Assembly: GCF_014191255.1 (NCBI RefSeq)
Contig: NZ_JACHWH010000001.1
Span: forward strand, 558,001 to 622,000
Direction of reading: 5' to 3'
Length of the DNA stretch: 64,000 nt
DNA from: Amycolatopsis bartoniae
GTDB taxonomy: Bacteria > Actinomycetota > Actinomycetes > Mycobacteriales > Pseudonocardiaceae
The notes beneath the pieces are model-generated. The model did no database searches. It was not told where the DNA came from and worked only from the letters and a program-made list of their open reading frames with translations. Made by a program: the position numbers and the translations under genes. Below, one piece after another: positions 1 through 64,000 of this stretch (position 1 is the first letter of the stretch; each line of letters begins with the position of its first letter).

Positions 1-744
1 ACCTGGCGCCCACCCCAGCGCGCCACTTCGCGGTTGACCGCCTGCAGAAACCGCGCAAGCCCCATCCTGGCCAGACGTTCCGGCCGGCCGTTGCAGCGCT
101 CAAGCACCACCGTCAGCGCGGGGCACCAGCTGTTCGATTCGAACGGTTTGCCCGCGCAGCCCAGCACCGCCGACCAGGCGCATTCCAGCAGGTCGCGCAG
201 TTGCTGCACGTTCGCGGTGGCCTCGGCGACCAGCCGTTCCCGCCGAGCGCCCAGGTGCCGCAGTCGCGCCCAGTTTTCCTCTGCCCGTTCCGGCACGTAG
301 CAGCGCAGGTCACCGACCAGCCGGGCGATCAGCACGGCATCCTTGTCGTCGGTCTTGTCCCGGGTGTAGTCCTCGCTCTCGCGTGCCCGGCCGACCAGCA
401 GCGGCTGCACACACCACCGGCATCCTCCACCCCGCCGCGAGTTGATCAAGAACGCGCCACCGGTGCCCGGTCGGCTCGCATCCCACCGTGACATCGACAA
501 ACCCGTGCCCGCGAGCCACGTTACGGGCCCATTCCAACACCGAACCCAGCCGCCATGCCTTCGCCCGGACCCGTTTCCGGGCCAGCACCCGCGAATCGTG
601 ATCGGTCACGACGATCGCTTGCTTCTCATCGGCCAGATCGATCCCCACGATCGCGTTCCAGGGCGGCGGCACCAGCGCCCGCAACCGGGCCAATCGCTCG
701 TTTCGGCGCTTGTCACCGCGCGACAGACCACTATCGTGGGGCAT
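1..744 (-). pseudogene. IS110-family transposase, frameshifted and cut by the window edge
   Basis: The N-terminal half (from ATG at 744) reads MPHDSGLSRGDKRRNERLAR and then a DEDD-type RuvC-like start (VGIDLADEKQAI, VTVGCEPTGHRWR), typical of IS110 transposases. At about 400-415 the reading frame changes. One frame gives ...MPVVC followed by an unrelated tail, while the frame shifted by two bases gives VQPLLVGRARESEDYTRD and KTDDKDAVLIARL, the expected continuation. The GT-run at this point is two bases shorter than the family sequence would need. The C-terminal part runs off base 1. I chose the start at 744 because the family begins there and an inverted repeat lies directly upstream. An in-frame extension to 825 exists but looks non-coding. 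Confidence 0.8.
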
Positions 745-801
745 GACGTCCTCCTCGATGTCCTGGGACTGCAAGCCCGCACACGACATCAGGAGGACGT
801 C
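745..801 (-). repeat. Inverted repeat abutting the IS110 start codon
   Basis: The arms 745-762 and 785-801 are reverse complements apart from one bulged base. They flank a loop of about 22 bases, and the inner arm ends at the base before the ATG at 744. In mRNA this would fold over the ribosome binding region of the transposase. Confidence 0.6.
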
Positions 802-892
802 CTCGTGATCAACTCGCATCGGCATAGTTCCCTTACTACGCCGGGCTGAGGTCCGGCGGGATGGGCACTGTGAGTGATTCCCAATGATGTTG

Positions 893-2122
893 TCAAGCGG
901 TAAGCGGCGCGGGTTGGGCGTGGTATTGCGTGTTGTTACGCAGCATGGCCCAGAGCACGTTGAGTCGTCGGCGCGCGAGCGCGATGACGGCTTGGGTGTG
1001 CCGTTTCCCTTCGGCTCTCTTGCGGTCGTAGTAGGCTTTCGACGCGGCGCACCAGCGGATGCTGGCCAGTGCCGAGAGGTAGAAGGCGCGCAGCAGACGC
1101 CGGTCGTAGCGTCGTGGTCGGCGCAGGTTGCCGCTGATGCGTCCAGAATCGTGGGGTGCGGGCGCGAGCCCGGCGACGCCCGCGAGACGGTTGGCGGTGC
1201 CGAACGGGGTCATGTCGCCGCCGGTTGAGGCAAGGAACTCGGCACCGAGCAATGGGCCGAATCCGGGCAGGCTCAAGATGATCTCGGCGTGTCGGTGCTG
1301 GCGGAACCGACTCTCGATCAGGGTGTCGATCTCGGCGATTTCCTCGTTGAGAGCGATCACCGCCTTCGCCAGCCTGATGACCATATCAGCAGCGAGCCGT
1401 TGGCCGGGCAACGTCGTGTGTTGTGCTGCCGCAGCCTCGATCGCGGTTGCCGCGACGGCCGCAGCGTTGCGGACTTTCCTGTTGCGTAGCCACGTTTCCA
1501 GTCGGGAGTGCCCGATCCGCCGCAGCGCTTCGGGCGTTTGATAGCCGGTCAGCAAAGTGAGCGCGGCTTTGCTGGCGCTGTAATCGAAAGCTCGCTCAAG
1601 AGCGGGGAAGTATTCGAGCAGTTGCGTTCGCAGCCGGTTGATCGTTCGGGTGCGGTCGCAGATCAGGTCGGTGCGGCGAGCGGTCAGGATCCGCAGGTCG
1701 ACACTGATGTCATCGCCTGGCCTCAACGGTTGCAAGTCGCGGCGCATGCGGGCCTGGTCGGCGATGATCGCGGCGTCCTTGGCATCGGTCTTGCCGTCTC
1801 CGCGGTAACTGGCTGCCGCGTGGTAGACGGTGCGGCCGGGAATGTAGAGCAGGCGCTGATCGTGGTTGACCAGCAGTGCCAGCAGCAGCGCTGCGCCTCC
1901 GCTGTTGAGATCGATCGCCCAGGTTGTGGCGTCGTCGCCGGCGAGTTCGGCGACGTTGGCGATGAGTTCCAGCAGCGCCGTCTCGTCGTTGGCGACTCGC
2001 CGGGACAGCCGTCGTTTCCCGTCGGCGTCCAGCACGACGCAATGGTGATGTGATTTGCCTGCGTCGATTCCGGCCCACAGTTCGGGCACGGTCACCTCCA
2101 GCTCGAATGATGTCGCGGTCAC
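893..2122 (-). CDS. IS110-family transposase (apparently intact)
   Basis: This 409-residue DEDD transposase would catalyse IS110-type excision and insertion. The N-terminal RuvC-like domain starts with ELWAGIDAGKSHHHC (Asp20) and continues with GDGKTDAKDAAIIADQARMR. The C-terminal Transposase_20 domain shows SLPGFGPLLGAEFLASTGG with the downstream Ser-containing region RLAGVAGLAPAPHDSGR. The frame is open over the usual family length, with a GTG start at 2120-2122. IS110 elements lack terminal inverted repeats, so the boundaries cannot be placed; the element lies roughly between 850 and 2330. It differs in sequence from the broken IS110 to its left, so the two are not copies of one element. 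Confidence 0.9.
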   Translation of the reverse strand: MTATSFELEVTVPELWAGIDAGKSHHHCVVLDADGKRRLSRRVANDETALLELIANVAELAGDDATTWAIDLNSGGAALLLALLVNHDQRLLYIPGRTVYHAAASYRGDGKTDAKDAAIIADQARMRRDLQPLRPGDDISVDLRILTARRTDLICDRTRTINRLRTQLLEYFPALERAFDYSASKAALTLLTGYQTPEALRRIGHSRLETWLRNRKVRNAAAVAATAIEAAAAQHTTLPGQRLAADMVIRLAKAVIALNEEIAEIDTLIESRFRQHRHAEIILSLPGFGPLLGAEFLASTGGDMTPFGTANRLAGVAGLAPAPHDSGRISGNLRRPRRYDRRLLRAFYLSALASIRWCAASKAYYDRKRAEGKRHTQAVIALARRRLNVLWAMLRNNTQYHAQPAPLTA

Positions 2123-2337
2123 GGCCCAACAGACGACCTCGCCGTCGCGTCCTTACACAGCGATCCACGTCGCGCATCCCAATGAGCGGTCGAGTCGTCG
2201 CGGGGTGCCGGGCGGCCAATCACTCAAGGCCATCGGCGGCGGTGACATCAAAGCCATACCCGGCACCCTGGGTGCCGGAGAGCATATGGGCTGCTCCGGG
2301 ACACCTACCGATCACGGTAAGGATGACATCTGACCCT

Positions 2338-3564
2338 ATGGATCCCGGTAAGAGTGGGAAGAAGCCGGCGCGGCAACGGTCGCCGGAGCAGGCCGCTGCG
2401 GCGGGGATGGTGGCCGAGGCGAAGGCCCGTGGCCTGGAGCTGACCGGACCCCGACGGGCTGTTGAAGCTGTTCACCAAGAAGGTGCTGGAAACGGCCCTG
2501 AACGAGGAGATGACCGAGCACCTCGGGCATGAGAAGAATCGTGCCGAGGCGGGCCGGGACTCGTCGAATGTGCGGAATGGTCAGCGGTCGAAGACTGTGG
2601 TGACAGACGCGGTGGGCGAGGTCGAGATCGAGGTTCCGCGAGATCGGGAATCGACGTTCGAGCCGCAGATCGTGAAGAAACGCCAGCGCAGGCTGACCGA
2701 TGTGGGCGAGGTCGTGTTGTCGCTGTACGCCAAGGGAATGACGACCGGAGAGATTTCCGCGCATTTCAGTGAGATCCACGGGACGTCAGTGTCGAAGGAA
2801 ACGATATCGCGGATCACCGACACCGTGGTGGCGGAGATGCAGGAATGGGTCGGCTGTGCACTCGACTCGGTGTACGCCGCCGTGTTCATCGACGCGATCG
2901 CCGTCAAGGTGCGTGACGGGCAGGTCGCCAACCGGCCCGTCTACGCGGCCATCGGAGTCACCGTGGACGGTCGCAAAGACGTGCTGGGGATGTGGATGAG
3001 GGGTACCGGTGGCGAGGGCGCGAAGTTCTGGATGAGCGTCCTGGTCGACCTGAAGAACCGCGGCGTCACGGACGTGTTCTTCCTTGTCTGCGACGGCCTG
3101 TATCGTACACCTTATCCGCAATACGTTCCGGCTCGTCGCGCGGCAGCACCGGGACTCTCTCAAGCGTGATGTGAAACCGATTTACACCGCACCCAGCCCC
3201 GATGCAGCCCTCGTGGCACTCGATGAACTCGAGGAGAAGTGGGGACGCAAATATCCGGCAATGATCAGGCTATGGCGGAACGCATGGGAAGTGTTATTCC
3301 TTTCCTTGACTACGACGTCGAGATCCGCGGAATGATCTGCTCCACCAATGCCATCGAGTCGTTGAATGCTCGCTACCGGCGAGCCGTGCGAGCACGCGAG
3401 CACTTCCCCCACCGAACAAGCAGTGTTGAAATGCCTGCATCTTGTGACCGCAGCCTGACCCCGCCGGGACAGGCCGCACCCGATGGACGATGCGCTGGAA
3501 GCCCGTGATCAACGCGTTCGCTATCACCTTCGGTGATCGCTGGCCCACCGCCGAAACCTACTGA
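2338..3564 (+). pseudogene. IS256-family (Mutator-like) transposase, multiply frameshifted
   Basis: The pieces in order are MDPGKSGKKPARQRSPEQAA (2338 onward); then, after a shift near 2455, LLKLFTKKVLETALNEEMTE through to FFLVCDGL (to about 3105). After a small deletion follows CIVHLIRNTFRLVARQHRD (3084-3335 frame), and after another shift near 3290 FLDYDVEIRGMICSTNAIES. The tail is scrambled by further shifts after about 3400 and ends in the family terminus WPTAETY then TGA at 3562. The DDE region (VFIDAIAVKVRDGQVANRP) is present, but the protein cannot be made whole. The order of the pieces matches a full-length IS256-type transposase of a little over 400 residues, so this is decay in place rather than a hybrid. 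Confidence 0.85.
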
Positions 3565-3624
3565 TCAACAACGCCGGAAACACCGTTCGTGCTACAGACC
3601 CGGTTGGGGCCGCTGGCGTTTCGG

Positions 3625-4396
3625 TTACCCAGTGAGTGCGATGTAGTGGAGATGAGCGATTCCGGACACTGTGTCGCTGAGTGTGCTGGCGGCGCGGCGG
3701 GTAGTCGCGGAGGATCTTCTAGCACTTCATGCGGGCCAGGGTGTTCGACCCGTGCGCGGACGGTGCGGTGGATCGAGTTGAGTTCTTCCTTCCAGCCGGG
3801 AAGATCGCTGCCGTCGCAGGGTTTGCGGAACGGCATGATCGCCTCGGCGTTGCCTTGGTAGCCACCGTCGGTCATGACCGGCTGATCGCCGAGTTGGTCT
3901 GTGACACCGGACGTCCGGTAGACGGTGCAGTCGTTGCGGTTGCCGGGTTGAGGGTCGCCGGTGGCGATGACCAGGCGAGTGTCGGCATCGATGGCGATCT
4001 GCACGTTTGTGGAGTACCGGTAGTTCTTGCTGGGGGCAGCCAGGCGGTGATCCCGGGTTGGCACGAGGGTGCCGTCGACGATCGCGACCGAGTCGATCCG
4101 GCGTTTACGTACCGGCGCCAGCGCGAGCAGCGGCCCGATCGTGTCGATCACCCGATGGGCCGCAGCATGTGAGACAGTGAACAACGGGCCGATCTGACCC
4201 ATGGTCAGATTGGTTCGCCATAGGTCGCCACCAGCAGCACCCGGTCTGCCAGCGGCAACGCCCACGGCGGACCTGGCCGCCCGTCTGCGATCGCCCTTCC
4301 GCCCCGCTGGGCCACCAGCCGCACCAGCTTGCGGAACTGACCTGGTTCCAGCCCGGTGAACGGGGCGATCCACTCCGATCTCGACGCTGTGATCAC
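3625..4396 (-). pseudogene. IS5-family DDE transposase, broken
   Basis: The N-terminal piece (4205-4396) reads SEWIAPFTGLEPGQFRKLVR and so on. After a frameshift near 4210 comes TNLTMGQIGPLFTVSHAAAH, then VAIVDGTLVPTRDH, NYRYSTNVQIAIDADTRLV, PGNRNDCTVYRTSG and VMTDGGYQGN, the usual DDE core. A second shift near 3735 breaks the C-terminus. In the corrected frame the residues are LARMKC-stop-KILRDY, where TAG replaces the expected Trp codon. A third frame supplies RRAASTLSDTVSGIAHLHYI and the stop at 3625-3627. At least two frameshifts and one nonsense change make it dead. Confidence 0.8.
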
Positions 4397-4781
4397 CTAC
4401 ACCACACCGCGACGATCAACTACCCGCTGAGTAGACCGCCACCGGGATTACGTGACATCCCTTAGCGCGCGCAGGTCGTACGGTCGAGCTCAGCACTTGC
4501 GACGTACATAGTGAGCCCGACGAAGGCTGTTGGTGCTGTCCCCTTCTGCCCTGTCATCGTACCGAGGCGATCCGGCCCTTGACACAGTGACTCCTAACTA
4601 ACTAACTTGGTTGAAACTTGCGATTCAGTCAGTGAGACAACTGTAGTCCTGGCTCGCGTCGCCAGATGCGACGGATCCCTGCTGGGCTCTCTTCGAGGTT
4701 ACGTAGCCCGAGGACGGCTTCGAAAGGTCCGCGTCGGCCCGGTTCCATGGCTGTCCGTACCCCGATTGCGGAGGTGACTTC
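4397..4781. other. Gene-free stretch between IS remains and the ABC importer
   Basis: No open frame here looks coding. The right half holds a candidate promoter (4579-4608), a CTAA triple repeat at about 4594-4606 and the leader of the importer operon with its ribosome binding site (GGAGGTGA near 4771). Confidence 0.5.
4579..4608 (+). promoter_or_regulatory. Candidate promoter of the ABC importer operon
   Basis: TTGACA (4579-4584) is followed after 18 bases by TAACTT (4603-4608). It lies about 175 bases before the first gene of the operon, with no other gene between. Confidence 0.5.
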
Positions 4782-6320
4782 GTGCCTTGCTACAAGATCA
4801 ACAAAAGAGTGGAACGCGGGTGGCGCGACTACTTACATCCCTTGAAGGTTCTGCTTATCGGCACACTCGTTGCCGCTTCGGCCGCGGCTTGCGGTAGCGG
4901 AGGAGGCAGTGGCACAGGATCTGAATCGGCGACCAAGTTGACCGTGGGGTTCACCCAGGAACCAGCGGATTGGAATTTCCTCCGCAACTCCTCGACAGCT
5001 GTGCGCTCTCTGCTCTTCTACAACGTTCTTGAGCCGTTAATAGAACAGAATGAAGACGGCAGCTTCAAGCCGCTTTTGGCTGAGTCGTATCAAGTCGATA
5101 CGTCGGGTACCCAGTACACGTTCAAGACCCGAGATGCGCACTTTCATACCGGCGCACCGGTAACAGCTGCCGATGTTGTCTATTCTCTCAACGCAGCGAA
5201 AAGCTCCACATTGTCAACCATATCCGGCCCCCTATCTGTGGTTCGGCAGGTGGAAGAGCTTGATCCGCGAACTGTTCGGGTTACTCTGACTAAGCCCAGT
5301 CAGGCCTTTTTGACGAGCATATCCAAAGATGTGGCAATCATCCCCCAGGGCTCGGCAGAATCTCTGAGCAAGAATCCAGTTGGTACAGGGCCGTTTGTGT
5401 TTTCGGATTGGCAGCACGGTGTGCGAGTCAGTCTTACTTCGAACGAAAATTATTGGGGAGCAAAGCCGAAAATTCGTGAAGTAACATGGCGATTCTTCAC
5501 GGATAAAAATGCTGCCCTCAACGCACTTCTTGCGCATGATGTCGACGTCATGCCCGCCGTACAAAGTAAGCAGCAGGTGCGAAAGGCAGAGGCTACCCCC
5601 GGTTTAGCAAGTGATCCCGTGAGCGGTTCCGAGATCGGCTACATCAGCCTTAATGCCAAAGACTCAAAGCTGCAAAATCCCGCCGTTCGACAAGCGATTG
5701 CCTACGCAGTTGATCGTAACACTTTTGTTCAGGGCATAGACGGTATCGCCACGCCAACATGTGCGATGGTTAACCCGCCCAACCAGCCTTGGAACACAAA
5801 CCACTGCCCATATCCTTACGACCCTGCACGAGCACGGCAACTCCTCGCCTCGGTAGGAATTCAAAACTTAACGCTACAGTTTCCCTACATTGGGTCGAGT
5901 TACTCCACGTGGATGCAAATAGTATCGCAGCAACTAAAAGACGTCGGCGTGACTCTCGAGCCAATAAATCTTGATCTAGCCACTTACGTTGACCGCGTCC
6001 TCACCAAGACGGACTACGAGGCAACGGTGATCAGCGGCCCTCAGCAGATTGATAGTTGGAAATGCCCGGGGTTCTTCACCGGCGCCTGCTTGAAGCAGTT
6101 CGACGACCTGCTGGCCCGGGCTGATACCGCTAAGGATCGAACCCAGTGGGCAGACCTCCGTCGGCAAGCGGTTGAGTTGCACGCCGACCAAGCTTACCTG
6201 ATACCCCTAGCGACAATCGGACAAAGCGTCCTTCACACCGATCAGGTAACCGGAATCAAGCGGTTCTCGGTTGCGAGCGAGTTCGATCTTCGTGCCATCC
6301 GATGGGTGGACGGTAAATAG
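4782..6320 (+). CDS. Peptide/nickel-type ABC transporter substrate-binding lipoprotein
   Basis: This 512-residue SBP_bac_5 protein should capture a peptide-like or other small ligand outside the membrane and deliver it to the permeases encoded downstream. A positively charged N-terminus and hydrophobic stretch end in a lipobox, ASAAAC, with the lipid-bearing Cys at residue 37, followed by a Ser/Gly-rich linker. The body shows family hallmarks: LTVGFTQEPADWNF, LLAESYQVDTSGTQYTFKTR, FHTGAPVTAADVVYSLNA, NPVGTGPFVFSDW and NPAVRQAIAYAVDRNTFV. The GTG start at 4782 is preceded by GGAGGTGA at good spacing. It heads a five-gene operon whose later members overlap. Base composition is far more A+T-rich than that of genes after 17.9 kb, suggesting horizontal transfer. 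The ligand cannot be predicted from sequence alone. Confidence 0.9.
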   Translation: MPCYKINKRVERGWRDYLHPLKVLLIGTLVAASAAACGSGGGSGTGSESATKLTVGFTQEPADWNFLRNSSTAVRSLLFYNVLEPLIEQNEDGSFKPLLAESYQVDTSGTQYTFKTRDAHFHTGAPVTAADVVYSLNAAKSSTLSTISGPLSVVRQVEELDPRTVRVTLTKPSQAFLTSISKDVAIIPQGSAESLSKNPVGTGPFVFSDWQHGVRVSLTSNENYWGAKPKIREVTWRFFTDKNAALNALLAHDVDVMPAVQSKQQVRKAEATPGLASDPVSGSEIGYISLNAKDSKLQNPAVRQAIAYAVDRNTFVQGIDGIATPTCAMVNPPNQPWNTNHCPYPYDPARARQLLASVGIQNLTLQFPYIGSSYSTWMQIVSQQLKDVGVTLEPINLDLATYVDRVLTKTDYEATVISGPQQIDSWKCPGFFTGACLKQFDDLLARADTAKDRTQWADLRRQAVELHADQAYLIPLATIGQSVLHTDQVTGIKRFSVASEFDLRAIRWVDGK

Positions 6321-6368
6321 GGGCCGCGGCAATGTTGCCGCAGGCTGTCGAGGCCAGTAGGAGCCAAG

Positions 6369-7328
6369 ATGTATCGTCTCGTAGCCCGATCGACTGTGAT
6401 GCTTATGGCATCCGCGTTAGCGGGCTCCATGGTAATCTTCTTGCTACTTCGAGTGCTCGGTGGCGACATTGCCGCGGTGATTCTTGGGAAAAGTGCGACG
6501 CCGGAATCGCTAGCTTCTCTGCGTGCACAGATGAAACTCGACCGTCCGTGGTTTATACAATATACAGACTGGCTATTTGGGATAATCAAAGGACAGCTAG
6601 GCCAATCTTTCGCTGCTCAATATGATATCGCCGATGAAATCGGTTCACGTCTCGGTGTAACTTTGAGTCTGGTCCTCATCTCGATTTTCGTATCGAGCAT
6701 CCTGGCCCTGGTTATTGGGAGCTACTCGGCAACCAACGTCGGCAAACTTCGTAGCGGAGTGATCGACGTTCTGACCCAATTTGGAATTGCTGTTCCCGTC
6801 TTCTGGGGTGGACTCCTTCTAATCACCTTTCTATCGGTGCGGGCAGGTTGGTTCCCTGCTGGCGGATACACCCCGTGGATTCAGAACCCGGGAGAGAGCG
6901 TGAAGACGCTCGCACTGCCGGTGACAGCCCTCACTATTCCGATGACCGCGGTCTTCGCCAGATACGTGAGATCCGCGATGCTAGACATTCTAACCCAGGA
7001 TTTCATGCGCACTGCGCGCGCAAAAGGACGGACACTGCGTGGTGCGATCCTAGTCCATGGTGTGCGAAACGCTTCCATTTCTCTATTGACAGTGGGAACA
7101 CTGCAGCTCGGATCGCTACTTGCGGGCACCGTTGTTATAGAGAATGTCTTCGCGCTCCCGGGGCTTGGTAGTCTACTGATGAGCGCCATCGAAGGACGCG
7201 AAGTAATCGTTGTGCAGTCCACGGTCTTTGTCATTATGTTATTGATTCTCGGGATGAACTTTCTAATGGATATCTGTTACGGACTTTTGGACCCGAGGAT
7301 ACGGGACGCGGAGAGGAGTAGCCAGTGA
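6369..7328 (+). CDS. ABC transporter permease, DppB/OppB type
   Basis: This 319-residue integral membrane subunit of the importer has an N-terminal helix (TVMLMASALAGSMVIFLLLR) and the DppB-type periplasmic segment (SLRAQMKLDRPWFIQYTDWL). The binding-protein-dependent transport domain follows from about residue 95, with the EAA-like loop near FMRTARAKGRTLRGAILVHG where the ATPases dock. The ATG at 6369 has TAGGAG just upstream. It starts 48 bases after the binding protein and overlaps the next permease by 4 bases (GTGA), so the subunits are translationally coupled. The gene is A+T-rich like the rest of the island. Confidence 0.9.
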   Translation: MYRLVARSTVMLMASALAGSMVIFLLLRVLGGDIAAVILGKSATPESLASLRAQMKLDRPWFIQYTDWLFGIIKGQLGQSFAAQYDIADEIGSRLGVTLSLVLISIFVSSILALVIGSYSATNVGKLRSGVIDVLTQFGIAVPVFWGGLLLITFLSVRAGWFPAGGYTPWIQNPGESVKTLALPVTALTIPMTAVFARYVRSAMLDILTQDFMRTARAKGRTLRGAILVHGVRNASISLLTVGTLQLGSLLAGTVVIENVFALPGLGSLLMSAIEGREVIVVQSTVFVIMLLILGMNFLMDICYGLLDPRIRDAERSSQ

Positions 7329-8161
7329 ACTGGAACGGGCGTGTATCGCTGTCATTCATGGTCGGCGCAGTACTGATGACTCTCTTCATTGGCACCGGCG
7401 TGGTCTCGTTATTTTGGCTTCCCTATGACGTGGACCGGATTGACATTGCGCACAAGTTCGCATCTCCTGGCACTGCAGCTCATCTTCTGGGAACGGACGC
7501 GTTGGGTAGAGACGTTCTCGCCCAGTTGATGTCGGGCGCGAAGGTTTCACTGTTGGTAAGCGTTGTATCTACCGTGGTTGCAGTGGTCCCCGGTGTCGTA
7601 TTAGGCCTTGTCATAGCCGGGATTGAGGGACGTATACAGAGTGTGCTGATCCGTGTAACCGACGTGGGCCTCGCACTTCCGGGTATCCTGGTTGCACTGG
7701 TTCTTGCGACGGCGATAGGAGCTGGAAAAACCGCAGCGATCATCGCTATCGTATTTTCGTTTATTCCTATTGTCGTACGAGTTACTATCGGGCCGGCGAA
7801 ACAGGTGCTTGCTCTCGAGTATATCGAAGCCGCCTACTCGTATGGGAGATCGCGTTTGTTCGTTCTGTTCAGACATGTCCTACCAAATGTGGCGTCTGTA
7901 ATCATCGTACTGGCCTCGGTGATGTTCGCATCGGCGATCCTGGTGGAGGCTGCGCTGTCATATCTAGGCGTGGGGTCGCAGCGGCCGGAGGTGTCCTGGG
8001 GGCTTATGCTCAACGAATCTCAGGCTACCGTTGACACTGCTCCTTATCTGGTTGTCTTTCCTGGCCTGGCGATTGTCATAGCGGTTCTTGGGTTCAACTT
8101 GATGGGCGACGGATTGCGATCAGCCTTTGATCCGCACCAGACAAAGGCTGTGATCGCGTGA
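7325..8161 (+). CDS. ABC transporter permease, DppC/OppC type
   Basis: This 278-residue second permease pairs with the DppB-type subunit. It shows the family sequence HLLGTDALGRDVLAQLMSGA, in which a Gly-Thr-Asp-x-x-Gly-Arg-Asp motif precedes the transport domain, and the EAA loop near EYIEAAYSYGRSRLFVLFRH. It ends with the usual SWGLMLNESQ and MGDGLRSAFDPHQTK. It begins with GTG overlapping the previous stop and ends overlapping the first ATPase by 4 bases. It is slightly short for the family because the cytoplasmic N-terminal extension is minimal. Confidence 0.9.
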   Translation: MNWNGRVSLSFMVGAVLMTLFIGTGVVSLFWLPYDVDRIDIAHKFASPGTAAHLLGTDALGRDVLAQLMSGAKVSLLVSVVSTVVAVVPGVVLGLVIAGIEGRIQSVLIRVTDVGLALPGILVALVLATAIGAGKTAAIIAIVFSFIPIVVRVTIGPAKQVLALEYIEAAYSYGRSRLFVLFRHVLPNVASVIIVLASVMFASAILVEAALSYLGVGSQRPEVSWGLMLNESQATVDTAPYLVVFPGLAIVIAVLGFNLMGDGLRSAFDPHQTKAVIA

Positions 8162-9153
8162 TATTGCAAATAAGGGACCTCTCAATTTCTATTCGCGGCC
8201 AGGAAATAGTGACGATAGATTGTCTCGATCTCGCTGCCGGCCAACGACTTGGGGTTGTTGGCGAATCCGGATCAGGTAAGACGATGGCGGCTATGAGCAT
8301 CGCCGGCCTGGCACCAGGGGTGGTTGACGTCAAAGGTTCTATCCGGCTCAATGGCCAGGAAACGATCGACATGACTGATCGGCAACTGGCGGCCTCAAGG
8401 CGAGGGTTGGTCGGAGTTATATTTCAGGACCCGCAACGAGCGCTCAACCCGATGATGCGCGTGGGTCGACAGGTTGCGGAAGCGATTCGATTGCACAGGC
8501 GACAGTCGCGGGCACATATACGTGCGAGAGTTCTAGAACTCCTGGAGCAGGTTCAATTACCAGATCCCCAGAAGCTCATGCGTCGCTACCCTCACCAATT
8601 GTCAGGCGGTCAACGACAAAGGGTAATGATTGCTATTGCAATCGCTTGTCGGCCCAAGCTACTCATCGCGGACGAGCCAACTACGGCCTTGGACGCCACG
8701 GTGCAAAAAGAAATTCTGGAACTAATCAACGACCTCAGCGTGCAACATAATATGGGCTTGTTGTTTGTGAGCCACGATCTGGGTGTCGTGCGAGCTGTGA
8801 GTGAATACATGGCGGTTCTGTATGGCGGGCGATTGATGGAGATGGGGCCGATTGGCCACGTGCTCGAGCGCTCCCGGCATCGGTATACGGAAGCGCTCAT
8901 CGCCTCAAATCCGGGTCGTGTTTGCGTGGGAACGAGTGAGATTGGGCTCGGGCGACGGTTCATTCCGATTGAAGGGAACGTGCCGTCGCCAGGTGCCTTT
9001 CCGCAAGGTTGCAGATTTCGCGGGCGCTGTAGGCACGAGCTGCCGGCGTGTGTGGAAGAGCCGCGGTTAACCCTGCTCGAAGACGGTCATGCGTTCAGGT
9101 GTTGGAATCCGACCATCATGCGGGAGGCGGAGTCACATGGGTCTGCTTGTTGA
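8158..9153 (+). CDS. ABC transporter ATP-binding protein, DppD/OppD type
   Basis: This 331-residue ATPase is one of two that energise the importer. Walker A is GESGSGKT (residues 35-42), the signature is LSGGQRQR, Walker B is LLIADEPTTALD, and the switch His lies in LLFVSHDLGVVR. The C-terminal oligopeptide-transporter extension carries Cys residues (CRFRGRCRHELPACVEEPR), which in relatives can bind an Fe-S cluster. The GTG start at 8158 overlaps the DppC stop. Its end overlaps the following ATPase by 17 bases. Confidence 0.9.
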   Translation: MILQIRDLSISIRGQEIVTIDCLDLAAGQRLGVVGESGSGKTMAAMSIAGLAPGVVDVKGSIRLNGQETIDMTDRQLAASRRGLVGVIFQDPQRALNPMMRVGRQVAEAIRLHRRQSRAHIRARVLELLEQVQLPDPQKLMRRYPHQLSGGQRQRVMIAIAIACRPKLLIADEPTTALDATVQKEILELINDLSVQHNMGLLFVSHDLGVVRAVSEYMAVLYGGRLMEMGPIGHVLERSRHRYTEALIASNPGRVCVGTSEIGLGRRFIPIEGNVPSPGAFPQGCRFRGRCRHELPACVEEPRLTLLEDGHAFRCWNPTIMREAESHGSAC

Positions 9154-9973
9154 AGCCCGAGGGTTACGATTTAGCTACGCTGGAATCCGATCGAAACGCC
9201 GCTCGGAAAAATGGGAACTCGACAGTCTTGATTTCGAGATTGAAAGAGGCAGCACAATCGGAGTGGTTGGAGAGTCGGGTTCGGGAAAGTCTACCCTTAT
9301 CCGTGTACTCTGCGGGCTTCTTCCATCCTATTCCGGCAGTTGCCTGTATGCCGGCCGGGAGCTTCGGGACTGGGTTCGAGAAGTGCCGCGTGATTTCAGA
9401 AGCCAGAATCAGATGATTTTTCAAAGCCCGGCGAGTTCGTTCGATCCGAGAATGCGTATAGGGGCATCGCTTGCGGAGCCCGTGAAGGCTATCGAGAGGC
9501 GATCACCTTCGATCGATGAGTTGGTGAGGCAGCTCCGAGACGTCGGCCTTAACGATGAGATTTTGAGTAGGTATCCGCATCAACTGTCGGGCGGACAGTT
9601 GCAGCGGGTCGCGATTGCGCGTGCTTTGCTTGTTAATCCAAACGTGCTGTATGCAGACGAACCGACTAGCGCTCTCGATGTGTCTGTCCAAGCGCAGGTG
9701 TTGAATTTACTGATGGACATTAGGGCTGAGTTGGGACTCACCCTTGTTATGGTTTCACACGACCTCGCGGTGGTCAGCCGGATGTGTGAGTACCTTTTAA
9801 TTATGTGTAAGGGTGAAATAGTCGAATCCGGGTTTACTGAGGATATTGTAGCTGATCCCGGCTCGCCATACACCAAGACTCTGATCGAAGCAGCTAACGC
9901 AGTGAGCCTCGATAGTGCGCTAGCGAACGGTAAAAAGCAAATACCCAACGAGATTGTGGCACAGTCGGCCTGA
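9137..9973 (+). CDS. ABC transporter ATP-binding protein, DppF/OppF type
   Basis: This is the second ATPase of the importer, 278 residues from ATG 9137. I preferred this start to an upstream in-frame one at 9089 because conserved sequence begins at MGLLVEARGLRFSYAG and a GGAG lies just before it. Walker A is GESGSGKS (residues 45-52), the signature LSGGQLQR, Walker B VLYADEPTSALD and the switch VSHDLAVVS. Unlike its partner it lacks the Cys-rich C-terminal extension and stops soon after the core. It ends the operon; beyond it are IS remnants. Confidence 0.9.
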   Translation: MGLLVEARGLRFSYAGIRSKRRSEKWELDSLDFEIERGSTIGVVGESGSGKSTLIRVLCGLLPSYSGSCLYAGRELRDWVREVPRDFRSQNQMIFQSPASSFDPRMRIGASLAEPVKAIERRSPSIDELVRQLRDVGLNDEILSRYPHQLSGGQLQRVAIARALLVNPNVLYADEPTSALDVSVQAQVLNLLMDIRAELGLTLVMVSHDLAVVSRMCEYLLIMCKGEIVESGFTEDIVADPGSPYTKTLIEAANAVSLDSALANGKKQIPNEIVAQSA

Positions 9974-10138
9974 CTTCTGTCAGCGTATTGTGTGTCCTTG
10001 TGGTAGCGCTGCAATGCTGGTTGCGCCAAGCGGTTGGTCACAAGGACGGCTGGTCCAAAACTGGCGGAGGTTGTTGGCGGCCTGGGCTCCTGATGTAGGA
10101 AGGCACCTGGCTGAGCTTGTTTCGAGGTAGAAAAACCT

Positions 10139-10281
10139 GGTCAGGCGTGTGAACCGGCGTCTGGCCGTGCTACGGCACGCCGAGAATGTCAGTGGCAACG
10201 TGGCGGCGACGTGCCGATACTATGGTATCGGCTCAGCCGCAACATCTTTTACCGGTGAACGCGACTACGAGGAACACGACC
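10139..10281 (+). pseudogene. Remnant of an IS481/integrase-type transposase N-terminus
   Basis: The frame reads NRRLAVLRHAENVSGNVAAT then CRYYGI, the opening of a family of HTH-plus-integrase transposases. A change of frame gives SRNIFYR, then a TGA where Trp is expected, then RDYEEH. The remnant is cut at a CTAG where the next IS begins. Bases 9974-10138 hold nothing else I can assign. Confidence 0.55.
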
Positions 10282-11275
10282 TAGGTGTTCTGTCCCGGGA
10301 GGTTAGGTAGGCGGCTGGCGGGTGGGTGGCCTGCGAGTGCGGTGTGGCCGCGGTGGTGATTGTAGGTGTGTAGCCATCGTGGCAGTGCTTCGCGGCGTTC
10401 GGCTCCAGATTGGTAGGGCCGGGCGTAGGCCCATTTCGTCGAGAAGCGTGCGGTTGAATCGCTCCACCTTTCCGTTGGTCTGAGGTCGGTAGGGGCGGGT
10501 GCGTTTGTGGGTGATCCCGGCATCGGCGAGGGTGTCGCGCCAGAGTCTGGACTTGTAGCACGAACCGTTGTCGGTCAGTACCCGCTGGGTCGTGATGCCG
10601 TGGGCAGTAAAGAAGCTCTGGGCTCGTCGCCAGAACGCGACCGCCGTCTCTTTCCTCTCGTCCGGGCAGGATCTCGGTGTAGGCCAACCGGGAATGGTCG
10701 TCCACGGCGTTGTGCAGGTAGCTGTATCCGACATGGCTGTTGCCGCCTGCGTCGAGGGTTTTGCCGGGTGTGCGGGTGCGATGCCGCTGCCCTGCTTGCC
10801 GACCGGTGACGCGGTGCCCGCCTCCGTCGGGGATGTTGCCCAGCTTCTTGATGTCCACGTGGACCAGTTCACCGGGAGTGGCATGTTCGTAGCGGCGGAC
10901 CGGCCGGCCGGTGACTCGGTCGAGATGGGCCAGGCGGGGTAGGCCGTAGCGGGCCAGCACTCGATGCACGGTGGAGGGCACTAGGTGCAGGAAAAATGCG
11001 ATCCGGGCCGGTCCCCACCGCCGCTGCACGCGGACCTTGATGATCCGGCGTTCAGTGCGAGTGGGTGTGCGCCGGAGACTGTGGTGCGGGCGTGAGGACC
11101 GGTCGACCATGTCGGCCGCACCGTCCTGGCGATAGCGATCGGCCCAGCGCTTGGCCGTGGTCACCGAGACCTGGAAACGCTCGGCGGCCCGGCGCAGCGA
11201 CCATCCCTCGTCCACCACACAACGGGCCAGGCGCAGTCTGCCAGTCGGACTCAGCGGGGCGTTACGGTGTGACAC
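10281..11275 (-). pseudogene. IS481-family transposase, two frameshifts
   Basis: From GTG at 11273-11275 the protein begins VSHRNAPLSPTGRLRLARCV, then an HTH (WSLRRAAERFQVSVTTAKRW) and the start of the integrase core (HVDIKKLGNIPDGGGHRV, HNAVDDHSRLAYTEILP). The frame shifts near 10660 to DERKETAVAFWRRAQSFF and RVLTDNGSCYKSRLWRDTLA. It shifts again near 10440 to WAYARPYQSGAERREALPRW and LPNLPGQNT, ending in TAG at 10281-10283 inside the left CTAG. The DDE residues are spread over different frames, so no active enzyme can be made without recoding. Confidence 0.8.
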
Positions 11276-11395
11276 GAGGACCTCCGAGGTGTGGTGCAGA
11301 TTGTGGTGATCCACACCAAACCCGAAGGTCCTCCCTCATTCCAAGATCATTCGATCACGTGCCCCGCCGTTCGCAACCTCCCGGACAGAACACCT
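10281..11395 (-). mobile_element. IS481-type insertion sequence with terminal inverted repeats
   Basis: The left end is at about 10283-10304 (AGGTGTTCTGTCC then CGGGAGGTT) and the right end at 11375-11395 (AACCTCCCGG then ACAGAACACCT). They are reverse complements apart from one extra base. The element is about 1.1 kb. CTAG borders the left end (10281-10284) but CTGT is at the right (11394-11397), so there is no clean target duplication. A second inverted repeat (11276-11283 with 11326-11333) closes directly on the GTG start of the transposase. Confidence 0.75.
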
Positions 11396-11442
11396 GTTGC
11401 GGGTCGTGACTTTGATGTCGGCGGAGGGAGCCTGAGGCGAGG

Positions 11443-11509
11443 GGACGGGTCTTTCGGGGGCAGGATGAGAAGTGCGACCCCCTCGTCCGTCGAGCAGAAA
11501 GACCCGTCC
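11443..11509 (+). repeat. Inverted repeat abutting the start of an IS481-like transposase fragment
   Basis: GGACGGGTCTTTC at 11443-11455 is the perfect reverse complement of 11497-11509, with a 41-base loop. The second arm ends immediately before the ATG at 11510. Confidence 0.65.
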
Positions 11510-11684
11510 ATGCGCCACCCTGATGCTCCACTGTCTGTCGAAGGCCGACGTCGGCTCGTGCAGCGTTGTCAGAGCCGCCCGATCGCCCACGTCGCCGCCG
11601 AGATGGGCATCTCGCGGCAGTGCGCCAGCAAGTGGATCAACCGCTGGCGGCGACACGGCGAAGCAGGTCTGAGCGACCGCTCTA
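11510..11684 (+). pseudogene. N-terminal fragment of another IS481-like transposase
   Basis: Starting at ATG 11510 it reads MRHPDAPLSVEGRRRLVQRC, then HVAAEMGISRQCASKWINRW and HGEAGLSDRS, a recognisable HTH half. It is cut at CTAG (about 11682) by the IS5-type element that follows. Its start resembles those of the elements at 10.3 kb and 54.4 kb, but it is a third, distinct copy. Confidence 0.65.
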
Positions 11685-12290
11685 GGCAGTGTCTGACAAA
11701 GTCTTGGTCCAGGTGGTCACGGCGTGGAGGACGATCGCGGCGCGGTAGACGATGGACAGCTTGTCGTAGCGGGTAGCCAGGCCGCGCCGTTGTTTGAGCA
11801 GGCTGAACCGGCGTTCGACGACGTTGCGGCCGCGGTAGTCGGTCGAGTCGAATGCCGGTGGGCGACCACCGCGGGAACCGCGGCGTTTGCGGTGCCCGCG
11901 GTGATCGGCAGGTTCGGGAATCACCGCGACGATGCCGCGGGCGCGCAGATGCTGGCGGATCGACCGCGAGGAGTAGGCCTTGTCACCACGGACGCGGTCG
12001 GGTCTCGTGCGAGCCCGACCGCGCCCATTCCGGCGGATGCGCAGGTGGCGCATCAGTTGCAGGGACATTGGTGCATCCCCGGCCTGGCCCGGACCCACCA
12101 GAACCACCAGCGGCCTGCCGTTGCCGTCCACGAGGTGATGCACTTTGGTGCTCCAGCCTCCGCGGGACCGGCCGATCGCGTGATCAGGCGGCTCGCTGTG
12201 CAGATCCGTGTAATTCGATCCAGCCCCCTGTGAGGCGGGTGATGGTCCCGCTGGCGCCGCCGACGACAACACCAAGCCCGTCTCAGCCAC
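11682..12290 (-). pseudogene. IS5-family (IS427-like) transposase, 5' truncated
   Basis: The C-terminal DDE part is readable: HAIGRSRGGWSTKVHHLVDG, RPLVVLVGPGQAGDAP, RVRGDKAYSSRSIRQHLRAR, VVERRFSLLKQRRGLATRYD and so on to the stop at 11682. The catalytic Glu region (NVVERRF) and one Asp region (GDKAYSS) are present. Upstream of about 12220 the frame stays open, but the residues no longer resemble the family, so the N-terminal HTH and first Asp are lost. One end abuts CTAG in the neighbouring IS481-like fragment, and no matching opposite end was found. Confidence 0.7.
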
Positions 12291-12648
12291 TACAAACGCC
12301 GCGGCTACCCACTTACCTAACTGCGGTTGCAGTACTAGCCCGGTAGGTTCGGCGAAGGTGAATGTTGGTTTACTGGCCGACAGGTGGCCCTGAAGGCAAG
12401 CGGCAGAACTCCTGGTGCCCTCGGATGGGACAGGTATGGGAGCGAAGGGTGCCAGCTCTCGGCAAATGTAATCGGCAGTATCGGCGCGGCATCGGTAGAT
12501 TCCGGACGAACTCCGGGGGCAGGACCACGTCGCGCCGGGCGATGATCACTCTGTGGGCGTCAATCGCGAAGGTGTGAATGCCCTGGCCGTATGAGGGGAG
12601 GTGTCAAAAAGAAATAGATAACGTAGCTGTGCGAGACCGGCGAGAGGA
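12291..12648. other. Gene-free stretch after the IS cluster
   Basis: I see no coding frame, terminator or further IS sequence that I can support. It separates the IS junction from the 3' end of the beta-glucosidase gene. Confidence 0.4.
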
Positions 12649-15129
12649 TCAACTACTGCGGATCGTTACAGGTGCACTGAGGGGAAGGTCACCCGCAGAG
12701 CGGCCTGCAAGTATAGTGAAGGTTCCAGTTTCCGTCTCCCATGAGTGCGACTGTTCCGACCAATGTTGGAAGCTACGCGGCGAAATGTGAATTTCGGCGG
12801 TTACCCCGTGCCCAGGATCTGCTTGAACTCCACAGAATCCAGCAAGCCATATAATCGGTCGGTCGATCACGGAAAGCTTCCGCTGGAGATAAACCTGCAC
12901 TACCTCTCGTCCGGGCCGGAGGCCGACATTTGCCAATCGCACCTGGACTGTTATCGGACTGGTGAGGGAAGCTGTATCTGGTACTTTCAAAGCGTGCAGC
13001 TGCCATTCGGTGTATCCTAATCCGTGGCCAAAGTAATAGGCAGGTTTCACCTTTGTGCGTGCCCATGCTCGGTAACCGATGTGTAGGCCCTCCGCGTAGA
13101 CGAGTTGGTTGTCCTGCGGTTGTGTAACTAGGACCGGTACATCACTTTCCGAAGTGGCCCAGGTGGTCGGCAACCTGCCACCTGGCTCGCGTGCGCCGAA
13201 CAGGATGTCAGCGAGCGCCTTGCCGCCTTCTTGGCCGGGAAACCAGCACAGCAGAAGCGCGTCGACCGCCTTATGCCAGGGAATTTCTACCGGTGCACCA
13301 GTATTTAATACCACTACAGTGCGTTTGTTGACGGCCGCGATTTTGTTTATGAGTTCGTTCTGTCTACGAGGTAACGTCATGGTCGCACGATCTGCGCCTT
13401 CGCTTTCATCATAGTTCGTAGTGCCGACGATGAGGATCGCCACATCCGCATCTCGCGCCACGTCTACTGCGGCAGCCAGTGCTTCTTCATGCGTTTGAGC
13501 ACGACCGAGTAGTAAGCTGAGGGTGACGCCTGTTGGTACGCCTATCGCACCAGATTTTATCTGATGCGATAGGCGTATAGCGATTTCTTGGTCTTGATGC
13601 AATTCAACCTCACCTGTTCCTGGCGCCGCCGGCACAGCGGTTCCGGGTTGTCCGCTCTCATGGTTGTCGATCACTTCATCCACGAGAATCTGCTCATCGG
13701 CGGCAAGTCGATAGGTCCCTGGCGAGCGGATAGCTCCGTTTCCGCCAACGCCGATCCTGTAAATTCCCGGTTCCAAAACCCGCAAACAAGTTTCTATTTC
13801 GATGAGGTCCACATCGACCAGGCCATCGTCCAGCCATATAAGCTGAGTCGCTTGCCGATTTTCGATTCTTATTACCTGCCCGTCCTTGTCGAGGTAGCGA
13901 ACCCGCACACCCGGTCGTCGTGTCTCTGGGTTCCGCAACATTTCCAATGGCATGAGGGGCAACTCCGAGCCGAAGTCCACCCCGGCGGCGTAGGCCACCT
14001 TTGTCTCTGGAAGGAGGCGTTCGCGTATATCCTCAAGCGGTGAGACGGTCTTTTCTGGAATAACAGCTGCGCTACCTCCACCCTGGATTTGGGCAACGAG
14101 CGCGTTGGGGCCGATCACTGCAATCCGTTTGAGCCGGTTGGGATTCAGAGGCAAGAGGCCGTTCTCGTTCCGAACCAGCACCGCGGAACTGGCAGCCGCC
14201 TGCTGTAGCAACGTTTGTTTCAGCTCGTTCTGCTGGACCAGACCGTCGTCAGGTTCGCGGTCAGTCGTGAATGCCTTCACGCGGTCCGCCAGGCGCAGAA
14301 GCCGAGCCACTTTGTCGTTGATAATCGCCTCGGGCACGTCACCCGCCAGAACCGCGTCGACGAGTCGATCGCTCCATGCTGTGGCCGGCCCTGGCATTGC
14401 AAGGTCATTGCCGCCATTTCCGGCTGCGACGGTTGAGCGGACGGCGAGCCAGTCCGAGATCACCACGCCATCGAAACCCCACTCTTCTTTCAGAGGGTCG
14501 CGTAGGAGTGAGTGCTCGGTCATTGTAACGCCGTTCACTCGGTTGTAGGCTGACATGAGCAACCACGCGCCGACGGTCACTGCCTGTTCAAAGGGTGCCA
14601 GGTAGACCTCCCGAAGAGTGCGCTCGTCCACCCGCACGTCCGCAGTGAAGCGTTCTGCTTCGGAATCGTTGGCGACAAAGTGTTTTGGCGTTGCGCCGAC
14701 ACCTTGTGCTTGCAGTGCACGGATGTAGGCCGCGCCGATCCGAGCGGTAAGTAATGGGTCCTCTGAGAAGCACTCGAAGTGCCTGCCGCCTAGGGGGCTA
14801 CGGTGGAGATTCAGGTTTGGCCCCAACAACACATGTATTCCTTTGCGCCGGGCCTCGTGGGCCAACAACGTGCCCAGCCGCATGGTCAGTGCTTCGTCCC
14901 AAGTGGCAGCAAGCGCCGTAGGTGATGGCAGACAGGTCGAGGGTGAACATTCATCCCAAGTGGTTCCGCGGACACCGCTAGGTCCATCCGAGAAGGTAAT
15001 ACTGCCGAGACCGATGCTGGCCTGTGGACAGGTTGTCCAGTAGCTTGCTCCGCTGATCAATTGCACCTTCTGGGTTAGGTTGAGTTTATTAAGCAACGGG
15101 TTGGCCTGCTCTGTCCTGGCGGATGCCAT
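12649..15129 (-). CDS. Glycoside hydrolase family 3 beta-glucosidase
   Basis: This 826-residue GH3 enzyme should hydrolyse beta-linked glucosides or related glycosides. The TIM-barrel domain shows TFSDGPSGVRG, GPNLNLHRSPLGGRHFECFS, KHFVAND (from residue 149) and GFDGVVISDW with the likely nucleophile Asp226. The second domain carries the NYDESEGADRATMTLP region, where the Glu of ESEG is the expected acid/base. Between them lies a PA14-like insert (about residues 390-500), and a fibronectin-III-like C-terminus follows (YYFGHGLGYTEWQLHALKV onward). There is no signal peptide, so it is probably cytosolic, acting on imported or internally made glucosides. AGGAGGGCACAC precedes the ATG. It is divergent from the glycosyltransferase and A+T-rich like the island. 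Confidence 0.9.
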   Translation of the reverse strand: MASARTEQANPLLNKLNLTQKVQLISGASYWTTCPQASIGLGSITFSDGPSGVRGTTWDECSPSTCLPSPTALAATWDEALTMRLGTLLAHEARRKGIHVLLGPNLNLHRSPLGGRHFECFSEDPLLTARIGAAYIRALQAQGVGATPKHFVANDSEAERFTADVRVDERTLREVYLAPFEQAVTVGAWLLMSAYNRVNGVTMTEHSLLRDPLKEEWGFDGVVISDWLAVRSTVAAGNGGNDLAMPGPATAWSDRLVDAVLAGDVPEAIINDKVARLLRLADRVKAFTTDREPDDGLVQQNELKQTLLQQAAASSAVLVRNENGLLPLNPNRLKRIAVIGPNALVAQIQGGGSAAVIPEKTVSPLEDIRERLLPETKVAYAAGVDFGSELPLMPLEMLRNPETRRPGVRVRYLDKDGQVIRIENRQATQLIWLDDGLVDVDLIEIETCLRVLEPGIYRIGVGGNGAIRSPGTYRLAADEQILVDEVIDNHESGQPGTAVPAAPGTGEVELHQDQEIAIRLSHQIKSGAIGVPTGVTLSLLLGRAQTHEEALAAAVDVARDADVAILIVGTTNYDESEGADRATMTLPRRQNELINKIAAVNKRTVVVLNTGAPVEIPWHKAVDALLLCWFPGQEGGKALADILFGAREPGGRLPTTWATSESDVPVLVTQPQDNQLVYAEGLHIGYRAWARTKVKPAYYFGHGLGYTEWQLHALKVPDTASLTSPITVQVRLANVGLRPGREVVQVYLQRKLSVIDRPIIWLAGFCGVQADPGHGVTAEIHISPRSFQHWSEQSHSWETETGTFTILAGRSAGDLPLSAPVTIRSS

Positions 15130-15176
15130 GTGTGCCCTCCTCGTGAGGTCGTCGCGTACCAGTGGTTTCGTCTAGT

Positions 15177-15205
15177 AAAATAGCCGATTTGTGTGGTGCA
15201 ATCAA
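15177..15205 (-). promoter_or_regulatory. Candidate promoter of the beta-glucosidase gene
   Basis: On the minus strand TTGATT (15200-15205) and TATTTT (15177-15182) are separated by 17 bases. They lie about 50 bases before the ATG at 15129. Confidence 0.5.
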
Positions 15206-15398
15206 GGCTTGTGGTGCGCTGACCGGAGAGTGCCTGTCGGCGACCGACTTGGCTGGATCGTGTGGAATTCGCCCCTTTCCTGCCTCATCCTGGGGACAAC
15301 TATTCTTCGAAAGTCTCACTCTCTGATTCGACGGCGAGGTGGTCGTTGCCCATGCGTTGGTCAGTCGTGTCAGGGTCACGGGTTGTGGGGTGGTTTCG

Positions 15399-16661
15399 GT
15401 GAAAGTTCTGATCCTGACTCATGGAACCCGTGGTGATGTCCAGCCTTATGTCGCCTTGAGCCGCGCGCTGGATAAGGCTGGCCACAGGGCCGTGCTTGCC
15501 GCGCCGCGTTCCCTTGTTCCTTTTGGGGTCGACCATGGCGTGGAGATGTTACCGATCGACGATGGCCCAAATGAAATGGTAGATGACCCGGTTGTGCAGG
15601 AGGCGTATAGACTCAACTACCGGGGACTCCGGGGTAAGAAGCTTGCCGCGCAACTCCTCCGGAAGCATCGTCCACTCATGGCGAAAGTTTTACGGGACAT
15701 AGTATCCGTTTCGGATGTAAATGCCGATCTATTGGTGCACCATGTCGTCCTGCCTGGCAATGAGATCGCTGAAAAGTTGGGTATTCCGTCCGTTGCGGTC
15801 TGTCTGCAGCCGATGTGGGTTCCCACGTCGGAGTTTCCTGATCCGCTGTGCCCATTCCCCGTGCCTTCGCTGTTCAACAAGCTTTCCTATATTTCCACTC
15901 GCTTGTGGTATCGTGCTGCACTAGGAAGTTCGGCCGGATGGCGTCGACAAGTATTGCAGTTGCCGTCTAGGCGGGGACGGCAAAATTTTCTCCGGAGGCC
16001 GGATGGTGGATCGGCGGCCGTATTGCAAGCATTCAGCCGGTATATCGCATCGCCTGCGGCTTATCCAGCTTCAGTTCATACCACGGGGTTCTGGTTTTTG
16101 CCCAGCGGTTCCGATTGGTCTCCTCCCGTAGAGTTAAATAGTTTTATCGAGTTGGACACTCGGCCGGTCGTGTATATCGGTTTCGGGAGTATGTTAGGCG
16201 ATAACGCGACCGCTGCCCAACGCGCCGTGGTGAAAGCTACGCGACTGGCAGGCGTCCGCGCTGTGGTGGGAACGGGATGGGGGGGAATTTCAGCGGGTAC
16301 TCATTCTGAAGACGTATTCTACATCTCCGACACTCCGCATGATTGGCTGTTCGCTCGGGTGGACGCTGTTGTCCACCACGGGGGTAGCGGAACTACGGGT
16401 GCGGCATTGTTGGCTGGACGACCACAGGTCGTTTGCCCATTTGTTCTTGATCAGCCCTTCCATGGTCGGCGGATGCACGATTTAGGCGTTGCGCCGCCTC
16501 CGCTGCCACAGCGGGCCTTTACCCCCGAGGCGCTTGCGGATGCGGTATGTGCTGCGGTGACTGATGGCAACATGGCGAGGCGTGCTCGGGAGATCGGGGT
16601 CGCGGTCCGTGACGAGGGCGGTGTTACTGAAGCCGTTGAAGTGTTGGAGTCGCTGCAGTGA
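15399..16661 (+). CDS. Glycosyltransferase, GT1/GT28 (sterol-glucosyltransferase-like)
   Basis: This 420-residue GT-B fold enzyme is expected to move a sugar from a nucleotide donor to a lipid-like or natural-product acceptor. The N-terminal GT28-type motif is ILTHGTRGDVQPYVALSRAL. The C-terminal donor site is VVHHGGSGTTGAALLAGRPQ with the FVLDQPFHG Asp-Gln pair. I start it at GTG 15399, where the conserved beta-strand begins after GTGGGGTGG; an upstream start at 15339 would add a poorly folded tail. It is divergent from the GH3 gene and convergent with the deacylase, sharing a strong terminator. Resemblance is to sterol glucosyltransferases rather than macrolide glycosyltransferases. Confidence 0.85.
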   Translation: MKVLILTHGTRGDVQPYVALSRALDKAGHRAVLAAPRSLVPFGVDHGVEMLPIDDGPNEMVDDPVVQEAYRLNYRGLRGKKLAAQLLRKHRPLMAKVLRDIVSVSDVNADLLVHHVVLPGNEIAEKLGIPSVAVCLQPMWVPTSEFPDPLCPFPVPSLFNKLSYISTRLWYRAALGSSAGWRRQVLQLPSRRGRQNFLRRPDGGSAAVLQAFSRYIASPAAYPASVHTTGFWFLPSGSDWSPPVELNSFIELDTRPVVYIGFGSMLGDNATAAQRAVVKATRLAGVRAVVGTGWGGISAGTHSEDVFYISDTPHDWLFARVDAVVHHGGSGTTGAALLAGRPQVVCPFVLDQPFHGRRMHDLGVAPPPLPQRAFTPEALADAVCAAVTDGNMARRAREIGVAVRDEGGVTEAVEVLESLQ

Positions 16662-16671
16662 TTGTGCCTGA

Positions 16672-16715
16672 ATGCGTATCCAACCCCGGATTGCAACCCG
16701 GGGTTGGATACGCAT
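16672..16715. terminator. Bidirectional hairpin terminator
   Basis: Two perfect 18-base arms (16672-16689 and 16698-16715) surround an 8-base loop, between the convergent ends of the glycosyltransferase (16661) and the deacylase (16744). Confidence 0.75.
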
Positions 16716-16743
16716 CAGCGTTGTGGCAGACGGTGTCTTGGTC

Positions 16744-17703
16744 TCAGATGGGATCCGTGTCGTTCCCTCTACTGGTGGCCAAACCTGAAGAATACACGGT
16801 TTCACCGGCTTGTATTCGGGCTTGTCGGCGGAGGAACATGATTACTTCGTCTGTGGGTGCGTAAAACTCTTCAACAAGATCCCCGTTGTAGTCAAAGATT
16901 TGCCCTATTTTATCTCCGTGTTTGACGAAGGATCCCGCTTCTGTTGAGGCTACGAAGAAACCGCTATGGGTAGCCTTGGTTGCCTGATCCAAATCGCCTT
17001 GCCCGCTTATCACATATTGTGGCGTTGTCGAATTTGAGTAGCGGTAAGAACTTGGAAGCATTTCTAGATCAGCCATAACCGATAGTACGCCAGTCACGTA
17101 GGCGTCGAGGTGATCTCTCTTGATCGCTCCTCCGCCGCCACATTCGGCATAAATGGCAGGTATGCCCGATGAAGCCGCAATCGTGATGCTTCGACCTTCA
17201 GGGGTCTTGTCGTGCTTCCACACCAGCGGCGTGCCGAAAGCAATAGCAGCACGGTGGCAAGCCTTCGCTGCGTCAGGAGTGTCGATGTAGCCGCAAAACA
17301 ATGGCATGCAGTACCGCAATCCGGCGGAGTGCAGATCAATTAGGAGATCAGCTCCCTTGATTACCTTCTCGGTGATTGCGGTTGCAATAGCGGCTGTCGG
17401 CCCGGAGCTTCCGTGGCCTGGAAAACTGCGTGCCAGGTCTCCTCCGTCCAATGGATTTCTGCGGCTGCAGGCGGACCAGGCAATTGCATTCGCCGGCGCG
17501 ACGGCTTTTACTACGCCCACAAAATCTATGTCGGCAAGACGTGTCAACAATTGCCGGACAGCTAGGACCCCCTCCTCCTCGTCCCCGTGAACGCCGCCGA
17601 GTATCGCGAGTGTTGGTCCCGCTTGAGTGGCACCTCGGAGGATGGACATGACTGCCCCGCCGGGCAGTGGAACGTGTTCATGCTGGTCATGCGTTGACAA
17701 CAA
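16744..17703 (-). CDS. Succinylglutamate desuccinylase/aspartoacylase-family deacylase
   Basis: This 319-residue zinc hydrolase of the AstE/AspA family (M14-like) is expected to remove an acyl group from the nitrogen of an amino acid or diamine derivative. Zinc ligands are visible as GGVHGDEEEG (His39, Glu42) and LLIDLHSAG (His125), with RSFPG as the substrate-binding Arg region. Family members include the ectoine-pathway deacetylase DoeB and aspartoacylase; the substrate here is unknown. The start is one of two adjacent TTG codons (17701-17703 or 17698-17700) after GAGGTGGAGC. At 24 G/C in 60 sampled bases it is the most A+T-rich gene seen and marks the right edge of the island. Confidence 0.85.
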   Translation of the reverse strand: MLSTHDQHEHVPLPGGAVMSILRGATQAGPTLAILGGVHGDEEEGVLAVRQLLTRLADIDFVGVVKAVAPANAIAWSACSRRNPLDGGDLARSFPGHGSSGPTAAIATAITEKVIKGADLLIDLHSAGLRYCMPLFCGYIDTPDAAKACHRAAIAFGTPLVWKHDKTPEGRSITIAASSGIPAIYAECGGGGAIKRDHLDAYVTGVLSVMADLEMLPSSYRYSNSTTPQYVISGQGDLDQATKATHSGFFVASTEAGSFVKHGDKIGQIFDYNGDLVEEFYAPTDEVIMFLRRQARIQAGETVYSSGLATSRGNDTDPI

Positions 17704-17889
17704 GCTCCACCTCTTTACAACTACCTGCTGTAACGATGGTTCGACCGGGCTTACCCGTCGAATGGTGGCTGGTCAACTAGGAGAACATGCGCCCTAGGAT
17801 AGTAGTCGCCGTAGAACCACCCTAAAACGGATACCTCTCCGGCTTACTGGTCGCGTGCTCCGGCGTGCCTGAACCCCCCCACTACACCC

Positions 17890-18708
17890 CTAGGACACAC
17901 CCACCGGGTTCGTGGCGATGCCCGACGCGACCTCGATCAACGTCTTCGCCGCTCGCTTGGCGTCCTGCAGTGAGAAGCGGGATGACGGGCCGCTGATGCT
18001 GATCGCCACCGGGAGGTGGGTGCCCAGCAGCGGGGCGGCGACACAGCGGCCGTCGTCCTCGTTTTCGCGGTCGTCGAGGGCGTAGCCCTGCTTGCGGACC
18101 TTCGCCAGCTCGTCGAAGTAGCTGTCGATGGCCGTGATCGTGTTGCCCGTGCGCTTCACCAGGCCCGTCTGGTCCAGCAGGTCCCGCACGCGCTCCTCCG
18201 GCAGCTGCGCCGCGATCGCCTTGCCCAGCGCCGTGCAGTGGATCGGGTCGCGGTCGCCCCTCGACGCGGCCAGGCGCACGCCCCGCCGGCTCTCCACGAT
18301 GTCGATGTAGATCACGTGATCACCGTCGAGCAGGCCCAGGTTCGCGGTCTCCCCGAACTCGTCGCGCAGGCGCTCCAGCGACGGCCGCGCCCGCTCGCGC
18401 AGGATCTCCAGGTGCCGTGACTGCATGCCGACGAACCCCAGCCCCAGCCGGAAGAGCCCGCCCTCCTCGTCGCGCTCCACGTAGCGGTGGTTCTCCAGCG
18501 TCCACAGGTAGCGGAACGCCGACGACTTCGGCAGCCCAGTGGTCTGGGCCACCTCGTTGAGGGTGATCCCGTCGACCGATTCCTGCAGCAGGTTCAAGAT
18601 CAGGCAAACACGCTCGACAGCGCGAACCGAATAGTCGCGCTCCTCCTCGGAACCCTCGGTGTCCTGAGGAGTCATGTCATCGGGATCTTGCTTCCTGCGG
18701 CGGCTCAC
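17890..18708 (-). CDS. IclR-family transcriptional regulator
   Basis: This 272-residue regulator has a winged-helix N-terminus (about residues 28-80: SVRAVERVCLILNLLQESVD, LNEVAQTTGLPKSSAFRYLW) and the IclR effector-binding domain behind it (GLLDGDHVIYIDIVESRRG, PIHCTALGKAIAAQLPEERV, GRCVAAPLLG). The GTG at 18706-18708 is preceded by GAGGTAGACC. It is divergent from the eight-gene catabolic operon at 18.97-27.07 kb, and a palindrome typical of IclR-family sites lies just after that operon's promoter. It is therefore the likely local regulator, probably a repressor lifted by a pathway intermediate. Normal high-G+C composition starts here. Confidence 0.9.
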   Translation of the reverse strand: MSRRRKQDPDDMTPQDTEGSEEERDYSVRAVERVCLILNLLQESVDGITLNEVAQTTGLPKSSAFRYLWTLENHRYVERDEEGGLFRLGLGFVGMQSRHLEILRERARPSLERLRDEFGETANLGLLDGDHVIYIDIVESRRGVRLAASRGDRDPIHCTALGKAIAAQLPEERVRDLLDQTGLVKRTGNTITAIDSYFDELAKVRKQGYALDDRENEDDGRCVAAPLLGTHLPVAISISGPSSRFSLQDAKRAAKTLIEVASGIATNPVGVS

Positions 18709-18863
18709 GGTCTACCTCATTTCGAGAGTTAACGTTTGCGTTTCAGATGCTACCGCCCCTGGAACCGGCATGTCAGGGGGCCAGAACGCATTCCGTCAAT
18801 GCCCAGTGACACTTTTGCGCCGAGTGTCATCCTCTGGCGTTCGGCGGTGCGGGGTACGGCCCC

Positions 18864-18892
18864 TTGACGCCTCCTGCCCGTCACCGTAGCTT
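18864..18892 (+). promoter_or_regulatory. Promoter of the eight-gene operon
   Basis: TTGACG (18864-18869), a 17-base spacer and TAGCTT (18887-18892) predict a start near 18899, upstream of the palindrome at 18915 and the first ATG at 18975. Confidence 0.6.
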
Positions 18893-18914
18893 GAAGCTAT
18901 CTGGCAGATCTGCT

Positions 18915-18931
18915 GTTTCATTAGGTGAAAC
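18915..18931. promoter_or_regulatory. Palindromic operator, GTTTCA-N5-TGAAAC
   Basis: The perfect 6-base arms are separated by TTAGG. It sits about 16 to 32 bases downstream of the predicted transcription start, a place where a bound repressor would block RNA polymerase. The same TTTCA-N5-TGAAA arrangement recurs at 27105-27119. Confidence 0.6.
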
Positions 18932-18974
18932 CCGACTGGGCTCGGGCACCGACGCGCGTCTGAAGGGATCGTCG

Positions 18975-20255
18975 ATGGACAACGCAGGGCCGCAGCTGCT
19001 CACCCAGTCCGAAGAGCTGAGGCGCCGAGCGCTCGTGCGGACACCGGGCGGAGTGCACTCCAACGTCCGGCTCAGCGGCTCACAGGAATTCATCAAGTGC
19101 GCGCAGGGTGCTTGGCTCTACGGCGTCGACGGCCGGGACTACGTCGACTACCTGCTCGGCCAGGGCCCCAACTTCCTCGGCCACGCCCCGAAACACATCA
19201 TCGACGCCGTCTTCGAGGCGTGCCGCGACGGTGTGGTCTTCGGCGGGCAGCACGAGCTGGAGGTGCGGGCGTCGGAGCTCGTGTGCCAGGCCGTCGGCTG
19301 GGCGGACATGATCCGCTTCAGCATGACGGGCACCGAGGCGGTGCAGGCCGCGCTGCGGCTCGCGCGCGCCGCCACCGGCCGCACCAAGCTGATCCGGTTC
19401 GAGGGGCACTACCACGGCTGGCTGGACAACGTGCTGCTCGGCCAGCGCGACGGCCAGTGGGGCATCGCCAGCGCCGGTCAGCTGGAGAGCCACCTGGCCG
19501 ACTCGATCATCCTGCCGTGGAACGACCTGCGCAGCGTCGAAGAGGCGCTGGACCGGCACGGGCACGAGGTCGCCGCCGTGATCATGGAGCCGGTCATGAT
19601 CAACGCCGGGGTGATCGAACCCCTGCCCGGCTACCTGCAGGGCGTGCGCGAACTCGCCACGCGGCACGGCGCCGTGCTCATCTTCGACGAGGTGATCGCC
19701 GGCTTCCGGCTGGGCCTCGACGGTGGCGCCGGGCGCTACGGCGTGACCCCGGACCTGGCCACCTACGGCAAGGCGATCGCGGGCGGCTTCCCCGTCGCGG
19801 CGCTGGTCGGCAACGCCGACCTGATGAACCGCTTCGGCACGGGCGAGGTGAACCACTCGGGCACGTTCAACAGCTCGGTGATGGCGACCGCGGCCGTCAC
19901 CGCCACCCTCACCAGCCTCCTCGAAAACCCGCCGTACGAGCGGATCGCCGCGCACGGCACCGCGCTCATGGCCGGGTTGCGCGACATCGGCACCGAGCGC
20001 GGGCTGCCACTGCGCGTTTCCGGTCTGCCGCAGGCGTTCCACGTCTCCTTCGGTGACGCGGAGGTGACGGACTACCGAACGCTGCAACAACTCGACCTGG
20101 CTCGTTACGAATCGCTCTCGCGCGTGCTCGTCGACAACGGGATCTGGGTCACCGGTCGCGGCGTCTGGTACGTCTCGGCGGCGCACGGCCAGCGCGAGCT
20201 GGAAGCGGTGCTGTCCCGGTTCGACAAGGCCGTCAGCGAATGGGTGGCGCAGTGA
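18975..20255 (+). CDS. Class-III aminotransferase, glutamate-1-semialdehyde-aminomutase-like
   Basis: This 426-residue fold-I PLP enzyme should transfer an amino group, most likely from an omega- or beta-amino compound, to a keto acid. It shows TPGGVHSNVR, YVDYLLGQGPNFLGHAPKHI, FSMTGTEAVQAALRLARA, EGHYHGW, the cofactor Asp238 in LIFDEVIAGFR and the PLP Lys266 in TYGKAIAGGFP. Cofactor features place it with GSA-AT-like transaminases, but the operon lacks heme genes, so a catabolic role is more likely. The ATG at 18975 follows GAAGGGATCGTCG; an upstream in-frame TTG at 18864 is the promoter -35 itself and is rejected. Its stop overlaps the RidA start by 4 bases. Confidence 0.85.
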   Translation: MDNAGPQLLTQSEELRRRALVRTPGGVHSNVRLSGSQEFIKCAQGAWLYGVDGRDYVDYLLGQGPNFLGHAPKHIIDAVFEACRDGVVFGGQHELEVRASELVCQAVGWADMIRFSMTGTEAVQAALRLARAATGRTKLIRFEGHYHGWLDNVLLGQRDGQWGIASAGQLESHLADSIILPWNDLRSVEEALDRHGHEVAAVIMEPVMINAGVIEPLPGYLQGVRELATRHGAVLIFDEVIAGFRLGLDGGAGRYGVTPDLATYGKAIAGGFPVAALVGNADLMNRFGTGEVNHSGTFNSSVMATAAVTATLTSLLENPPYERIAAHGTALMAGLRDIGTERGLPLRVSGLPQAFHVSFGDAEVTDYRTLQQLDLARYESLSRVLVDNGIWVTGRGVWYVSAAHGQRELEAVLSRFDKAVSEWVAQ

Positions 20256-20623
20256 CGAGTGAGGTCCGCGTGCAGCGAGACGGCAACACCGCGAGCTTCT
20301 CCCCGTACGTCTGCGCCGGCGACTTCGTGTTCGTGTCGGGGCAGGCTTCCGTCGAGGACGGCGTGATCGTGCCCGGCACGTTCGCGGAGGAGATGCACCG
20401 GTCGATCGAGAACGTCCGCCGGATCCTCGGCGAGACCGGGCTGCGACTGTCCGATGTGGTCAAGGTGGGGGCCTATGTGGACGATCCCGCCGACGTGCCG
20501 GAGTTCAACCGCCTGTACCGCGAGTACTTCGGGCAACCTCTGCCGGCGCGCACCACGCTGACCGGCTGCCTCGGCGGGCTCATCAAGTTCGAGATCGACG
20601 TCGTGGCCTACGCGGGGGAGTGA
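20252..20623 (+). CDS. RidA/YjgF-family imine deaminase
   Basis: This 123-residue protein of the RidA family should hydrolyse reactive enamine/imine intermediates released by PLP enzymes. The conserved pieces are VCAGDFVFVSGQASVEDG, MHRSIENVRRILGETGLRLS, VKVGAYVDDPADVPEFNRLY and PARTTLTGCLGGLIKFEID, where the Arg of ARTTL corresponds to the catalytic Arg of the family. The GTG start at 20252 overlaps the aminotransferase stop (GTGA). Pairing with the preceding PLP enzyme fits its known role. Confidence 0.88.
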   Translation: MTSEVRVQRDGNTASFSPYVCAGDFVFVSGQASVEDGVIVPGTFAEEMHRSIENVRRILGETGLRLSDVVKVGAYVDDPADVPEFNRLYREYFGQPLPARTTLTGCLGGLIKFEIDVVAYAGE

Positions 20624-20626
20624 CCG

Positions 20627-22099
20627 GTGCGCTTCGCGACACTCGGTCTGTTCCACGAGGCCAACACCTTCTCGCCGTACAAGGCGGACCGGAGGCTGTT
20701 CGACAACGGTGGCGTGTTCCGCGGGCAGGAGATCGTCGACGAGTACGCCGGCTCGTCGACGCCCGCGGGCGGCTACCTCGACGAGTGCCGCCGGCTGGGC
20801 GTGGAACTCGTGCCGCTGTTGCACGCCTTCGTGACGCCGGTCGGCGCGATCACGCAGGAGGCGTTCGAGTCGCTGGTCGGCGAGATGCTGGAAGGGCTGT
20901 GGGAGCAGGGGCCCTGGGACGGGGTGCTGCTCAACATCCACGGCGCCGCGGTGGCGGAGCACCTGCCGGACGCCGACGGCGAGATCGCTGCGCGTGTGCG
21001 GCAGATCATCGGACCGGGCGTGCCGATCGGCGCGGTGCTGGACATGCACGCCAACGTCTCGCCGGAGCTGGTCGACGCGCTCACGATCACCCTGGCGTAC
21101 CAGACCAACCCGCACGTGGACGCCCGCGAGCGGGCGATCGACTGCACGCGGCTCGTGCTGGCCGCCGCGGACGGCAAGATCCGGCCCGCCCAAGCGCTGG
21201 TCCAGCTGCCGCTGGTGGTGAACATCGCGCGCCAGGACACGAACGAACCGCCGATGGCCGACCTCGTCGACAAGGCGCGGGCGCTGGCGGAGGAACCGGG
21301 CCTGCTGTCGGTGAGCCTGCTGGAGGGCTTCCCGTACGCGGACGTGCCGCACATGGGCATGTCCTGCCTCGCGATCGCGGACGGCGACGCCGATCACGCC
21401 CAGGCCGCGGCGCAGGAGCTGGCCGACGAGGTGTGGCGGCGGCGCGCGGACCTGCAGGCCCGCGGAACGACCGTCGAGGACGCGCTGGACCTGGCCGTGC
21501 GTGGCCCGGGCCCGGTGGTGCTGCTCGACGTCGGCGACAACATCGGTGGGGGTGCGCCGGGCGACTCGACGGCGATCCTGCAGGCAGCGGTCGCGCGAGG
21601 GGTGCGCTCGCTGGTGCAGACGCTGTGGGATCCCGAGGCCGTGCGCCGCTGCGTGGAAGCCGGGGTCGGCACCCGGGTCCGGCTCGAAGTGGGCGCGAAG
21701 AACCCGCATTCGGCGGGGCGGCCGGTGCCGGTCACCGGGCACGTGAAAACGCTTTCCGATGGCCGGTTCGAGGAGCCGAAGCCGACGCACGGCGGCTACC
21801 GGTTCTTCGACATGGGCCCGACGGCGGTGCTCGAAACCGACGCCGGGCACACACTCGTGCTCACCACCAAGGCGATCCTCAGCTCCAGCCTTCAGCAGCT
21901 CCTCAGCGTCGGCGTCGATCCGTCCGCCTACCAGGTGGTCGTGGCCAAGGGGGTCAACTCCCCGAGGGCCGCGTACGCGCCGATCGCGAAGCGGATGGTC
22001 GTCGTCGACACCGATGGCGTCACCGCCATGGGGCTGGAGCGGTTCCGCTACGAGCACCGCCGGAAGCCGTTGTACCCGTTCGAACCAGAAGGACGTTGA
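20627..22099 (+). CDS. M81 (MlrC-like) metallopeptidase family protein
   Basis: This 490-residue member of the MlrC family is a group of zinc-dependent hydrolases named for the enzyme that cleaves linearised microcystin. The N-terminal M81 domain starts GLFHEANTFSP (His10/Glu11) and contains NIHGAAVAEHLPDADGEIAA and VLDMHANVSPELVDALTITL. The C-terminal MlrC_C domain has VVLLDVGDNIGGGAPGDSTA. The GTG start lies 3 bases after the RidA stop. In catabolic operons such proteins probably cleave amide bonds in unusual amino-acid conjugates; the substrate here is unknown, and the neighbouring aminotransferase suggests an amino-bearing product. Confidence 0.85.
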   Translation: MRFATLGLFHEANTFSPYKADRRLFDNGGVFRGQEIVDEYAGSSTPAGGYLDECRRLGVELVPLLHAFVTPVGAITQEAFESLVGEMLEGLWEQGPWDGVLLNIHGAAVAEHLPDADGEIAARVRQIIGPGVPIGAVLDMHANVSPELVDALTITLAYQTNPHVDARERAIDCTRLVLAAADGKIRPAQALVQLPLVVNIARQDTNEPPMADLVDKARALAEEPGLLSVSLLEGFPYADVPHMGMSCLAIADGDADHAQAAAQELADEVWRRRADLQARGTTVEDALDLAVRGPGPVVLLDVGDNIGGGAPGDSTAILQAAVARGVRSLVQTLWDPEAVRRCVEAGVGTRVRLEVGAKNPHSAGRPVPVTGHVKTLSDGRFEEPKPTHGGYRFFDMGPTAVLETDAGHTLVLTTKAILSSSLQQLLSVGVDPSAYQVVVAKGVNSPRAAYAPIAKRMVVVDTDGVTAMGLERFRYEHRRKPLYPFEPEGR

Positions 22100-22100
22100 G

Positions 22101-22949
22101 ATGAAGTTGCTGAGGGTCGGGGCGCCGGGCGAGGAGCGGCCGGTGTTGCTCGAAGACGGCCGGTACTACGACCTGAGACCGCTGACGCCGGACGTCGACG
22201 GGCGGTTCCTGGCGCAGGACGGGCCGCGCCGGGCGCGCATCGCCCTCGACTCGGGGGAGCTGCCGGAGACCGACGTGCTCGGGCTGCGCATCGGGGCGCC
22301 CATCGCGCGCCCCGGCGCCGTCCTGTGCATCGGGCAGAACTACGCGGCCCACGCGGCGGAGTCCGGCGCCGAGCCGCCCGCCGAGCCGATCCTGTTCCAC
22401 AAGTCGCCGAACACCGTCGTCGGCCCGTACGACGAGGTGCTGATCCCGCGCGGTTCCGTGAAAACCGACTGGGAGGCCGAGCTCGGCGTCGTCATCGGCA
22501 AGCGTGCGCGGTACCTGGAAAGCCTCGACGAGGCCCGCGCGTGCGTGGCCGGATACGTGACGTCCAACGACGTGTCCGAGCGCGCCTTCCAGCTCGGCCG
22601 CCCCGGCGGGCAGTGGAGCAAGGGCAAGTCGTGCGAGACGTTCAACCCCGTCGGGCCCTGGTTCGTGCCCGCGCACGAGCTCCCCGACCCGCAGGTGCTG
22701 GAGCTGCGGTCGTGGGTGAACGGTGACCCGCGGCAGGACTCGAAGACCTCGGACATGATCTTCGGCGTCGCCGAGATCATCTGGCACCTCTCGCAGTTCC
22801 TCGTGCTCGAACCGGGCGACCTCGTCAACACCGGCACGCCCGAGGGCGTCGCGCTGTCCGGGCGGTTCGACTACCTCCGCGCGGGCGACGTGATGGAGAT
22901 CGAGGTCGCCGGGCTCGGCAGGCAACGCACCGTGTGCGGTCTGGCCTGA
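22101..22949 (+). CDS. Fumarylacetoacetate-hydrolase (FAH) family protein
   Basis: This 282-residue FAH-fold enzyme belongs to a family that covers acylpyruvate hydrolases, decarboxylases and hydratases acting on 2-oxo acids via a divalent metal. The N-terminal cap domain is MKLLRVGAPGEERPVLLEDG. The catalytic core shows VLCIGQNYAAHAAESGAEPP, FHKSPNTVVGPYDEVLIP, KTDWEAELGVVIGKRARYLE and GTPEGVALSG, including the metal-binding Glu pair. The ATG at 22101 is one base after the MlrC stop and its end overlaps the next start (TGATG). It probably processes a keto acid formed by the aminotransferase and oxidoreductase of the operon. Confidence 0.88.
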   Translation: MKLLRVGAPGEERPVLLEDGRYYDLRPLTPDVDGRFLAQDGPRRARIALDSGELPETDVLGLRIGAPIARPGAVLCIGQNYAAHAAESGAEPPAEPILFHKSPNTVVGPYDEVLIPRGSVKTDWEAELGVVIGKRARYLESLDEARACVAGYVTSNDVSERAFQLGRPGGQWSKGKSCETFNPVGPWFVPAHELPDPQVLELRSWVNGDPRQDSKTSDMIFGVAEIIWHLSQFLVLEPGDLVNTGTPEGVALSGRFDYLRAGDVMEIEVAGLGRQRTVCGLA

Positions 22950-24331
22950 TGGCACTGCCGGACGGCGTCGTCGACGCGCTGCAGGAGATCGTGGGCTTCG
23001 ACGGCATACGGCTCGCCCCAGGCGACCTGGCCGCCTACGGCCGGGATGCCACCCCGTTGTTCGAGGCCCAGCCGGACATCGTCGTGTTCCCCAGGACCAC
23101 CGAGCAGGTCTCCGCCGTGCTGCGGCTCGCCACCGAGCACCGGGTACCGGTCGTGCCGCGCGGCGCCGGCTCGAACCTGTGCGCGGCAACGGTTCCGCTC
23201 AGCGGGGGCATCGTGCTGGCGCTGACCAGGATGACGCGGATCCTGGAGATCAGCGGCGACGAGCTGCTGGCCCGCGTGCAGCCGGGGGTGACCACGGCGC
23301 GGCTGGCCGACGCGGTGGCCGCGCAGGGCCTGCTGTACGTCGCGGATCCCGGCAGCCGCACGACCTCCACGGTCGGCGGCAACGTCGCGACGTGCGCCGG
23401 CGGCCTGCGGGGGCTGAAGTACGGCGTGACGCGCAACTACGTCCTGGGCCTCGAAGCGGTCCTGCCGACGGGGGAGGTCATCCGGACCGGTGGGCGGTTG
23501 TGGAAGGACGTGGCAGGTTACGACCTGACGCGCCTGCTCACCGGTTCGGAGGGCACGCTCGCGGTGATCACCGAGGTCACCGTGGCGCTGCTGCCGAAAC
23601 CAGCCGAGACGGGCACGGGAGTGGCGTACTTCGAGAGCCTCTCGGACGCCTGCCGTGCGGTCGCGTCGATCATCTCCGCCGGGATCGTGCCGGCGATGCT
23701 GGAGTTCCTGGACCAGAAGTGCATCAGCGCGGTCGAGGAGTACGCGCGGCTCGGGTTGCGCCGCGACGCGGGCGCGCTGCTGCTGTTCGGCGACGACGGG
23801 CCGATCGAGGTGGTGGCGGGAAACCTGGTGCGGCTGCGAAAGATCTGCACCGAGGAGGGCGCGCTGGAGGTCACGCTCGCCGACGACGTCGCCCGCTCCG
23901 ACGCGCTGCTCGCGGCCCGGCGCTGCTCACTGCCCGCGTTGTCCCGCCTGGCCTCGCTGACGATCCTCGAAGACGTCACCGTGCCGCGGCCGCGGCTGGC
24001 CGAGATGGTCGATCACATCGACGAGATCGCCACGCGCTTCAACCTGCGCATCGCCACCTTCGGGCACGCGGGGGACGGGAACCTGCACCCGACGTGCGTG
24101 CTCGACCCCGAGGACGAAGAGGCCGTGGAGCGCGCGCACAAGGCTTTCGCGGAGATCTTCGCGACGGCGATCCGCCTCGACGGGACGATCACCGGTGAGC
24201 ACGGCGTCGGCGCGGCGAAGCTGCCGTTCCTCGCCGACCGGCTGGGCACCGACCAGGTGCGGCTGCTCGGCCGCATCAAGGCCGCGTTCGACCCCGCCGG
24301 CATCCTGAACCCCGGAAAGGTCGGCTCGTGA
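22949..24331 (+). CDS. FAD-linked oxidase, GlcD/D-lactate-dehydrogenase type
   Basis: This 460-residue flavoprotein oxidises a 2-hydroxy acid to the 2-oxo acid. The FAD_binding_4 domain spans about residues 40-215 (VPVVPRGAGSNLCAATVPLS, DPGSRTTSTVGGNVATCAGG, GGRLWKDVAGYDLTRLLTGS). The C-terminal FAD-oxidase domain ends with ATFGHAGDGNLHPT, GTITGEHGVGAAK and FDPAGILNPGKV. The His/Glu set of the active site is present. The ATG overlaps the FAH stop by one base, and its end overlaps the Fe-S protein by 4 bases, so the two form a GlcDF-like couple feeding electrons to the membrane. Confidence 0.9.
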   Translation: MALPDGVVDALQEIVGFDGIRLAPGDLAAYGRDATPLFEAQPDIVVFPRTTEQVSAVLRLATEHRVPVVPRGAGSNLCAATVPLSGGIVLALTRMTRILEISGDELLARVQPGVTTARLADAVAAQGLLYVADPGSRTTSTVGGNVATCAGGLRGLKYGVTRNYVLGLEAVLPTGEVIRTGGRLWKDVAGYDLTRLLTGSEGTLAVITEVTVALLPKPAETGTGVAYFESLSDACRAVASIISAGIVPAMLEFLDQKCISAVEEYARLGLRRDAGALLLFGDDGPIEVVAGNLVRLRKICTEEGALEVTLADDVARSDALLAARRCSLPALSRLASLTILEDVTVPRPRLAEMVDHIDEIATRFNLRIATFGHAGDGNLHPTCVLDPEDEEAVERAHKAFAEIFATAIRLDGTITGEHGVGAAKLPFLADRLGTDQVRLLGRIKAAFDPAGILNPGKVGS

Positions 24332-25380
24332 TCTTCGACGACGATCTGCTGGAACGCTGCATCTCCTGCGGGTTCTGCCTGCCCGCGTGCCCGACGTACG
24401 CGCTGACCGGTGAGGAGACATCCTCGCCGCGCGGGCGCATCACGCTGATGCGGGCGCTCGAAACGGGCCGGCTCGAACCGGACGACGAGACACTGGTGGA
24501 GCAGTCCTCGTTCTGCCTCGGCTGCCGCGCGTGCGAGCCGGTGTGCCCGGCGGGCGTGCAGTACGGGAACCTGCTCGAACAGTGGCGGGACCACCAGTGG
24601 CAGGGCCGCAACCGCCCGGTGGTCGCGCGCCTGCTGATGACGGTGGTCGCGCGGCGGTGGTTGTTGCGGTTGCAGGGAATCGTGCGCAGGCACGCGCGGA
24701 CCCGGGACAGCGGCAGGCCGTTCTCGCTGATGCTCGGCTGCGTCGAACGTGGGTTGTACCCCAAGGTGAGCCGCGCCGTGCGGCGGCTCGCGCCGGGCAT
24801 CCAGGTGCCGTCGGCGCAGGGTTGTTGCGGAGCGCTGCACGCGCACAACGGCGAGTCGGCGCAGGGCGCGGAAATGGCGCGGCAGCTGGGAAAGCAACTG
24901 TCCGGCACGATCGTCACGACCGCCGGTGGTTGTGCCGCGCACTTGTCGGCCCACCTCGGGCGCGACAGGGTCAAGGAGCTCAGCGAGTGGCTCGTCGAGC
25001 TGAACGCCTGGCCGGACGGTGAAGTCCGCGTCGACGGACGGCGGGCGCGCGTGGCGCTGCAGGACTCGTGCCATCTGCGCAACGGCATGGGCGTGACGCG
25101 CCAGCCGCGCGAGCTGATCAAGGCCGTGGCGGACTACGTCGAGCTACCCAGCGCGGGCGGCTGTTGCGGCGCCGCGGGCACGTACGCGCTGCTGCGGAGC
25201 GCCGACAGCCGGAAGGTGCTGGCGCCCAAGCTGGCGGAGATCGAGGCGGCGGGCGTGGACTACGTGGTCGCGGTGAACCCCGGCTGCCTGCGCCAGCTGC
25301 AACAGGGCCTGCGCGGGTCGCGGGTCAAGGCGCTGCATTTAGCCGAGCTGCTCGCCCAGGCGGGGAATCCGGGCGCCTGA
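24328..25380 (+). CDS. Fe-S oxidoreductase, GlcF type
   Basis: This 350-residue electron-transfer partner of the preceding flavoprotein has two 4Fe-4S motifs in the N-terminal 75 residues (CISCGFCLPACPTYA and CLGCRACEPVCPAG). Two CCG domains follow, seen as QGCCGALHAHNGES and PSAGGCCGAAGTYALL with QDSCHLRNGMGV. The GTG at 24328 overlaps the GlcD-like stop. Together they would deliver electrons from a 2-hydroxy acid to quinone at the membrane. It ends 45 bases before the ATP-grasp gene, the longest gap inside the operon. Confidence 0.9.
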   Translation: MIFDDDLLERCISCGFCLPACPTYALTGEETSSPRGRITLMRALETGRLEPDDETLVEQSSFCLGCRACEPVCPAGVQYGNLLEQWRDHQWQGRNRPVVARLLMTVVARRWLLRLQGIVRRHARTRDSGRPFSLMLGCVERGLYPKVSRAVRRLAPGIQVPSAQGCCGALHAHNGESAQGAEMARQLGKQLSGTIVTTAGGCAAHLSAHLGRDRVKELSEWLVELNAWPDGEVRVDGRRARVALQDSCHLRNGMGVTRQPRELIKAVADYVELPSAGGCCGAAGTYALLRSADSRKVLAPKLAEIEAAGVDYVVAVNPGCLRQLQQGLRGSRVKALHLAELLAQAGNPGA

Positions 25381-25425
25381 ACTGAACCCCTGGCTCGGAA
25401 AAAGGCCACTCGACAGGGTGGAGGA

Positions 25426-26427
25426 ATGGCGCAACCGATCAGGGTGGCAGTTTCCGGCGTCGGCGGCGGGGTCGGCCAGAGCATTCTCAAAGCGTTGCAG
25501 GGCACCGAATACGACGTACTGGCGCTCGACGGTCACCCCCTGGCAACGGGTCTGTACACCACGAACCGGGCGCGCCTGGTGCCCCGGCCGACCGATCCGG
25601 AATTCCTCGACACCGTGCTCGGAATCTGCCGTTCGGAGAACTGCAGGCTGTTCTTTCCCGGGCTGGACACGGAACTGCGGCCGCTCGCGGACAACACCGA
25701 GCGGTTCGCCGAGCACGGCATCACCGTGGTGGTCAGTTCGCCCGAGGTCGTGGACATCGGGGACAACAAGTTCCGCACGTTTTCCGTGCTGCGCGAGCAC
25801 GGGGTCGCGGTGCCGGAAACGGTCGACATGGCGGCCCCGGGAGCGCGCTTCCCGGCGTTTCCGTTCGTGCTGAAACGGCGTGAGGGTGGCTCCCGCTCGA
25901 AAGACGTGTACGTGGTCCGCAACGAGCGCGATCTCACCGAACTGACCGTCGATCCCGCGGCGTTCGTGGCGCAGGAGTACATCGAGGGCGACGAGTTCAC
26001 CTGCGGTTCGGTGAGTTTCGACGGTGACTGCAAGGGCGTCATCGTGATGCGCCGGACCCTGCGCGACGGCGACACCTACAAGGCGTTCGCGGTGCGCGAC
26101 GAGCGCGTCGAGGACGAGGTGCGCAAGGTCATCGGCGCGATCAAGCCGTTCGGCGCGTGCAACGTGCAACTGCGGGTGCGGGACGGGGTGCCGTACGTGT
26201 TCGAGATCAACGCCCGGTGTTCCGGCACCACCGCCGCCCGCGCCCTGTGCGGGTTCAACGAGCCGCTCATGATCGCCGACTACCTCTGCCACGGGCGCGA
26301 ACCCGAGTTCCGCGTGCGCGAGCAGACCGTGCTGCGGTACTGGAAGGAGCTCGTCGTGCCCAACGAGCTGGTCGACGAGCTCGCCCGGCACGGCAGCCTC
26401 TACCGGTCGGCGCCCGAGCAGCTGTAG
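25426..26427 (+). CDS. ATP-grasp ligase (carbamoyl-phosphate-synthase L-chain/PylC-like)
   Basis: This 333-residue ATP-grasp protein belongs to a superfamily that joins a carboxylate to an amine or thiol through an acyl phosphate. The Rossmann-like N-terminus is VAVSGVGGGVGQSILKALQG, the pre-ATP-grasp region LFFPGLDTELRPLADNTERF, and the ATP-grasp core FPFVLKRREGGSRSKDVYVV, VAQEYIEGDEFTCGSVSFDG and PYVFEINARCSGTTAARALC with the metal-binding Glu-x-Asn. GGAGG precedes the ATG at 25426. A ligase in an otherwise degradative operon is unexpected. It may activate the substrate, for example by conjugating it before uptake or oxidation. Confidence 0.85.
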   Translation: MAQPIRVAVSGVGGGVGQSILKALQGTEYDVLALDGHPLATGLYTTNRARLVPRPTDPEFLDTVLGICRSENCRLFFPGLDTELRPLADNTERFAEHGITVVVSSPEVVDIGDNKFRTFSVLREHGVAVPETVDMAAPGARFPAFPFVLKRREGGSRSKDVYVVRNERDLTELTVDPAAFVAQEYIEGDEFTCGSVSFDGDCKGVIVMRRTLRDGDTYKAFAVRDERVEDEVRKVIGAIKPFGACNVQLRVRDGVPYVFEINARCSGTTAARALCGFNEPLMIADYLCHGREPEFRVREQTVLRYWKELVVPNELVDELARHGSLYRSAPEQL

Positions 26428-26429
26428 CC

Positions 26430-27068
26430 ATGCTGCTCGCGGTGTTCAGCGACGTGCACGGCAACCTGCCGGCGCTGGAGCTGATGCTGGCCGACGCCGG
26501 GACCGTCGACGGGTACGTGTGCCTGGGCGACACCGTGAACTACGGGCCGTGGAGCAACGAGTGCGTCGACCTCGTCGAGTCGTTGCCCAACCTCGTGTCG
26601 TTGCGCGGAAACCACGAGGACTACTTCCTGGCCGGCGAATACGGGGGCGGCAGCACGCTGGCGCGGCAGTTCTTCCGGCACTGTTTCGGCTCGTTCGACA
26701 GGATGGCTTCGCTGCGCGGGCTCGAAGCGGAGTACCGGACGAACGGTATTCGGTTTTCCCACACCATCGGTGATCGTTACGTCTTCGCCGACACCCCGGT
26801 CGAGCTCGACTGCAACTCTGTCATCGGCCACACCCACCGGCAGTTCCTGGTTTGCCGTTCGCCTTTCTACTTGTGCAATTGCGGGAGCGTCGGGCAGAAT
26901 AGAGCGTTCCTCGACGTCATCGAATACGTGAAGATCGAAACCGAAACCGGCGAAGTCGACCTGCGCGGGCTCACCTACGATCCCGGCCCCCTCATCAGTG
27001 AGCTGAGGGCCCGCCACTACCCCGACGACTGCGTCGCCTACTACGAGAGCAAGCCGCGGCGGGGGTGA
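26430..27068 (+). CDS. Calcineurin-like metallophosphoesterase
   Basis: This 212-residue phosphoesterase has the two-metal motifs FSDVHGN (Asp8/His10), CLGDTVNYGP, LRGNHEDYF and GHTHRQF in the usual order, giving the complete ligand set. The ATG lies 3 bases after the ATP-grasp stop, so the two are coupled and may act on the same phosphorylated or nucleotide-linked compound. It is the last gene of the operon; the AraC gene downstream has its own promoter and operator. Confidence 0.85.
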   Translation: MLLAVFSDVHGNLPALELMLADAGTVDGYVCLGDTVNYGPWSNECVDLVESLPNLVSLRGNHEDYFLAGEYGGGSTLARQFFRHCFGSFDRMASLRGLEAEYRTNGIRFSHTIGDRYVFADTPVELDCNSVIGHTHRQFLVCRSPFYLCNCGSVGQNRAFLDVIEYVKIETETGEVDLRGLTYDPGPLISELRARHYPDDCVAYYESKPRRG

Positions 27069-27104
27069 GGCTTTCACCTGTCCTGCCGGCGGTTCCTTCT
27101 CTAC

Positions 27105-27119
27105 TTTCAGTAGCTGAAA
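27105..27119. promoter_or_regulatory. Second TTTCA-N5-TGAAA palindrome
   Basis: TTTCAG-TAG-CTGAAA is a perfect palindrome with the same half-site and spacing as the site at 18915. It lies just upstream of a -35 (TTGTTT 27124-27129) and -10 (TAGTAT 27146-27151, 16-base spacer) for the AraC-type gene at 27242, centred near -46. Confidence 0.55.
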
Positions 27120-27241
27120 CGGGTTGTTTCTTCGCCGGATCGGCGTAGTATATGGGCCTTCTTCCTCTTGTGAAACCACCCGCCCTCTGCTTTCGCAGCC
27201 GACCATCCCCCGACGGTGCGCCACGGAAGGTGCAGGGATCC

Positions 27242-28210
27242 ATGTCCTTACCGCTGCACGGACACCGACTGTTCCGCTCCCACGACCTCGACCACGTCCG
27301 GGAGGAGATGAGCCGCGTCCTGTGCCCCCACGACGTCTTCACGCTCGGGCGCGACGCGCGCATCGACGCGGAGATGAACTCCCTGGCACTCGACGACGTG
27401 GTGCTCAACTACGTGCACTACGGTGCCCCCGTCGCCGTCGACCCCGGCTGCACCGGCGACTTCATCGCGCTGCAGGTGCCGCTCACCGGGTTCGCCGACG
27501 TCCGCTGCGGTTGCGAGTCCCTGGCGTCCACACCGGACATGATGCTCGTCAGCAGGCACAACGAACCGCTGCAGATGCGGCTGTCGGAGAACGCCCGGCT
27601 GCTGCTGACCAAGGTGTCGTGGCCCTTCCTGCTGGGCACGCTCAGCGACCTGCTGGGCGGCTACGTGCCATGGCCGCTGCGGTTCGAACTGGGACTGGAT
27701 GTCCGGGGCGAGCGGCAACGCCGGTGGTTCGAGTTCCTGACCGTGTACCTGCGGCGCGCGAGCAGGCCGGACCTCGGGCTGCGCACGCGGCTGTGGGGGC
27801 CGTACTTCCAGGAACGCCTCGCCGTCGGCCTGCTGCGCGTGCAACCCAACAGCTACAGCGCGATCCTCGACGCCCGGCCGCTGCCCGCGCCGTCGCGCAC
27901 CCTGCACCGCGCGATCGACATCCTGGAGACCACGCCCGAGCGGGCGCACACCGGGTGCTCGCTCGCGCGCGAGGTCGACATCAGCACGCGCGCGCTCGAC
28001 GAAGCCTTCCGCAGCAGGCTGGCCACCTCGATCCCCGAGTACCTCTACCACGTCCGGATGCGCCGCGCGTACCTGTCGCTGCGCTGGTCGGAGCCCGGCG
28101 ACGTGACGGTGGCCGGTGTCGCCGAGCGCTGGGGGTTCTCCGAGCCGGGCTTCAGCAAGTGGTACTACCGCGAGTTCGGCGAGACGCCGCAGGAAACGCT
28201 CTACCACTGA
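27242..28210 (+). CDS. AraC-family regulator (AraC_binding_2 type), copy 1
   Basis: This 322-residue regulator has an AraC_binding_2 sensor domain (VREEMSRVLCPHDV, YVHYGAPVAVDPG, SRHNEPLQMRLSENARLLLT) and a C-terminal double HTH (TGCSLAREVDISTRALDEAF, AERWGFSEPGFSKWYYREFG). The ATG at 27242 follows AGGTGCAGGG; the open frame extends upstream to 27152, but that part overlaps the promoter region. It is a paralogue of the protein at 35142, sharing the Cys-Pro-His motif and the sensor layout. It lies directly before a second AraC gene and the DSD1-type enzyme, so it may control these, while its own promoter carries the IclR-like palindrome. Confidence 0.88.
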   Translation: MSLPLHGHRLFRSHDLDHVREEMSRVLCPHDVFTLGRDARIDAEMNSLALDDVVLNYVHYGAPVAVDPGCTGDFIALQVPLTGFADVRCGCESLASTPDMMLVSRHNEPLQMRLSENARLLLTKVSWPFLLGTLSDLLGGYVPWPLRFELGLDVRGERQRRWFEFLTVYLRRASRPDLGLRTRLWGPYFQERLAVGLLRVQPNSYSAILDARPLPAPSRTLHRAIDILETTPERAHTGCSLAREVDISTRALDEAFRSRLATSIPEYLYHVRMRRAYLSLRWSEPGDVTVAGVAERWGFSEPGFSKWYYREFGETPQETLYH

Positions 28211-28221
28211 CGATTGCACCG

Positions 28222-28250
28222 TTGACGGCGAGTGGGCCACTGTCTATGTT
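28222..28250 (+). promoter_or_regulatory. Promoter of the second AraC gene
   Basis: TTGACG (28222-28227), a 17-base spacer and TATGTT (28245-28250) predict a start at about 28256, which is itself an ATG in frame with the gene, so a leaderless transcript is possible. Confidence 0.55.
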
Positions 28251-28291
28251 CGTTAATGAAACAGCCGTTCCGCGTGGAGAGACTAACTGAC

Positions 28292-29194
28292 ATGACAGAA
28301 GAGGAGCGCGACGCGGCGAGAGTGCTCGGGCCCCATCTCGTCCGCGTCGCCAGGGGAACGACGCCCCGGCTGCGCGTGGCCGCGGTGGCCACGCCGCGGA
28401 TGGTCGTCGGCACCGTCGCCTACGGCTGCGAGGTGGCCATCGATCTCCAAGCACCACAAGAGGACTACTTCGTCGTGACCGTCCTTTCCGGACGGTTGGT
28501 GTGCCGCCACGGCGACCGCTGGCTGGAGCTGCGCCGGGGCGAGGTGCTCGCCGCGTCGCCGGTGCAGCTGCGCGCGCTGCGCTGCTCGCCCGGCTGCCTG
28601 TTCCGGATCATCCGGATCCGGCCGGACCTCCTGCTCGCCCGGCTGGCGCCGCTGCTGGCGTTCCCACCGGAGGGGCTGGTCTCGTTCCGTCCACTGGTGC
28701 GCACGCTCCGGTCGGCCTCGGACCCGCTCGTCCGCAGCGCGCAGCGCCTGCTCATGGGGCGCCCGGACGACCGGCTGACCCGTTACGTCGAAGAGGTGCT
28801 GGTCGATTGGCTCGTCCGCGCCCAGCCGCACCAGTTCTCCTCCCGCTTCCGGCGGGAGGCGCGGGACGTCGCCGAGCTGGTCGCCTTCGTCAGGGTGCTC
28901 ATGGACTCCGACCCGTTCGGCGGCCGGTCGATGAGCCACTACGCGCAGCTCGCGGGCGTGTCGCTGGCCGAGCTGACCGCCGCCTTCCAGGAGGAGGGCT
29001 GCCTGCCGCACGAGTACCTGCGCGCGGTGCGGCTCGACTGCGTCCAGCGGCTGCTGGCGCGGGCCGGGCAACCGTCGGTGCGGGCGGCCGCCGAGCAGTG
29101 CGGCTTCCGCGACAACGCGTTGTTCAACAAGTGGTACTACCAGCGGTTCGGGGAGTGGCCGTGGCAGACGGCCCGCCGCGGCAGGGCGAGGTGA
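28292..29194 (+). CDS. AraC-family regulator, copy 2 (divergent sensor domain)
   Basis: The N-terminus of this regulator is a cupin-like AraC sensor (VAYGCEVAIDLQAPQEDYFV, VLSGRLVCRHGDRWLELRRG, RFSSRFRREA-like Arg-rich linker). The C-terminus is the HTH (YAQLAGVSLAELTAAFQEEG, AEQCGFRDNALFNKWYYQRF). Two starts are possible: ATG 28292 with GGAGAG ten bases before it (300 residues, chosen), or ATG 28256, which coincides with the predicted transcription start and would add 12 residues without a leader. It overlaps the DSD1-type gene by 4 bases, so it is co-translated with that enzyme. Confidence 0.85.
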   Translation: MTEEERDAARVLGPHLVRVARGTTPRLRVAAVATPRMVVGTVAYGCEVAIDLQAPQEDYFVVTVLSGRLVCRHGDRWLELRRGEVLAASPVQLRALRCSPGCLFRIIRIRPDLLLARLAPLLAFPPEGLVSFRPLVRTLRSASDPLVRSAQRLLMGRPDDRLTRYVEEVLVDWLVRAQPHQFSSRFRREARDVAELVAFVRVLMDSDPFGGRSMSHYAQLAGVSLAELTAAFQEEGCLPHEYLRAVRLDCVQRLLARAGQPSVRAAAEQCGFRDNALFNKWYYQRFGEWPWQTARRGRAR

Positions 29195-30426
29195 CGGTGC
29201 TCGACGTTCCCGAGGTCACGGTTTCCGCTCGGCACAAGGGTTTTCCGTTCGCCGCGCTCGGCCGTCTCGCCACCGACGTGTCCGGCACGCTCGACGACTT
29301 CCTCACGCCGATCCTGGTGTTGAAGAACGCGCCGCTCCGGCACAACCTCGCGACGATGGCCCGGTTCTGCGCCGAGCACGCCCTGTCGCTCGCGCCGCAC
29401 GTGAAGACCACGATGTCACCGGAGATCGCGTCGGCCCAGCTCGAACACGGCGTGTGGGCGCTGACACTCGCGACGCCGAGCCAGGTCCGGACGTTCCGGG
29501 AACTGGGCGCGCAACGCGTCGTGCTCGCCAACGAGCTGGTCGACCCGCAGGCGATCGCGTGGCTCGGCGCCGAGCTGACCGAGAACGCGGACTTCACCTG
29601 CTACTGCTACGTCGATTCGTTCGACGGTATCGACGTACTGGAAAAGGAACTGCCACCCGGCGGCCGGCCACTGCCGGTGTTGCTGGAGCTGGGCGTCGAA
29701 GGCGGCCGCGCGGGGGTGCGCGACCTCGGCCTGCTGCCGTCACTCGCCGAACGAGTGCGGAGTTCGGCCGTGCTGGAACTGGCCGGCGTCGGTGGTTTCG
29801 AGGGGATCATCGCGGGCGGCCTGAACGCCGGTCTGCTGGCCGACGTGCGGGAGTACCTGCGGCGGCTGCGCGACGTGGCCGACGAACTACTGGCCGGCTT
29901 CGAGGGCGAGTTCGTCGTCACCGTGGGCGGCAGCGCGTTTCCGGAGCTGGTGGCCGAGGAGCTGGGCCCGCGCTGGCAGCGGAACCGTCCGGTACGGGTG
30001 GTGCTGCGCAGCGGATGTTACGTGACCCACGATTCCTTGGCGTACCAGGACTTCCGGCGGTTGATGAGCACCGAGTACCGCGCCCTGCCGCTACGGCCGA
30101 GCCTGGAGCTGTGGGGCCGCGTGCTGTCCTGCCCGGAGCCGGGGCTGGCGATCCTCGACTTCGGCAAGCGCGACACCGGGGTGGATGCGGGATTTCCCGT
30201 GCCACTGCACCGGATCCGGCGCGACGGGAGCGAGGTCGAGCCGGCGCCGCCGGGCGAGCTGACCGCGTTGAACGACCAGCACGCCTACTTCCGCGGCGAG
30301 CTGACGGTGGGGGACCGGGTCGGCTTCGGGATCTCGCACCCGTGCACGACGTTCGACAAGTGGCGGCTGTTCCCCGCCGTCGACGACGCGTACCACGTGT
30401 GCGGAATGGTACAGACCTTGTTCTGA
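29191..30426 (+). CDS. D-threonine-aldolase/D-serine-dehydratase-like (DSD1) PLP enzyme
   Basis: This 411-residue fold-III PLP protein has an alanine-racemase-like N-terminal barrel with the PLP Lys72 in APHVKTTMSPEIASAQ, followed by ALTLATPSQVRTFRELGAQR and GVEGGRAGVRDL. The C-terminal D-ser_dehydrat domain carries the zinc-binding His and Cys in GISHPCTTFDKW. Relatives cleave or dehydrate D-3-hydroxy-amino acids. The GTG at 29191 overlaps the AraC stop (GTGA), coupling enzyme and regulator. It is convergent with the gene at 30438, only 11 bases away. A D-amino-acid substrate is likely, the exact one unknown. Confidence 0.87.
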   Translation: MTVLDVPEVTVSARHKGFPFAALGRLATDVSGTLDDFLTPILVLKNAPLRHNLATMARFCAEHALSLAPHVKTTMSPEIASAQLEHGVWALTLATPSQVRTFRELGAQRVVLANELVDPQAIAWLGAELTENADFTCYCYVDSFDGIDVLEKELPPGGRPLPVLLELGVEGGRAGVRDLGLLPSLAERVRSSAVLELAGVGGFEGIIAGGLNAGLLADVREYLRRLRDVADELLAGFEGEFVVTVGGSAFPELVAEELGPRWQRNRPVRVVLRSGCYVTHDSLAYQDFRRLMSTEYRALPLRPSLELWGRVLSCPEPGLAILDFGKRDTGVDAGFPVPLHRIRRDGSEVEPAPPGELTALNDQHAYFRGELTVGDRVGFGISHPCTTFDKWRLFPAVDDAYHVCGMVQTLF

Positions 30427-30437
30427 GGTTGCCGAAA

Positions 30438-31091
30438 CTATCGCTCGCCGTGGTCGGATTCGGGCCACCACTGGTCGAGGATGTCCATGCGGGAGTCGAG
30501 CAGTGCCGGGTCGCGCAGGTCGACGATGTGCACCCCGTTCCAGCGGCGGAAACCGATGCGCTCCAGCATCGCACCCGCGCGGACGCTCGCCAGCTCCGCC
30601 GCCACCCGGTCGCCAGGGCACGGGAAGTCCAGTGGTGACACGCGGCTCGCGGCGAGCCGGGCGGTCGGGGCGAGGATGCGCAGCGCGCCGGCGATCAGCG
30701 CCGGGCCGAGTGCGTGCCCCCGCCACGCCTCCACCAGCTCGACCCGCCGGAGGATGACCATCCGCGGCGCGCCGGGCGTCATCGTCTTGTCCAGCTCGGG
30801 GTGTAGCTTGCCCTCGTCCGGGTCGATCACGGTCTCGGCGATGAACTCCAGCGCCCACTCGCCGAGCACCACGGAGTCGAGCAGGTTGCGTTCCTTGGTG
30901 AGGTCGGCGATCACCAGCGAGATGTCGCCGACGTGACGCAGCTCGTCCGGGCACACGTCGAGCGGTGAGATGTCGGCCGAAGCGTGCCACTGCTCCGGCA
31001 GCTCGTCCTCGTCGTCGGTCTGCCACCAGAACCGGCGGTGGGACAACGTGAGCTCGATCGAGAGCGGGTTCGCGGGAAGATCAGGGACCAT
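30438..31091 (-). CDS. Uncharacterised protein with GNAT-like segment
   Basis: This 217-residue protein has no clear family. The middle part, RVELVEAWRGHALGPALIAG followed by ALRILAPTARLA, resembles the acetyl-CoA-binding turn of GNAT acetyltransferases (Arg/Gln-x-x-Gly-x-Gly/Ala), and MLERIGFRRWNGVHIVD resembles the usual C-terminal strand of that fold. The N-terminal half (SHRRFWWQTDDEDELPEQWH) is acidic and unassigned. It has no signal peptide or membrane segment. It is convergent with the DSD1 gene. A GNAT-type acyltransferase is my best guess. Confidence 0.6.
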   Translation of the reverse strand: MVPDLPANPLSIELTLSHRRFWWQTDDEDELPEQWHASADISPLDVCPDELRHVGDISLVIADLTKERNLLDSVVLGEWALEFIAETVIDPDEGKLHPELDKTMTPGAPRMVILRRVELVEAWRGHALGPALIAGALRILAPTARLAASRVSPLDFPCPGDRVAAELASVRAGAMLERIGFRRWNGVHIVDLRDPALLDSRMDILDQWWPESDHGER

Positions 31092-31378
31092 CGTCGTTCA
31101 CCGAACCCCTGCCGGAGCCGTCAGTGTGTTCACCTGGTCGCCGATTCCGGTCACCCGGAACGTCTTAATCTCATTCCGGCCGCCAGTCAACGGGCACGCT
31201 GCGTCAGCCATCACCGTCACAATACCGACCGAACGTGAAAGAAAGCTACCGCCGATGGATTGATGTTGCGCCGAGCAGCCGTTTTGAAAATGATCTCGGC
31301 TTCCCGGCAGCGAACGGCGGTTCGCCCTGGTAACCGCGGACAGGGGCAAATCCACCCCAATGGGTGACGACGGCTTTT

Positions 31379-31711
31379 TCACTGGGGCCGTGCCCTCCGG
31401 TCGGCTATGTAAGTTCCTTTCGATCTGATTGTCACGACCAACCCCCGATAACGGAGCAGGCGCGTGGCGTGCCGGGCCGTGCCCAGGGACACACCGTATT
31501 CCTGGGCCAGCCGCCGCTCGGACGGCAGCGGCGTGTTCGGCTCCAATTCCCCCGCCTCGATTCGCGCGGCGAGGTGCTCGGCCATCATTTCGTAGACGTA
31601 TCCCGGGGTGTCGCCCGGGTCGAAGTCAGGTACGACCACGCCTGCGACGGTAGAAGGGCCTTGAACAGGCGAAATAGCGCGGGTGAGCCGTTCTGCGGTA
31701 GGGCGCTGCAT
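31379..31711 (-). CDS. Small GntR-family winged-helix protein
   Basis: This 110-residue protein is almost only a GntR DNA-binding domain: YVYEMMAEHLAARIEAGELE, TPLPSERRLAQEYGVSLGTA and VVTIRSKGTYIADR. No effector domain follows, so it may need a partner or act as a simple DNA-binding switch. I start at ATG 31709-31711, after AGGGTGG; in-frame GTG codons just upstream are alternatives. It lies alone between the GNAT-like gene and the EAL-GGDEF gene, all on the minus strand. Nothing in the 287 bases upstream of 31379 is assignable. Confidence 0.75.
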   Translation of the reverse strand: MQRPTAERLTRAISPVQGPSTVAGVVVPDFDPGDTPGYVYEMMAEHLAARIEAGELEPNTPLPSERRLAQEYGVSLGTARHATRLLRYRGLVVTIRSKGTYIADRRARPQ

Positions 31712-31765
31712 TACGCGCACCACCCTGGCTGTGGAGTGGTGCCGGTTTTCGGGAAGGGGGTCACT

Positions 31766-33439
31766 CTAGCGGGTTACAAAATCGGCCCCGGGCTCGCCGC
31801 GCAGAATCTCCACGCGGTCGGCAGCGGGCCAGCTGTTGACCCAGCTCGACCCGCGCACGTGCTTCGCCGCCTTCTTCAGCGGCGCCAGCATCCGCGAAAC
31901 CTCTTGGTACGACTGGGCTCTTTCACCAGCGCACACGATCGTCGCGAGGGAGACGGTGACGGGCCTGCCGTCCGCGGACCACGCGACATCCAGGAGCGCG
32001 TCGGCGACGGGCGTTATCTCGTCGAGGTCGCAGGCGACGAGGAAGTCGTCACCACCGACGTGGCTCACCACGACACCCGGCAGTTTCGTGTGCAGATCGG
32101 ACAGTGCGCGTCCGATGGCGCGGATCAGCTCGTCGCCCGCCGCGAAACCGGCGGTGTCGTTGACGCGCTTGAAGGAGTCGATGTCGAGCCACCCGACGAC
32201 GGTGGGGTGGCTCGCCGCGAGCCGCCGGTCCACCTCGCGGGCCACGGCGTCGCTGCCCGGCAGCCGGGTCAGGGGGTTGAGCGCGGCGGCCTCTTCGATC
32301 TTCACCTCGGCGACGCCGCGCACCAGTTCGTGCACCAGCACCACGCCGACGCACCGGCCTTCGGCGTCCACCACGATCACGTCGTCACCGCTGCGGTCGA
32401 GCTCGGCGTCGGTGACGAGGTCCAGCAGTTCGAGCGCGCCCGCGCCGGAGCGGATGGTGCGTGGCGGGTCCGCGAGCCGCGCGGCGGGGCGGTTCGCGTG
32501 CAGCGCGTGCCCGAACGGGCCGGTCAGGTCGAGCAGGAAGCGGGACCGGTCGACCGACCAGGCCGGCCTGCCTTCGGCGTCCACGCCCACGATCCCCGTC
32601 GGCGCGTCCTGGTCGAGCAGCACCTTGCGGACCTGGTCGCACGTCGCGTCGGCGGGCAGGGTCGCGGGGGCGCGGAGGAAGTCGTCGACGCGCGGGTTCG
32701 TGGCCGTGCGCGCGGCGGGTGCCGGGGGCACCGAGGCGAGACCCGCGGCCGGGACGGTGCCTTCGCGGGCGGGCGCGAACAGGTTGCCCTGCACCAGCCG
32801 GATGCCGAGCCGCCGGACGGTCTCCAGCTGCGCCTCGGTCTCGACCCCCGTCGCGACCAGCCGGACGTCGGCGCGCGCGGCGAAGTGGCACAGCGCTTCG
32901 ACGAGCGCGACCGTGGGCTGGTCGTCCGGCAGCCGGTGCAGGGTGGTGCGGTCGAGCTTCATCAGGTGCGGGCGGGCCTCGGCGAGGAGGTTGAGCGGCA
33001 GGTCGCCGTGGCCGAGGTTGTCGAAGGCGATGCGGAAGCCCAGCTCGGTGAACCGGCGGACGCCGGCGAGCAGCGCCTTGGCGGGGACGCCGTGGAAGGG
33101 GGAGCCGACCTCCAGCACGATCTCCCGCGTGCGGCGGCCGGTGGTGCCGAGCGCTTCGAGCAACGGATCGAGCACCAGCTGCGGGGCCGCGGCGGAGGCG
33201 GCCGTGAGGTTGACGTGCAGCGGCAGGAGGGTCTCGTGGCTCGGCTCCGCCAGCAACGCGCGCGCAGCCAGCGCGGCGTCCACCGCGACGAGGCGTCCCC
33301 GGCGCAGCGCGTGCCGGAGCAGGTCCTGCACCTTTCCCTTCGCGGGCCGGGCGAGGGCCTCCACTCCGATGACGCCCCCGGTGTGCAGGTTGTACACCGG
33401 CTGGAAGGCGAAGCTGACCTGCTCGACGGCGACTTCCAC
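31766..33439 (-). CDS. EAL-CBS-GGDEF signalling protein with altered catalytic motifs
   Basis: This 557-residue cytoplasmic protein has three parts. An N-terminal EAL domain (about 1-235) keeps GVEALARP (Glu27-Leu29), LHVNLTA, IVLEVG, LMKLDR and the ATGVET Glu, but the usual Asp-Asp pair reads FDNLG, so one metal ligand is Asn. A CBS-like pair follows (about 245-395: DFLRAPATLPADATCDQVRK, DVIVVDAEGRCVGVVLVHEL). A C-terminal GGDEF-like domain (about 405-555) has NPLTRLPGSDAV, DIDSFKRVNDTAGFAAGDEL and SHVGGDDF in place of GG(D/E)EF, with no RxxD inhibitory site before it. It has no membrane segments. It may bind rather than make or degrade cyclic di-GMP. Confidence 0.85.
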   Translation of the reverse strand: MEVAVEQVSFAFQPVYNLHTGGVIGVEALARPAKGKVQDLLRHALRRGRLVAVDAALAARALLAEPSHETLLPLHVNLTAASAAAPQLVLDPLLEALGTTGRRTREIVLEVGSPFHGVPAKALLAGVRRFTELGFRIAFDNLGHGDLPLNLLAEARPHLMKLDRTTLHRLPDDQPTVALVEALCHFAARADVRLVATGVETEAQLETVRRLGIRLVQGNLFAPAREGTVPAAGLASVPPAPAARTATNPRVDDFLRAPATLPADATCDQVRKVLLDQDAPTGIVGVDAEGRPAWSVDRSRFLLDLTGPFGHALHANRPAARLADPPRTIRSGAGALELLDLVTDAELDRSGDDVIVVDAEGRCVGVVLVHELVRGVAEVKIEEAAALNPLTRLPGSDAVAREVDRRLAASHPTVVGWLDIDSFKRVNDTAGFAAGDELIRAIGRALSDLHTKLPGVVVSHVGGDDFLVACDLDEITPVADALLDVAWSADGRPVTVSLATIVCAGERAQSYQEVSRMLAPLKKAAKHVRGSSWVNSWPAADRVEILRGEPGADFVTR

Positions 33440-33608
33440 GATTGCGATCCTCGCTCTTCCCGCTGTGGCTGACTTGATGGTTGCACGGCGAAGCGGCCCT
33501 GCCTGCCTCTGTGCGCCCCATCACGCGCCGGGTGAACTGGCCCCTACCTTCCGCCGGGACGGGCGGCGACGCTGGAGGGGTTGTGCTTGCCCCGCGGGAG
33601 GAGAACCG

Positions 33609-34976
33609 ATGCCGTCCTTCATGGAGCCGTTCCGCATCAAGGCCGTGGAACCGATCCCGTTCCCCACCGCGGACGAGCGCCGGGAGGCGCTGGCCGCCGC
33701 CGGGTACAACCTGTTCCGCGTGCCCGCCCGGCGGATCACGATCGACCTGCTGACCGACTCCGGCACGGCGGCGATGTCGGCGGCGCAGTGGTCGGCGCTG
33801 CTGTCGGGTGACGAGTCCTACGCGGGGGCGCGCTCGTTCGAACGGTTTGAAGGCGTGGTGCGCGATCTCACCGGGTTCTCCGAGGTGCTGCCGGTGCACC
33901 AGGGACGGGCTGCGGAACGGATCCTGCTCGGAAACGTACTCAGGCTCGGTGACATCTCCGTGAGCAACACCCATTTCGACAGCACCAGGGCGAGCGTCGA
34001 GGCGGCCGGGGCGGAGGCCGTCGACCTGCCGGTGCCCGCTTACGAAGGCGTGGCGAACCCGTTCGGCGGCGACCTCGACCTCGACGCGCTCGCCGAGCTG
34101 CTCACCGGCCGGTCGGGCGGCCGCATCCGGTGCGTGGTGCTGACGGTGACGAACAACGCGAACGGCGGGCAGCCGGTGTCGCTGCTCAACATCGCCGGCG
34201 CGCGCAAGCTGTGCGACGAGCACGGGATCCCGCTGTTCCTCGACGCCTCGCGGTTCGCCGAGAACGCGTACCTCATCACCGAGCGCGAAGCGGGTTACGC
34301 GGACTCCGCGCCTCGGGAGATCGCGCAGACGATGTTCTCCCTCGCGGACGGGTGCTGGGCCAGCCTGAAGAAGGACGGCATGGCGAACATCGGCGGCCTG
34401 ATCGCCTTGCGTGACAAGGAACTGGCGGCCCACTGCGCCGAACAGGTCATCGCGGTCGAGGGCTTCCCTACTTACGGTGGTCTAGCGGGGCGCGATCTGG
34501 ACGCGCTGGCCCAGGGACTGCTCGAAGTCACCGACCCGGACTACCTGCGCTACCGGGCCGAGACCGCCCGCTGGTTCGGGGAGCAGCTGCGGCTGGCCGG
34601 GCTGCCCGTGCTGCAACCCACGGGTTGCCACGCGGTCTACGTCGACGCCGGCCTGCTCCTCGACCACATCCCGCCGCAGCAGCTGCCCGCCACGGCGTTC
34701 GCGAACGAGCTGTACCTGGCCGGGGCAGTGCGTGTGTGCGAGCTGGGCACCCTCGTGTTCGGCAGGCGTTCGCCCGACGGCGGACCGGACATCCCCGCGC
34801 CGCGTGAGCTGGTCCGCTTCGCCCTGCCGAGGCGCGTCTACACCGCGAGCCACCTGGAGTACGTCGTCGACACGGCGGAGGAGGTCCGGTCGAAGGCGGC
34901 CGAGTTGCACGGCTACCGCATCGTGACGCAGGGCGGGGCGCTGCGGCAGTTCACCGCGGGTCTCCAGCCGGTTTAA
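33609..34976 (+). CDS. Tryptophanase/tyrosine phenol-lyase-like beta-eliminating lyase
   Basis: This 455-residue fold-I PLP enzyme of the tryptophanase family would cleave tryptophan, tyrosine or a relative to an aromatic product, pyruvate and ammonia. It shows YNLFRVPARRITIDLLTDSG, AMSAAQWSALLSGDESYAGA, VLPVHQGRAAERIL, TVTNNANGGQPVS, LFLDASRFAENAYL (Asp212) and the PLP Lys254/255 in WASLKKDGMANIGG. GGGAGGAGAACC precedes the ATG at 33609. It is followed by an AraC regulator, an XRE regulator and a B12-type radical SAM enzyme on the same strand. Whether it acts in catabolism or supplies a building block for that enzyme is open. Confidence 0.88.
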   Translation: MPSFMEPFRIKAVEPIPFPTADERREALAAAGYNLFRVPARRITIDLLTDSGTAAMSAAQWSALLSGDESYAGARSFERFEGVVRDLTGFSEVLPVHQGRAAERILLGNVLRLGDISVSNTHFDSTRASVEAAGAEAVDLPVPAYEGVANPFGGDLDLDALAELLTGRSGGRIRCVVLTVTNNANGGQPVSLLNIAGARKLCDEHGIPLFLDASRFAENAYLITEREAGYADSAPREIAQTMFSLADGCWASLKKDGMANIGGLIALRDKELAAHCAEQVIAVEGFPTYGGLAGRDLDALAQGLLEVTDPDYLRYRAETARWFGEQLRLAGLPVLQPTGCHAVYVDAGLLLDHIPPQQLPATAFANELYLAGAVRVCELGTLVFGRRSPDGGPDIPAPRELVRFALPRRVYTASHLEYVVDTAEEVRSKAAELHGYRIVTQGGALRQFTAGLQPV

Positions 34977-35076
34977 ATCGCAGCTGCCCGGATTCGTCCG
35001 CGCGCGGCGTGCAACTTGCAGTCAGCAAACTCCACCCGTTTGGCCGGTACTTCTTTCACCGCAAAGGGCCGACAGT

Positions 35077-35145
35077 ATGACCCTGGAGGTGTGTGGGAGT
35101 CGACCTCGCCAAGACCCAGATCGACAAGACTGCCCGGGACAATGA
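35077..35145 (+). CDS. Possible 22-residue upstream leader peptide
   Basis: ATG at 35077, with AAAGGG about eight bases upstream, opens a 22-codon frame (begins MTLEVCGSRP, ends DCPGQ). Its TGA (35143-35145) overlaps the ATG of the AraC gene at 35142 in an ATGA junction. This layout would couple translation of the regulator to the leader. It is short and contains two Cys; no relative is recognised. It may be chance. Confidence 0.3.
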   Translation: MTLEVCGSRPRQDPDRQDCPGQ

Positions 35146-36134
35146 CAGAGCTACCTCTTGAGAAATACAAAGTTTTCGAATCCACCGACGTGGACGAGAC
35201 CCGTGACCAGGTGGAGAAGATCTTCTGTCCGCACCGGATGGACGTCGTCGGACCGAATCCGGAGCTGAACGCCCGTATGCACTGCCGTCGTATGCGCAAT
35301 ATAGCGGTGACGTACGTGTCCTACGGCTGGGACGTGCGCGTGAATCCCGGGCACCTGGAAAACTTTTTCGCCATTCTCGCGCCGACTGCGGGAAGGGGTA
35401 CGTTCCAGTCGGGTTTCGAACAGGTACAGGCATCGCCCGAGCGCATCGCGGTCGCGTCACCGACGGAGCCACTGCACATGCGGCTGTCCAACGACTGCGG
35501 CCAGCTGGTCATCCGGGTCGAGCGGGCCGCGGTGGAGGCGCGGCTGTCCGAGATGATCGACGGCGCCCTGCGCGAGCCCATCCGCTTCCAGCTCGGCATG
35601 GACGTCACCGCGGGTTACGCGCGCAGCTGGTTCGACCAGCTCAGCTGCGGTGTCAAGGACCTCGGCAGGCCCGAGTCCCTGCTCGCGCACCCGCTCGCGA
35701 TCGAGCAGTTCGAGCAGAACGTCATCACCGGGCTGCTGCTCGCCCAGCCGCACAACTACACCGCGATGCTCAACGGCGACGACCGCCCGGTGCCTTCGCG
35801 GCTGCTCGGCATCGCGGTGGACCTCATGGAGGGGCACCCGGAATGGGCGCACACGCCGTCGAGCCTGGCCCGGCAGGCCGGGGTCAGCGTGCGCGCGCTG
35901 CAGAAGGCGTTTCGCGAACAGCTCGACAGCTCGCCCAGCGAGTACCTGCGGGGCGTACGCCTGCAGCGGGTGCACGACGAGCTGTGCGCGGCGCAGGCCG
36001 ACGTCACCACGGTCGGCGAGATCGCGAGCAAGTGGGGAATGGCCCACCACGGCCGGTTCGCCGCCGTCTACCGGGAGAGATTCGGGGAGTCGCCCAAGCA
36101 GACGCTCAGTCGGCAGCATGCGCGAAGGGGATGA
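35142..36134 (+). CDS. AraC-family regulator (AraC_binding_2 type), copy 3
   Basis: This 330-residue paralogue of the 27242 protein has sensor-domain pieces ETRDQVEKIFCPHRMDVVGP, YVSYGWDVRVNPGHLENFF and VASPTEPLHMRLSNDCGQLV that line up with that protein. The C-terminal HTH is SLARQAGVSVRALQKAFREQ and ASKWGMAHHGRFAAVYRERF. The start at 35142 overlaps the possible leader frame; the frame is open to 35016, but those residues do not look like protein. It lies between the tryptophanase-like and radical SAM genes on the same strand, so these are its likely targets. Confidence 0.87.
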   Translation: MTELPLEKYKVFESTDVDETRDQVEKIFCPHRMDVVGPNPELNARMHCRRMRNIAVTYVSYGWDVRVNPGHLENFFAILAPTAGRGTFQSGFEQVQASPERIAVASPTEPLHMRLSNDCGQLVIRVERAAVEARLSEMIDGALREPIRFQLGMDVTAGYARSWFDQLSCGVKDLGRPESLLAHPLAIEQFEQNVITGLLLAQPHNYTAMLNGDDRPVPSRLLGIAVDLMEGHPEWAHTPSSLARQAGVSVRALQKAFREQLDSSPSEYLRGVRLQRVHDELCAAQADVTTVGEIASKWGMAHHGRFAAVYRERFGESPKQTLSRQHARRG

Positions 36135-36161
36135 GAGTGTTCGTGGAACGGATCGCCTGTC

Positions 36162-36500
36162 GTGACCACCTTGGCTAACGTCAAGCCCATGTTGACCCGC
36201 GAGACCGCGGGATCCCGGCTCAGGGCCGGCGACGGCCTTCCGATCGGACGACTGATCCGGTCGGTGCGCCGCGAACGTGGGCTCACCCAGTACGACCTCG
36301 CCGACGCTCTCGCTTCCGCGTCCGGGAACAGCAGCCTCGGCCGGGACGAGGTTTCCCGTTGGGAGCGCGGGAAGAGAGTGCCCGGTCCCTACTGGCAGAG
36401 CTGGCTCAGCCGCGTCCTCGGCATCGCCCCGGAACGGCTGCGCTCGTCGGCCCGGCTGGCCAGGGAACTGAGGTGGCGGCAAGTGGAACACGCCCCCTGA
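36162..36500 (+). CDS. XRE-family helix-turn-helix regulator
   Basis: This 112-residue HTH_3-type protein reads IGRLIRSVRRERGLTQYDLA, then DALASASGNSSLGRDEVSRW and ERGKRVPGPYWQSWLSRVLG, the classic Cro/C1 fold. The GTG at 36162 is used here; ATG 36189 is an alternative. It follows the AraC gene by 27 bases and precedes the radical SAM gene, with a terminator-like hairpin in between. It may fine-tune expression of the radical SAM enzyme. Confidence 0.8.
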   Translation: MTTLANVKPMLTRETAGSRLRAGDGLPIGRLIRSVRRERGLTQYDLADALASASGNSSLGRDEVSRWERGKRVPGPYWQSWLSRVLGIAPERLRSSARLARELRWRQVEHAP

Positions 36501-36523
36501 TTTTCGTCCGGCTCCCGGGCGCA

Positions 36524-36556
36524 CCCTCCCCAGCGGGGAAGGGAATTGGCTGTTTT
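36524..36556 (+). terminator. Terminator-like hairpin before the radical SAM gene
   Basis: CCCTCCCC (36524-36531) can pair with GGGGAAGGG (36535-36543, one bulge). A run of five T follows at 36552-36556, only 18 bases before the next ATG. It could act as an attenuator or a weak terminator. Confidence 0.35.
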
Positions 36557-36573
36557 TCCGGGAGTGGGAGTAA

Positions 36574-38226
36574 ATGGGTAAGGCACTGGTGACCCTGGTC
36601 AATCCGAATCTGGTCCATCCGCCGATCACGCCGTACGCGCTCGACATTCTGACGACGTCGCTGGAAATGGACGGGTTCGATGTCGAGGTGGTGGACCTGA
36701 CGTTCCACCGGGACGCGTGGCGCGACGTGTTGCGGGAGTACTTCGTCGGCCGCGAACCGCTGCTGGTCGGCGTGACCGTGCGCAACACCGACACGATCTA
36801 CGCGCAGCAGCAGCGGGTGTTCCTTTCCGACCACAAGGCCATCATCGACGAGATCAAGGCCCTGACCAGCGCACCTGTCGTGGCGGGTGGGGTCGGGTTT
36901 TCCTCGATGCCGTTCGCGTTGACGGACTTCTTCGACATCCCGTTCGGGGTCAAGGGGCCGGGGGAGAACACCATCGTCCGACTGGCCGACGCGCTGCTGA
37001 CGGGGCAGTCGCCGGAATCGGTGCCCGGGCTGTTACTCAACCGCGGCGGCGGCCGGGTGGACCGGGTTCCCCAGGTGGTCGCGCAGCGCGGAAAACCCGT
37101 TTTCACGCCCTTGAACACCGTGACGAAATACACGCGGCGTTCCGGTGAGGCGTACAAGGTGGACAACCTTCAATATTACCGTGGCGGTGGTCTGGGCAAC
37201 ATTCTCACGAAGAACGGGTGCGCCTATTCGTGCGCGCATTGCGTGGAACCGGACGCGAAGGGTACGCACTTCACCCGCCGTTCCGTCGAGGCGGTCGTGG
37301 ACGAGATGGAGCTGTTGTGCGGGCAGGGCGTGTACGACCTGCACACCACCGACAGCGAGTTCAACCTCGCGATCGCCCACAGCAAAGCGGTGCTGCGCGA
37401 GGTGATCCGCCGCCGCGAGGACCCGGCGTCGTCGCTGCGGAACCTGCGGTTGTGGATCTACGCGCAGCCGACGCCGTTCGACGAGGAGTTGCTGGAACTG
37501 CTCGTGCAGGCGGGCTGCGCGGGTATCAACCTGGCGCCGGACCACGTCAGCGAGGACCTGCTCGACGACTGGAAGGTCACCGGCCGCGGCAGGCGCTACT
37601 ACTCCTTCGACGACGTGCGCCGGATTGTCGAACTGACGAAGCGCCACGACCTGCCGGTGATGGTGGAGGTCCTGCTCGGCATGCCGGGCGAGACACTCGA
37701 AACGATCACCGAGGCGGTGCGCGAGACGCTGGCGCTCGACGTCACGGTCGCCGGGTACAGCCTCGGCATCCGGGCCTTCCCCTACTCGCCGCTGGGCATC
37801 CAGCTGGCCCAGCAGTGCGACGGCAGGCAGACCCTGCCGGGGCTCCAGTCGGACACCGCGACGGAGCCGATCGTGCTCAAGCCCCGAGCACAGTGCGAGA
37901 ACATCGTGGAGTACGAGCGACAGTTCGTTTTCGACGCACACGGACGGTTCCGGCCGGTTTACTACCTGTCACCGCTGCTGCCCGAGGATCCCGCCACGCT
38001 GGCGTCGCCGAACGGCCGCTGGGAGCGGACCGTGCAGCTGCTGTGGGACCTGGTGCCGGAGTCGGAGTACCACCGCGTCATGCTGCCGACGCTCCCGGGC
38101 CTGACCGAGGACGACAACAACTACGCCGACAACCCGTTCCTGCTGAAGCTGATCCAGCTCGGCTACACCGGCGCGTTCTGGTCCCACTGGCCCCGCAGGC
38201 ACGAGATCATGCAGGGCGCCGCCTGA
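36574..38226 (+). CDS. B12-binding-domain radical SAM enzyme
   Basis: This 550-residue protein has an N-terminal cobalamin-binding-like domain (about residues 1-145: TLVNPNLVHPPITPYALDIL, GVTVRNTDTIYAQQQRVFLS, APVVAGGVGFSSMPFALTDF) and a radical SAM core. The 4Fe-4S motif is C216-x3-C220-x2-C223 in NGCAYSCAHCVEPDAKG. No DxHxxG motif for a His-ligated cobalamin is visible. The core continues with WIYAQPTPFDEELLELLVQA and VMVEVLLGMPGETLETITEA, and the C-terminal 100 residues are unassigned. GGGAGTGGGAG precedes the ATG. Such enzymes methylate unactivated carbons or rearrange rings, often in natural-product pathways. The substrate is unknown; the tryptophanase-like neighbour hints at an aromatic amino acid. 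Confidence 0.87.
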   Translation: MGKALVTLVNPNLVHPPITPYALDILTTSLEMDGFDVEVVDLTFHRDAWRDVLREYFVGREPLLVGVTVRNTDTIYAQQQRVFLSDHKAIIDEIKALTSAPVVAGGVGFSSMPFALTDFFDIPFGVKGPGENTIVRLADALLTGQSPESVPGLLLNRGGGRVDRVPQVVAQRGKPVFTPLNTVTKYTRRSGEAYKVDNLQYYRGGGLGNILTKNGCAYSCAHCVEPDAKGTHFTRRSVEAVVDEMELLCGQGVYDLHTTDSEFNLAIAHSKAVLREVIRRREDPASSLRNLRLWIYAQPTPFDEELLELLVQAGCAGINLAPDHVSEDLLDDWKVTGRGRRYYSFDDVRRIVELTKRHDLPVMVEVLLGMPGETLETITEAVRETLALDVTVAGYSLGIRAFPYSPLGIQLAQQCDGRQTLPGLQSDTATEPIVLKPRAQCENIVEYERQFVFDAHGRFRPVYYLSPLLPEDPATLASPNGRWERTVQLLWDLVPESEYHRVMLPTLPGLTEDDNNYADNPFLLKLIQLGYTGAFWSHWPRRHEIMQGAA

Positions 38227-38321
38227 GATCTCGATTTCACTACGACTGTTCGCGGGTCCGCGATCGTTCAGTAGAGTCAGCCACAGGCCGCTTCGGCGGC
38301 ACGCCACCTTCACCAGTGGCT

Positions 38322-38373
38322 CCGGCCCCGCCGGTGGTCCCCTCAGCGTCGAGGAGGCCGCCGGCGGGGCCGG
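38322..38373 (+). terminator. Strong hairpin after the radical SAM gene
   Basis: CCGGCCCCGCCGG (38322-38334) pairs perfectly with 38361-38373 across a 26-base loop. There is no T-run, as is common in high-G+C actinomycetes. The rest of 38227-38432 is unassigned. Confidence 0.6.
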
Positions 38374-38432
38374 TCCATGTTCGTCCTAAGTGGACGATGT
38401 GTGCTGATCGTTCCCGTGGGTACCCCGGAGAC

Positions 38433-38723
38433 ATGAGAACCTTGCGCGAACTTCCTTGGACCCGTGGGGAGTACGAGCGTGCGCTGCAGGAGCAGGCCGG
38501 ACCGCCGCCCGCTCGCGTCTCGACGCGCCTCATCCTCGACGTCGCGGTCGTCGTGGCCTGCATCGCGCTCGCGATCGTGCTCGGGGTGTTCGAGCTCTGG
38601 TGGGCCTCGGTGCTGCTGTCCGTGGTCGCGGTCGGCTGCCTGCTCGACTTCGTCCTGATCGCCGGTCCGAAACACCGCCGTTGGCGTGTGCTCACGACCG
38701 ATCTGGGTACCCACGTGCCATGA
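38433..38723 (+). CDS. Small two-helix membrane protein
   Basis: This 96-residue protein has a polar N-terminus (MRTLRELPWTRGEYERALQE) and two adjacent hydrophobic helices (about 34-50, LDVAVVVACIALAIVLGVFE, and 52-74, WASVLLSVVAVGCLLDFVLI). The C-terminus is basic. The ATG at 38433 follows CCGGAG. Its stop overlaps the phosphoribosyltransferase start (ATGA), so it is the first gene of a three-gene unit. No family is recognised; a membrane anchor or accessory role is a guess. Confidence 0.7.
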   Translation: MRTLRELPWTRGEYERALQEQAGPPPARVSTRLILDVAVVVACIALAIVLGVFELWWASVLLSVVAVGCLLDFVLIAGPKHRRWRVLTTDLGTHVP

Positions 38724-39367
38724 CGCGTGCGCGTGCGTTTCCCGACCGGCGGGCCGCGGGCCTGCACCTGGGTGAGCAGCTGCGCCGGCACGAGTGGCAC
38801 GACCCGCTGGTACTGGGGCTCGCACGCGGCGGGGTGGTCGTGGCGCACGCGGTCGCCGAAGCGCTGGACGCGCCGCTGGACGTGGCCGTCGCGCGGAAAA
38901 TCGGCGCGCCGGGGCAACCCGAGTTCGGCGTCGGCGCGGTCACCGCGCGGGGCGACGCCACCTACGACGCCCGTACCCTGCGGGCCCTGCGCCTGCGCCC
39001 GGCCGACCTGCGGGAGAGCTGCGAGGCGGAGCAGGCCGAGGCCCGCCGTCGCGAACAGGTCTACCTGCACGGACGCGAGCCGCGGCCGCGGGCGGGCCGG
39101 GACGTCGTCCTCGTCGACGACGGGCTCGCGACCGGGGTCACCGCGCGCGCCGCGGCCCACGCCATCCGTGAGGAACGGCCGCGCTCGCTGGTCTTCGCCG
39201 CCCCGGTTTGTGTTCCCGAGGCGGCCACCGGCCTCAAGGCCGACGTGGACGAGGTCATGTGCCTGCTGGCGCCGGACGACCTGCGGGCGATCGGCGAGTG
39301 GTACCAGGACTTCGCCCAGACCAGTGACGACGAGGTCGTCGAACTCCTCGGAAGCGAGCCGGAGTGA
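38720..39367 (+). CDS. Phosphoribosyltransferase-family protein
   Basis: This 215-residue type-I PRTase-fold protein has the PRPP-binding motif VVLVDDGLATGVTARAAAHA and an N-terminal hood containing PLVLGLARGGVVVAHAVAEA and DVAVARKIGAPGQPEFGVGA. In several actinobacteria this type is fused to a dienelactone-hydrolase-like domain (from memory, M. tuberculosis Rv0571c); here the two are separate genes overlapping by 4 bases. Its nucleobase or other substrate is not evident. It is translated between the small membrane protein and the hydrolase-like gene. Confidence 0.88.
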   Translation: MTRARAFPDRRAAGLHLGEQLRRHEWHDPLVLGLARGGVVVAHAVAEALDAPLDVAVARKIGAPGQPEFGVGAVTARGDATYDARTLRALRLRPADLRESCEAEQAEARRREQVYLHGREPRPRAGRDVVLVDDGLATGVTARAAAHAIREERPRSLVFAAPVCVPEAATGLKADVDEVMCLLAPDDLRAIGEWYQDFAQTSDDEVVELLGSEPE

Positions 39368-39975
39368 CCGTGCCCCTCACGATCGACGTCGGAGGCGCCA
39401 CCCTCCACGGCGACCTGACGCTGCCCGCCGACGCCATCGGTGTCGTCGTCTTCGCCCGGACCTCCGAGCACGGCGCCGAGGCCGACGCGATCGCCAGGAC
39501 CTTGCAGGACTTCCGCTTCGGCACGCTGCTGTTCGACCTGCTCGCCGACGGCGAGGAGCAGCCGGCGAACGAGGTCGACCTGCTCACCCGCCGCCTGCTG
39601 CACGTGCTCGACGACCTCACCCGGCGCGAGTCGACGGCGAACCTGCCGGTAGGGCTGATGGGTGCGGCCGACGGGGCAGCCGCGATCTTCGCCTCGGCCG
39701 CGGCGTGGCCCGAGGAGGTGCGGGCCGTCGTCGCGCGCAGCGGTCGCCCGGACCTCGCCGGGGAGGTCCTGCCCCGCGTGACCGCGCCGACGCTGATGAT
39801 CGTCGGCGGCAAGGACCCCGACGGCCAGCGGGTCAACGAGGAAGCGGCGCAACGGCTCGCCGGACCGGCGGAGGTGCGCCTGGTGCCGGGCGCGACCCGG
39901 GAGTTCGAGGAGCCCGGCACGCTCGAATCCGCCGCCGAGCTGGCCGGCGACTGGTTCACCACGCACCTGCGCTGA
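39364..39975 (+). CDS. Dienelactone-hydrolase-like alpha/beta protein lacking the nucleophile
   Basis: This 203-residue alpha/beta-hydrolase-fold protein begins with VPLTIDVGGATLHGDLTLPA and shows VVVFARTSEHGAEADAIART, FGTLLFDLLADGEEQPANEV and PTLMIVGGKDPDGQRVNEEA. At the nucleophile elbow, where relatives have Gly-x-Ser-x-Gly, it reads GLMGAADGAAA with Ala in place of Ser, so classic esterase or lactonase activity is doubtful. The GTG at 39364 overlaps the PRTase stop. It may have become a binding partner or regulator of the PRTase. Confidence 0.8.
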   Translation: MTVPLTIDVGGATLHGDLTLPADAIGVVVFARTSEHGAEADAIARTLQDFRFGTLLFDLLADGEEQPANEVDLLTRRLLHVLDDLTRRESTANLPVGLMGAADGAAAIFASAAAWPEEVRAVVARSGRPDLAGEVLPRVTAPTLMIVGGKDPDGQRVNEEAAQRLAGPAEVRLVPGATREFEEPGTLESAAELAGDWFTTHLR

Positions 39976-39978
39976 CGC

Positions 39979-40659
39979 TCACCGCAGGCCGAGGAAGTCC
40001 GCCATCTGGTCGGTGGTGTGGGCGAATAACGCGTCGGCCGGGTCGGCGCTGCCCACGTACTGCCCGAACAGCTCGAAGTTCAGCGCCCCGAACAGCTGTG
40101 TCCACGCGATGAGCAGCCGGCTCACGTCGGCGGGGGCGATGTCCTTGCCGAGGAGCTCCGCGAGCCGTCGCGCCTGGTCCGCGAGCTCGTCCGGCAGCGC
40201 GGGGCCGGGGAACGCGGGTTCGAGCGGAGCGGTCACCGCCACCTCCGCGAGCGCCAGCGCGACCCGCGCGGCGGGGGCGACGGTGTCCTGCGGGGCCTGG
40301 TAGCCAGGGATGGGGGAGCCGTAGATCAGCGTGTACTCGTGCGGGTGCTGCCGCGCCCAGGCCCGGGTCGCCTGCCAGATCAGCCGCCAGCGGGTGCGTG
40401 GCCGTTCCGCCGGGTCGTCGGCCTTCTCCGCGGCCTCGCCGATCGCGTTGTACGCGTCGACGATCAGCGCGGTGAGCAGGGAGTCCCGGCTGGGGAAGTA
40501 CCGGTAGAGCGCGGACGAGACCATGCCGAGCTCCCTGGCGACCGCGCGGAGCGACAGGCCCTGCGCACCCACTTCGGCCAGCTGACGGCGGGCCTCGTCC
40601 TTGATCTCCTGCGTCAGCTCGGCCCGGGCGCGGTCGCGGGCGGTCCTGATGGCGGCCAT
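39979..40659 (-). CDS. TetR-family transcriptional regulator
   Basis: This 226-residue repressor has an N-terminal TetR HTH (EIKDEARRQLAEVGAQGLSL, RAVARELGMVSSALYRYFPS) and a C-terminal ligand pocket of the TetR_C_13 sort (TRWRLIWQATRAWARQHPHE, YTLIYGSPIPGYQAPQDT). The ATG at 40657-40659 was chosen where the HTH begins; the frame is open further but low in quality. It is divergent from the DDN-type reductase, with two matching palindromes in the shared promoter region, so it represses the reductase and itself. Confidence 0.88.
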   Translation of the reverse strand: MAAIRTARDRARAELTQEIKDEARRQLAEVGAQGLSLRAVARELGMVSSALYRYFPSRDSLLTALIVDAYNAIGEAAEKADDPAERPRTRWRLIWQATRAWARQHPHEYTLIYGSPIPGYQAPQDTVAPAARVALALAEVAVTAPLEPAFPGPALPDELADQARRLAELLGKDIAPADVSRLLIAWTQLFGALNFELFGQYVGSADPADALFAHTTDQMADFLGLR

Positions 40660-40698
40660 GGGCTCAGTGTGCCAGGGATGAGAGCGCCGGACAAATTC

Positions 40699-40765
40699 GA
40701 GAGCACTGCTCTTGACTTCGCTCTGGCTGTGGTGTTCACTGATCTCAATCGAGAGCACCGCTCTC
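40699..40765. promoter_or_regulatory. Twin TetR operators and a promoter
   Basis: GAGAGCACTGCTCT (40699-40712) and GAGAGCACCGCTCTC (40751-40765) share the half-site GAGAGC. Between them TTGACT (40712-40717) and a weak -10 (TTCACT 40735-40740) could serve the reductase gene. Occupying both sites would cover the promoter. Confidence 0.75.
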
Positions 40766-40785
40766 GCAAGCCGAAGGAGATCCCG

Positions 40786-41223
40786 ATGACCCGCTACCTC
40801 GAACCCGGCAAGGGCACGGCCGTCATGAACAAGTCGGTGCGCTGGCTGACCGAGCGCGGAGTGAGCCTCATGGGCAGCAGGGTCCTGTCCGTCCGCGGCC
40901 GCAAGAGCGGGGAGCTGCGGTCGATCCCGGTGAACCTGCTGACGCTCGATGGGGAGCGTTACCTGGTGGCGGCCCGCGGCGAGACGCAGTGGGTGCGCAA
41001 CCTGCGTGTGGCGGGCGAAGGACAGCTGCGGGTCGGACGCCGCGTGGAGCACTTCAAGCCCGTGGAGGTGCCGGACGAGCAGAAGCCGGCGGTGCTGCGC
41101 GCCTACCTGAAGCGCTGGAAGTGGGAGATCGGCGCGTTCTTCGAGGGCGTGGACGCGAACGCCCCGGACGAGAAGCTGCGCGAGATCGCGCCGGGCTACC
41201 CGGTCTTCCGGATTCCGGCGTGA
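40786..41223 (+). CDS. Deazaflavin-dependent nitroreductase (DDN) family protein
   Basis: This 145-residue member of the F420-linked nitroreductase family shows VLSVRGRKSGELRSIPVNLL, LDGERYLVAARGETQWVRNL and VGRRVEHFKPVEVPDEQKPA, matching the split-barrel fold that binds coenzyme F420. It probably reduces quinones or xenobiotics. AAGGAGA precedes the ATG at 40786. It is the only gene of its transcript, controlled by the adjacent TetR, and is convergent with the copper oxidase, sharing a palindromic terminator. Confidence 0.85.
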   Translation: MTRYLEPGKGTAVMNKSVRWLTERGVSLMGSRVLSVRGRKSGELRSIPVNLLTLDGERYLVAARGETQWVRNLRVAGEGQLRVGRRVEHFKPVEVPDEQKPAVLRAYLKRWKWEIGAFFEGVDANAPDEKLREIAPGYPVFRIPA

Positions 41224-41253
41224 GCGCTGCCGGCGGACGTCCGCCGGCAGCGC
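41224..41253. terminator. Perfect 30-base palindrome terminator
   Basis: Two 15-base arms (41224-41238 and 41239-41253) are exact reverse complements without a loop. They fill the gap between the convergent stops at 41223 and 41260. Confidence 0.7.
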
Positions 41254-41259
41254 CCCACC

Positions 41260-43089
41260 TCAGTGCTCGTGCCCGCCGTGCCCCGAACCCGCCGGGTGCA
41301 CGTGGAACTTCGCCACCTCGGGCGGGTGCACCACGAATGGCCGCATCATGCCCTCGTCCTCGTGATCCAAAATGTGACAGTGGTACATGAACTCGCCGGT
41401 CGCGCCTTCGAAACGGCCGGCGACGGTGATCCACTCACCGGCCTGGACCTGGAAGGTGTCCTTCCAGCCCTCCTCGTACTTCTCGATCGGCCTGCCATCC
41501 GGTGGCGCCTCCAGCGGCGCCGTCGTACCGCCGGTCGCGAGGTCGAAGCCGGCGACGTTCCCGCCCGTCAGCGGGAACTGCCGCCGGGTCAGGAGCTGCA
41601 GCTGCACCATGTGGATGTGCATCGGGTGGGTGGGCCCGCCGAAGTGCAGGAAGTTCCACACCGCCCAGCGGCCGTGGTCGATGAAGAACGTCGTGGTGTC
41701 GTCGAACAGGTCCGCGACCCGCTGGAACGTCCGCGTCTCGCCCGTCGCCGGGTCCTTGACCTGCAGGACGCCTTCCGCGGGCAGCGTGGGCGGCACCTCG
41801 GCCGCGGTGAGCTCCCGTAGTTCCCACAGCTGCGGGTGCGCCTCACCCGCGGTGCCCGGTGGCACGAGCGCGACGAACACGTGGTCGTGGTCCTCCGGCA
41901 CCGTCGTGCCGTGCACCAGCCGCACGTAGGAGCTGGACAGCCGCTCCGGCAGGCGGAACGGGTCGTGCCGCACCGAGTCCTCCACCCGGAACTCCATGAG
42001 GTCGGGCTCGGTTCCCTGGGCGAGCGTGTTGGTCAGCCGCAGGTGCTGCCCCGGGAAACGGCTGAAGTCGACCAGGATGTCCGCCCGCTCCGCCGGCGCG
42101 AGCGTGAGCCCGCCGGCGGGCAGCGCCGCCGGTGCGGGCAGCAGACCACCGTCGGTGCCGATGATCCGCACCGCGTCGTTCTGCACCGCGCCCGTCTCGT
42201 CCACCAGGTTGAGCTGGTAGAAGCGCGAGTTCGCCGCGTTGACCACCCGGAACCGGTACCAGCGGGTGTCGACCTCCAGGTGCGGCCAGATCACGCCGTT
42301 GACGAGGTTGAACGGGCCGGTGAACGGGATCGGTGCCCCGCTGGGCGCCACCGCGATCTTGAACAGCAGCTGCCCGGTGAGCGCTCCCGTCACCGGATCC
42401 GTGTCGAGGTTGCGGTCACACAGCACGAGCGGCACCTCGTGCCTGCCGTGCGGCAGGTTGAGGGCATCCTCCTCCGCGTCGCGGATCAGGTACATGCCCG
42501 CGAGCCCGGCGTGCACGTTCCACCGGGTCACGGCCATCGCGTGGTCGTGGTACCACATCGTGGTCGACTGCTGGCCGTTCGGATACTCGGCGAGCTGCGC
42601 GTTACCCCGCAGCACGGCGTTGTGCGCCCAGCCGTCGTTGCCGCCGTTGGTCATGGCGCCGTGCAGGTGCACGACTTCCCAAGCCGGCAGGTTCGCGACG
42701 CCGTCGATGACCGAGAAGCCGGGCAGGAGCTGCCCGTTCGCGTCGCGGTAGCCGCCGGGCACGTTGCCCGGCGCCTGCGCGATCGGCCCCTGGACGGCGA
42801 CCAGCGGCATCTGGCCGTCGGTGTCGTTGGTCCAGGCCACGCGCAGCCGCTTGCCGCTGCGCACCTCGATGGTCGGCCCGGGAAACTCCCCCTCGTAGGC
42901 CCAGACCTCGGTCTCCGGCAGCTGCGAGTGCAGCCGGACCCGGGTGCGGACCGCCTTGATGGTGATCTCCTCCTGCCGCCACCACAGGTGCGGTCCGATG
43001 ACCGACGGGATGCGCAGCGGGTCGAGGAACTTGGTGAGGCCGAAATCCGGTGCGGTGACCGGAACCGGCTGGACGATGACCTCCGTCAT
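41260..43089 (-). CDS. Multicopper oxidase, phenoxazinone-synthase/CotA-like
   Basis: This 609-residue copper oxidase of the two- to three-cupredoxin type should couple oxidation of phenols or aminophenols to reduction of oxygen to water. Copper ligands are in EVVHLHGAMTNGGNDGW, TTMWYHDHAMAVTRWN, GPTHPMHIHMVQ and YHCHILDHEDEGMM, giving all four His motifs plus the axial Met. The sequence resembles phenoxazinone synthase more than typical laccases. It has no signal peptide, so it is probably cytoplasmic. GGGAGGAAACC precedes the ATG at 43089. The His-rich C-terminus (HPAGSGHGGHEH) may help copper loading. Confidence 0.9.
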   Translation of the reverse strand: MTEVIVQPVPVTAPDFGLTKFLDPLRIPSVIGPHLWWRQEEITIKAVRTRVRLHSQLPETEVWAYEGEFPGPTIEVRSGKRLRVAWTNDTDGQMPLVAVQGPIAQAPGNVPGGYRDANGQLLPGFSVIDGVANLPAWEVVHLHGAMTNGGNDGWAHNAVLRGNAQLAEYPNGQQSTTMWYHDHAMAVTRWNVHAGLAGMYLIRDAEEDALNLPHGRHEVPLVLCDRNLDTDPVTGALTGQLLFKIAVAPSGAPIPFTGPFNLVNGVIWPHLEVDTRWYRFRVVNAANSRFYQLNLVDETGAVQNDAVRIIGTDGGLLPAPAALPAGGLTLAPAERADILVDFSRFPGQHLRLTNTLAQGTEPDLMEFRVEDSVRHDPFRLPERLSSSYVRLVHGTTVPEDHDHVFVALVPPGTAGEAHPQLWELRELTAAEVPPTLPAEGVLQVKDPATGETRTFQRVADLFDDTTTFFIDHGRWAVWNFLHFGGPTHPMHIHMVQLQLLTRRQFPLTGGNVAGFDLATGGTTAPLEAPPDGRPIEKYEEGWKDTFQVQAGEWITVAGRFEGATGEFMYHCHILDHEDEGMMRPFVVHPPEVAKFHVHPAGSGHGGHEH

Positions 43090-43178
43090 CGGTTTCCTCC
43101 CTGACTTTTTCGCAGGGGAGGGCCTGCATGCAACGACGCTCCCCCGCCCCCAGTGCGGCCGCCGGAAAGCGGCCGTCT

Positions 43179-43973
43179 TCAGGCAGAGGCGGCCGGAAGG
43201 TGCGCAGATACGTCGGTGGCGAAGTCGACGAGGACGAGCGCCTGGTCGTCGTGCCGCTTCGCGCGTGGCCAGCGTTCGCCGAGCGGGTCGCCGTACTCGG
43301 CTCGGCGCACGGCGTCGCACACCGCCGATGGCCCCTGCTCGCGAGCCAGCCGCAGGGCCTCCGGCCAGCCGAACAGCTGGTAGTCGTCGATGCCGACGGA
43401 CACGCCGTCGGTCGCGAGCAGCACCGCGTCGAGCGATGAGCGGGGCCAGCTGCGGGTCAGGGCGTGTGACGCCGCGGCCGGATCCGCCTCGGCGACCCAG
43501 AAACCTTCGGGCCGGTTGCGCAGCGCGCGGACCTCGGCGGCCGTGCCGAGTCGTCCCGCCACCCGCAACAACGCCAGCCGGTCGTCGGCGAGCCGGTCCA
43601 TCGTCTGTCCAAACGCGACTATCGGGCTGTCCGCCAGCACCAGCCCGTCGACCCGTTCGTCGTCCCAGCGCAGCAACGCGACCGTGCTCGACGGGGACGC
43701 TCCCGGGTGCAACCCGTGCATGCCCGCGACGGCCGCGATCGCGTCGGAAAGCAGGAGCCGCAGGTCGTCGGCGGGGCGCTCACGCAGCACCCGGCCCAGT
43801 TCCTCCGCGAGCAGCCCGGCGTACCAGCCGCCAGGAGGCAGGTCGGGGCTGGGCGAGGTGGCGCCGTCGAGCAGCACGACGGCGTTGTCCAGCACCACGA
43901 CGTGGTCCTCGGTGGGGCGGGGCCTGCCGTCGAGACCCACCCCGGCCTGTTCCGCGACCTTGATCTCGGGCAC
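43179..43973 (-). CDS. PP2C-like protein phosphatase domain protein
   Basis: This 264-residue protein has PPM-family features: an acidic metal site near GLDGRPRPTEDHVVVLD and VVLLDGATSP, TVALLRWDDERVDGLVLADS, and the late motif LDAVLLATDGVSVGID. The whole domain is shorter than Ser/Thr phosphatases such as PstP and lacks a membrane segment. I begin it at GTG 43971-43973 because the family similarity starts there; the frame runs on to 44237 but overlaps the divergent promoter. It is divergent from the HTH/Clp-N pair and shares its two operators. Confidence 0.75.
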   Translation of the reverse strand: MPEIKVAEQAGVGLDGRPRPTEDHVVVLDNAVVLLDGATSPSPDLPPGGWYAGLLAEELGRVLRERPADDLRLLLSDAIAAVAGMHGLHPGASPSSTVALLRWDDERVDGLVLADSPIVAFGQTMDRLADDRLALLRVAGRLGTAAEVRALRNRPEGFWVAEADPAAASHALTRSWPRSSLDAVLLATDGVSVGIDDYQLFGWPEALRLAREQGPSAVCDAVRRAEYGDPLGERWPRAKRHDDQALVLVDFATDVSAHLPAASA

Positions 43974-43991
43974 GGCGAACAACCCTACGCG

Positions 43992-44035
43992 TGTCAACCG
44001 GGGTTGACATCCGGCTGGCGTCAACGTAGGTTGAC
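43992..44035. promoter_or_regulatory. Two palindromic operators overlapping a leaderless promoter
   Basis: TGTCAACC-GG-GGTTGACA (43992-44009) and GTCAAC-GTAG-GTTGAC (44020-44035) share half-sites. TTGACA (44004-44009), a 17-base spacer and TAGGTT (44027-44032) form a promoter whose predicted start is the A of the ATG at 44040. Confidence 0.75.
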
Positions 44036-44039
44036 AGAC

Positions 44040-44249
44040 ATGAGTGAGGCAACCGACCTGGCCGCCAGGGCGGGCGACCGCGACCCCCGGGTGGGCCTGC
44101 GGGCCGTCGCCGCCCTGCGGCGGCTGCTGGAGCAACTCGAAGCCGTGCAGGTGCGCAGCGCGCGCGGGCAGGGCTGGTCCTGGCAGGAGATCGCCGCCGA
44201 GCTGGGCGTGAGCCGGCAGGCGGTGCACAAGAAGCACGGAGGGGACTGA
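44040..44249 (+). CDS. Small HTH protein (probable autoregulator)
   Basis: This 69-residue protein is mostly a DNA-binding HTH: RSARGQGWSWQEIAAELGVS followed by RQAVHKKHGGD, preceded by a Leu-rich helix (LRAVAALRRLLEQLEAVQVR) suited to dimerisation. The ATG at 44040 has no ribosome binding site and coincides with the predicted transcription start, so it is probably read as a leaderless message. Its stop overlaps the next ATG (TGATG). Being small, dimeric and right behind two identical half-site palindromes, it most likely represses its own operon. Confidence 0.8.
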   Translation: MSEATDLAARAGDRDPRVGLRAVAALRRLLEQLEAVQVRSARGQGWSWQEIAAELGVSRQAVHKKHGGD

Positions 44250-44776
44250 TGTTCGAAAGATTCACCAAGGACGCCCGGGAGGTCGTCATCGAGGCGCAGC
44301 GCGACGCCGCGGAGACCGGTGCGCAGGAGGTCACGCCGCTGCACCTGCTGACCGCGATGCTGCGGACACAGGAGAGCTCGGCGACGCGGCTGCTCGCCAG
44401 GATCGGCGTGCCGCCCGCCGACGTGGCCGCCGAAGCGGGCCGCGTGCAACGGCGTGGCGGCATCAGCGAGGCCGACGCCGAGGCGCTCGGCGAGTTCGGT
44501 ATCGACGTGGACCGGATCGTCGCGCGCATCGAGGAGGCACACGGGCCGGATGCCCTTTCGGGCAAAGGAAAAAGCCGTCCGGGCAAGCACATCCGGTTCG
44601 CCGACGCGTCGAAGAAGACGCTCGAACTGTGCCTGAAGGAAGTGGTGCGGATGGGCGGGAAGAGCCTCGGCGCCGAGCACATCCTGCTCGCGCTGGCCGT
44701 GCAGCGCGGCCCGGCCGCCGACGTGCTCGCCCGCTTCGACGTCGACGCCGCCAGGTTGCGGGCCGCGCTTCCCTGA
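44249..44776 (+). CDS. Clp N-terminal-domain protein
   Basis: This 175-residue protein consists of two Clp_N repeats: MFERFTKDAREVVIEAQRDA through HLLTAMLRTQESSATRLLAR, and later FADASKKTLELCLKEVVRMG through HILLALAVQRGPAADVLARF. No AAA+ ATPase domain is present, so it is a free adaptor- or stress-type version of the ClpC/ClpB N-domain. It is translationally coupled to the HTH gene in front of it. The pair probably responds to protein-folding or redox stress through the shared palindromes. Confidence 0.88.
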   Translation: MFERFTKDAREVVIEAQRDAAETGAQEVTPLHLLTAMLRTQESSATRLLARIGVPPADVAAEAGRVQRRGGISEADAEALGEFGIDVDRIVARIEEAHGPDALSGKGKSRPGKHIRFADASKKTLELCLKEVVRMGGKSLGAEHILLALAVQRGPAADVLARFDVDAARLRAALP

Positions 44777-44855
44777 CTGTTCCGCTGCCCTTCATCCCGC
44801 GGCCAGTCCTGATCACGACACTGGGGCCGAATCCGGACTCCAGGAGGAAAACCGC

Positions 44856-46655
44856 ATGGACCAGGCCCCCAGACCCGGCGGTGTCGGCCGCCGCCGGCTG
44901 TTGCAGGCAGCACTCGGCGCGCCCGTCGCCGTCGCGGCGTCGTCGCTGGTCGCAGGCACGCCGAGTGCCCAGGCGACGCCGGCCGCCGACGCGACCAGCC
45001 GGCGCTTCACGTTCGCCGTCATGCCCGACACGCAGTACCTCTTCGACGGCGACGGCACCGACCCCGACCCGGTGCGCGAGTCACTGTGGTACCTGCTCGG
45101 GCAGCGCCAGGAGGACGACATCGTCTTCATGGCGCACCTCGGCGACGTCACCGAGCACGGCACGGCGGCCGAGATGGCCGCCGCGGACAAGGTGTTCGCC
45201 GCCGTCGACGGGAAGCTGCCGTGGAGCGTCCTTGGCGGCAACCACGACGTCTCCGGTGACGACCAGCGCGGGGACACGCCGTTCCTGCGCACGTTCGGCC
45301 CGCGCCGGTTCGCCCGCTCGCAGACGTTCCGCGGTTCCTCTGTGGACGGTTACAACACCTACCACGTGTTCCGCGCGGGAGGCCGGACGTGGCTGGTGCT
45401 CGCGCTCGACTGGCGCATCTCCGACCAGGGCCTCGCCTGGGCACGCCAGGTCCTCGACCGCAACCCCGGCGTTCCGACGATCCTCACCACGCACGACTTC
45501 GTGGCACCGGACGGCACCGGCGGCGCGGAGCTGTCCGACAACGGCAAGCGCATGTGGGAGGGGCTGGTCCGGCACTACGACCAGATCTTCCTCGCCCTCA
45601 ACGGTCACTACTGGCCCGCCGGGCGCGTCACACTCACCAACGACGCGGGCAACCCGGTGCACGCGCACATCACCAACTACCAGGACCGCTACTACGGCGG
45701 GGCGGGCATGATCCGCTACTACTCGTTCGACCTGGCCCGCAACGCGATCGACGTCGAGACGTTCTCGCCGTGGCTGCTGGCGAAGCGGAATCCGTCCACT
45801 TTGGAGGCCGAGACGGCGGAGCTGAGCGGCGACGTCGACCGGTTCACCGTCGAGCCGGACTTCGACGCGCGGTTCCCCGGCAAGCCGCTGCCCGCGCTCC
45901 CGCCGCAGGCAGTGCTGGTGCCGGGCACGGTGGCGTACTGGCGGTTCGAGGGCAGGGACGGCGAGCCCGCCACCGCCGCGCGCGACCTCAGCGGCCGCGG
46001 CAACGACCTCACCGTCCAGCGCATCGGCGCCGGCGGCTCCGACGTGCTCAAGTACTCCGCCGAGTACCACGAAGCCCAGCCCGCACACGGCAGCGTCCGC
46101 TTCGACGGCGCGCAGAACCGGGGCGCGGTGCTGCACACGGCCCCATCGGCACCGCTGAGCACGGCGAAGTTCGAGAACGGCTACACCATCGAGACGTTCC
46201 TCAAGCTGCCCGAGCCCTTCGTCGGCGACCACGCGTGGATGGGCGTCCTCAGCTGGGAGGGGCGCGCGGGCGACGCGGGCAAGGACGGCGGCTACTCGCC
46301 GGACGACGCGCCGTGCAGCCTCAACGTCACCAGCGAGCGCTTCCTGCAGTTCGTCGTCTACCCGGTCAACCAGAACGACGACCCGACGTGCTGGAGCCAC
46401 GCCCTGCCCACCGGGCGGTGGACGCACGTCGCGATCGTCAACGACGGCCACCACACCACTGTGTACGTCGACGGGTCGAAGATCGCCCGCAACGCGTCAC
46501 TCGACTCGCGGGGCATCAGCACGGTGGGCAAGCCGTTCGCGCTGGGCGGCACCCAGGGCGGTGGGAAGTACGGCCAGGGCTTCTACGGCTGGCTCGGTGA
46601 CACGCGGATCGTCTCGCGGGCGTTGCGGCCGGATCAGTTCCTCACCGCCCGGTAG
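44856..46655 (+). CDS. Tat-exported metallophosphoesterase with C-terminal LamG domain
   Basis: This 599-residue secreted protein has an N-terminus with the twin-arginine motif GRRRLLQAALG and a cleavage region near APSAQATPAA-like Ala residues (about 38-45). A calcineurin-like phosphoesterase domain follows (about 50-320: FTFAVMPDTQYLFDGDG, LGDVTEHG, LGGNHDVSGDD, LNGHYWPAGR). The C-terminal concanavalin/LamG-type domain (about 365-598: GTVAYWRFEGRDGEP, YTIETFLKLPEPFVGD, RWTHVAIVNDGHHTTVYVDG, YGWLGDTRIVSRAL) probably binds a glycan or the cell surface. GGAGGAAAACCGC precedes the ATG. It ends 22 bases inside the convergent YczE gene. Confidence 0.88.
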   Translation: MDQAPRPGGVGRRRLLQAALGAPVAVAASSLVAGTPSAQATPAADATSRRFTFAVMPDTQYLFDGDGTDPDPVRESLWYLLGQRQEDDIVFMAHLGDVTEHGTAAEMAAADKVFAAVDGKLPWSVLGGNHDVSGDDQRGDTPFLRTFGPRRFARSQTFRGSSVDGYNTYHVFRAGGRTWLVLALDWRISDQGLAWARQVLDRNPGVPTILTTHDFVAPDGTGGAELSDNGKRMWEGLVRHYDQIFLALNGHYWPAGRVTLTNDAGNPVHAHITNYQDRYYGGAGMIRYYSFDLARNAIDVETFSPWLLAKRNPSTLEAETAELSGDVDRFTVEPDFDARFPGKPLPALPPQAVLVPGTVAYWRFEGRDGEPATAARDLSGRGNDLTVQRIGAGGSDVLKYSAEYHEAQPAHGSVRFDGAQNRGAVLHTAPSAPLSTAKFENGYTIETFLKLPEPFVGDHAWMGVLSWEGRAGDAGKDGGYSPDDAPCSLNVTSERFLQFVVYPVNQNDDPTCWSHALPTGRWTHVAIVNDGHHTTVYVDGSKIARNASLDSRGISTVGKPFALGGTQGGGKYGQGFYGWLGDTRIVSRALRPDQFLTAR

Positions 46656-47266
46656 CGCCACGCCACCAGCGGCAGGAAGGCCTGCGTGAGCGGGCCGATC
46701 GAGAAGGCGTACAGCACGGTCCCGAGGCCGACGCTGCCGCCGAGCAGCCAGCCGACGGCCACCACGGTCACCTCGATCAGGGTGCGCGCCAGGCGCACCG
46801 AAAGCCCGGTCCGCGCGGACAGGCCCGTCATCAGGCCGTCCCGTGGGCCGGGCCCGAGCCGCGTGCCGACGTACGCGGCCGTGGCCAGCCCGTTGAGCAC
46901 CACACCGCCGACCAGCAACGGGATCCGCCAGCCGAGTGCCTCCTGCTGCGGCAGCACGGCGCGGACCAGGTCCACCACCACCGAGATCACGACGACGTTG
47001 AGCACCGTGCCGATTCCCGGCCGCTGGCGCAGGGGGATCCAGAGCAGGAGCACGAACACCGACGCCACCGCGACCGCCGTGCCGAACGTCCACCCGGTGT
47101 GCCGGGTCAGCCCGTCGGCCAGCACGTCCCACGGGTCGAGGCCGAGGCCCGCCCTCGTCATCATCGCCATGCTCGCGCCGTAGAGCACGAGCCCCGCCAG
47201 CAGCTGGGGAAACCGGCGGACGGGACTGACGGTCAGGCGGACGGGGTCCAGTTCCAAAGCAGCCAC
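46634..47266 (-). CDS. YczE/YitT-family membrane protein
   Basis: This 210-residue integral membrane protein has about five helices (LLAGLVLYGASMAMMTRAGL, FGTAVAVASVFVLLLWIPLR, VLNVVVISVVVDLVRAVLPQ, LLVGGVVLNGLATAAYVG, TVVAVGWLLGGSVGLGTVLY). GLGLDPWDVLADGLTRHTGW and GPGPRDGLMTGLSARTG are the YczE hallmark loops. I start at GTG 47264-47266, before the first basic segment. It is divergent from a MocR-type regulator, a pairing well known from Bacillus YczR/YczE. Its function is unknown; transport is suspected. The 3' end overlaps the convergent phosphoesterase gene by 22 bases. Confidence 0.85.
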   Translation of the reverse strand: MAALELDPVRLTVSPVRRFPQLLAGLVLYGASMAMMTRAGLGLDPWDVLADGLTRHTGWTFGTAVAVASVFVLLLWIPLRQRPGIGTVLNVVVISVVVDLVRAVLPQQEALGWRIPLLVGGVVLNGLATAAYVGTRLGPGPRDGLMTGLSARTGLSVRLARTLIEVTVVAVGWLLGGSVGLGTVLYAFSIGPLTQAFLPLVAWRYRAVRN

Positions 47267-47285
47267 GGTCCGAGGATGCCCGGCG

Positions 47286-47310
47286 ATTGGACTGGATATC
47301 CAGAGCCAAT
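47286..47310. promoter_or_regulatory. MocR-type operator between yczE-like and mocR-like genes
   Basis: The site is a near-perfect palindrome centred on CTGGATATCCAG with outer ATTGG/CCAAT arms. An additional ATTGG lies at 47319-47323, giving a direct repeat of the left arm, as seen for MocR-family sites. Confidence 0.6.
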
Positions 47311-47327
47311 GTGGAAGTATTGGTCCG

Positions 47328-48737
47328 GTGGACACTTATGGTCGCATCACCGGCCCGCGATTGGCCACCCTGCTCGGGTCGTGGCGGCACGGTTCGCGGC
47401 AGGGTGCCCTGGCCCTCGCGGGTGCCATCGAGCTGCAGGTGCTCGACGGGCACCTGCCCGTCGGCACCCAGCTGCCCGCGGAACGCGAGCTGGCGCAGGC
47501 GCTCGGCGTCAGCCGGACGCTGATCGGTGCGGCGCTCGACCGGTTGCGTGAAGGTGGGCTCGTCGCGAGCCGCCGGGGCGCTGGCTCGTGGATCACCTTG
47601 CCGGGCAAGGCGGGTGAGTCCGGGCCGATCTTTCCGGGGGAGAGCGAGAACATCGACCTGGTCTGCGCTGCCCCGGCGGCCATTCCGGGCTTCGTGCAGG
47701 CGGTCGACGTGGCCCGGCGGGGGCTGGCCGAGCAGCTCGGGCACCCGGGGTACAGCGAGCGGGGCCTGCAGGTGCTGCGGGAGCGGCTGGCGCAGCGCTA
47801 CACCGAGCGCGGACTGCCCACCAGCCCCGCGCAGATCATGATCACCAACGGTGCGCACCACGCGTTCGGCCTGGCGCTGCGGATGCTGAGCGACCCGGGG
47901 GACCGCGTGCTCGTCGACCAGCCGACCTATCCCAACGCGCTGGAAGCGATCCGGGGCGCGCACGCGATCCCGGTGCCCGTCGCGCTGGACACGGAGGGCT
48001 GGGACTTCGACGGCATCGAGGCGGCGCTGCGGCAGGCCGGGCCCCGGCTCGCGTACTTGATCGTGGATTTCCACAACCCGACCGGCCTGCGCATGGACGA
48101 CGACGGCCGCGCGCGGTTGGCGGCTCTGTTGACTCGGGCGCGGACGCCGGTCGTGATCGACGAAACGCTCGTGGAGCTGGACTTCGGTTCGGAGCCCGCA
48201 CCGAAGCCGTTCGCGGCGGGGGACTGGTCGATCCTCGTTGGTAGCGCGTCGAAAGCGTATTGGGGCGGGTTGCGGCTCGGCTGGATTCGGGCGTCGGAGG
48301 AGCTGTTGAGCAGGCTGTCGTCGGCGCGGTTCGGGCTGGACCTGGGTTCGCCGGTGTTCGAGCAGCTGGTGCTGGCGGAGCTGTTGACCGACCCGGAGCC
48401 GTTGCGCCGGCGGCGGGAGGACATCCGGCGCCAACGGGACGCGCTGGCCGACGCGGTGCGCCGGCACTGTCCGGAGTGGACGTTCCGGACGCCGGAGGGC
48501 GGGTTCTGGCTGTGGTGCAAGCTTCCGGAGCCGATGAGCACCCGCCTGGCCGTCGCCGCGGCGGCCCACGGGGTGCAGCTGGCGCCGGGTTCGAGGTTCG
48601 GCGCGAACGGCGGCCTGGAACGCTGGATCCGCCTGCCGTTCTCCCGCCTACCGGACGTCCTGGACGAAGCAATGCGCCGAATCGCCTTGGCGGCGGAGTC
48701 AGCCCGCGGCGGCGAGGCGTTCGCCCCGGTGACGTGA
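47328..48737 (+). CDS. MocR/GntR-type regulator with aminotransferase domain
   Basis: This 469-residue fusion has an N-terminal GntR winged helix (about 20-90: LAGAIELQVLDGHLPVGTQL, PAERELAQALGVSRTLIGAA) and a fold-I aminotransferase domain (MITNGAHHAFGLALRMLSDP, DQPTYPNALEAI, VDFHNPTGLRM, VIDETLVELDF, VGSASKAYWGGLRLGWIRA). The Lys of SASKAYW is the expected PLP site. MocR proteins use bound PLP or amino-acid adducts as effectors. The GTG at 47328 lies just after the operator. Its obvious target is the divergent YczE-like gene. Confidence 0.9.
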   Translation: MDTYGRITGPRLATLLGSWRHGSRQGALALAGAIELQVLDGHLPVGTQLPAERELAQALGVSRTLIGAALDRLREGGLVASRRGAGSWITLPGKAGESGPIFPGESENIDLVCAAPAAIPGFVQAVDVARRGLAEQLGHPGYSERGLQVLRERLAQRYTERGLPTSPAQIMITNGAHHAFGLALRMLSDPGDRVLVDQPTYPNALEAIRGAHAIPVPVALDTEGWDFDGIEAALRQAGPRLAYLIVDFHNPTGLRMDDDGRARLAALLTRARTPVVIDETLVELDFGSEPAPKPFAAGDWSILVGSASKAYWGGLRLGWIRASEELLSRLSSARFGLDLGSPVFEQLVLAELLTDPEPLRRRREDIRRQRDALADAVRRHCPEWTFRTPEGGFWLWCKLPEPMSTRLAVAAAAHGVQLAPGSRFGANGGLERWIRLPFSRLPDVLDEAMRRIALAAESARGGEAFAPVT

Positions 48738-48766
48738 CAACGGCCGGTCGTGCTGGGCCGGGTCAC
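48734..48766 (+). terminator. Hairpin at the mocR-like stop codon
   Basis: GTGAC (48734-48738) plus CGGCC can pair with GGCCG plus GTCAC (to about 48765), with the TGA at 48735-48737 inside the stem. Confidence 0.35.
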
Positions 48767-48800
48767 TTCGGCGGCGGATGCCTTCGCCTCCATCACATGA

Positions 48801-48867
48801 CGACAGCCGGTGCCCGGACGAGTCCTCTCCAGGGATAGGAGGTCGATCGTCCGGGCACCGGCTGTCG
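48801..48867. terminator. Long perfect hairpin, 21-base arms
   Basis: The arms at 48801-48821 and 48847-48867 are exact reverse complements. The 25-base loop contains an inner CCTC/GAGG pair. It lies after the mocR-like gene on the plus strand and after a possible 53-codon frame on the minus strand, so it can stop both transcripts. It could instead be a small mobile palindrome. Confidence 0.65.
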
Positions 48868-48921
48868 GTGTGCCGCCTGGACCCGCCGGCACCGCCCCTC
48901 GACGTGCCGGCGGATCCCGCG

Positions 48922-49083
48922 GCTAGGCGCGCATCGGGTTGTTGTCCGTGCTCGGCGCGGTGAGCACGGACGCCCGAGGCGTGCCCGGAGTTGGTCCCGT
49001 GGTCACAGGGGCAGCGTGACTCCGGGACCGGAACCCGACGCGGCCGGGCGCGATCGGCCGCTCGGGAAGCAGAGTGGTGTGCA
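48922..49083 (-). CDS. Possible small protein, 53 residues
   Basis: ATG at 49081-49083 opens a frame (begins MHTTLLPERPIAPGRVGFRS, ends PSTDNNPMRA) with GAGGGG about ten bases upstream. The peptide is Pro/Thr/Arg-rich, without signal or membrane segment. It lies downstream of the Gln-rich gene on the same strand, and a perfect hairpin follows it. No relatives are recognised, and chance is a real alternative in such G+C-rich DNA. The rest of 48868-49165 is unassigned. Confidence 0.3.
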
Positions 49084-49165
49084 TGAAAAAGCCCCTCGGT
49101 AAAAGGAATCCGCGCGAAGTTGATCTTGTTTTGGGCGCGGGTCGCCTGCGGAACCGAGGGTGTGG

Positions 49166-50548
49166 TCAGTCCGGAGAGGTAGTGGGCAGCGCCGCGTCGC
49201 GGCTGTTGCCGACGACGTCCTGCGGCCGCTGCACGCCGAGCGCCGACAGCGCGTCGGCGTTGGTGCGGGTCCCGAGGATCGCGTGGGGGTGCTTGGTGTT
49301 GCTGCCGCCGTCGTGCGCCGGGGCAATGGTGCAGACCTGACCGGCCGGGCTGTCCGGCACCGGGGCGGGCAGGTCGTTGCGGGCCTGGAAGGCGGGCTCG
49401 CCGGCCGCCGTCCGGCCGCGTGACGTGGTGGCCTGCTTGTCGGTGTGCTTGACGCTCGGACGGTGCTGCTCGACCACGACGAGCACGGGCTCAGCAGACG
49501 GCGCGGGCTGCGAAGCCTGGGGGACCTGCGCGGTCTGCGTCTCGACGGGAACGGTCTCGATCCGGGTCTCCACGGTGGTGGCGGTGGTGGTTTCCGGCTG
49601 CGTCCCGGTCACGGTGAGCACACTGGTGACAGGCTGCACCACGGCGCCCGTCGTGGTGACCAGGGTGCCGACCGTGTCCTGCACCGTGAGGACGACGGTG
49701 TCGACAGTGGTCTGCACGGTGGTGGTGAGCGCCTCGACGGTGCTGGTGAGCGTGTTCAACGTCGCGCCGAGCAACCCCCCGAGCAACCCACCCTGGGCCG
49801 CGGGGTGCGCGTGCTGCGTGGCCTGGGTTTCGCTGAGGGAGCTGGCCTGCTGCGTGGCCTGGGTTTCATCGAGGACACTGGCCTGCTGCGGGTCTTCCTG
49901 CTGCGGGGCCTGGGCGGAATCTTCTTGCTGCGTCGCTTGGGTTCCGCTGGAAGAATCGGCGTGCGGTGAGGCTCCCCCTTGCGGATCCTGCGCGCGGCCC
50001 TCCTGCTGTGCGGCTTGGACTTCGCTGCCAGGCCCGGCCTGCTGCTGGTTCTGCGCGGAGTCCTCCTGCTGCGGGGCCAGCGTCTCGTTGTTCAGACCGC
50101 CCTGCTGCGGGGCTTGGGTGCGCTGCGGGTTCCGAGCGCGGCCGACCGGCGTCTCCTGGGACGCCGCCGCGCCAACCGAGCCGTCCTGCTGCTTCGGTGG
50201 CGCGCTCGCCTGCGGGCGCCCATCGAGGCTCTCCTGCTGCGGTGCCTGCGCGAAGGAGCCTTCGCCCTGCGGACCCTGGCCGTGAACCGACTCCGCCTGC
50301 CCACCGTCGGTACAGCCGAGCAGCGCCAGCGTGCGGCCGAGGAGACCTTGCCGCTCGGCGGGGTGCACGTGGTGGTGCTGCGCGTGCTCGTCACCGTGCG
50401 GTACCTCGTCAGCCGATGCGGTGAACCCGCTCAGGAGTCCGGCCAGCAGCCACCCGGCGAAGGCGAACCCCGAGGCGAGCAGGACTTTGGCCCACAGCGG
50501 TACGGCGCGGGGCGTGCTCACCGCGTCCCTCACCGCCATCACCACCAT
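49166..50548 (-). CDS. Gln/Thr-rich low-complexity surface or secreted protein
   Basis: This 460-residue protein is unlike any family I know. After a short N-terminus comes one hydrophobic helix (VLLASGFAFAGWLLAGLLSG), serving as a signal or anchor, then a His/Asp-rich patch (HGDEHAQHHHVHPAERQG). A long Gln-rich region follows (about 95-245) with recurring pieces such as TQATQQEDSAQAPQQED and ETQATQQ. Next is a Thr/Val-rich segment (TLTSTVEALTTTVQTTVDTV and onward), then a polar tail with KHPHAILGTRTNADALSAL. ATG at 50546-50548 or 50537-50539 could start it. It probably projects from the membrane as an extended stalk. It is divergent from the sigma-factor gene. Confidence 0.7.
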   Translation of the reverse strand: MVVMAVRDAVSTPRAVPLWAKVLLASGFAFAGWLLAGLLSGFTASADEVPHGDEHAQHHHVHPAERQGLLGRTLALLGCTDGGQAESVHGQGPQGEGSFAQAPQQESLDGRPQASAPPKQQDGSVGAAASQETPVGRARNPQRTQAPQQGGLNNETLAPQQEDSAQNQQQAGPGSEVQAAQQEGRAQDPQGGASPHADSSSGTQATQQEDSAQAPQQEDPQQASVLDETQATQQASSLSETQATQHAHPAAQGGLLGGLLGATLNTLTSTVEALTTTVQTTVDTVVLTVQDTVGTLVTTTGAVVQPVTSVLTVTGTQPETTTATTVETRIETVPVETQTAQVPQASQPAPSAEPVLVVVEQHRPSVKHTDKQATTSRGRTAAGEPAFQARNDLPAPVPDSPAGQVCTIAPAHDGGSNTKHPHAILGTRTNADALSALGVQRPQDVVGNSRDAALPTTSPD

Positions 50549-50852
50549 CCGGGCCCCGGCCTCGTGGGCGCTGTCGAGTCGATCTTGTCGGAGCGTTGTT
50601 ACGCCTGGTCATCCGCTACGCGGAACCGGCACATTTCTAGCACCGCTGGCGAGTGTTTCACCTCGAAAGCTTCCGATCCACCCCAGACGGCCGAAAAGAG
50701 CCACCGGCTTGCGTGCATCTAACCAGATCGTGATCACTCTGGGTATCGCATCCTGCGGTTCGGGACGTCTGCGGTTCCTGAGGGGGACTACCCGACCGGG
50801 TGCTGACCTGCGACTTCGGGAGCCGCCTCGCGGTCCGTGCCATCGAAACTGC
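50549..50852. other. Divergent intergenic region, Gln-rich gene / sigma factor
   Basis: This region of about 304 bases should hold promoters in both directions, but I cannot pick convincing -35/-10 pairs or an ECF consensus. No other gene is visible. Confidence 0.4.
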
Positions 50853-51422
50853 ATGGAGTGGCCGAAGAGTGAGACGGAGCAACCGGATGTCGCGTCGTTG
50901 GTGGCTCGTGCCCGCAGTGGCGACCAGACGGCGTGGCAATTGCTGGTGCGCAATTTTTCGGCGCCATTACTGAAAATCGTCCGATCGGCGGGCATCACTG
51001 GTCCGGATGCCGCAGACATCTGTCAGCAGACCTGGTTGAAGCTCGCACAGGCACCGGAGCTGAGAGACCCGGCACGGCTGTTGTCCTGGCTGGCGACCAC
51101 CGCGCGCCGCGACACGTGGCGGTGGGTGAGGTCGCGGTCCCACGAGGTACCCGCGACGCTGCCGGACCCACCGGAGCGAGCCCCGACCCCCGAGGGGGCC
51201 GCTCTCCTCGCCGAGCGGGACCGCGTGCTGTGGCAGACGGTCGAGCGCCTGCCGGAACGGCGCCGCGAGCTGATGCACCTGCTCGCCGCACACCCGCCGC
51301 CGTCACACCCGGAGATCGCCGCGGAGCTCGGCATAGCCCTCGGCAGCGTCGGCCCGCTACGCCGCAGAACCCTCAACCAACTGCGGCGCATGCTGGAGGT
51401 CCAGGGCTACGACCACGCCTAG
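50853..51422 (+). CDS. ECF-type RNA polymerase sigma factor
   Basis: This 189-residue sigma-70-family protein has region 2 in RARSGDQTAWQLLVRNFSAP through DAADICQQTWLKLAQAPELR and DPARLLSWLATTARRDTWRW. Region 4 runs WQTVERLPERRRELMHLLAA through HPEIAAELGIALGSVGPLRR. The linker between them is Pro-rich. ATG at 50853 starts the domain; the frame is open upstream to 50331 across the divergent gene and is not coding there. No anti-sigma gene is adjacent. The divergent Gln-rich surface protein is the only candidate partner or target nearby. Confidence 0.85.
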   Translation: MEWPKSETEQPDVASLVARARSGDQTAWQLLVRNFSAPLLKIVRSAGITGPDAADICQQTWLKLAQAPELRDPARLLSWLATTARRDTWRWVRSRSHEVPATLPDPPERAPTPEGAALLAERDRVLWQTVERLPERRRELMHLLAAHPPPSHPEIAAELGIALGSVGPLRRRTLNQLRRMLEVQGYDHA

Positions 51423-51743
51423 CGAGGCCGGTGGTCGCACAGGTCGCGGGGGCGTGACGTCCGAGTCATCGCACGACCGCACGGCCCGGCCGTAGCGCAG
51501 CCCGCCTCGCCGCAGTGGGCGGCCTTCGGGTCGCCGCGCAGCCTCCGCCGACGTTGCCGCATTCGCCTTTTCTGGTCACCGGGGAGCCCGCCTTGCTGTA
51601 GCTGACGCCATCGGAGCCTGCCGTGCGGCAGCGGGCGCGTTGGGCGGACCGCGCAGCCTGCCTCTCCGGACCACGCCCAAGGGTGGTCGCTACCACGGCT
51701 CACCTCACCCCACAGCCCCACGGCGCTCGTCACCGAGCCACCC
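51423..51743. other. Gene-free, repetitive G+C-rich spacer
   Basis: The spacer is composed of imperfect short repeats, for example GCAGCCCGCCTCGCCGCAG near 51498 and GCAGCCTGCCTCTCCGGAC near 51653. No frame shows protein-like sequence, although one stays open on the minus strand. Confidence 0.5.
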
Positions 51744-52910
51744 TCACCGCAGCGTGTGCAGCCGCTTGATGCCCTCGTCCAGTACCTCGTCCCGCTTGCA
51801 GAACGCGAACCTCAGCAGGTGCTTCCACTCGTCCGGGTGGTCGGTGAACCCACTGACGGGTACCGCGGCCACACCGATCCGTTCCGGCAGCTGCCAGGCC
51901 AGCTCCGTGGCGTCCTCGAACCCCAGCGGCCGCACATCCGCGCACACGAAGTACGTCCCGAAGCTCGGGTGCACCCCGAACCCCGCCTCCGCCAGCCCCG
52001 TGGACAGCCGGTCGCGCTTGCCCTCCAGCGACTTCCGCAGCTCGTCGACCCACGACAGCTCGTGGTCGAGCGCGTGCGCGACGGCCGGCTGCAGCGGCCC
52101 GCCGGACACGAACGTGATGAACTGCTTCGCCGCCTTCACCGCGCTGACCAGGTCCGGCGTCGCGCAGACCCACCCGATCTTCCAGCCCGTGCAGTTGAAC
52201 GTCTTGCCCGCGCTCGAGATCGACACCGTCCGCTCGCGCATGCCCGGGAAGGTGGCCAGCGGCCGGTGCTCGGCCGCGTCGAAGACCAGGTGCTCGTACA
52301 CCTCGTCGGTGATCGCGACGAGGTCGTTCTTCACACACAGCTCCGCGATCGCCGACAGCTCCGCGTCACTGAACACGGTGCCCGTCGGGTTGTGCGGGGA
52401 GTTGACCAGGATCGCGCGCGTCGCAGGCGTGACCGCGGCGCGCAAAGCGTGCACGTCGAGCAGGAACCGGCCGTCCTCGCCCTCCACGAGCGACACGACC
52501 TTTCGCGTGGCGCCCGCCATCGCGACGGCCGCCGGGTACGAGTCGTAGTACGGCTCCACCACGATCACCTCGTCGCCGGGCTCGGTCAGCGCGAGTACGG
52601 CGGCGGTGATGGCCTCGGTGGCGCCCGCAGTGACGAGGATCTCGGTGTCCGGGTCGTAGCTCAGCCCGTACCGCTCGCGGTGCCGGGCGATCGCCGCGCG
52701 CAGCTCGGGCCGGCCGGGGCCGGGCGGGTACTGGTTCGCCCCGCCGTACAAGGCGTTCTTCGCCGCGTCGAGCATGCCGGCGGGCCCATCGGTGTCCGGA
52801 AAACCCTGGCCCAGGTTGATCGAATCCGTGCGCACGGCGAGCGCGGTCATCTCGGCGAAGATGGTCGAGGTGAACGGCCGCAGGCGGGGGACGAGAGCTG
52901 GTACGCGCAT
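51744..52910 (-). CDS. Class I/II PLP aminotransferase (DapC/KAT-like)
   Basis: This 388-residue fold-I aminotransferase shows SINLGQGFPDTDGPAGMLDA, NQYPPGPGRPELRAAIARHR, VTAGATEAITAAVLALTEPG, VVEPYYDSYPAAVAMAGA, NSPHNPTGTVFSDAELSAI, TDEVYEHLVF and the PLP Lys in SISSAGKTFNCTGWKIGWVC. Similar proteins are annotated as N-succinyldiaminopimelate or kynurenine/glutamine aminotransferases, and sequence alone does not decide. It starts at ATG 52908-52910, divergent from DUF445 with only 29 bases between, so the two share a promoter region. Confidence 0.88.
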   Translation of the reverse strand: MRVPALVPRLRPFTSTIFAEMTALAVRTDSINLGQGFPDTDGPAGMLDAAKNALYGGANQYPPGPGRPELRAAIARHRERYGLSYDPDTEILVTAGATEAITAAVLALTEPGDEVIVVEPYYDSYPAAVAMAGATRKVVSLVEGEDGRFLLDVHALRAAVTPATRAILVNSPHNPTGTVFSDAELSAIAELCVKNDLVAITDEVYEHLVFDAAEHRPLATFPGMRERTVSISSAGKTFNCTGWKIGWVCATPDLVSAVKAAKQFITFVSGGPLQPAVAHALDHELSWVDELRKSLEGKRDRLSTGLAEAGFGVHPSFGTYFVCADVRPLGFEDATELAWQLPERIGVAAVPVSGFTDHPDEWKHLLRFAFCKRDEVLDEGIKRLHTLR

Positions 52911-52939
52911 AATTCCCGATCCTCACGGACAATGGGGGT

Positions 52940-54223
52940 GTGGAGCAAACGACGCCCGCCGACCCGCCCGGAGGTCTGGCCAACGAGGAGGCCAAACGGC
53001 GTGGGCTGCGCAAGATGAAGCTGGTCGCCTCGGCCTTCCTGCTCGGGGCGACTGTCGTGTTCGCGCTGACCAGCTGGGCGCAGGCCGCGGGCTGGCCGGG
53101 CTGGGTCGGCTACGTCCGGGCCGCGGCCGAGGCAGGGATGGTCGGCGCGCTCGCGGACTGGTTCGCCGTGACGGCACTGTTCCGGCACCCGTTGCGGCTG
53201 CCGATCCCGCACACCGCGATCATCCCGAACAAGAAGGACCAGCTCGGGACGAGCCTCGGCGACTTCGTGGGCAGCAACTTCCTGTCCGAGCCGGTGGTGC
53301 GCGACAAGCTGCGGCGGGCGGAGATCGCGCGGCGGCTCGGGGAGTGGCTCGCGCAGCGGGAGAACGCCGAGCGCGTGACCTCCGAACTGGCGACCGTGGT
53401 GCGGGGCCTGGTCACGGTGTTGCGCGACGAGGACGTGCAGGCGGTGATGGAGCAGGCTGTCGTGCGCCGGGTGGTCGACCGGCCGTGGGGGCCGCCGCTG
53501 GGCAAGCTGCTGGAGCAGGTCTTCGCCGACGGGGCGCACTACAAGCTTGTCGACCTGATGTGCGACCGCGCGTACGAGTGGGTGCGGGACAACCACGCCA
53601 CCGTGCTGCGCGTGGTGTCGGACCGGGCGCCGAGCTGGTCGCCGAAGTTCGTGGACTCGATGCTGGCGGACAAGGTGTACGGCGAGGTGCTGTCGTTCGC
53701 GTGGGCGGTGAAGACCGACGTGAACCACCCGATGCGGCTGGCGCTGGACAAGTTCCTCGGCGAGTTCGCGCAGGACCTGCAGAAGGACCCGGACACGATG
53801 GCACGGGCCGAGCAGGTCAAGCAGCAGATCCTCGACCACCCCGACGTGCAGAAGCTGATCGGTTCCGCGTGGACGACGGCGAAGGGCATGCTGCTCACCG
53901 CGGCGGAAGACCCGTCGAGCGAGCTGCGCCGCCGCGTCCGCGACGGTCTGTGCTCCCTAGGCGAACGCCTCTGCACCGACGACGGCCTCCGGTCCAAAGT
54001 GGACGGCTGGGCCGAGGGTGCGGCGGCGTACCTTGTCACGCACTACTCGCGCGAGATCACCACGATCATCACCGACACTGTCGAGCGCTGGGACGCCGAG
54101 GAGACGTCGCGGAAGATCGAGCTCCAGGTCGGCCGCGACCTGCAGTTCATCCGCATCAACGGCACGGTGGTCGGCGCACTGGCGGGACTGGTGATCTACA
54201 CGGTCGCCGAGCTGGTCTTCTAG
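52940..54223 (+). CDS. DUF445 membrane protein
   Basis: This 427-residue DUF445 (YjiN-like) protein has an N-terminal helix (KLVASAFLLGATVVFALTSW), the conserved AAAEAGMVGALADWFAVTAL and FRHPLRLPIPHTAIIPNKKD, then a long helical cytoplasmic part. It ends with a membrane helix (INGTVVGALAGLVIYTVAEL). The function is unknown. The GTG at 52940 faces the divergent aminotransferase. It ends about 50 bases before the IS481 derivative, with no terminator seen in between. Confidence 0.88.
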   Translation: MEQTTPADPPGGLANEEAKRRGLRKMKLVASAFLLGATVVFALTSWAQAAGWPGWVGYVRAAAEAGMVGALADWFAVTALFRHPLRLPIPHTAIIPNKKDQLGTSLGDFVGSNFLSEPVVRDKLRRAEIARRLGEWLAQRENAERVTSELATVVRGLVTVLRDEDVQAVMEQAVVRRVVDRPWGPPLGKLLEQVFADGAHYKLVDLMCDRAYEWVRDNHATVLRVVSDRAPSWSPKFVDSMLADKVYGEVLSFAWAVKTDVNHPMRLALDKFLGEFAQDLQKDPDTMARAEQVKQQILDHPDVQKLIGSAWTTAKGMLLTAAEDPSSELRRRVRDGLCSLGERLCTDDGLRSKVDGWAEGAAAYLVTHYSREITTIITDTVERWDAEETSRKIELQVGRDLQFIRINGTVVGALAGLVIYTVAELVF

Positions 54224-54274
54224 CTCGTGCGGGACCACGGCCTCCGCGAGCAAGCCAAGCTGCCCTGAACACCT

Positions 54275-55207
54275 CTAGGTGTGATGTCCGGAGACGTTGT
54301 CCCGAGATGAAGTAGCCGGTGACGGCCTGTCGTGCAGACAGGTGAAGGCCTCTGGTTGTGAAGTGGAGCTGTCGAGGAACCGCTTCACCGACCGGGGGCC
54401 TTCGTGTCCCACCCTAACGCCACCCTGACCCCGCGCACTCGACTCCGGTTGGCGCGCCTGATCGTCGAACGAGGCTGGACCTACGCCCAAGCAGCGAAAA
54501 TGTTCATGGTCGCGCCCAGGACCGCCGCAGTCCTGACCCGGTGCCGGATCAACCGGCTCACCCACCTCGACCGCGTCACCGGTGAACCCTTACGCCGCTA
54601 CGAACACCCCCACCCGGGCTCGCTGATCCACGTCGATGTCACCAAGTTCGGCAACATCCCCGACGGCGGCGGACACCGGTTCGTCGGCCGCCAGCAAGGA
54701 GACCACAACAAACGCACCACCCCCGGCCTGGCCCGAAGCGCCGACCGCAATCTCCGCACCGGCACCGCCTTCCTGCACACCGTCATCGACGAGCGCTCCC
54801 GCGTCGCCTACGCCGAGATCCACGCCGACGAGACCGCAGTCACGGCGACCGCGGTGCCCCGGCGTGCGATCACCTGGTTCACTGCCCGGGGAGTGTCTGT
54901 CGAACGAGTCTTGTCCGACAACGGGTCGGCCTACCGGTCCCACGCCTGACGCGACACTTGCACCGAGTTGGGCATCACCCCGAAACGCACCCGTCCTTAC
55001 CGCCCTCAAACCAACGGCAAGATCGAACGCTTCCACCGCACCCTCGCCGAGGGCTGGGCCTACGCCCGCCTCTACCCGTCCGAAACCCACCGCCGAGAAG
55101 CACTACCCGGCTGGCTCCACTTCTACAATCACCACCGACCCCACTCCGCCATCGGAGGCAGGCCACCCACCACCAGGCTGACCAACCTCCCCGGACATCA
55201 CATCTAG
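54275..55207 (+). mobile_element. IS481-type element, internally deleted, in a CTAG target
   Basis: CTAG flanks both ends (54275-54278 and 55204-55207), consistent with a 4-base target duplication. Inside lie inverted ends: GTGTGATGTCCGG at 54279-54291 against CCGGACATCACAT at 55191-55203, with further partial pairing to AACCTC at 55184. The element is about 930 bases, compared with about 1.1 kb for the related one at 10.3 kb. An internal hairpin (54344-54350 with 54397-54403, plus inner pairing) abuts the GTG start at 54404. Confidence 0.8.
54404..55207 (+). pseudogene. IS481 transposase with internal deletion and one nonsense codon
   Basis: One frame runs from GTG 54404 to TAG 55205 with a single TGA at 54947-54949, where the relative at 10.3 kb has Trp (SRLWRDTLAD against HA-stop-RDTCTELG). 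The HTH piece (GWTYAQAAKMFMVAPRTA) is joined directly to AVLTRCRINRLTHLDRVTGE. Compared with the 10.3-kb relative this drops about 60 residues between the HTH and the integrase core. The core has HVDVTKFGNIPDGGGHRFVG, VIDERSRVAYAEIH, VLSDNGSAYRS and RPYRPQTNGKIERFHRTLAE. The element can probably only be moved by a related transposase. Confidence 0.8.
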
Positions 55208-55956
55208 AGCAGGACCCACCCCCCGTCGACACACAGCGTCTGGCCGGTCATGAAACCGCTGTCCGGGCTCAGCAGGAAACTGACCGCGCCGGCGACGTCC
55301 TCCGCGAGGCCGCGGCGTTGCAGGATCTGGTTCGCCAGCACACGCTCGCGCACCGCGGCCTGATCCGGGAACGACTCCAACTCCTCCTCGGTCTGGATCG
55401 CACCGGGCATCACCGAGTTCACGCGGATGCCACGGGAGCCCAGCTCCCGCGCGAGCGCGCGGGTGAACCCGAGGAGTCCGGCCTTGGTGGTCGTGTAGTG
55501 CAGCGACTGCGGCGCCCCGAGTTTGGCCTGCACGCTGCTGACGGTGACGATCGCGCCGCCGTCCGCCCCCCGCGCACCGCCGAAGGCCCGGCGGCAGCAT
55601 AGGAACGCGCCCTTGAGGTTCACGTCGCTCACCTTGTCCCAGGTGCTCTCGGTGATCTCGTCCCACGGTTGCCGCCCGGTGGCCGCGGCGTTGAGCACGA
55701 GCGCACCCACCGGCCCAAGCTGCTGCTCGCAGTCGGCGAACATTTCGTCGACCGCCTCGGCGTCGGTGACATCAGCCGCGAAGACCGCCGCGTCGCCGCC
55801 CCACCCCCGGATCTCCTCCGCGACCTCCTTGGCCCGGTTGAGCATGTCGCCGTCGGGATAGCTGTTGATCGCGACCGCCATCCCGTTGCGGGCCAGGCGG
55901 CGGGCCACCGCCGCGCCGATGCCACGGGACGCACCCGTCACCAGTGCTACACGCAT
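55204..55956 (-). CDS. Short-chain dehydrogenase/reductase (SDR)
   Basis: This 250-residue classical SDR has the cofactor motif TGASRGIGAAVARRLARNG, NAAATGRQPW, the catalytic Ser in VTVSSVQAKLG, the Tyr-x-x-x-Lys in LHYTTTKAGLLGF, and a C-terminus ending in TLCVDGGWVLL. It would reduce or oxidise an alcohol or sugar derivative with NAD(P)H. The ATG is at 55954-55956, overlapping the SMP-30 stop by 10 bases, so the two are co-translated. Its TAG stop lies within the CTAG at the IS481 end; because the target is palindromic the insertion left the stop intact. Any further operon genes downstream would now be separated by the IS. Confidence 0.9.
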   Translation of the reverse strand: MRVALVTGASRGIGAAVARRLARNGMAVAINSYPDGDMLNRAKEVAEEIRGWGGDAAVFAADVTDAEAVDEMFADCEQQLGPVGALVLNAAATGRQPWDEITESTWDKVSDVNLKGAFLCCRRAFGGARGADGGAIVTVSSVQAKLGAPQSLHYTTTKAGLLGFTRALARELGSRGIRVNSVMPGAIQTEEELESFPDQAAVRERVLANQILQRRGLAEDVAGAVSFLLSPDSGFMTGQTLCVDGGWVLL

Positions 55957-56825
55957 GGGACACCTCCGGAGAAGCGATGGGGCAGTAGACCTCGAACGGG
56001 AACGTCGACGGCGTGGAGCAGACCTCCGCCGACGGCGTCGCCAGAGTTCGCCGTCGTGATGTAGAGCGTCGACAGATCCCGGCCGCCGAACGCGCAGCTG
56101 GTCGGGCAGGGCACCGGAACCTCGACGATCGCCGTCGTCTCCCCGGTCTCCCTGTCCAGCCGCCAGACCTGTCCCGCGCCCCAGAGCGCGAGCCACAGGT
56201 CGCCGTTCCCGTCCACCGTGAGTCCGTCCGGCAACCCCGTCTCCTCGGGAATCCGCCGCAACAGGCGCGGCATGTCCAGCTCGCCCGAGTCCAGGTGGAA
56301 CTGCCAGGCCGTGACGGTGCCCGCCGTGCTGTCGACGTGGTAGAGCTCGTCGCCATCAGGGGACCAGTCGATGCCGTTGGACATCGACAGTTTCTCCAGG
56401 TGGGTGGTGACACCACGGCCGTCGAGCCGGTAGAGCGCACCACGTCGGCTGCCGTCGCGGACGGCGGAACCCGCCCACGCCCGGCCTCGGGGATCGATAC
56501 CGCCGTCGTTCATCGAGACCGGTGCGGCCACGATCTCGGCGAACTGCTCGACATGACCGGATCCGGGATCGAGCCAGCCGAATCCCGTGCTGGTCACCGC
56601 GAGCAGGTCCTCCTCCGGGCCGAGCTCGACGGCCGTGATCCGCGCGGACAGCGGGACGCACTGGTGCCTGCCTTCGAGGTCCAGCGTGTGTAGTTGCCGG
56701 CCGGGGACGTCGAGCCAGCGCAGCCCGGTGTCCGCGGTCCAGAGCGGCGATTCGCCCAGTTCCGCCACCGCGGTTGAAACGGGAGCGGCTTCGAGGACGA
56801 CTTCGCAGGAAGACGGTCCGGCCAA
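55947..56825 (-). CDS. SMP-30/gluconolactonase family protein
   Basis: This 292-residue six-bladed beta-propeller lactonase is expected to open sugar lactones. It shows VAELGESPLWTADTGLRWLD (metal Glu), MNDGGIDPRGRAWAGSA, SMSNGIDWSPDGDELYHVDS (Asn and Asp ligands) and GLPDGLTVDGNGDLWLALWG. The start is TTG at 56823-56825, preceded by GGTGGTGAC; no better ATG is present. It forms an operon with the SDR, a pairing typical of sugar-acid pathways. A palindrome upstream (56854-56871) suggests control by an IclR- or GntR-type regulator. Confidence 0.88.
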   Translation of the reverse strand: MAGPSSCEVVLEAAPVSTAVAELGESPLWTADTGLRWLDVPGRQLHTLDLEGRHQCVPLSARITAVELGPEEDLLAVTSTGFGWLDPGSGHVEQFAEIVAAPVSMNDGGIDPRGRAWAGSAVRDGSRRGALYRLDGRGVTTHLEKLSMSNGIDWSPDGDELYHVDSTAGTVTAWQFHLDSGELDMPRLLRRIPEETGLPDGLTVDGNGDLWLALWGAGQVWRLDRETGETTAIVEVPVPCPTSCAFGGRDLSTLYITTANSGDAVGGGLLHAVDVPVRGLLPHRFSGGVPCV

Positions 56826-56853
56826 ATGTCACCACCGTGGTCGGGTTTTGTCA

Positions 56854-56871
56854 GTGAAATAGTCGTTTCAC
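56854..56871. promoter_or_regulatory. Operator before the SMP-30/SDR operon
   Basis: GTGAAA-TAGTCG-TTTCAC has perfect 6-base arms. It lies 29 bases before the SMP-30 start and resembles KdgR-like IclR sites. The half-sites are the reverse order of those at 18915 and 27105. Confidence 0.55.
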
Positions 56872-56888
56872 GTTAGCAGAGCGAACCG

Positions 56889-57006
56889 ACAATCCACAGG
56901 GGTCAGCTGCTGGGCCGCTCGGGTGAACGTCTCATCCGTGCTCCACCTGCGGTTATCCCTAGTTGTCCACAGATCCGGAGTTATCCACAGGGTCTTCTGT
57001 GGGTAA
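56889..57006. promoter_or_regulatory. Cluster of DnaA-box-like sequences
   Basis: Within 118 bases lie CAATCCACA (56889-56897), TTATCCCTA (56953-56961), TTGTCCACA (56963-56971), TTATCCACA (56981-56989) and the inverted TGTGGGTAA (56998-57006, reading TTACCCACA on the minus strand). TTGTCCACA and TTATCCACA are consensus actinobacterial/general DnaA boxes. No dnaA or dnaN gene is present here, so it is not recognisable as oriC. Confidence 0.6.
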
Positions 57007-57103
57007 CTCGTTCGAGGGTTACCGGCGTTCGCGCCTTATTGCGATTGCTGCCCCTCTCCGTCGCTTCCATACTCGCGACACTGGTCGTCGAAAGGAGAAG
57101 TGG

Positions 57104-57469
57104 ATGAGTGCGGTACCCACGTTCGGTCTGGTGGCCCTGGACTGCCCCGATCCCCAGCGGCTCGCCGACTTCTACGCGGCCCTGCTCGACTGGTCCGACC
57201 TGCGGGCCGAGGAGGACGGGCACTGGGTGGAGCTGTCCGGCCCCAGTGGGGTGACGCTGGCGTTCCAGCGGGTCGGGAACTACCGGGCGCCGGAGTGGCC
57301 GGGTCAGGATGTTCCACAGCAGTTGCACCTCGATTTCAACGTGACGGACATGGATGCGTCCCAGGAGCGGGCGCTCCGCCTGGGCGCGAAGCTGCTCGAC
57401 GACAGTCGCGACGCCTTCCACGTTCTCGCTGATCCCGTGGGGCACCCGTTCTGTCTCGTCGCAGCTTGA
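57104..57469 (+). CDS. Glyoxalase/VOC-family protein
   Basis: This 121-residue VOC-fold protein reads FGLVALDCPDPQRLADFYAA, then WVELSGPSGVTLAFQRVG, PQQLHLDFNVTDMDASQERA and FHVLADPVGHPFCLV, a single glyoxalase module of the actinobacterial Glyoxalase_6 kind. Its role (metal-bound lyase or antibiotic binding) is not predictable. AAAGGAGAAG precedes the ATG at 57104; the frame is open upstream across the DnaA-box cluster but is not coding there. It is followed by the PadR operator. Confidence 0.85.
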   Translation: MSAVPTFGLVALDCPDPQRLADFYAALLDWSDLRAEEDGHWVELSGPSGVTLAFQRVGNYRAPEWPGQDVPQQLHLDFNVTDMDASQERALRLGAKLLDDSRDAFHVLADPVGHPFCLVAA

Positions 57470-57495
57470 TGACTATGAACTGAGTGTATAGACGA

Positions 57496-57520
57496 GGACT
57501 ATACATCGTGTGTATAGTCC
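57496..57520. promoter_or_regulatory. PadR operator, 10-base perfect arms
   Basis: GGACTATACA (57496-57505), TCGTG, then TGTATAGTCC (57511-57520), ending 6 bases before the PadR start. A second partial GTGTATAG lies at 57484-57491. Confidence 0.75.
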
Positions 57521-57526
57521 TGTCAC

Positions 57527-58051
57527 ATGTCGATCGGACACACACTTCTCGGCCTGCTCGAAACGGGGCCACGACACGGGTACGAACTCAAGCGTGCCTA
57601 CGACGAGCGCTTCGGGCTGGAGCGCCCGCTGCACTACGGGCAGGTGTACGCCACGCTCGCGCGGTTGCTGCGCAACGGGCTGGTGACCGAGTCCGGGGTG
57701 GAAGCGGGCGCGGGCCCGGAGCGCAAGAGCTACGCCATCACCGACGCCGGGGTCACGGACGTCGAGAAGTGGCTGAACACGCCCGAGAAACCCGAGCTGT
57801 ACCTGCAGAACACGCTGTACACGAAGGTCGTACTGGCGCTGCTGTCCGGCCGCAGCGCGGACGACGTGCTGGACGCGCAGCGGTCCGCCCATCTGAAGAC
57901 CATGCGGGAGCTGACCACCCGCAAGACCAACGGCGACCTCGCGGACGCCCTCATCTGCGACCACGCGCTGTTCCACCTGGAAGCCGACCTGCGGTGGCTA
58001 GAGCTCACGGCCGCCCGCCTGCACGACCTGGCGGAAGAGGTGCGCCGATGA
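57527..58051 (+). CDS. PadR-family transcriptional regulator
   Basis: This 174-residue regulator has a winged HTH (SIGHTLLGLLETGPRHGYEL, HYGQVYATLARLLRNGLVTE) and a C-terminal dimerisation helix region (AQRSAHLKTMRELTTRKTNG, FHLEADLRWLELTAARLHDL). The perfect palindrome just upstream indicates autoregulation. It overlaps the ABC ATPase by 4 bases, so it very likely represses this exporter and releases it on binding a toxic ligand, as PadR proteins of this type do. Confidence 0.9.
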   Translation: MSIGHTLLGLLETGPRHGYELKRAYDERFGLERPLHYGQVYATLARLLRNGLVTESGVEAGAGPERKSYAITDAGVTDVEKWLNTPEKPELYLQNTLYTKVVLALLSGRSADDVLDAQRSAHLKTMRELTTRKTNGDLADALICDHALFHLEADLRWLELTAARLHDLAEEVRR

Positions 58052-58725
58052 CAGCCCTGCTCACCGCCACCGGCCTGCGCAAGTCCTTCGGCCCCACGGA
58101 AGCGCTCGTCGGTGCGAGCTTCGCCATCGACGGAGGTGAGGTCGTCGCCGTGATGGGGCCGTCCGGCTCCGGGAAGTCCACCCTCCTGCACTGCCTCGCC
58201 GGCATCGTGCGGCCCGACCAGGGACAGGTGCGTTACCAGGGCAGGGACCTCGCGGAGCTGTCCGACGCCGAGCGCACCGCACTGCGCCGGGACGAGTTCG
58301 GCTTCGTGTTCCAGTTCGGCCAGCTCGTGCCCGAGCTGAGCTGCCTGGAGAACGTCGCCCTGCCGTTGCGTCTCGCCGGGACGCGCCGACGGCAGGCCGA
58401 AGCCGCGGCGAGGGAGTTCCTGGCGCGGGTCGACGTGGCGGAGCTCGGCCCGAAGCGCCCCGGCGAGGTGTCGGGCGGCCAAGGTCAGCGCGTCGCCATC
58501 GCCCGCGCGCTCGTGACCCGACCGAAGGTGATCTTCGCGGACGAGCCGACCGGCGCGCTGGACTCGCTCAACGGCGAGCGCATCATGCGGCTACTCGTCG
58601 CCGCGGCCAAGGAGACCGACGCGGCCGTCGTCCTCGTCACCCACGAACCACGCGTCGCGGCGTACTCGGACCGGGAAGTGGTCGTGCGAGACGGCAAGAC
58701 ACGAGAACCGGTGGTGGCCGCATGA
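58048..58725 (+). CDS. ABC transporter ATP-binding protein, MacB/LolD type
   Basis: This 225-residue ATPase has Walker A GPSGSGKST, Q-loop VFQFGQLVPELSCLENVALP, signature VSGGQGQR, Walker B VIFADEPTGALD and switch VTHEPRVAAYS, all complete. It is coupled to PadR (ATGA) and followed after 85 bases by an FtsX-type permease. Together they form a two-component exporter of the MacB/LolCDE kind, most often linked to peptide or antibiotic efflux or resistance. Confidence 0.92.
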   Translation: MTALLTATGLRKSFGPTEALVGASFAIDGGEVVAVMGPSGSGKSTLLHCLAGIVRPDQGQVRYQGRDLAELSDAERTALRRDEFGFVFQFGQLVPELSCLENVALPLRLAGTRRRQAEAAAREFLARVDVAELGPKRPGEVSGGQGQRVAIARALVTRPKVIFADEPTGALDSLNGERIMRLLVAAAKETDAAVVLVTHEPRVAAYSDREVVVRDGKTREPVVAA

Positions 58726-58810
58726 GAACTGCTGACAGGTCGGAATCATTCAGCGCCACGCTGGCCGATGACGCTGCCGCGGCTTGCCGCGTCCTTGAAG
58801 GTAGGGCCGC

Positions 58811-61039
58811 ATGAGCCGTGGCGCGCACCGGTTGACGGATCTGGCCCTCGGGGTCCGGCTGGCCGTCGGGGGCGGCCGGACCCTGCGGACCTCGCTGCTC
58901 CGGCTCGCGCTGACCACGATCGGCGTCGGCCTGGCCACGGCGGTCCTGTTGCTGGTCGCCACAGCGGCGTCCGCTTTGGACAGTCGTGGTGACCGCATCG
59001 CGGCCCGGGAACCGGACACGACTGCGCGTCAGGGCACTCCCGTCTTCGTACTGGAGCACCATCCCGCCTGGGACCTCCCGGTGGAGTACCTGGAGCCGGC
59101 GGGTCCCGGCGCTCCGGTGCCGCCGGGCCTGCGATCGATCCCCGCTCCAGGGCAGCTCGTCGTCTCCCCCGCGCTCGCGGAGAAGATGCGATCGGACCCG
59201 AGCGTGCGGGAGATGTTCTCCCAGCAGGTCGTGGGGGTCATCGAGCCCGCGGGGCTCGCCGGGCCGAACGAGCTGCGCGCCTACGCCGGTGGCACCGGGC
59301 TCCGGAAGGCCGAGTACGTGCGGACCGTCTACGCCTTCGGGCAGCCTTCCAGTCTGGATTCGGTCCCGCCACAGCTGATGCTGCTCGGGGGGATCGGCTT
59401 CCTCGTGCTGCTCGTGCCGATGCTGGTGTTCGTCGCCACTTCGAGCCGGATCGCCGGCCCGGAGCGGGAGCGACGGCTGTCCGCGCTGCGGTTGGCGGGC
59501 GCCGGAGCGGCCCAGGTGCGGCGGATCGCCGCCGCGGAGGCGCTGGTCGGGGCGGGCAGCGGGGCGTTGCTCGGGTTGGTGTTGTTCCTCGCGGTCCGGT
59601 CGCTCGCCGCGAGCGCCCAGCTGGCCGGGGTGACCGTATTCCCTGCCGACTTCACGCCGAAGTGGTCGCTCGTCTTGCTCGTCTTCGCGGTGATCCCGTT
59701 GATCAGTGTGGCTTCCGCCTGGCTCGGGCTACGCGGCCTGATCGTCGAGCCACTGGCCGTGTTCCGCCGGGGCAAGCCGGCCCGGCGACGCCTGTGGTGG
59801 CGGGCGTTGCTCGTCGGATCGGGTACAGCCGCGCTCTTCGCGACCGTGCTTCCGCCCGGTGGCCGGTCGGCAGGCGACCTGCTGCCCTTCATCCTGCTGG
59901 GCACCACCCTGCTGCTGCTCGGCGTGCCCACGCTGCTGCCGTGGCTCATCGAATCCGCGGTCAACCGGTTGCGCGGAGGCTTTCCGGCCTGGCAGCTCGC
60001 GGTACGCAGGCTTCAGCTCGACAGCGGAACTCCGAGCCGGGTGGTCGCCGGAGTCGTCGTCGTGCTGGCCGCGGTCGTGACGTTGCAGACCCTGCTCGGG
60101 TCCGTGCAGGTGGGCGCGAACCAGGACCGGCGCAGCTACTACGACACCGACGTCGCGCAGATCTCGGTCGAAGCCAGTGCGGAAGACGACGTCATCGCCC
60201 TCGTCGACGGCGTGCCAGGAGTGCGTTGGGTGGAGCCGGAGCGGTGGGTGGCGATGCGGAGTCCGGACGACGGGTATGTGAGCGTCGTCGTCGCGCCGTG
60301 TCCCCTGCTGAAGTACCGCTTCCACGTCTCCGGCTGCGCCGAGGGAGATGCCTTCGTGGCGAGCGGTCTCATGCCGGGCGAGGTGCTCGACTCCAGTGGC
60401 GGTCAGGCGTTCACGGTGCCGGCCAACGTCGGACACAGCCCCGGGGGCACGCGTGAGGCAGCCGACCTCCTCCTCACGCCCACGGCCGCCGGGCAGTTGC
60501 GGGCGGACTACCACGACGTCGAGGCGCTGTTGGACCCCGCTGTTCCGGACGCCTTCGACCAGGTGCGCTCGGCGGTGAGCACGTTGGAATGGCGGGCTTC
60601 GGTTTCCGGTGCGGCCGCCGAGGACACGAGTGCCGCCACGTTGCAGACGATGCGGGTGCTGTTGTACGCCGGTGCGGTGCTGACGATGCTGCTCGCGGGC
60701 ATCAGCATGCTCGTGCTGATCGTCGGGCAGGTCAGCGAACGGCGACGGCCATTCGCGGCGATGACCGCGGCGGGCGTGCCGAGGGGAGTGCTCGGCCGCT
60801 CCCTGCTGTGGCAGAACGCGGTTCCCGTGGTCTTCGGCGTCGTGGTCGCTGCTGGGACGGGCATCGGCGCGGCGGCGCTGATCATGCGAGCCCTCGATCC
60901 AAAGTCGGAGCTGCTGCTCGACGGCGGTTTCATCGGGCTGGTCTCGGGCGCGGCGGTGGTACTGGTGCTCGCGGCGACGGCGGCGGCGCTGCCCGGGCTC
61001 CGGTCGGTCACGAAGCTGGAGGCGCTGCGGATGGAGTGA
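58811..61039 (+). CDS. FtsX/MacB-type ABC permease
   Basis: This 742-residue membrane protein has a first helix (LRLALTTIGVGLATAVLLLV), an extracellular domain, a central FtsX module (about 190-310: LMLLGGIGFLVLLVPMLVFV, RLSALRLAGAGAAQVRRIAA), more helices, a second extracellular domain, and a C-terminal FtsX module (about 610-735: VLTMLLAGISMLVLIVGQVS, RRPFAAMTAAGVPRGVLGRS). The ATG at 58811 is near AAGGTAGGG. The 85 bases before it contain a partial repeat of the ATPase gene's end (GGCCGCATGAG at both 58718 and 58804), suggesting a small duplication. Confidence 0.88.
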   Translation: MSRGAHRLTDLALGVRLAVGGGRTLRTSLLRLALTTIGVGLATAVLLLVATAASALDSRGDRIAAREPDTTARQGTPVFVLEHHPAWDLPVEYLEPAGPGAPVPPGLRSIPAPGQLVVSPALAEKMRSDPSVREMFSQQVVGVIEPAGLAGPNELRAYAGGTGLRKAEYVRTVYAFGQPSSLDSVPPQLMLLGGIGFLVLLVPMLVFVATSSRIAGPERERRLSALRLAGAGAAQVRRIAAAEALVGAGSGALLGLVLFLAVRSLAASAQLAGVTVFPADFTPKWSLVLLVFAVIPLISVASAWLGLRGLIVEPLAVFRRGKPARRRLWWRALLVGSGTAALFATVLPPGGRSAGDLLPFILLGTTLLLLGVPTLLPWLIESAVNRLRGGFPAWQLAVRRLQLDSGTPSRVVAGVVVVLAAVVTLQTLLGSVQVGANQDRRSYYDTDVAQISVEASAEDDVIALVDGVPGVRWVEPERWVAMRSPDDGYVSVVVAPCPLLKYRFHVSGCAEGDAFVASGLMPGEVLDSSGGQAFTVPANVGHSPGGTREAADLLLTPTAAGQLRADYHDVEALLDPAVPDAFDQVRSAVSTLEWRASVSGAAAEDTSAATLQTMRVLLYAGAVLTMLLAGISMLVLIVGQVSERRRPFAAMTAAGVPRGVLGRSLLWQNAVPVVFGVVVAAGTGIGAAALIMRALDPKSELLLDGGFIGLVSGAAVVLVLAATAAALPGLRSVTKLEALRME

Positions 61040-61055
61040 TGCGTAGGCTGAAGGC

Positions 61056-61466
61056 GTGATTTGTCCGAAATGCCAGAACGCCATGCGGACCGTCGACAAG
61101 AACGGCGTGCACATCGAGCAGTGCGAAGGCTGCCGTGGGATCTTCCTGGACCACGGTGAGCTGGAGCGGATCGCCGGTGCGGAAAGCGCTTACTACGGCT
61201 CGCCGCCGCCCTACCAGGGATCCGGGTACGTCGGGCACGGGGACTCGCCGCGTCCGTACCACGGTGGGCACGGCGAGTCCCCCGGCCCCTATCGAGGCGA
61301 GCATGGCGGTGGGTACGGGGACTCGCCGAAGCCGTACCGCGGCGACCGCGGCGGTTACGGCGATTCGCCCCGGCCATACCGAGGCGCCCGCGGCGGCAAC
61401 GGCGACTCGCCACGCCCGTACCGCGGCCACCGGCGGCGCAGCTTCCTCGAGAACCTGTTCGACTAG
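61056..61466 (+). CDS. Zinc-ribbon protein with GDSPxPYRG repeats
   Basis: This 136-residue protein's N-terminal 40 residues are a TFIIB-type zinc ribbon (CPKCQNAMRTVDKNGVHIEQ, CEGCRGIFLDHGELERIAG) with four Cys ligands. The rest is a Gly/Pro/Tyr-rich tail of five imperfect copies of GDSPxPYRG-x-RGG (from about residue 60), ending in a basic RRRSFLENLFD. The GTG at 61056 starts it. It is followed directly by the kinase-like gene. Such proteins are common in actinobacteria and of unknown function; the tail suggests a disordered or condensate-forming region. Confidence 0.8.
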   Translation: MICPKCQNAMRTVDKNGVHIEQCEGCRGIFLDHGELERIAGAESAYYGSPPPYQGSGYVGHGDSPRPYHGGHGESPGPYRGEHGGGYGDSPKPYRGDRGGYGDSPRPYRGARGGNGDSPRPYRGHRRRSFLENLFD

Positions 61467-62123
61467 ATGCTCGATCCGCGCATCTGCCCCGCCTGCGGGG
61501 ACCGCGCGCAGGTGCCGCTCGTCGAGGGTGCGACGCGGAGGTGCGCGCGGTGCGGGCACCGGTGGCCGTTCCGGCGGTTGCCGCTCTTCGCGCTGACCGG
61601 ACCCAGTGGCGCGGGGAAGTCGACGGTCGGTCCGGCGCTCGTCGAGCGGCTCGGTGGTCGGGCGGTCGTACTGGAGCAGGACGTGCTGTGGACCGCCGGG
61701 CTGCGTGACGACGTCGACGGGCACCCCGAGTTCCGGGCGACGTGGCTCCGGCTCGCGGCGATGATCGCCCAGAGCGGGCGCCCCGTCGTGCTGTGCGGCA
61801 CCGTGGTACCGCCGGAGTTCGAGCCGTTGCCCGAGCGGGCGCTGTTCTCGCACATCCACTACATGGCGCTCGTCGCCGAGCCGGAGGTGCTTGCTCGCCG
61901 CTTGCGGGCCCGTCCGGCGTGGCGCGAGTGGGGCGAGCCCCGGATCGCCGAGACACTCGAGTTCAACGAGTGGCTCCGCAAGAACGCCGACACCTTCACA
62001 CCGAGCGTCGAGGTCTTCGACACCACGCACGCTTCGGTCGAAGAATCGGTACACCACGCGACCACCTGGTTCATGCGCCTGTCTACTGTGGACTCCGGCG
62101 AGTCCGCTACCCGATCGGAGTAG
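61467..62123 (+). CDS. P-loop kinase-like protein with N-terminal zinc ribbon
   Basis: The N-terminus of this 218-residue protein has a Cys4 ribbon (CPACGDRAQVPLVEG, CARCGHRW). The remainder is an AAA/kinase P-loop domain: ALTGPSGAGKSTVGPALVER, an acidic VVLEQDVLWTAGLRDDVDGH, and the LID-like ARRLRARPAWREWGEPRIAE. It is likely a small-molecule kinase or nucleotide-dependent regulator. ATG 61467 follows the previous TAG without a gap. A preceding zinc-ribbon gene and a second ribbon here suggest a shared role. Confidence 0.75.
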   Translation: MLDPRICPACGDRAQVPLVEGATRRCARCGHRWPFRRLPLFALTGPSGAGKSTVGPALVERLGGRAVVLEQDVLWTAGLRDDVDGHPEFRATWLRLAAMIAQSGRPVVLCGTVVPPEFEPLPERALFSHIHYMALVAEPEVLARRLRARPAWREWGEPRIAETLEFNEWLRKNADTFTPSVEVFDTTHASVEESVHHATTWFMRLSTVDSGESATRSE

Positions 62124-62193
62124 TCGCACGGCGCACACGTGGCAACAACCCACGCGACCCCCGCCGATCGTGACCCGGATCTCGCCCGATGGT

Positions 62194-62212
62194 TGCAAGC
62201 AGGGTGCTTGCA
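62194..62212. promoter_or_regulatory. Palindrome before the XRE/HbhA operon
   Basis: TGCAAGC-AGGGT-GCTTGCA has perfect 7-base arms, about 52 bases before the XRE start. It is probably an autoregulatory operator. Confidence 0.6.
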
Positions 62213-62263
62213 GGAGCTAGCAGTAGGGCGTACCGTGGGAGGTGTCGCGAGGAGATGAGCCGA

Positions 62264-62722
62264 ATGGCAGACGAGGGAGACCTCGACGGCTCGCAGGCGG
62301 GGCCGATGGAGAAGGTTGGCCACATCGCTTCCGACATCGGTGAGTACATCCGGCAGCAACGCAACACCGCGAAGATCTCGTTGCGGCAGCTGTCGAAGCT
62401 CGCCGGGGTGTCCAACCCGTACCTGAGCCAGATCGAGCGGGGCGTCCGCAAGCCGAGCGCGGAGATCCTGCAGCAGATCGCCAAGGGGCTGCGGATCTCG
62501 GCCGAGGCGCTGTACGTGCAGGCGGGCATCCTCGACCTGCCGACCGGGGGACCGGTGCCCGACGCGATCCGCGCCGACGCCGGCCTCACCGAGCGGCAGA
62601 AGCAGGTCCTGCTCGACGTGTACGAGTCGTTCCGCCGCGAGAACAACAACCCCACGAACTCCCATTCGCCGGACGTTCCGATCAAGGAGAGTGAGCACCA
62701 TGGCGAACACCCGGACCGATGA
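62264..62722 (+). CDS. XRE-family regulator, Rv0474-like
   Basis: This 152-residue HTH_3 protein reads IGEYIRQQRNTAKISLRQLS, then KLAGVSNPYLSQIERGVRKP and SAEILQQIAKGLRISAEALY, with an acidic N-terminus and a helical C-terminus (GLTERQKQVLLDVYESFRRE). I chose ATG 62264 because GAGGAG sits about ten bases upstream; ATG 62255 lies too close to that site. Order and type match Mycobacterium Rv0474, which precedes hbhA. Its end overlaps the HbhA-like start by 23 bases. Confidence 0.85.
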   Translation: MADEGDLDGSQAGPMEKVGHIASDIGEYIRQQRNTAKISLRQLSKLAGVSNPYLSQIERGVRKPSAEILQQIAKGLRISAEALYVQAGILDLPTGGPVPDAIRADAGLTERQKQVLLDVYESFRRENNNPTNSHSPDVPIKESEHHGEHPDR

Positions 62723-63326
62723 AGTGCGCAACATCGTGAACAGCGCCGTCGAGCAGCTCCGGACCCCGCTCCTGGCCGCGCTCGGCGCCGGCAACCTCGC
62801 CGGCCAGGCCGTCGCCGACGCCGTCGGCAAGGCCAAGGAGCGCGTCGCCGAGAGCGGCGAGGTCGCGCGCAAGAACATCGAAGAACTGCCCACCGAGGTC
62901 ACCACGCTGCGCGAGAAGCTGGACCCGACCGAGCTGCGCAAGCTGGTCGACGACTACACCGAGGCCGCGCTCCGGCTGTACAACAAGCTGGCCGAGACCG
63001 GCGAGCAGGCGTGGGACAAGTTCCTCACCGAGCCGCGCGTGAAGGCCGTCCTCGACCAGGTCGAGGGCGTGAGCGCCGAGGCCCGCGGCAAGGTCGAGGA
63101 CGTGCTGGGCCTGGCCGCCAAGAAGACACGCGAGGGCGGCGCGAAGGTCGCCGTCGAGAGCCACGACGTCGCGGCGAAGATCGAGGACGCCGAGGAGACC
63201 GTCGCGCCGAAGCCGGCCGCCAAGTCCACCCCGGCCCGCAAGCCGGCGGGCACCACCCAGCGGACCACCACCACCGCGGCGGCCAAGAAGCCCGCGGGCG
63301 GCACCACGCCGAAGAACACCAAGTAA
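62700..63326 (+). CDS. hbhA: HbhA-like heparin-binding hemagglutinin homologue
   Basis: This 208-residue, largely alpha-helical protein has a coiled-coil body (VAESGEVARKNIEELPTEVT, LRKLVDDYTEAALRLYNKLA) and a disordered Lys/Pro/Ala/Thr-rich tail (from about residue 165: PKPAAKSTPARKPAG and TAAAKKPAGGTTPKNTK). That tail is the hallmark of mycobacterial HbhA, where it binds heparan sulphate. Here it has more Thr, so adhesion is only inferred; a surface or lipid-inclusion role is equally possible. AAGGAG lies ten bases before the ATG at 62700. It overlaps the XRE gene and is followed by a strong terminator. Confidence 0.82.
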   Translation: MANTRTDEVRNIVNSAVEQLRTPLLAALGAGNLAGQAVADAVGKAKERVAESGEVARKNIEELPTEVTTLREKLDPTELRKLVDDYTEAALRLYNKLAETGEQAWDKFLTEPRVKAVLDQVEGVSAEARGKVEDVLGLAAKKTREGGAKVAVESHDVAAKIEDAEETVAPKPAAKSTPARKPAGTTQRTTTTAAAKKPAGGTTPKNTK

Positions 63327-63339
63327 CGAGCAGCATCGA

Positions 63340-63382
63340 CGAACGGTCCGGCCCGCACGGCGTGTGCGGACCGGACCGTTCG
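63340..63382 (+). terminator. Two-tier hairpin after hbhA
   Basis: The outer arms 63340-63351 and 63371-63382 (CGAACGGTCCGG type) are perfect reverse complements. Inside, CCGCAC and GTGCGG pair as well. Confidence 0.75.
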
Positions 63383-63441
63383 TGGCATTCTGGTCACAAG
63401 GGACACGTCACGCGGGAAACGAAGGGACGTAGGCTGGAGCC

Positions 63442-63738
63442 GTGCCGCCCATCGCGCAATGGATCATGTTGGTCATCGGTTGGGCCGGGACCCTCGTCGG
63501 GCTCGGTGCCTTCTTCCACGCACTCCTGCAGCGCGCGGATGCGTTCACCGCGGCGGACCGCAAGACCAAACCGATCTGGCTGGCCATCACCGGCGCCGGC
63601 ACCATCGCCATGGGACTGTTCGGCTTCGGCGGCGCGGGCACGCTGTTCTGGCTCGCCGGCATCGTCGCCGTCCTGGTCTACCTCGTCGACGTACGGCCCA
63701 AGCTGATCGAGGTCCAGCGCGGCGGCAAGAACTGGTAG
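63442..63738 (+). CDS. DUF2516 membrane protein, Rv0476-like
   Basis: This 98-residue protein has three hydrophobic helices (WIMLVIGWAGTLVGLGAFFH, IWLAITGAGTIAMGLFGFGG, LFWLAGIVAVLVYLVDV) and the DUF2516 signature ADAFTAADRKTKPIWL. It starts with GTG at 63442. It follows the HbhA-like gene just as Rv0476 follows hbhA in mycobacteria. The function is unknown. Confidence 0.85.
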   Translation: MPPIAQWIMLVIGWAGTLVGLGAFFHALLQRADAFTAADRKTKPIWLAITGAGTIAMGLFGFGGAGTLFWLAGIVAVLVYLVDVRPKLIEVQRGGKNW

Positions 63739-63787
63739 CCCACCAGCCCCGCGGTCACCGGTTGGACAGGCGTCCTAGTCTCGTGGC

Positions 63788-64000
63788 ATGAGGAACTGGA
63801 CCATCTCGGGCACCCTGACCGTCCACCCCGCGGACCAGCGCACCGACCTGCTCGCCGAGCCGGTCGCGAAGGCCCTCACCACGCTGGACGGCGAGCAGGT
63901 CGGGGTCGTCGAGATCGACCCGGAACTGGCGGACACCGCCGCGTTCTGCGAGGCGTACTCCGCGCCCCTCACGGCTTCGGCCAACTGCGTCATCGTCGCG
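63788..64000 (+). CDS. YbaK/EbsC-like protein, partial
   Basis: The first 71 residues are present and the gene runs off the window. ISGTLTVHPADQRTDLLAEP, GVVEIDPELADTAAFCEAYS and PLTASANCVIVA match the N-terminal part of YbaK/EbsC-type (prolyl-tRNA-editing-domain) proteins. These hydrolyse mischarged aminoacyl-tRNA or bind free amino acids. ATG 63788 begins the conserved region. Confidence 0.7.
   Translation, partial: MRNWTISGTLTVHPADQRTDLLAEPVAKALTTLDGEQVGVVEIDPELADTAAFCEAYSAPLTASANCVIVA

Follow-up and report, generated by a model that had tools for sequence, protein, structure and literature searches.

The enzyme TsrM is a model for non-radical chemistry within the radical SAM fold, and its reaction is established in the literature as methylation of the tryptophan indole at C2, which yields 2-methyl-L-tryptophan. 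Two described enzymes serve here for comparison, TsrM of the thiostrepton pathway of Streptomyces laurentii and the enzyme of PDB entry 6wte (here KsTsrM), which we take to originate from Kitasatospora setae. A tryptophan-modifying enzyme beside a tryptophanase is also found in the type A clusters of an indole prenyltransferase (IptA) and a tryptophanase, which make a prenylated indole aldehyde, the indole-3-carbaldehyde 6-dimethylallylindole-3-carbaldehyde (PMC3617294).

We analysed a 64,000-nucleotide stretch of DNA from the soil-type bacterium Amycolatopsis bartoniae (the window), in which four genes occupy the forward strand: a PLP-dependent tryptophanase-type lyase of 455 aa (33609..34976), an AndR-like AraC-family regulator (35142..36134; PF14525, 136.9 bits against a cut-off of 27; PF12833, 66.5 against 33.6), a small XRE/HTH_31 regulator of 112 aa (36162..36500; PF13560, 31.5 bits against 27) and a cobalamin-binding radical SAM protein of 550 aa (36574..38226). 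The four-gene locus described in the initial annotation was thereby recovered in full, each family scoring over the curated cut-off of its Pfam, TIGRFAM or NF model. Of the 20 proteins scanned near tsrM (26430 to 46655), a set without very short ORFs, none belonged to a YcaO/TfuA, dehydratase or precursor-peptide Pfam family, none was a potential user of 2-methyltryptophan (ligase, NRPS or RiPP gene) and none a DMATS-type prenyltransferase; a thiopeptide or other peptide cluster at this locus was ruled out as far as Pfam goes. A sigma-70/terminator scan gave no match. Some neighbouring genes are kept within the genus. The upstream EAL/GGDEF, GntR and 217-aa genes, which lie 5' of the lyase in 11/11 intact same-genus loci and do not do so in the other lineages, were rejected as pathway parts.

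The radical SAM protein reaches 973.7 bits with TIGR04428 (equivalog cut-off 500) and matches 6wte over its full length (E 2e-214; 321 identities in 545 aligned residues). Its CX3CX2C [4Fe-4S] motif reads CAYSCAHC at residues 216-223 (C216, C220 and C223) and a DxHxxG motif was not found in the protein, both as the initial annotation had stated. In the alignment with the 6wte enzyme, R70 falls on its Arg69 and E262 on its Glu273; in TsrM, as given in PMC8992657, this arginine blocks the lower face of the cobalt and this glutamate is the ligand of the unique iron. By the curated model, the protein is a TsrM ortholog, a kinship that had been understated, and it very probably methylates tryptophan, with tryptophan 2-C-methyltransferase as its predicted function. 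The enzyme family, the cluster motif, the arginine and the glutamate are common to the window, the thiostrepton pathway and 6wte. Unlike these, however, the window has no peptide or thiopeptide genes that we could find, and its tsrM is paired with a tryptophanase-type lyase and the AraC and XRE genes. The 6wte enzyme itself is 100% identical over 559 residues to the protein of another locus, L181, which is a different, many-gene cluster without a lyase.

The lyase scores over the cut-offs of the tryptophanase model NF009709 (568.7 bits against 285) and of PF01212 (214.9 against 27). With TnaA (EC 4.1.99.1) it has in common the family, the PLP lysine Lys270, Tyr74, Asp137 and Phe304. In contrast to TnaA, the pocket residues Val394, Ile396 and His463 are replaced by Cys, Leu and Gln, both TnaA equivalog cut-offs are missed by far (TIGR02617, 391.8 of 825.8; NF053783, 438.1 of 750) and the protein belongs to a separate clade. 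Cys394 is also the commonest state among ordinary actinomycete tryptophanases in the alignment. Tyrosine phenol-lyase, an identity that would have refuted the reading of the initial annotation, was ruled out, since none of the five specificity residues (Thr124, Met288, Met379, Arg381 and Phe448) is present and the TIGR02618 score is 428.2 of 720.7; the lists of pocket and specificity residues follow PMC5805759. Judged by family and residues, the enzyme is a tryptophanase-type lyase and not a tyrosine phenol-lyase, and it probably cuts off the tryptophan side chain. Glutamine at position 463 could alter or weaken the indole chemistry; it occurs in 14/14 TsrM-linked lyases of Amycolatopsis and Prauserella, and in 0/15 of the Jiangellaceae-type and 0/2 of the Streptomycetaceae-type ones, and owing to this restriction it was dropped as a general functional mark. 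Other residues are invariant in 31/31 linked lyases and seldom occur in ordinary tryptophanases, for example Trp at E. coli position 265 and Cys at 357. A lyase structure model built from six sequences (mean pLDDT 61.4) was too poor for placing these signature residues.

In the tree, the TsrM-linked lyases form one clade (bootstrap/SH-aLRT 100/95), set apart from ordinary actinomycete tryptophanases. Their sister clade (100/100) consists of lyases beside DMATS-type prenyltransferases: such a gene adjoins 16/16 of its members (13/13 by clustering, plus L202, L259 and L260). The window shares with the IptA clusters the logic of a tryptophan-modifying enzyme beside a tryptophanase, whereas its modification would be TsrM-type C2 methylation rather than prenylation, and the lyase clade, the neighbours and the regulators are different. 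The predicted scheme, to modify tryptophan and then free the modified indole, is a known one, and its new element would be the TsrM variant outside any peptide cluster.

Besides the window, intact lyase-tsrM pairs were found in 11 of the 17 fetched same-genus loci (a label based on nine of them, which lie on Amycolatopsis contigs), in Prauserella, in 15/15 full-length Jiangellaceae-type loci (f22, named after L018 and L019 of Phytoactinopolyspora, which share their contigs with L137 and L149) and in 2/28 Streptomycetaceae-type loci (f21, named after the L181 TsrM, identical to 6wte and presumed to be from K. setae). Its return in all four of these lineages takes the linkage beyond chance, and the conserved co-occurrence that had been proposed as a check extends over several genera. 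The four-gene unit holds in part: AraC and XRE genes accompany the pair in the window, in each of the 11 same-genus loci, in Prauserella and in all 15 Jiangellaceae-type loci, whereas the two Streptomycetaceae-type pairs, L206 and L207, have a permease gene instead. The pairing persists through different gene orders. In Jiangellaceae-type loci the AraC gene precedes the lyase gene on the opposite strand, and the XRE gene, likewise on the opposite strand, lies between lyase and tsrM; in L206 and L207, lyase and tsrM overlap by 4 nt (GTGA, as called) behind the gene for an amino-acid permease (called by Pfam for L206 and by clustering for L207). Against the pairing, a lyase of the linked clade is absent beside TsrM in 26/28 Streptomycetaceae-type loci, in Kutzneria (L020) and at three second same-genus TsrM copies. 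In its favour, both genes are broken in one same-genus genome (L134). In a class sample of 394 genomes, the lyase exceeds its cut-off in 16/16 genomes with TsrM over cut-off against 41/394 overall (hypergeometric 8.7e-18, 15 of the 16 genomes being one family). In the phylum sample, TsrM exceeds the cut-off in 1/396 genomes, which is the own genome.

We consider it likely that the pair constitutes a dedicated pathway from L-tryptophan to 2-methylindole under local AraC/XRE control. By orthology, TsrM would first methylate the indole C2 of free tryptophan to 2-methyl-L-tryptophan, from which the PLP lyase would then form 2-methylindole by beta-elimination of the side chain, with pyruvate and ammonia as the other products. 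Methylation is placed before cleavage because S. laurentii extracts did not methylate indole as such (PMC8992657). The tryptophan chemistry and small soluble product guessed in the initial annotation fit this predicted function. 2-Methylindole should be volatile and membrane-permeant, and therefore a role as a signal or allelochemical is plausible. In literature listings retrieved by compound rather than by genus, 2-methylindole was not reported from these bacteria, and no genetic route to it was found in the literature searched, with partial coverage.

Control would be exerted by the XRE and/or AraC protein at the candidate operator AAnTGGCCCCTnCC 5' of the lyase gene, present in the window as AACTGGCCCCTACC (33535..33548, forward strand). 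The 14-nt motif AANTGGCCCCTNCC matches the own genome (7.76 Mb) exactly at a single place, and likewise each of 6/7 further genomes (7/8 overall), always just upstream of the linked lyase gene; with up to one mismatch, the window contains a single match against 0.21 expected by shuffling. Similar sites precede tsrM in 15/15 Jiangellaceae-type loci, where XRE/AraC control may also act, whereas the site before the window's own tsrM scores 0.8. Scores before the lyase fall under 7 (weak or absent) in L125, L128 and L129, and in L258, L131 and L132, where AraC and XRE homologs are present, the search gave no site scoring over 11. The score counts lean towards the motif because its seed was chosen by eye from linked loci that also served to train the matrix, and they are lowered because the start of the lyase was set too early in three loci (L119-L121); a separate scan covering L119 and L120 detected sites at both.

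Up to the lyase step, the proposed pathway is compatible with a tentative alternative, in which 2-methylindole is only an intermediate, to be oxidised or conjugated by enzymes encoded elsewhere in the genome. The prenyltransferase-tryptophanase precedent, ending in an indole-3-carbaldehyde (PMC3617294), and the conservation of certain neighbour genes inside the genus favour it; however, no third gene family is common to the pair loci of the same-genus, Jiangellaceae-type and Streptomycetaceae-type lineages at the clustering level used, and in the own genome the exact operator pattern is confined to this locus. It is unlikely that the two enzymes use tryptophan separately, the lyase as an ordinary tryptophanase forming indole and TsrM supplying 2-methyltryptophan for another product. 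Although Asp137 and Phe304 are in the tryptophanase state and TsrM elsewhere belongs to other clusters, the linked lyases stand apart from ordinary tryptophanases as sisters of lyases paired with another type of tryptophan-modifying enzyme, the genes overlap in two loci and the motif is shared. Clearance by the lyase of surplus 2-methyltryptophan, a tryptophan antimetabolite that would itself be the useful product, would account for the two genes staying together and for the second, lyase-free TsrM in three genomes, but is very improbable given the lack of a user of this amino acid among the 20 scanned proteins. That the lyase works synthetically, condensing an indole, pyruvate and ammonia or exchanging a beta-substituent, is hardly credible: tryptophanase is reversible (PMC6826157), but such a reaction would be redundant because TsrM already yields the methylated amino acid from tryptophan.

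Returning to the 2-methylindole pathway, a more speculative extension is that the pair is a self-standing volatile methylindole signal pathway with a private operator and the ancestral setting of TsrM, from which thiopeptide and other large clusters recruited their TsrM. We regard this as possible though doubtful; it fits the finding that lyase pairing occurs at three separate places in the TsrM tree, which is not securely rooted, and that lyase and TsrM have diverged in parallel. If the proposed pathway is correct, TsrM would gain a role outside peptide antibiotics and 2-methylindole a predicted genetic route. The TsrM-linked lyase clade and its sister clade travel with tryptophan-modifying enzyme types, and therefore the identity of the freed indole would be predictable from the neighbour gene.

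Four genes point the same way at this locus. The first (33609-34976) encodes a PLP lyase and the last (36574-38226) a B12-type radical SAM enzyme; between them lie genes for an AraC regulator (35142-36134) and a small XRE regulator (36162-36500). A candidate operator site (33535-33548) precedes the lyase gene. The radical SAM enzyme scores 973.7 bits against the tryptophan 2-C-methyltransferase model TIGR04428 (cut-off 500) and its match to the crystallised tryptophan methyltransferase TsrM (6wte, E 2e-214) is full-length. Its R70 and E262 align to Arg69 and Glu273 of 6wte, which are described in the TsrM structure as leaving the lower face of cobalt free and as a ligand of the unique iron, respectively (PMC8992657). 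The radical SAM cysteine motif reported in the initial annotation was located at residues 216-223 (CAYSCAHC), and the DxHxxG motif, which had been described as lacking, was indeed not found in this protein. By sequence, the enzyme is a TsrM ortholog.

The lyase exceeds the cut-off of the tryptophanase subfamily model (568.7 bits vs 285) and lies below the equivalog cut-offs for TnaA and phenol-lyase. Among the five residues described as setting tryptophanase apart from phenol-lyase (PMC5805759), Asp137 and Phe304 are in the tryptophanase state and none is in the phenol-lyase state; positions 394, 396 and 463 are occupied by Cys, Leu and Gln, the state of neither enzyme. The PLP lysine and Tyr74 are retained, and the protein is of the tryptophanase type. 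The His463Gln replacement is limited to the Amycolatopsis/Prauserella branch of the linked lyases, i.e., those of the clade paired with TsrM. Thirty-five alignment columns, one with residues in only two linked rows, have a residue present in at least 90% of the linked set and at most 10% of 22 ordinary tryptophanases. Residues fixed in all 31 linked lyases include Trp265, Ala266 and Leu268, which immediately precede the PLP lysine, as well as Trp340 and Cys357 (E. coli numbering). Ala266 and Leu268 are largely common to prenyltransferase-linked lyases too, which do not share Trp265, Trp340 and Cys357.

Within the genus, TsrM was found over the cut-off in 14 of 19 genomes searched and as a fragment in one more. 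We fetched 17 TsrM places from these genomes, leaving out the source genome of the window; at 11 of them, as in the window, the lyase gene lies upstream of tsrM and on its strand, at a distance of 1.6-1.9 kb. At one of these 11 (L128), both genes were shortened by gene calling and are fully covered by tblastn. TsrM is truncated beside an intact lyase at L133, both genes are broken at L134, and L127 combines TsrM, AraC and XRE with a lyase remnant. The genome with L127 has an intact linked-type lyase with AraC and XRE, without TsrM, elsewhere (L258); the pair is thus split over two places, both kept. Second TsrM copies without a lyase occur in three genomes (L130-L132). AraC and XRE homologs are present at all three, and L131 also contains two KASIII-like genes and enoyl-CoA hydratase, SDR, thioesterase, FMN dehydrogenase and MFS efflux genes; this locus is a candidate for another 2-methyltryptophan cluster.

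The region upstream of the lyase in the window (27242-33439) contains two further AraC genes, a D-serine-dehydratase-like gene, and genes for a family-less 217-aa protein, GntR and an EAL/GGDEF protein. The latter three precede the lyase in all 11 intact same-genus loci, and the D-serine-dehydratase-like gene does so in eight. Farther left, at 4001-18000, six of the seven 2-kb bins have a GC content of 0.55-0.58, vs approximately 0.67-0.73 to the right, and gene calling yielded few clear coding frames; this is perhaps a mobile or foreign stretch.

Among other lineages, Prauserella (L017) possesses the lyase-TsrM pair, and the TsrM of Kutzneria (L020) lacks a lyase partner. In the class sample, TsrM was detected over the cut-off in 16 of 394 genomes, namely the source genome and 15 members of a Jiangellaceae-type family. 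The lyase is present at every locus of these 15 (L135-L149), where the AraC and XRE homologs are encoded on the opposite strand. In a sixteenth genome of this family (G075), TsrM is reduced to a C-terminal fragment (L150), with no lyase within 10 kb before it and none over the cut-off genome-wide. The lyase was over the cut-off in all 16 TsrM-positive genomes vs 41 of 394 overall (hypergeometric 8.7e-18, on non-independent genomes, 15 of the 16 being from one family).

In the Streptomycetaceae-type family (that of genome G225), 28 of 394 genomes searched have TsrM over the cut-off. Two of the 28 loci (L206, L207) combine a permease, lyase and tsrM; as called, the lyase and tsrM genes share 4 nt (GTGA). 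At L202, a prenyltransferase-type lyase lies 5.7 kb from TsrM, and in the other 25 no lyase was found in the fetched stretch (16-20 kb). The TsrM at L181 (9021-10748) is 100% identical to the 6wte protein and lies in a conserved cluster (neighbours 5195-19688) with methionyl-tRNA-synthetase-like, DAO-type oxidoreductase, MFS transporter, two ATP-grasp ligase, acyl-CoA-dehydrogenase-like, LuxR, cupin, berberine-bridge FAD and DDAH-like genes. A similar arrangement surrounds TsrM in 23 of the 28 loci and, in part, in Kutzneria. At L204 and L205, TfuA-like, P450 and AMP-binding genes adjoin TsrM (Pfam on L204 only), perhaps representing a thiopeptide-like cluster.

With the candidate operator motif AAnTGGCCCCTnCC, 23 of 28 regions before the lyase and 18 of 28 before tsrM score above 6, a value exceeded by 1.9% of shuffled regions. 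In the Jiangellaceae-type loci, scores exceed 10 before tsrM (15/15) and 12 before the lyase (14/15). Since the seed and matrix were derived from the same regions they scored, a whole-genome search is the stronger test. The exact pattern occurs once per genome in seven of eight genomes searched, always shortly before the linked lyase gene; the eighth (G404) has no exact match, its site (L126) differing by one change. The reversed pattern gave 0 to 3 matches per genome. At a threshold of 11, further copies precede a gene of unclear function at L130 and an IclR-like gene (labelled from sequence) at three Jiangellaceae-type loci. At the two Streptomycetaceae-type pairs, no site scores over 11 and the stretch contains homologs of neither AraC nor XRE. 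A connection of the motif with the AraC/XRE regulators is only likely, because L258, L131 and L132 have both homologs yet no site over 11.

In a tree of 71 lyases, all 31 linked lyases form one clade (SH-aLRT 96), whose sister comprises 16 lyases, each beside a DMATS-type prenyltransferase gene, a label that rests on one annotated member (L202) and similarity of the others to it. The L202 prenyltransferase scores 38.3 bits with PF11991 (cut-off 25) and 131.7 with TIGR03429, below the cut-off of 163.85. A more careful 55-row tree, omitting near-copies, two long references and two fragments, supports the linked and prenyltransferase clades at 100/95 and 100/100 (bootstrap/SH-aLRT). Lyase and TsrM distances are concordant over 30 loci (Mantel r 0.83, 0/999 permutations as high), as expected from joint inheritance; shared species history would give the same agreement. 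In the TsrM tree, lyase-paired genes fall in three separate parts, and the root is unsure because of a very distant outgroup. Sister-clade lyases also occur in 13 of the 19 genus-search genomes (L209-L221, L259-L261), adjoined by a DMATS-type gene in all 13 and a conserved ATP-binding gene in 11; these are probable prenylindole clusters.

The analysis establishes the families of the proteins, their linkage, the lyase clade and the motif; the lyase substrate and product and the regulator are inferred. Our literature search found no natural TsrM-tryptophanase pairing, and nothing joining 2-methylindole with tryptophanase and methyltransferase or 2-methyltryptophan with tryptophanase; subscription papers and preprints lay outside it, so a report is possible. 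Published E. coli work used TsrM and TnaA as separate modules. A precedent is the prenyltransferase-tryptophanase cluster, where 6-prenylindole was termed a likely intermediate (PMC3617294). Action of the lyase first is unlikely, because indole is described as no substrate in S. laurentii extracts; TsrM accepts many tryptophan analogues (PMC8992657, PMC4632189). The reported build-up of 2-methyltryptophan in E. coli making TsrM (PMC8896826) would be in line with a specialised lyase being needed, and could also be explained by low native tryptophanase. In the favoured order, TsrM would methylate tryptophan at C2, and the lyase would then free 2-methylindole, pyruvate and ammonia.
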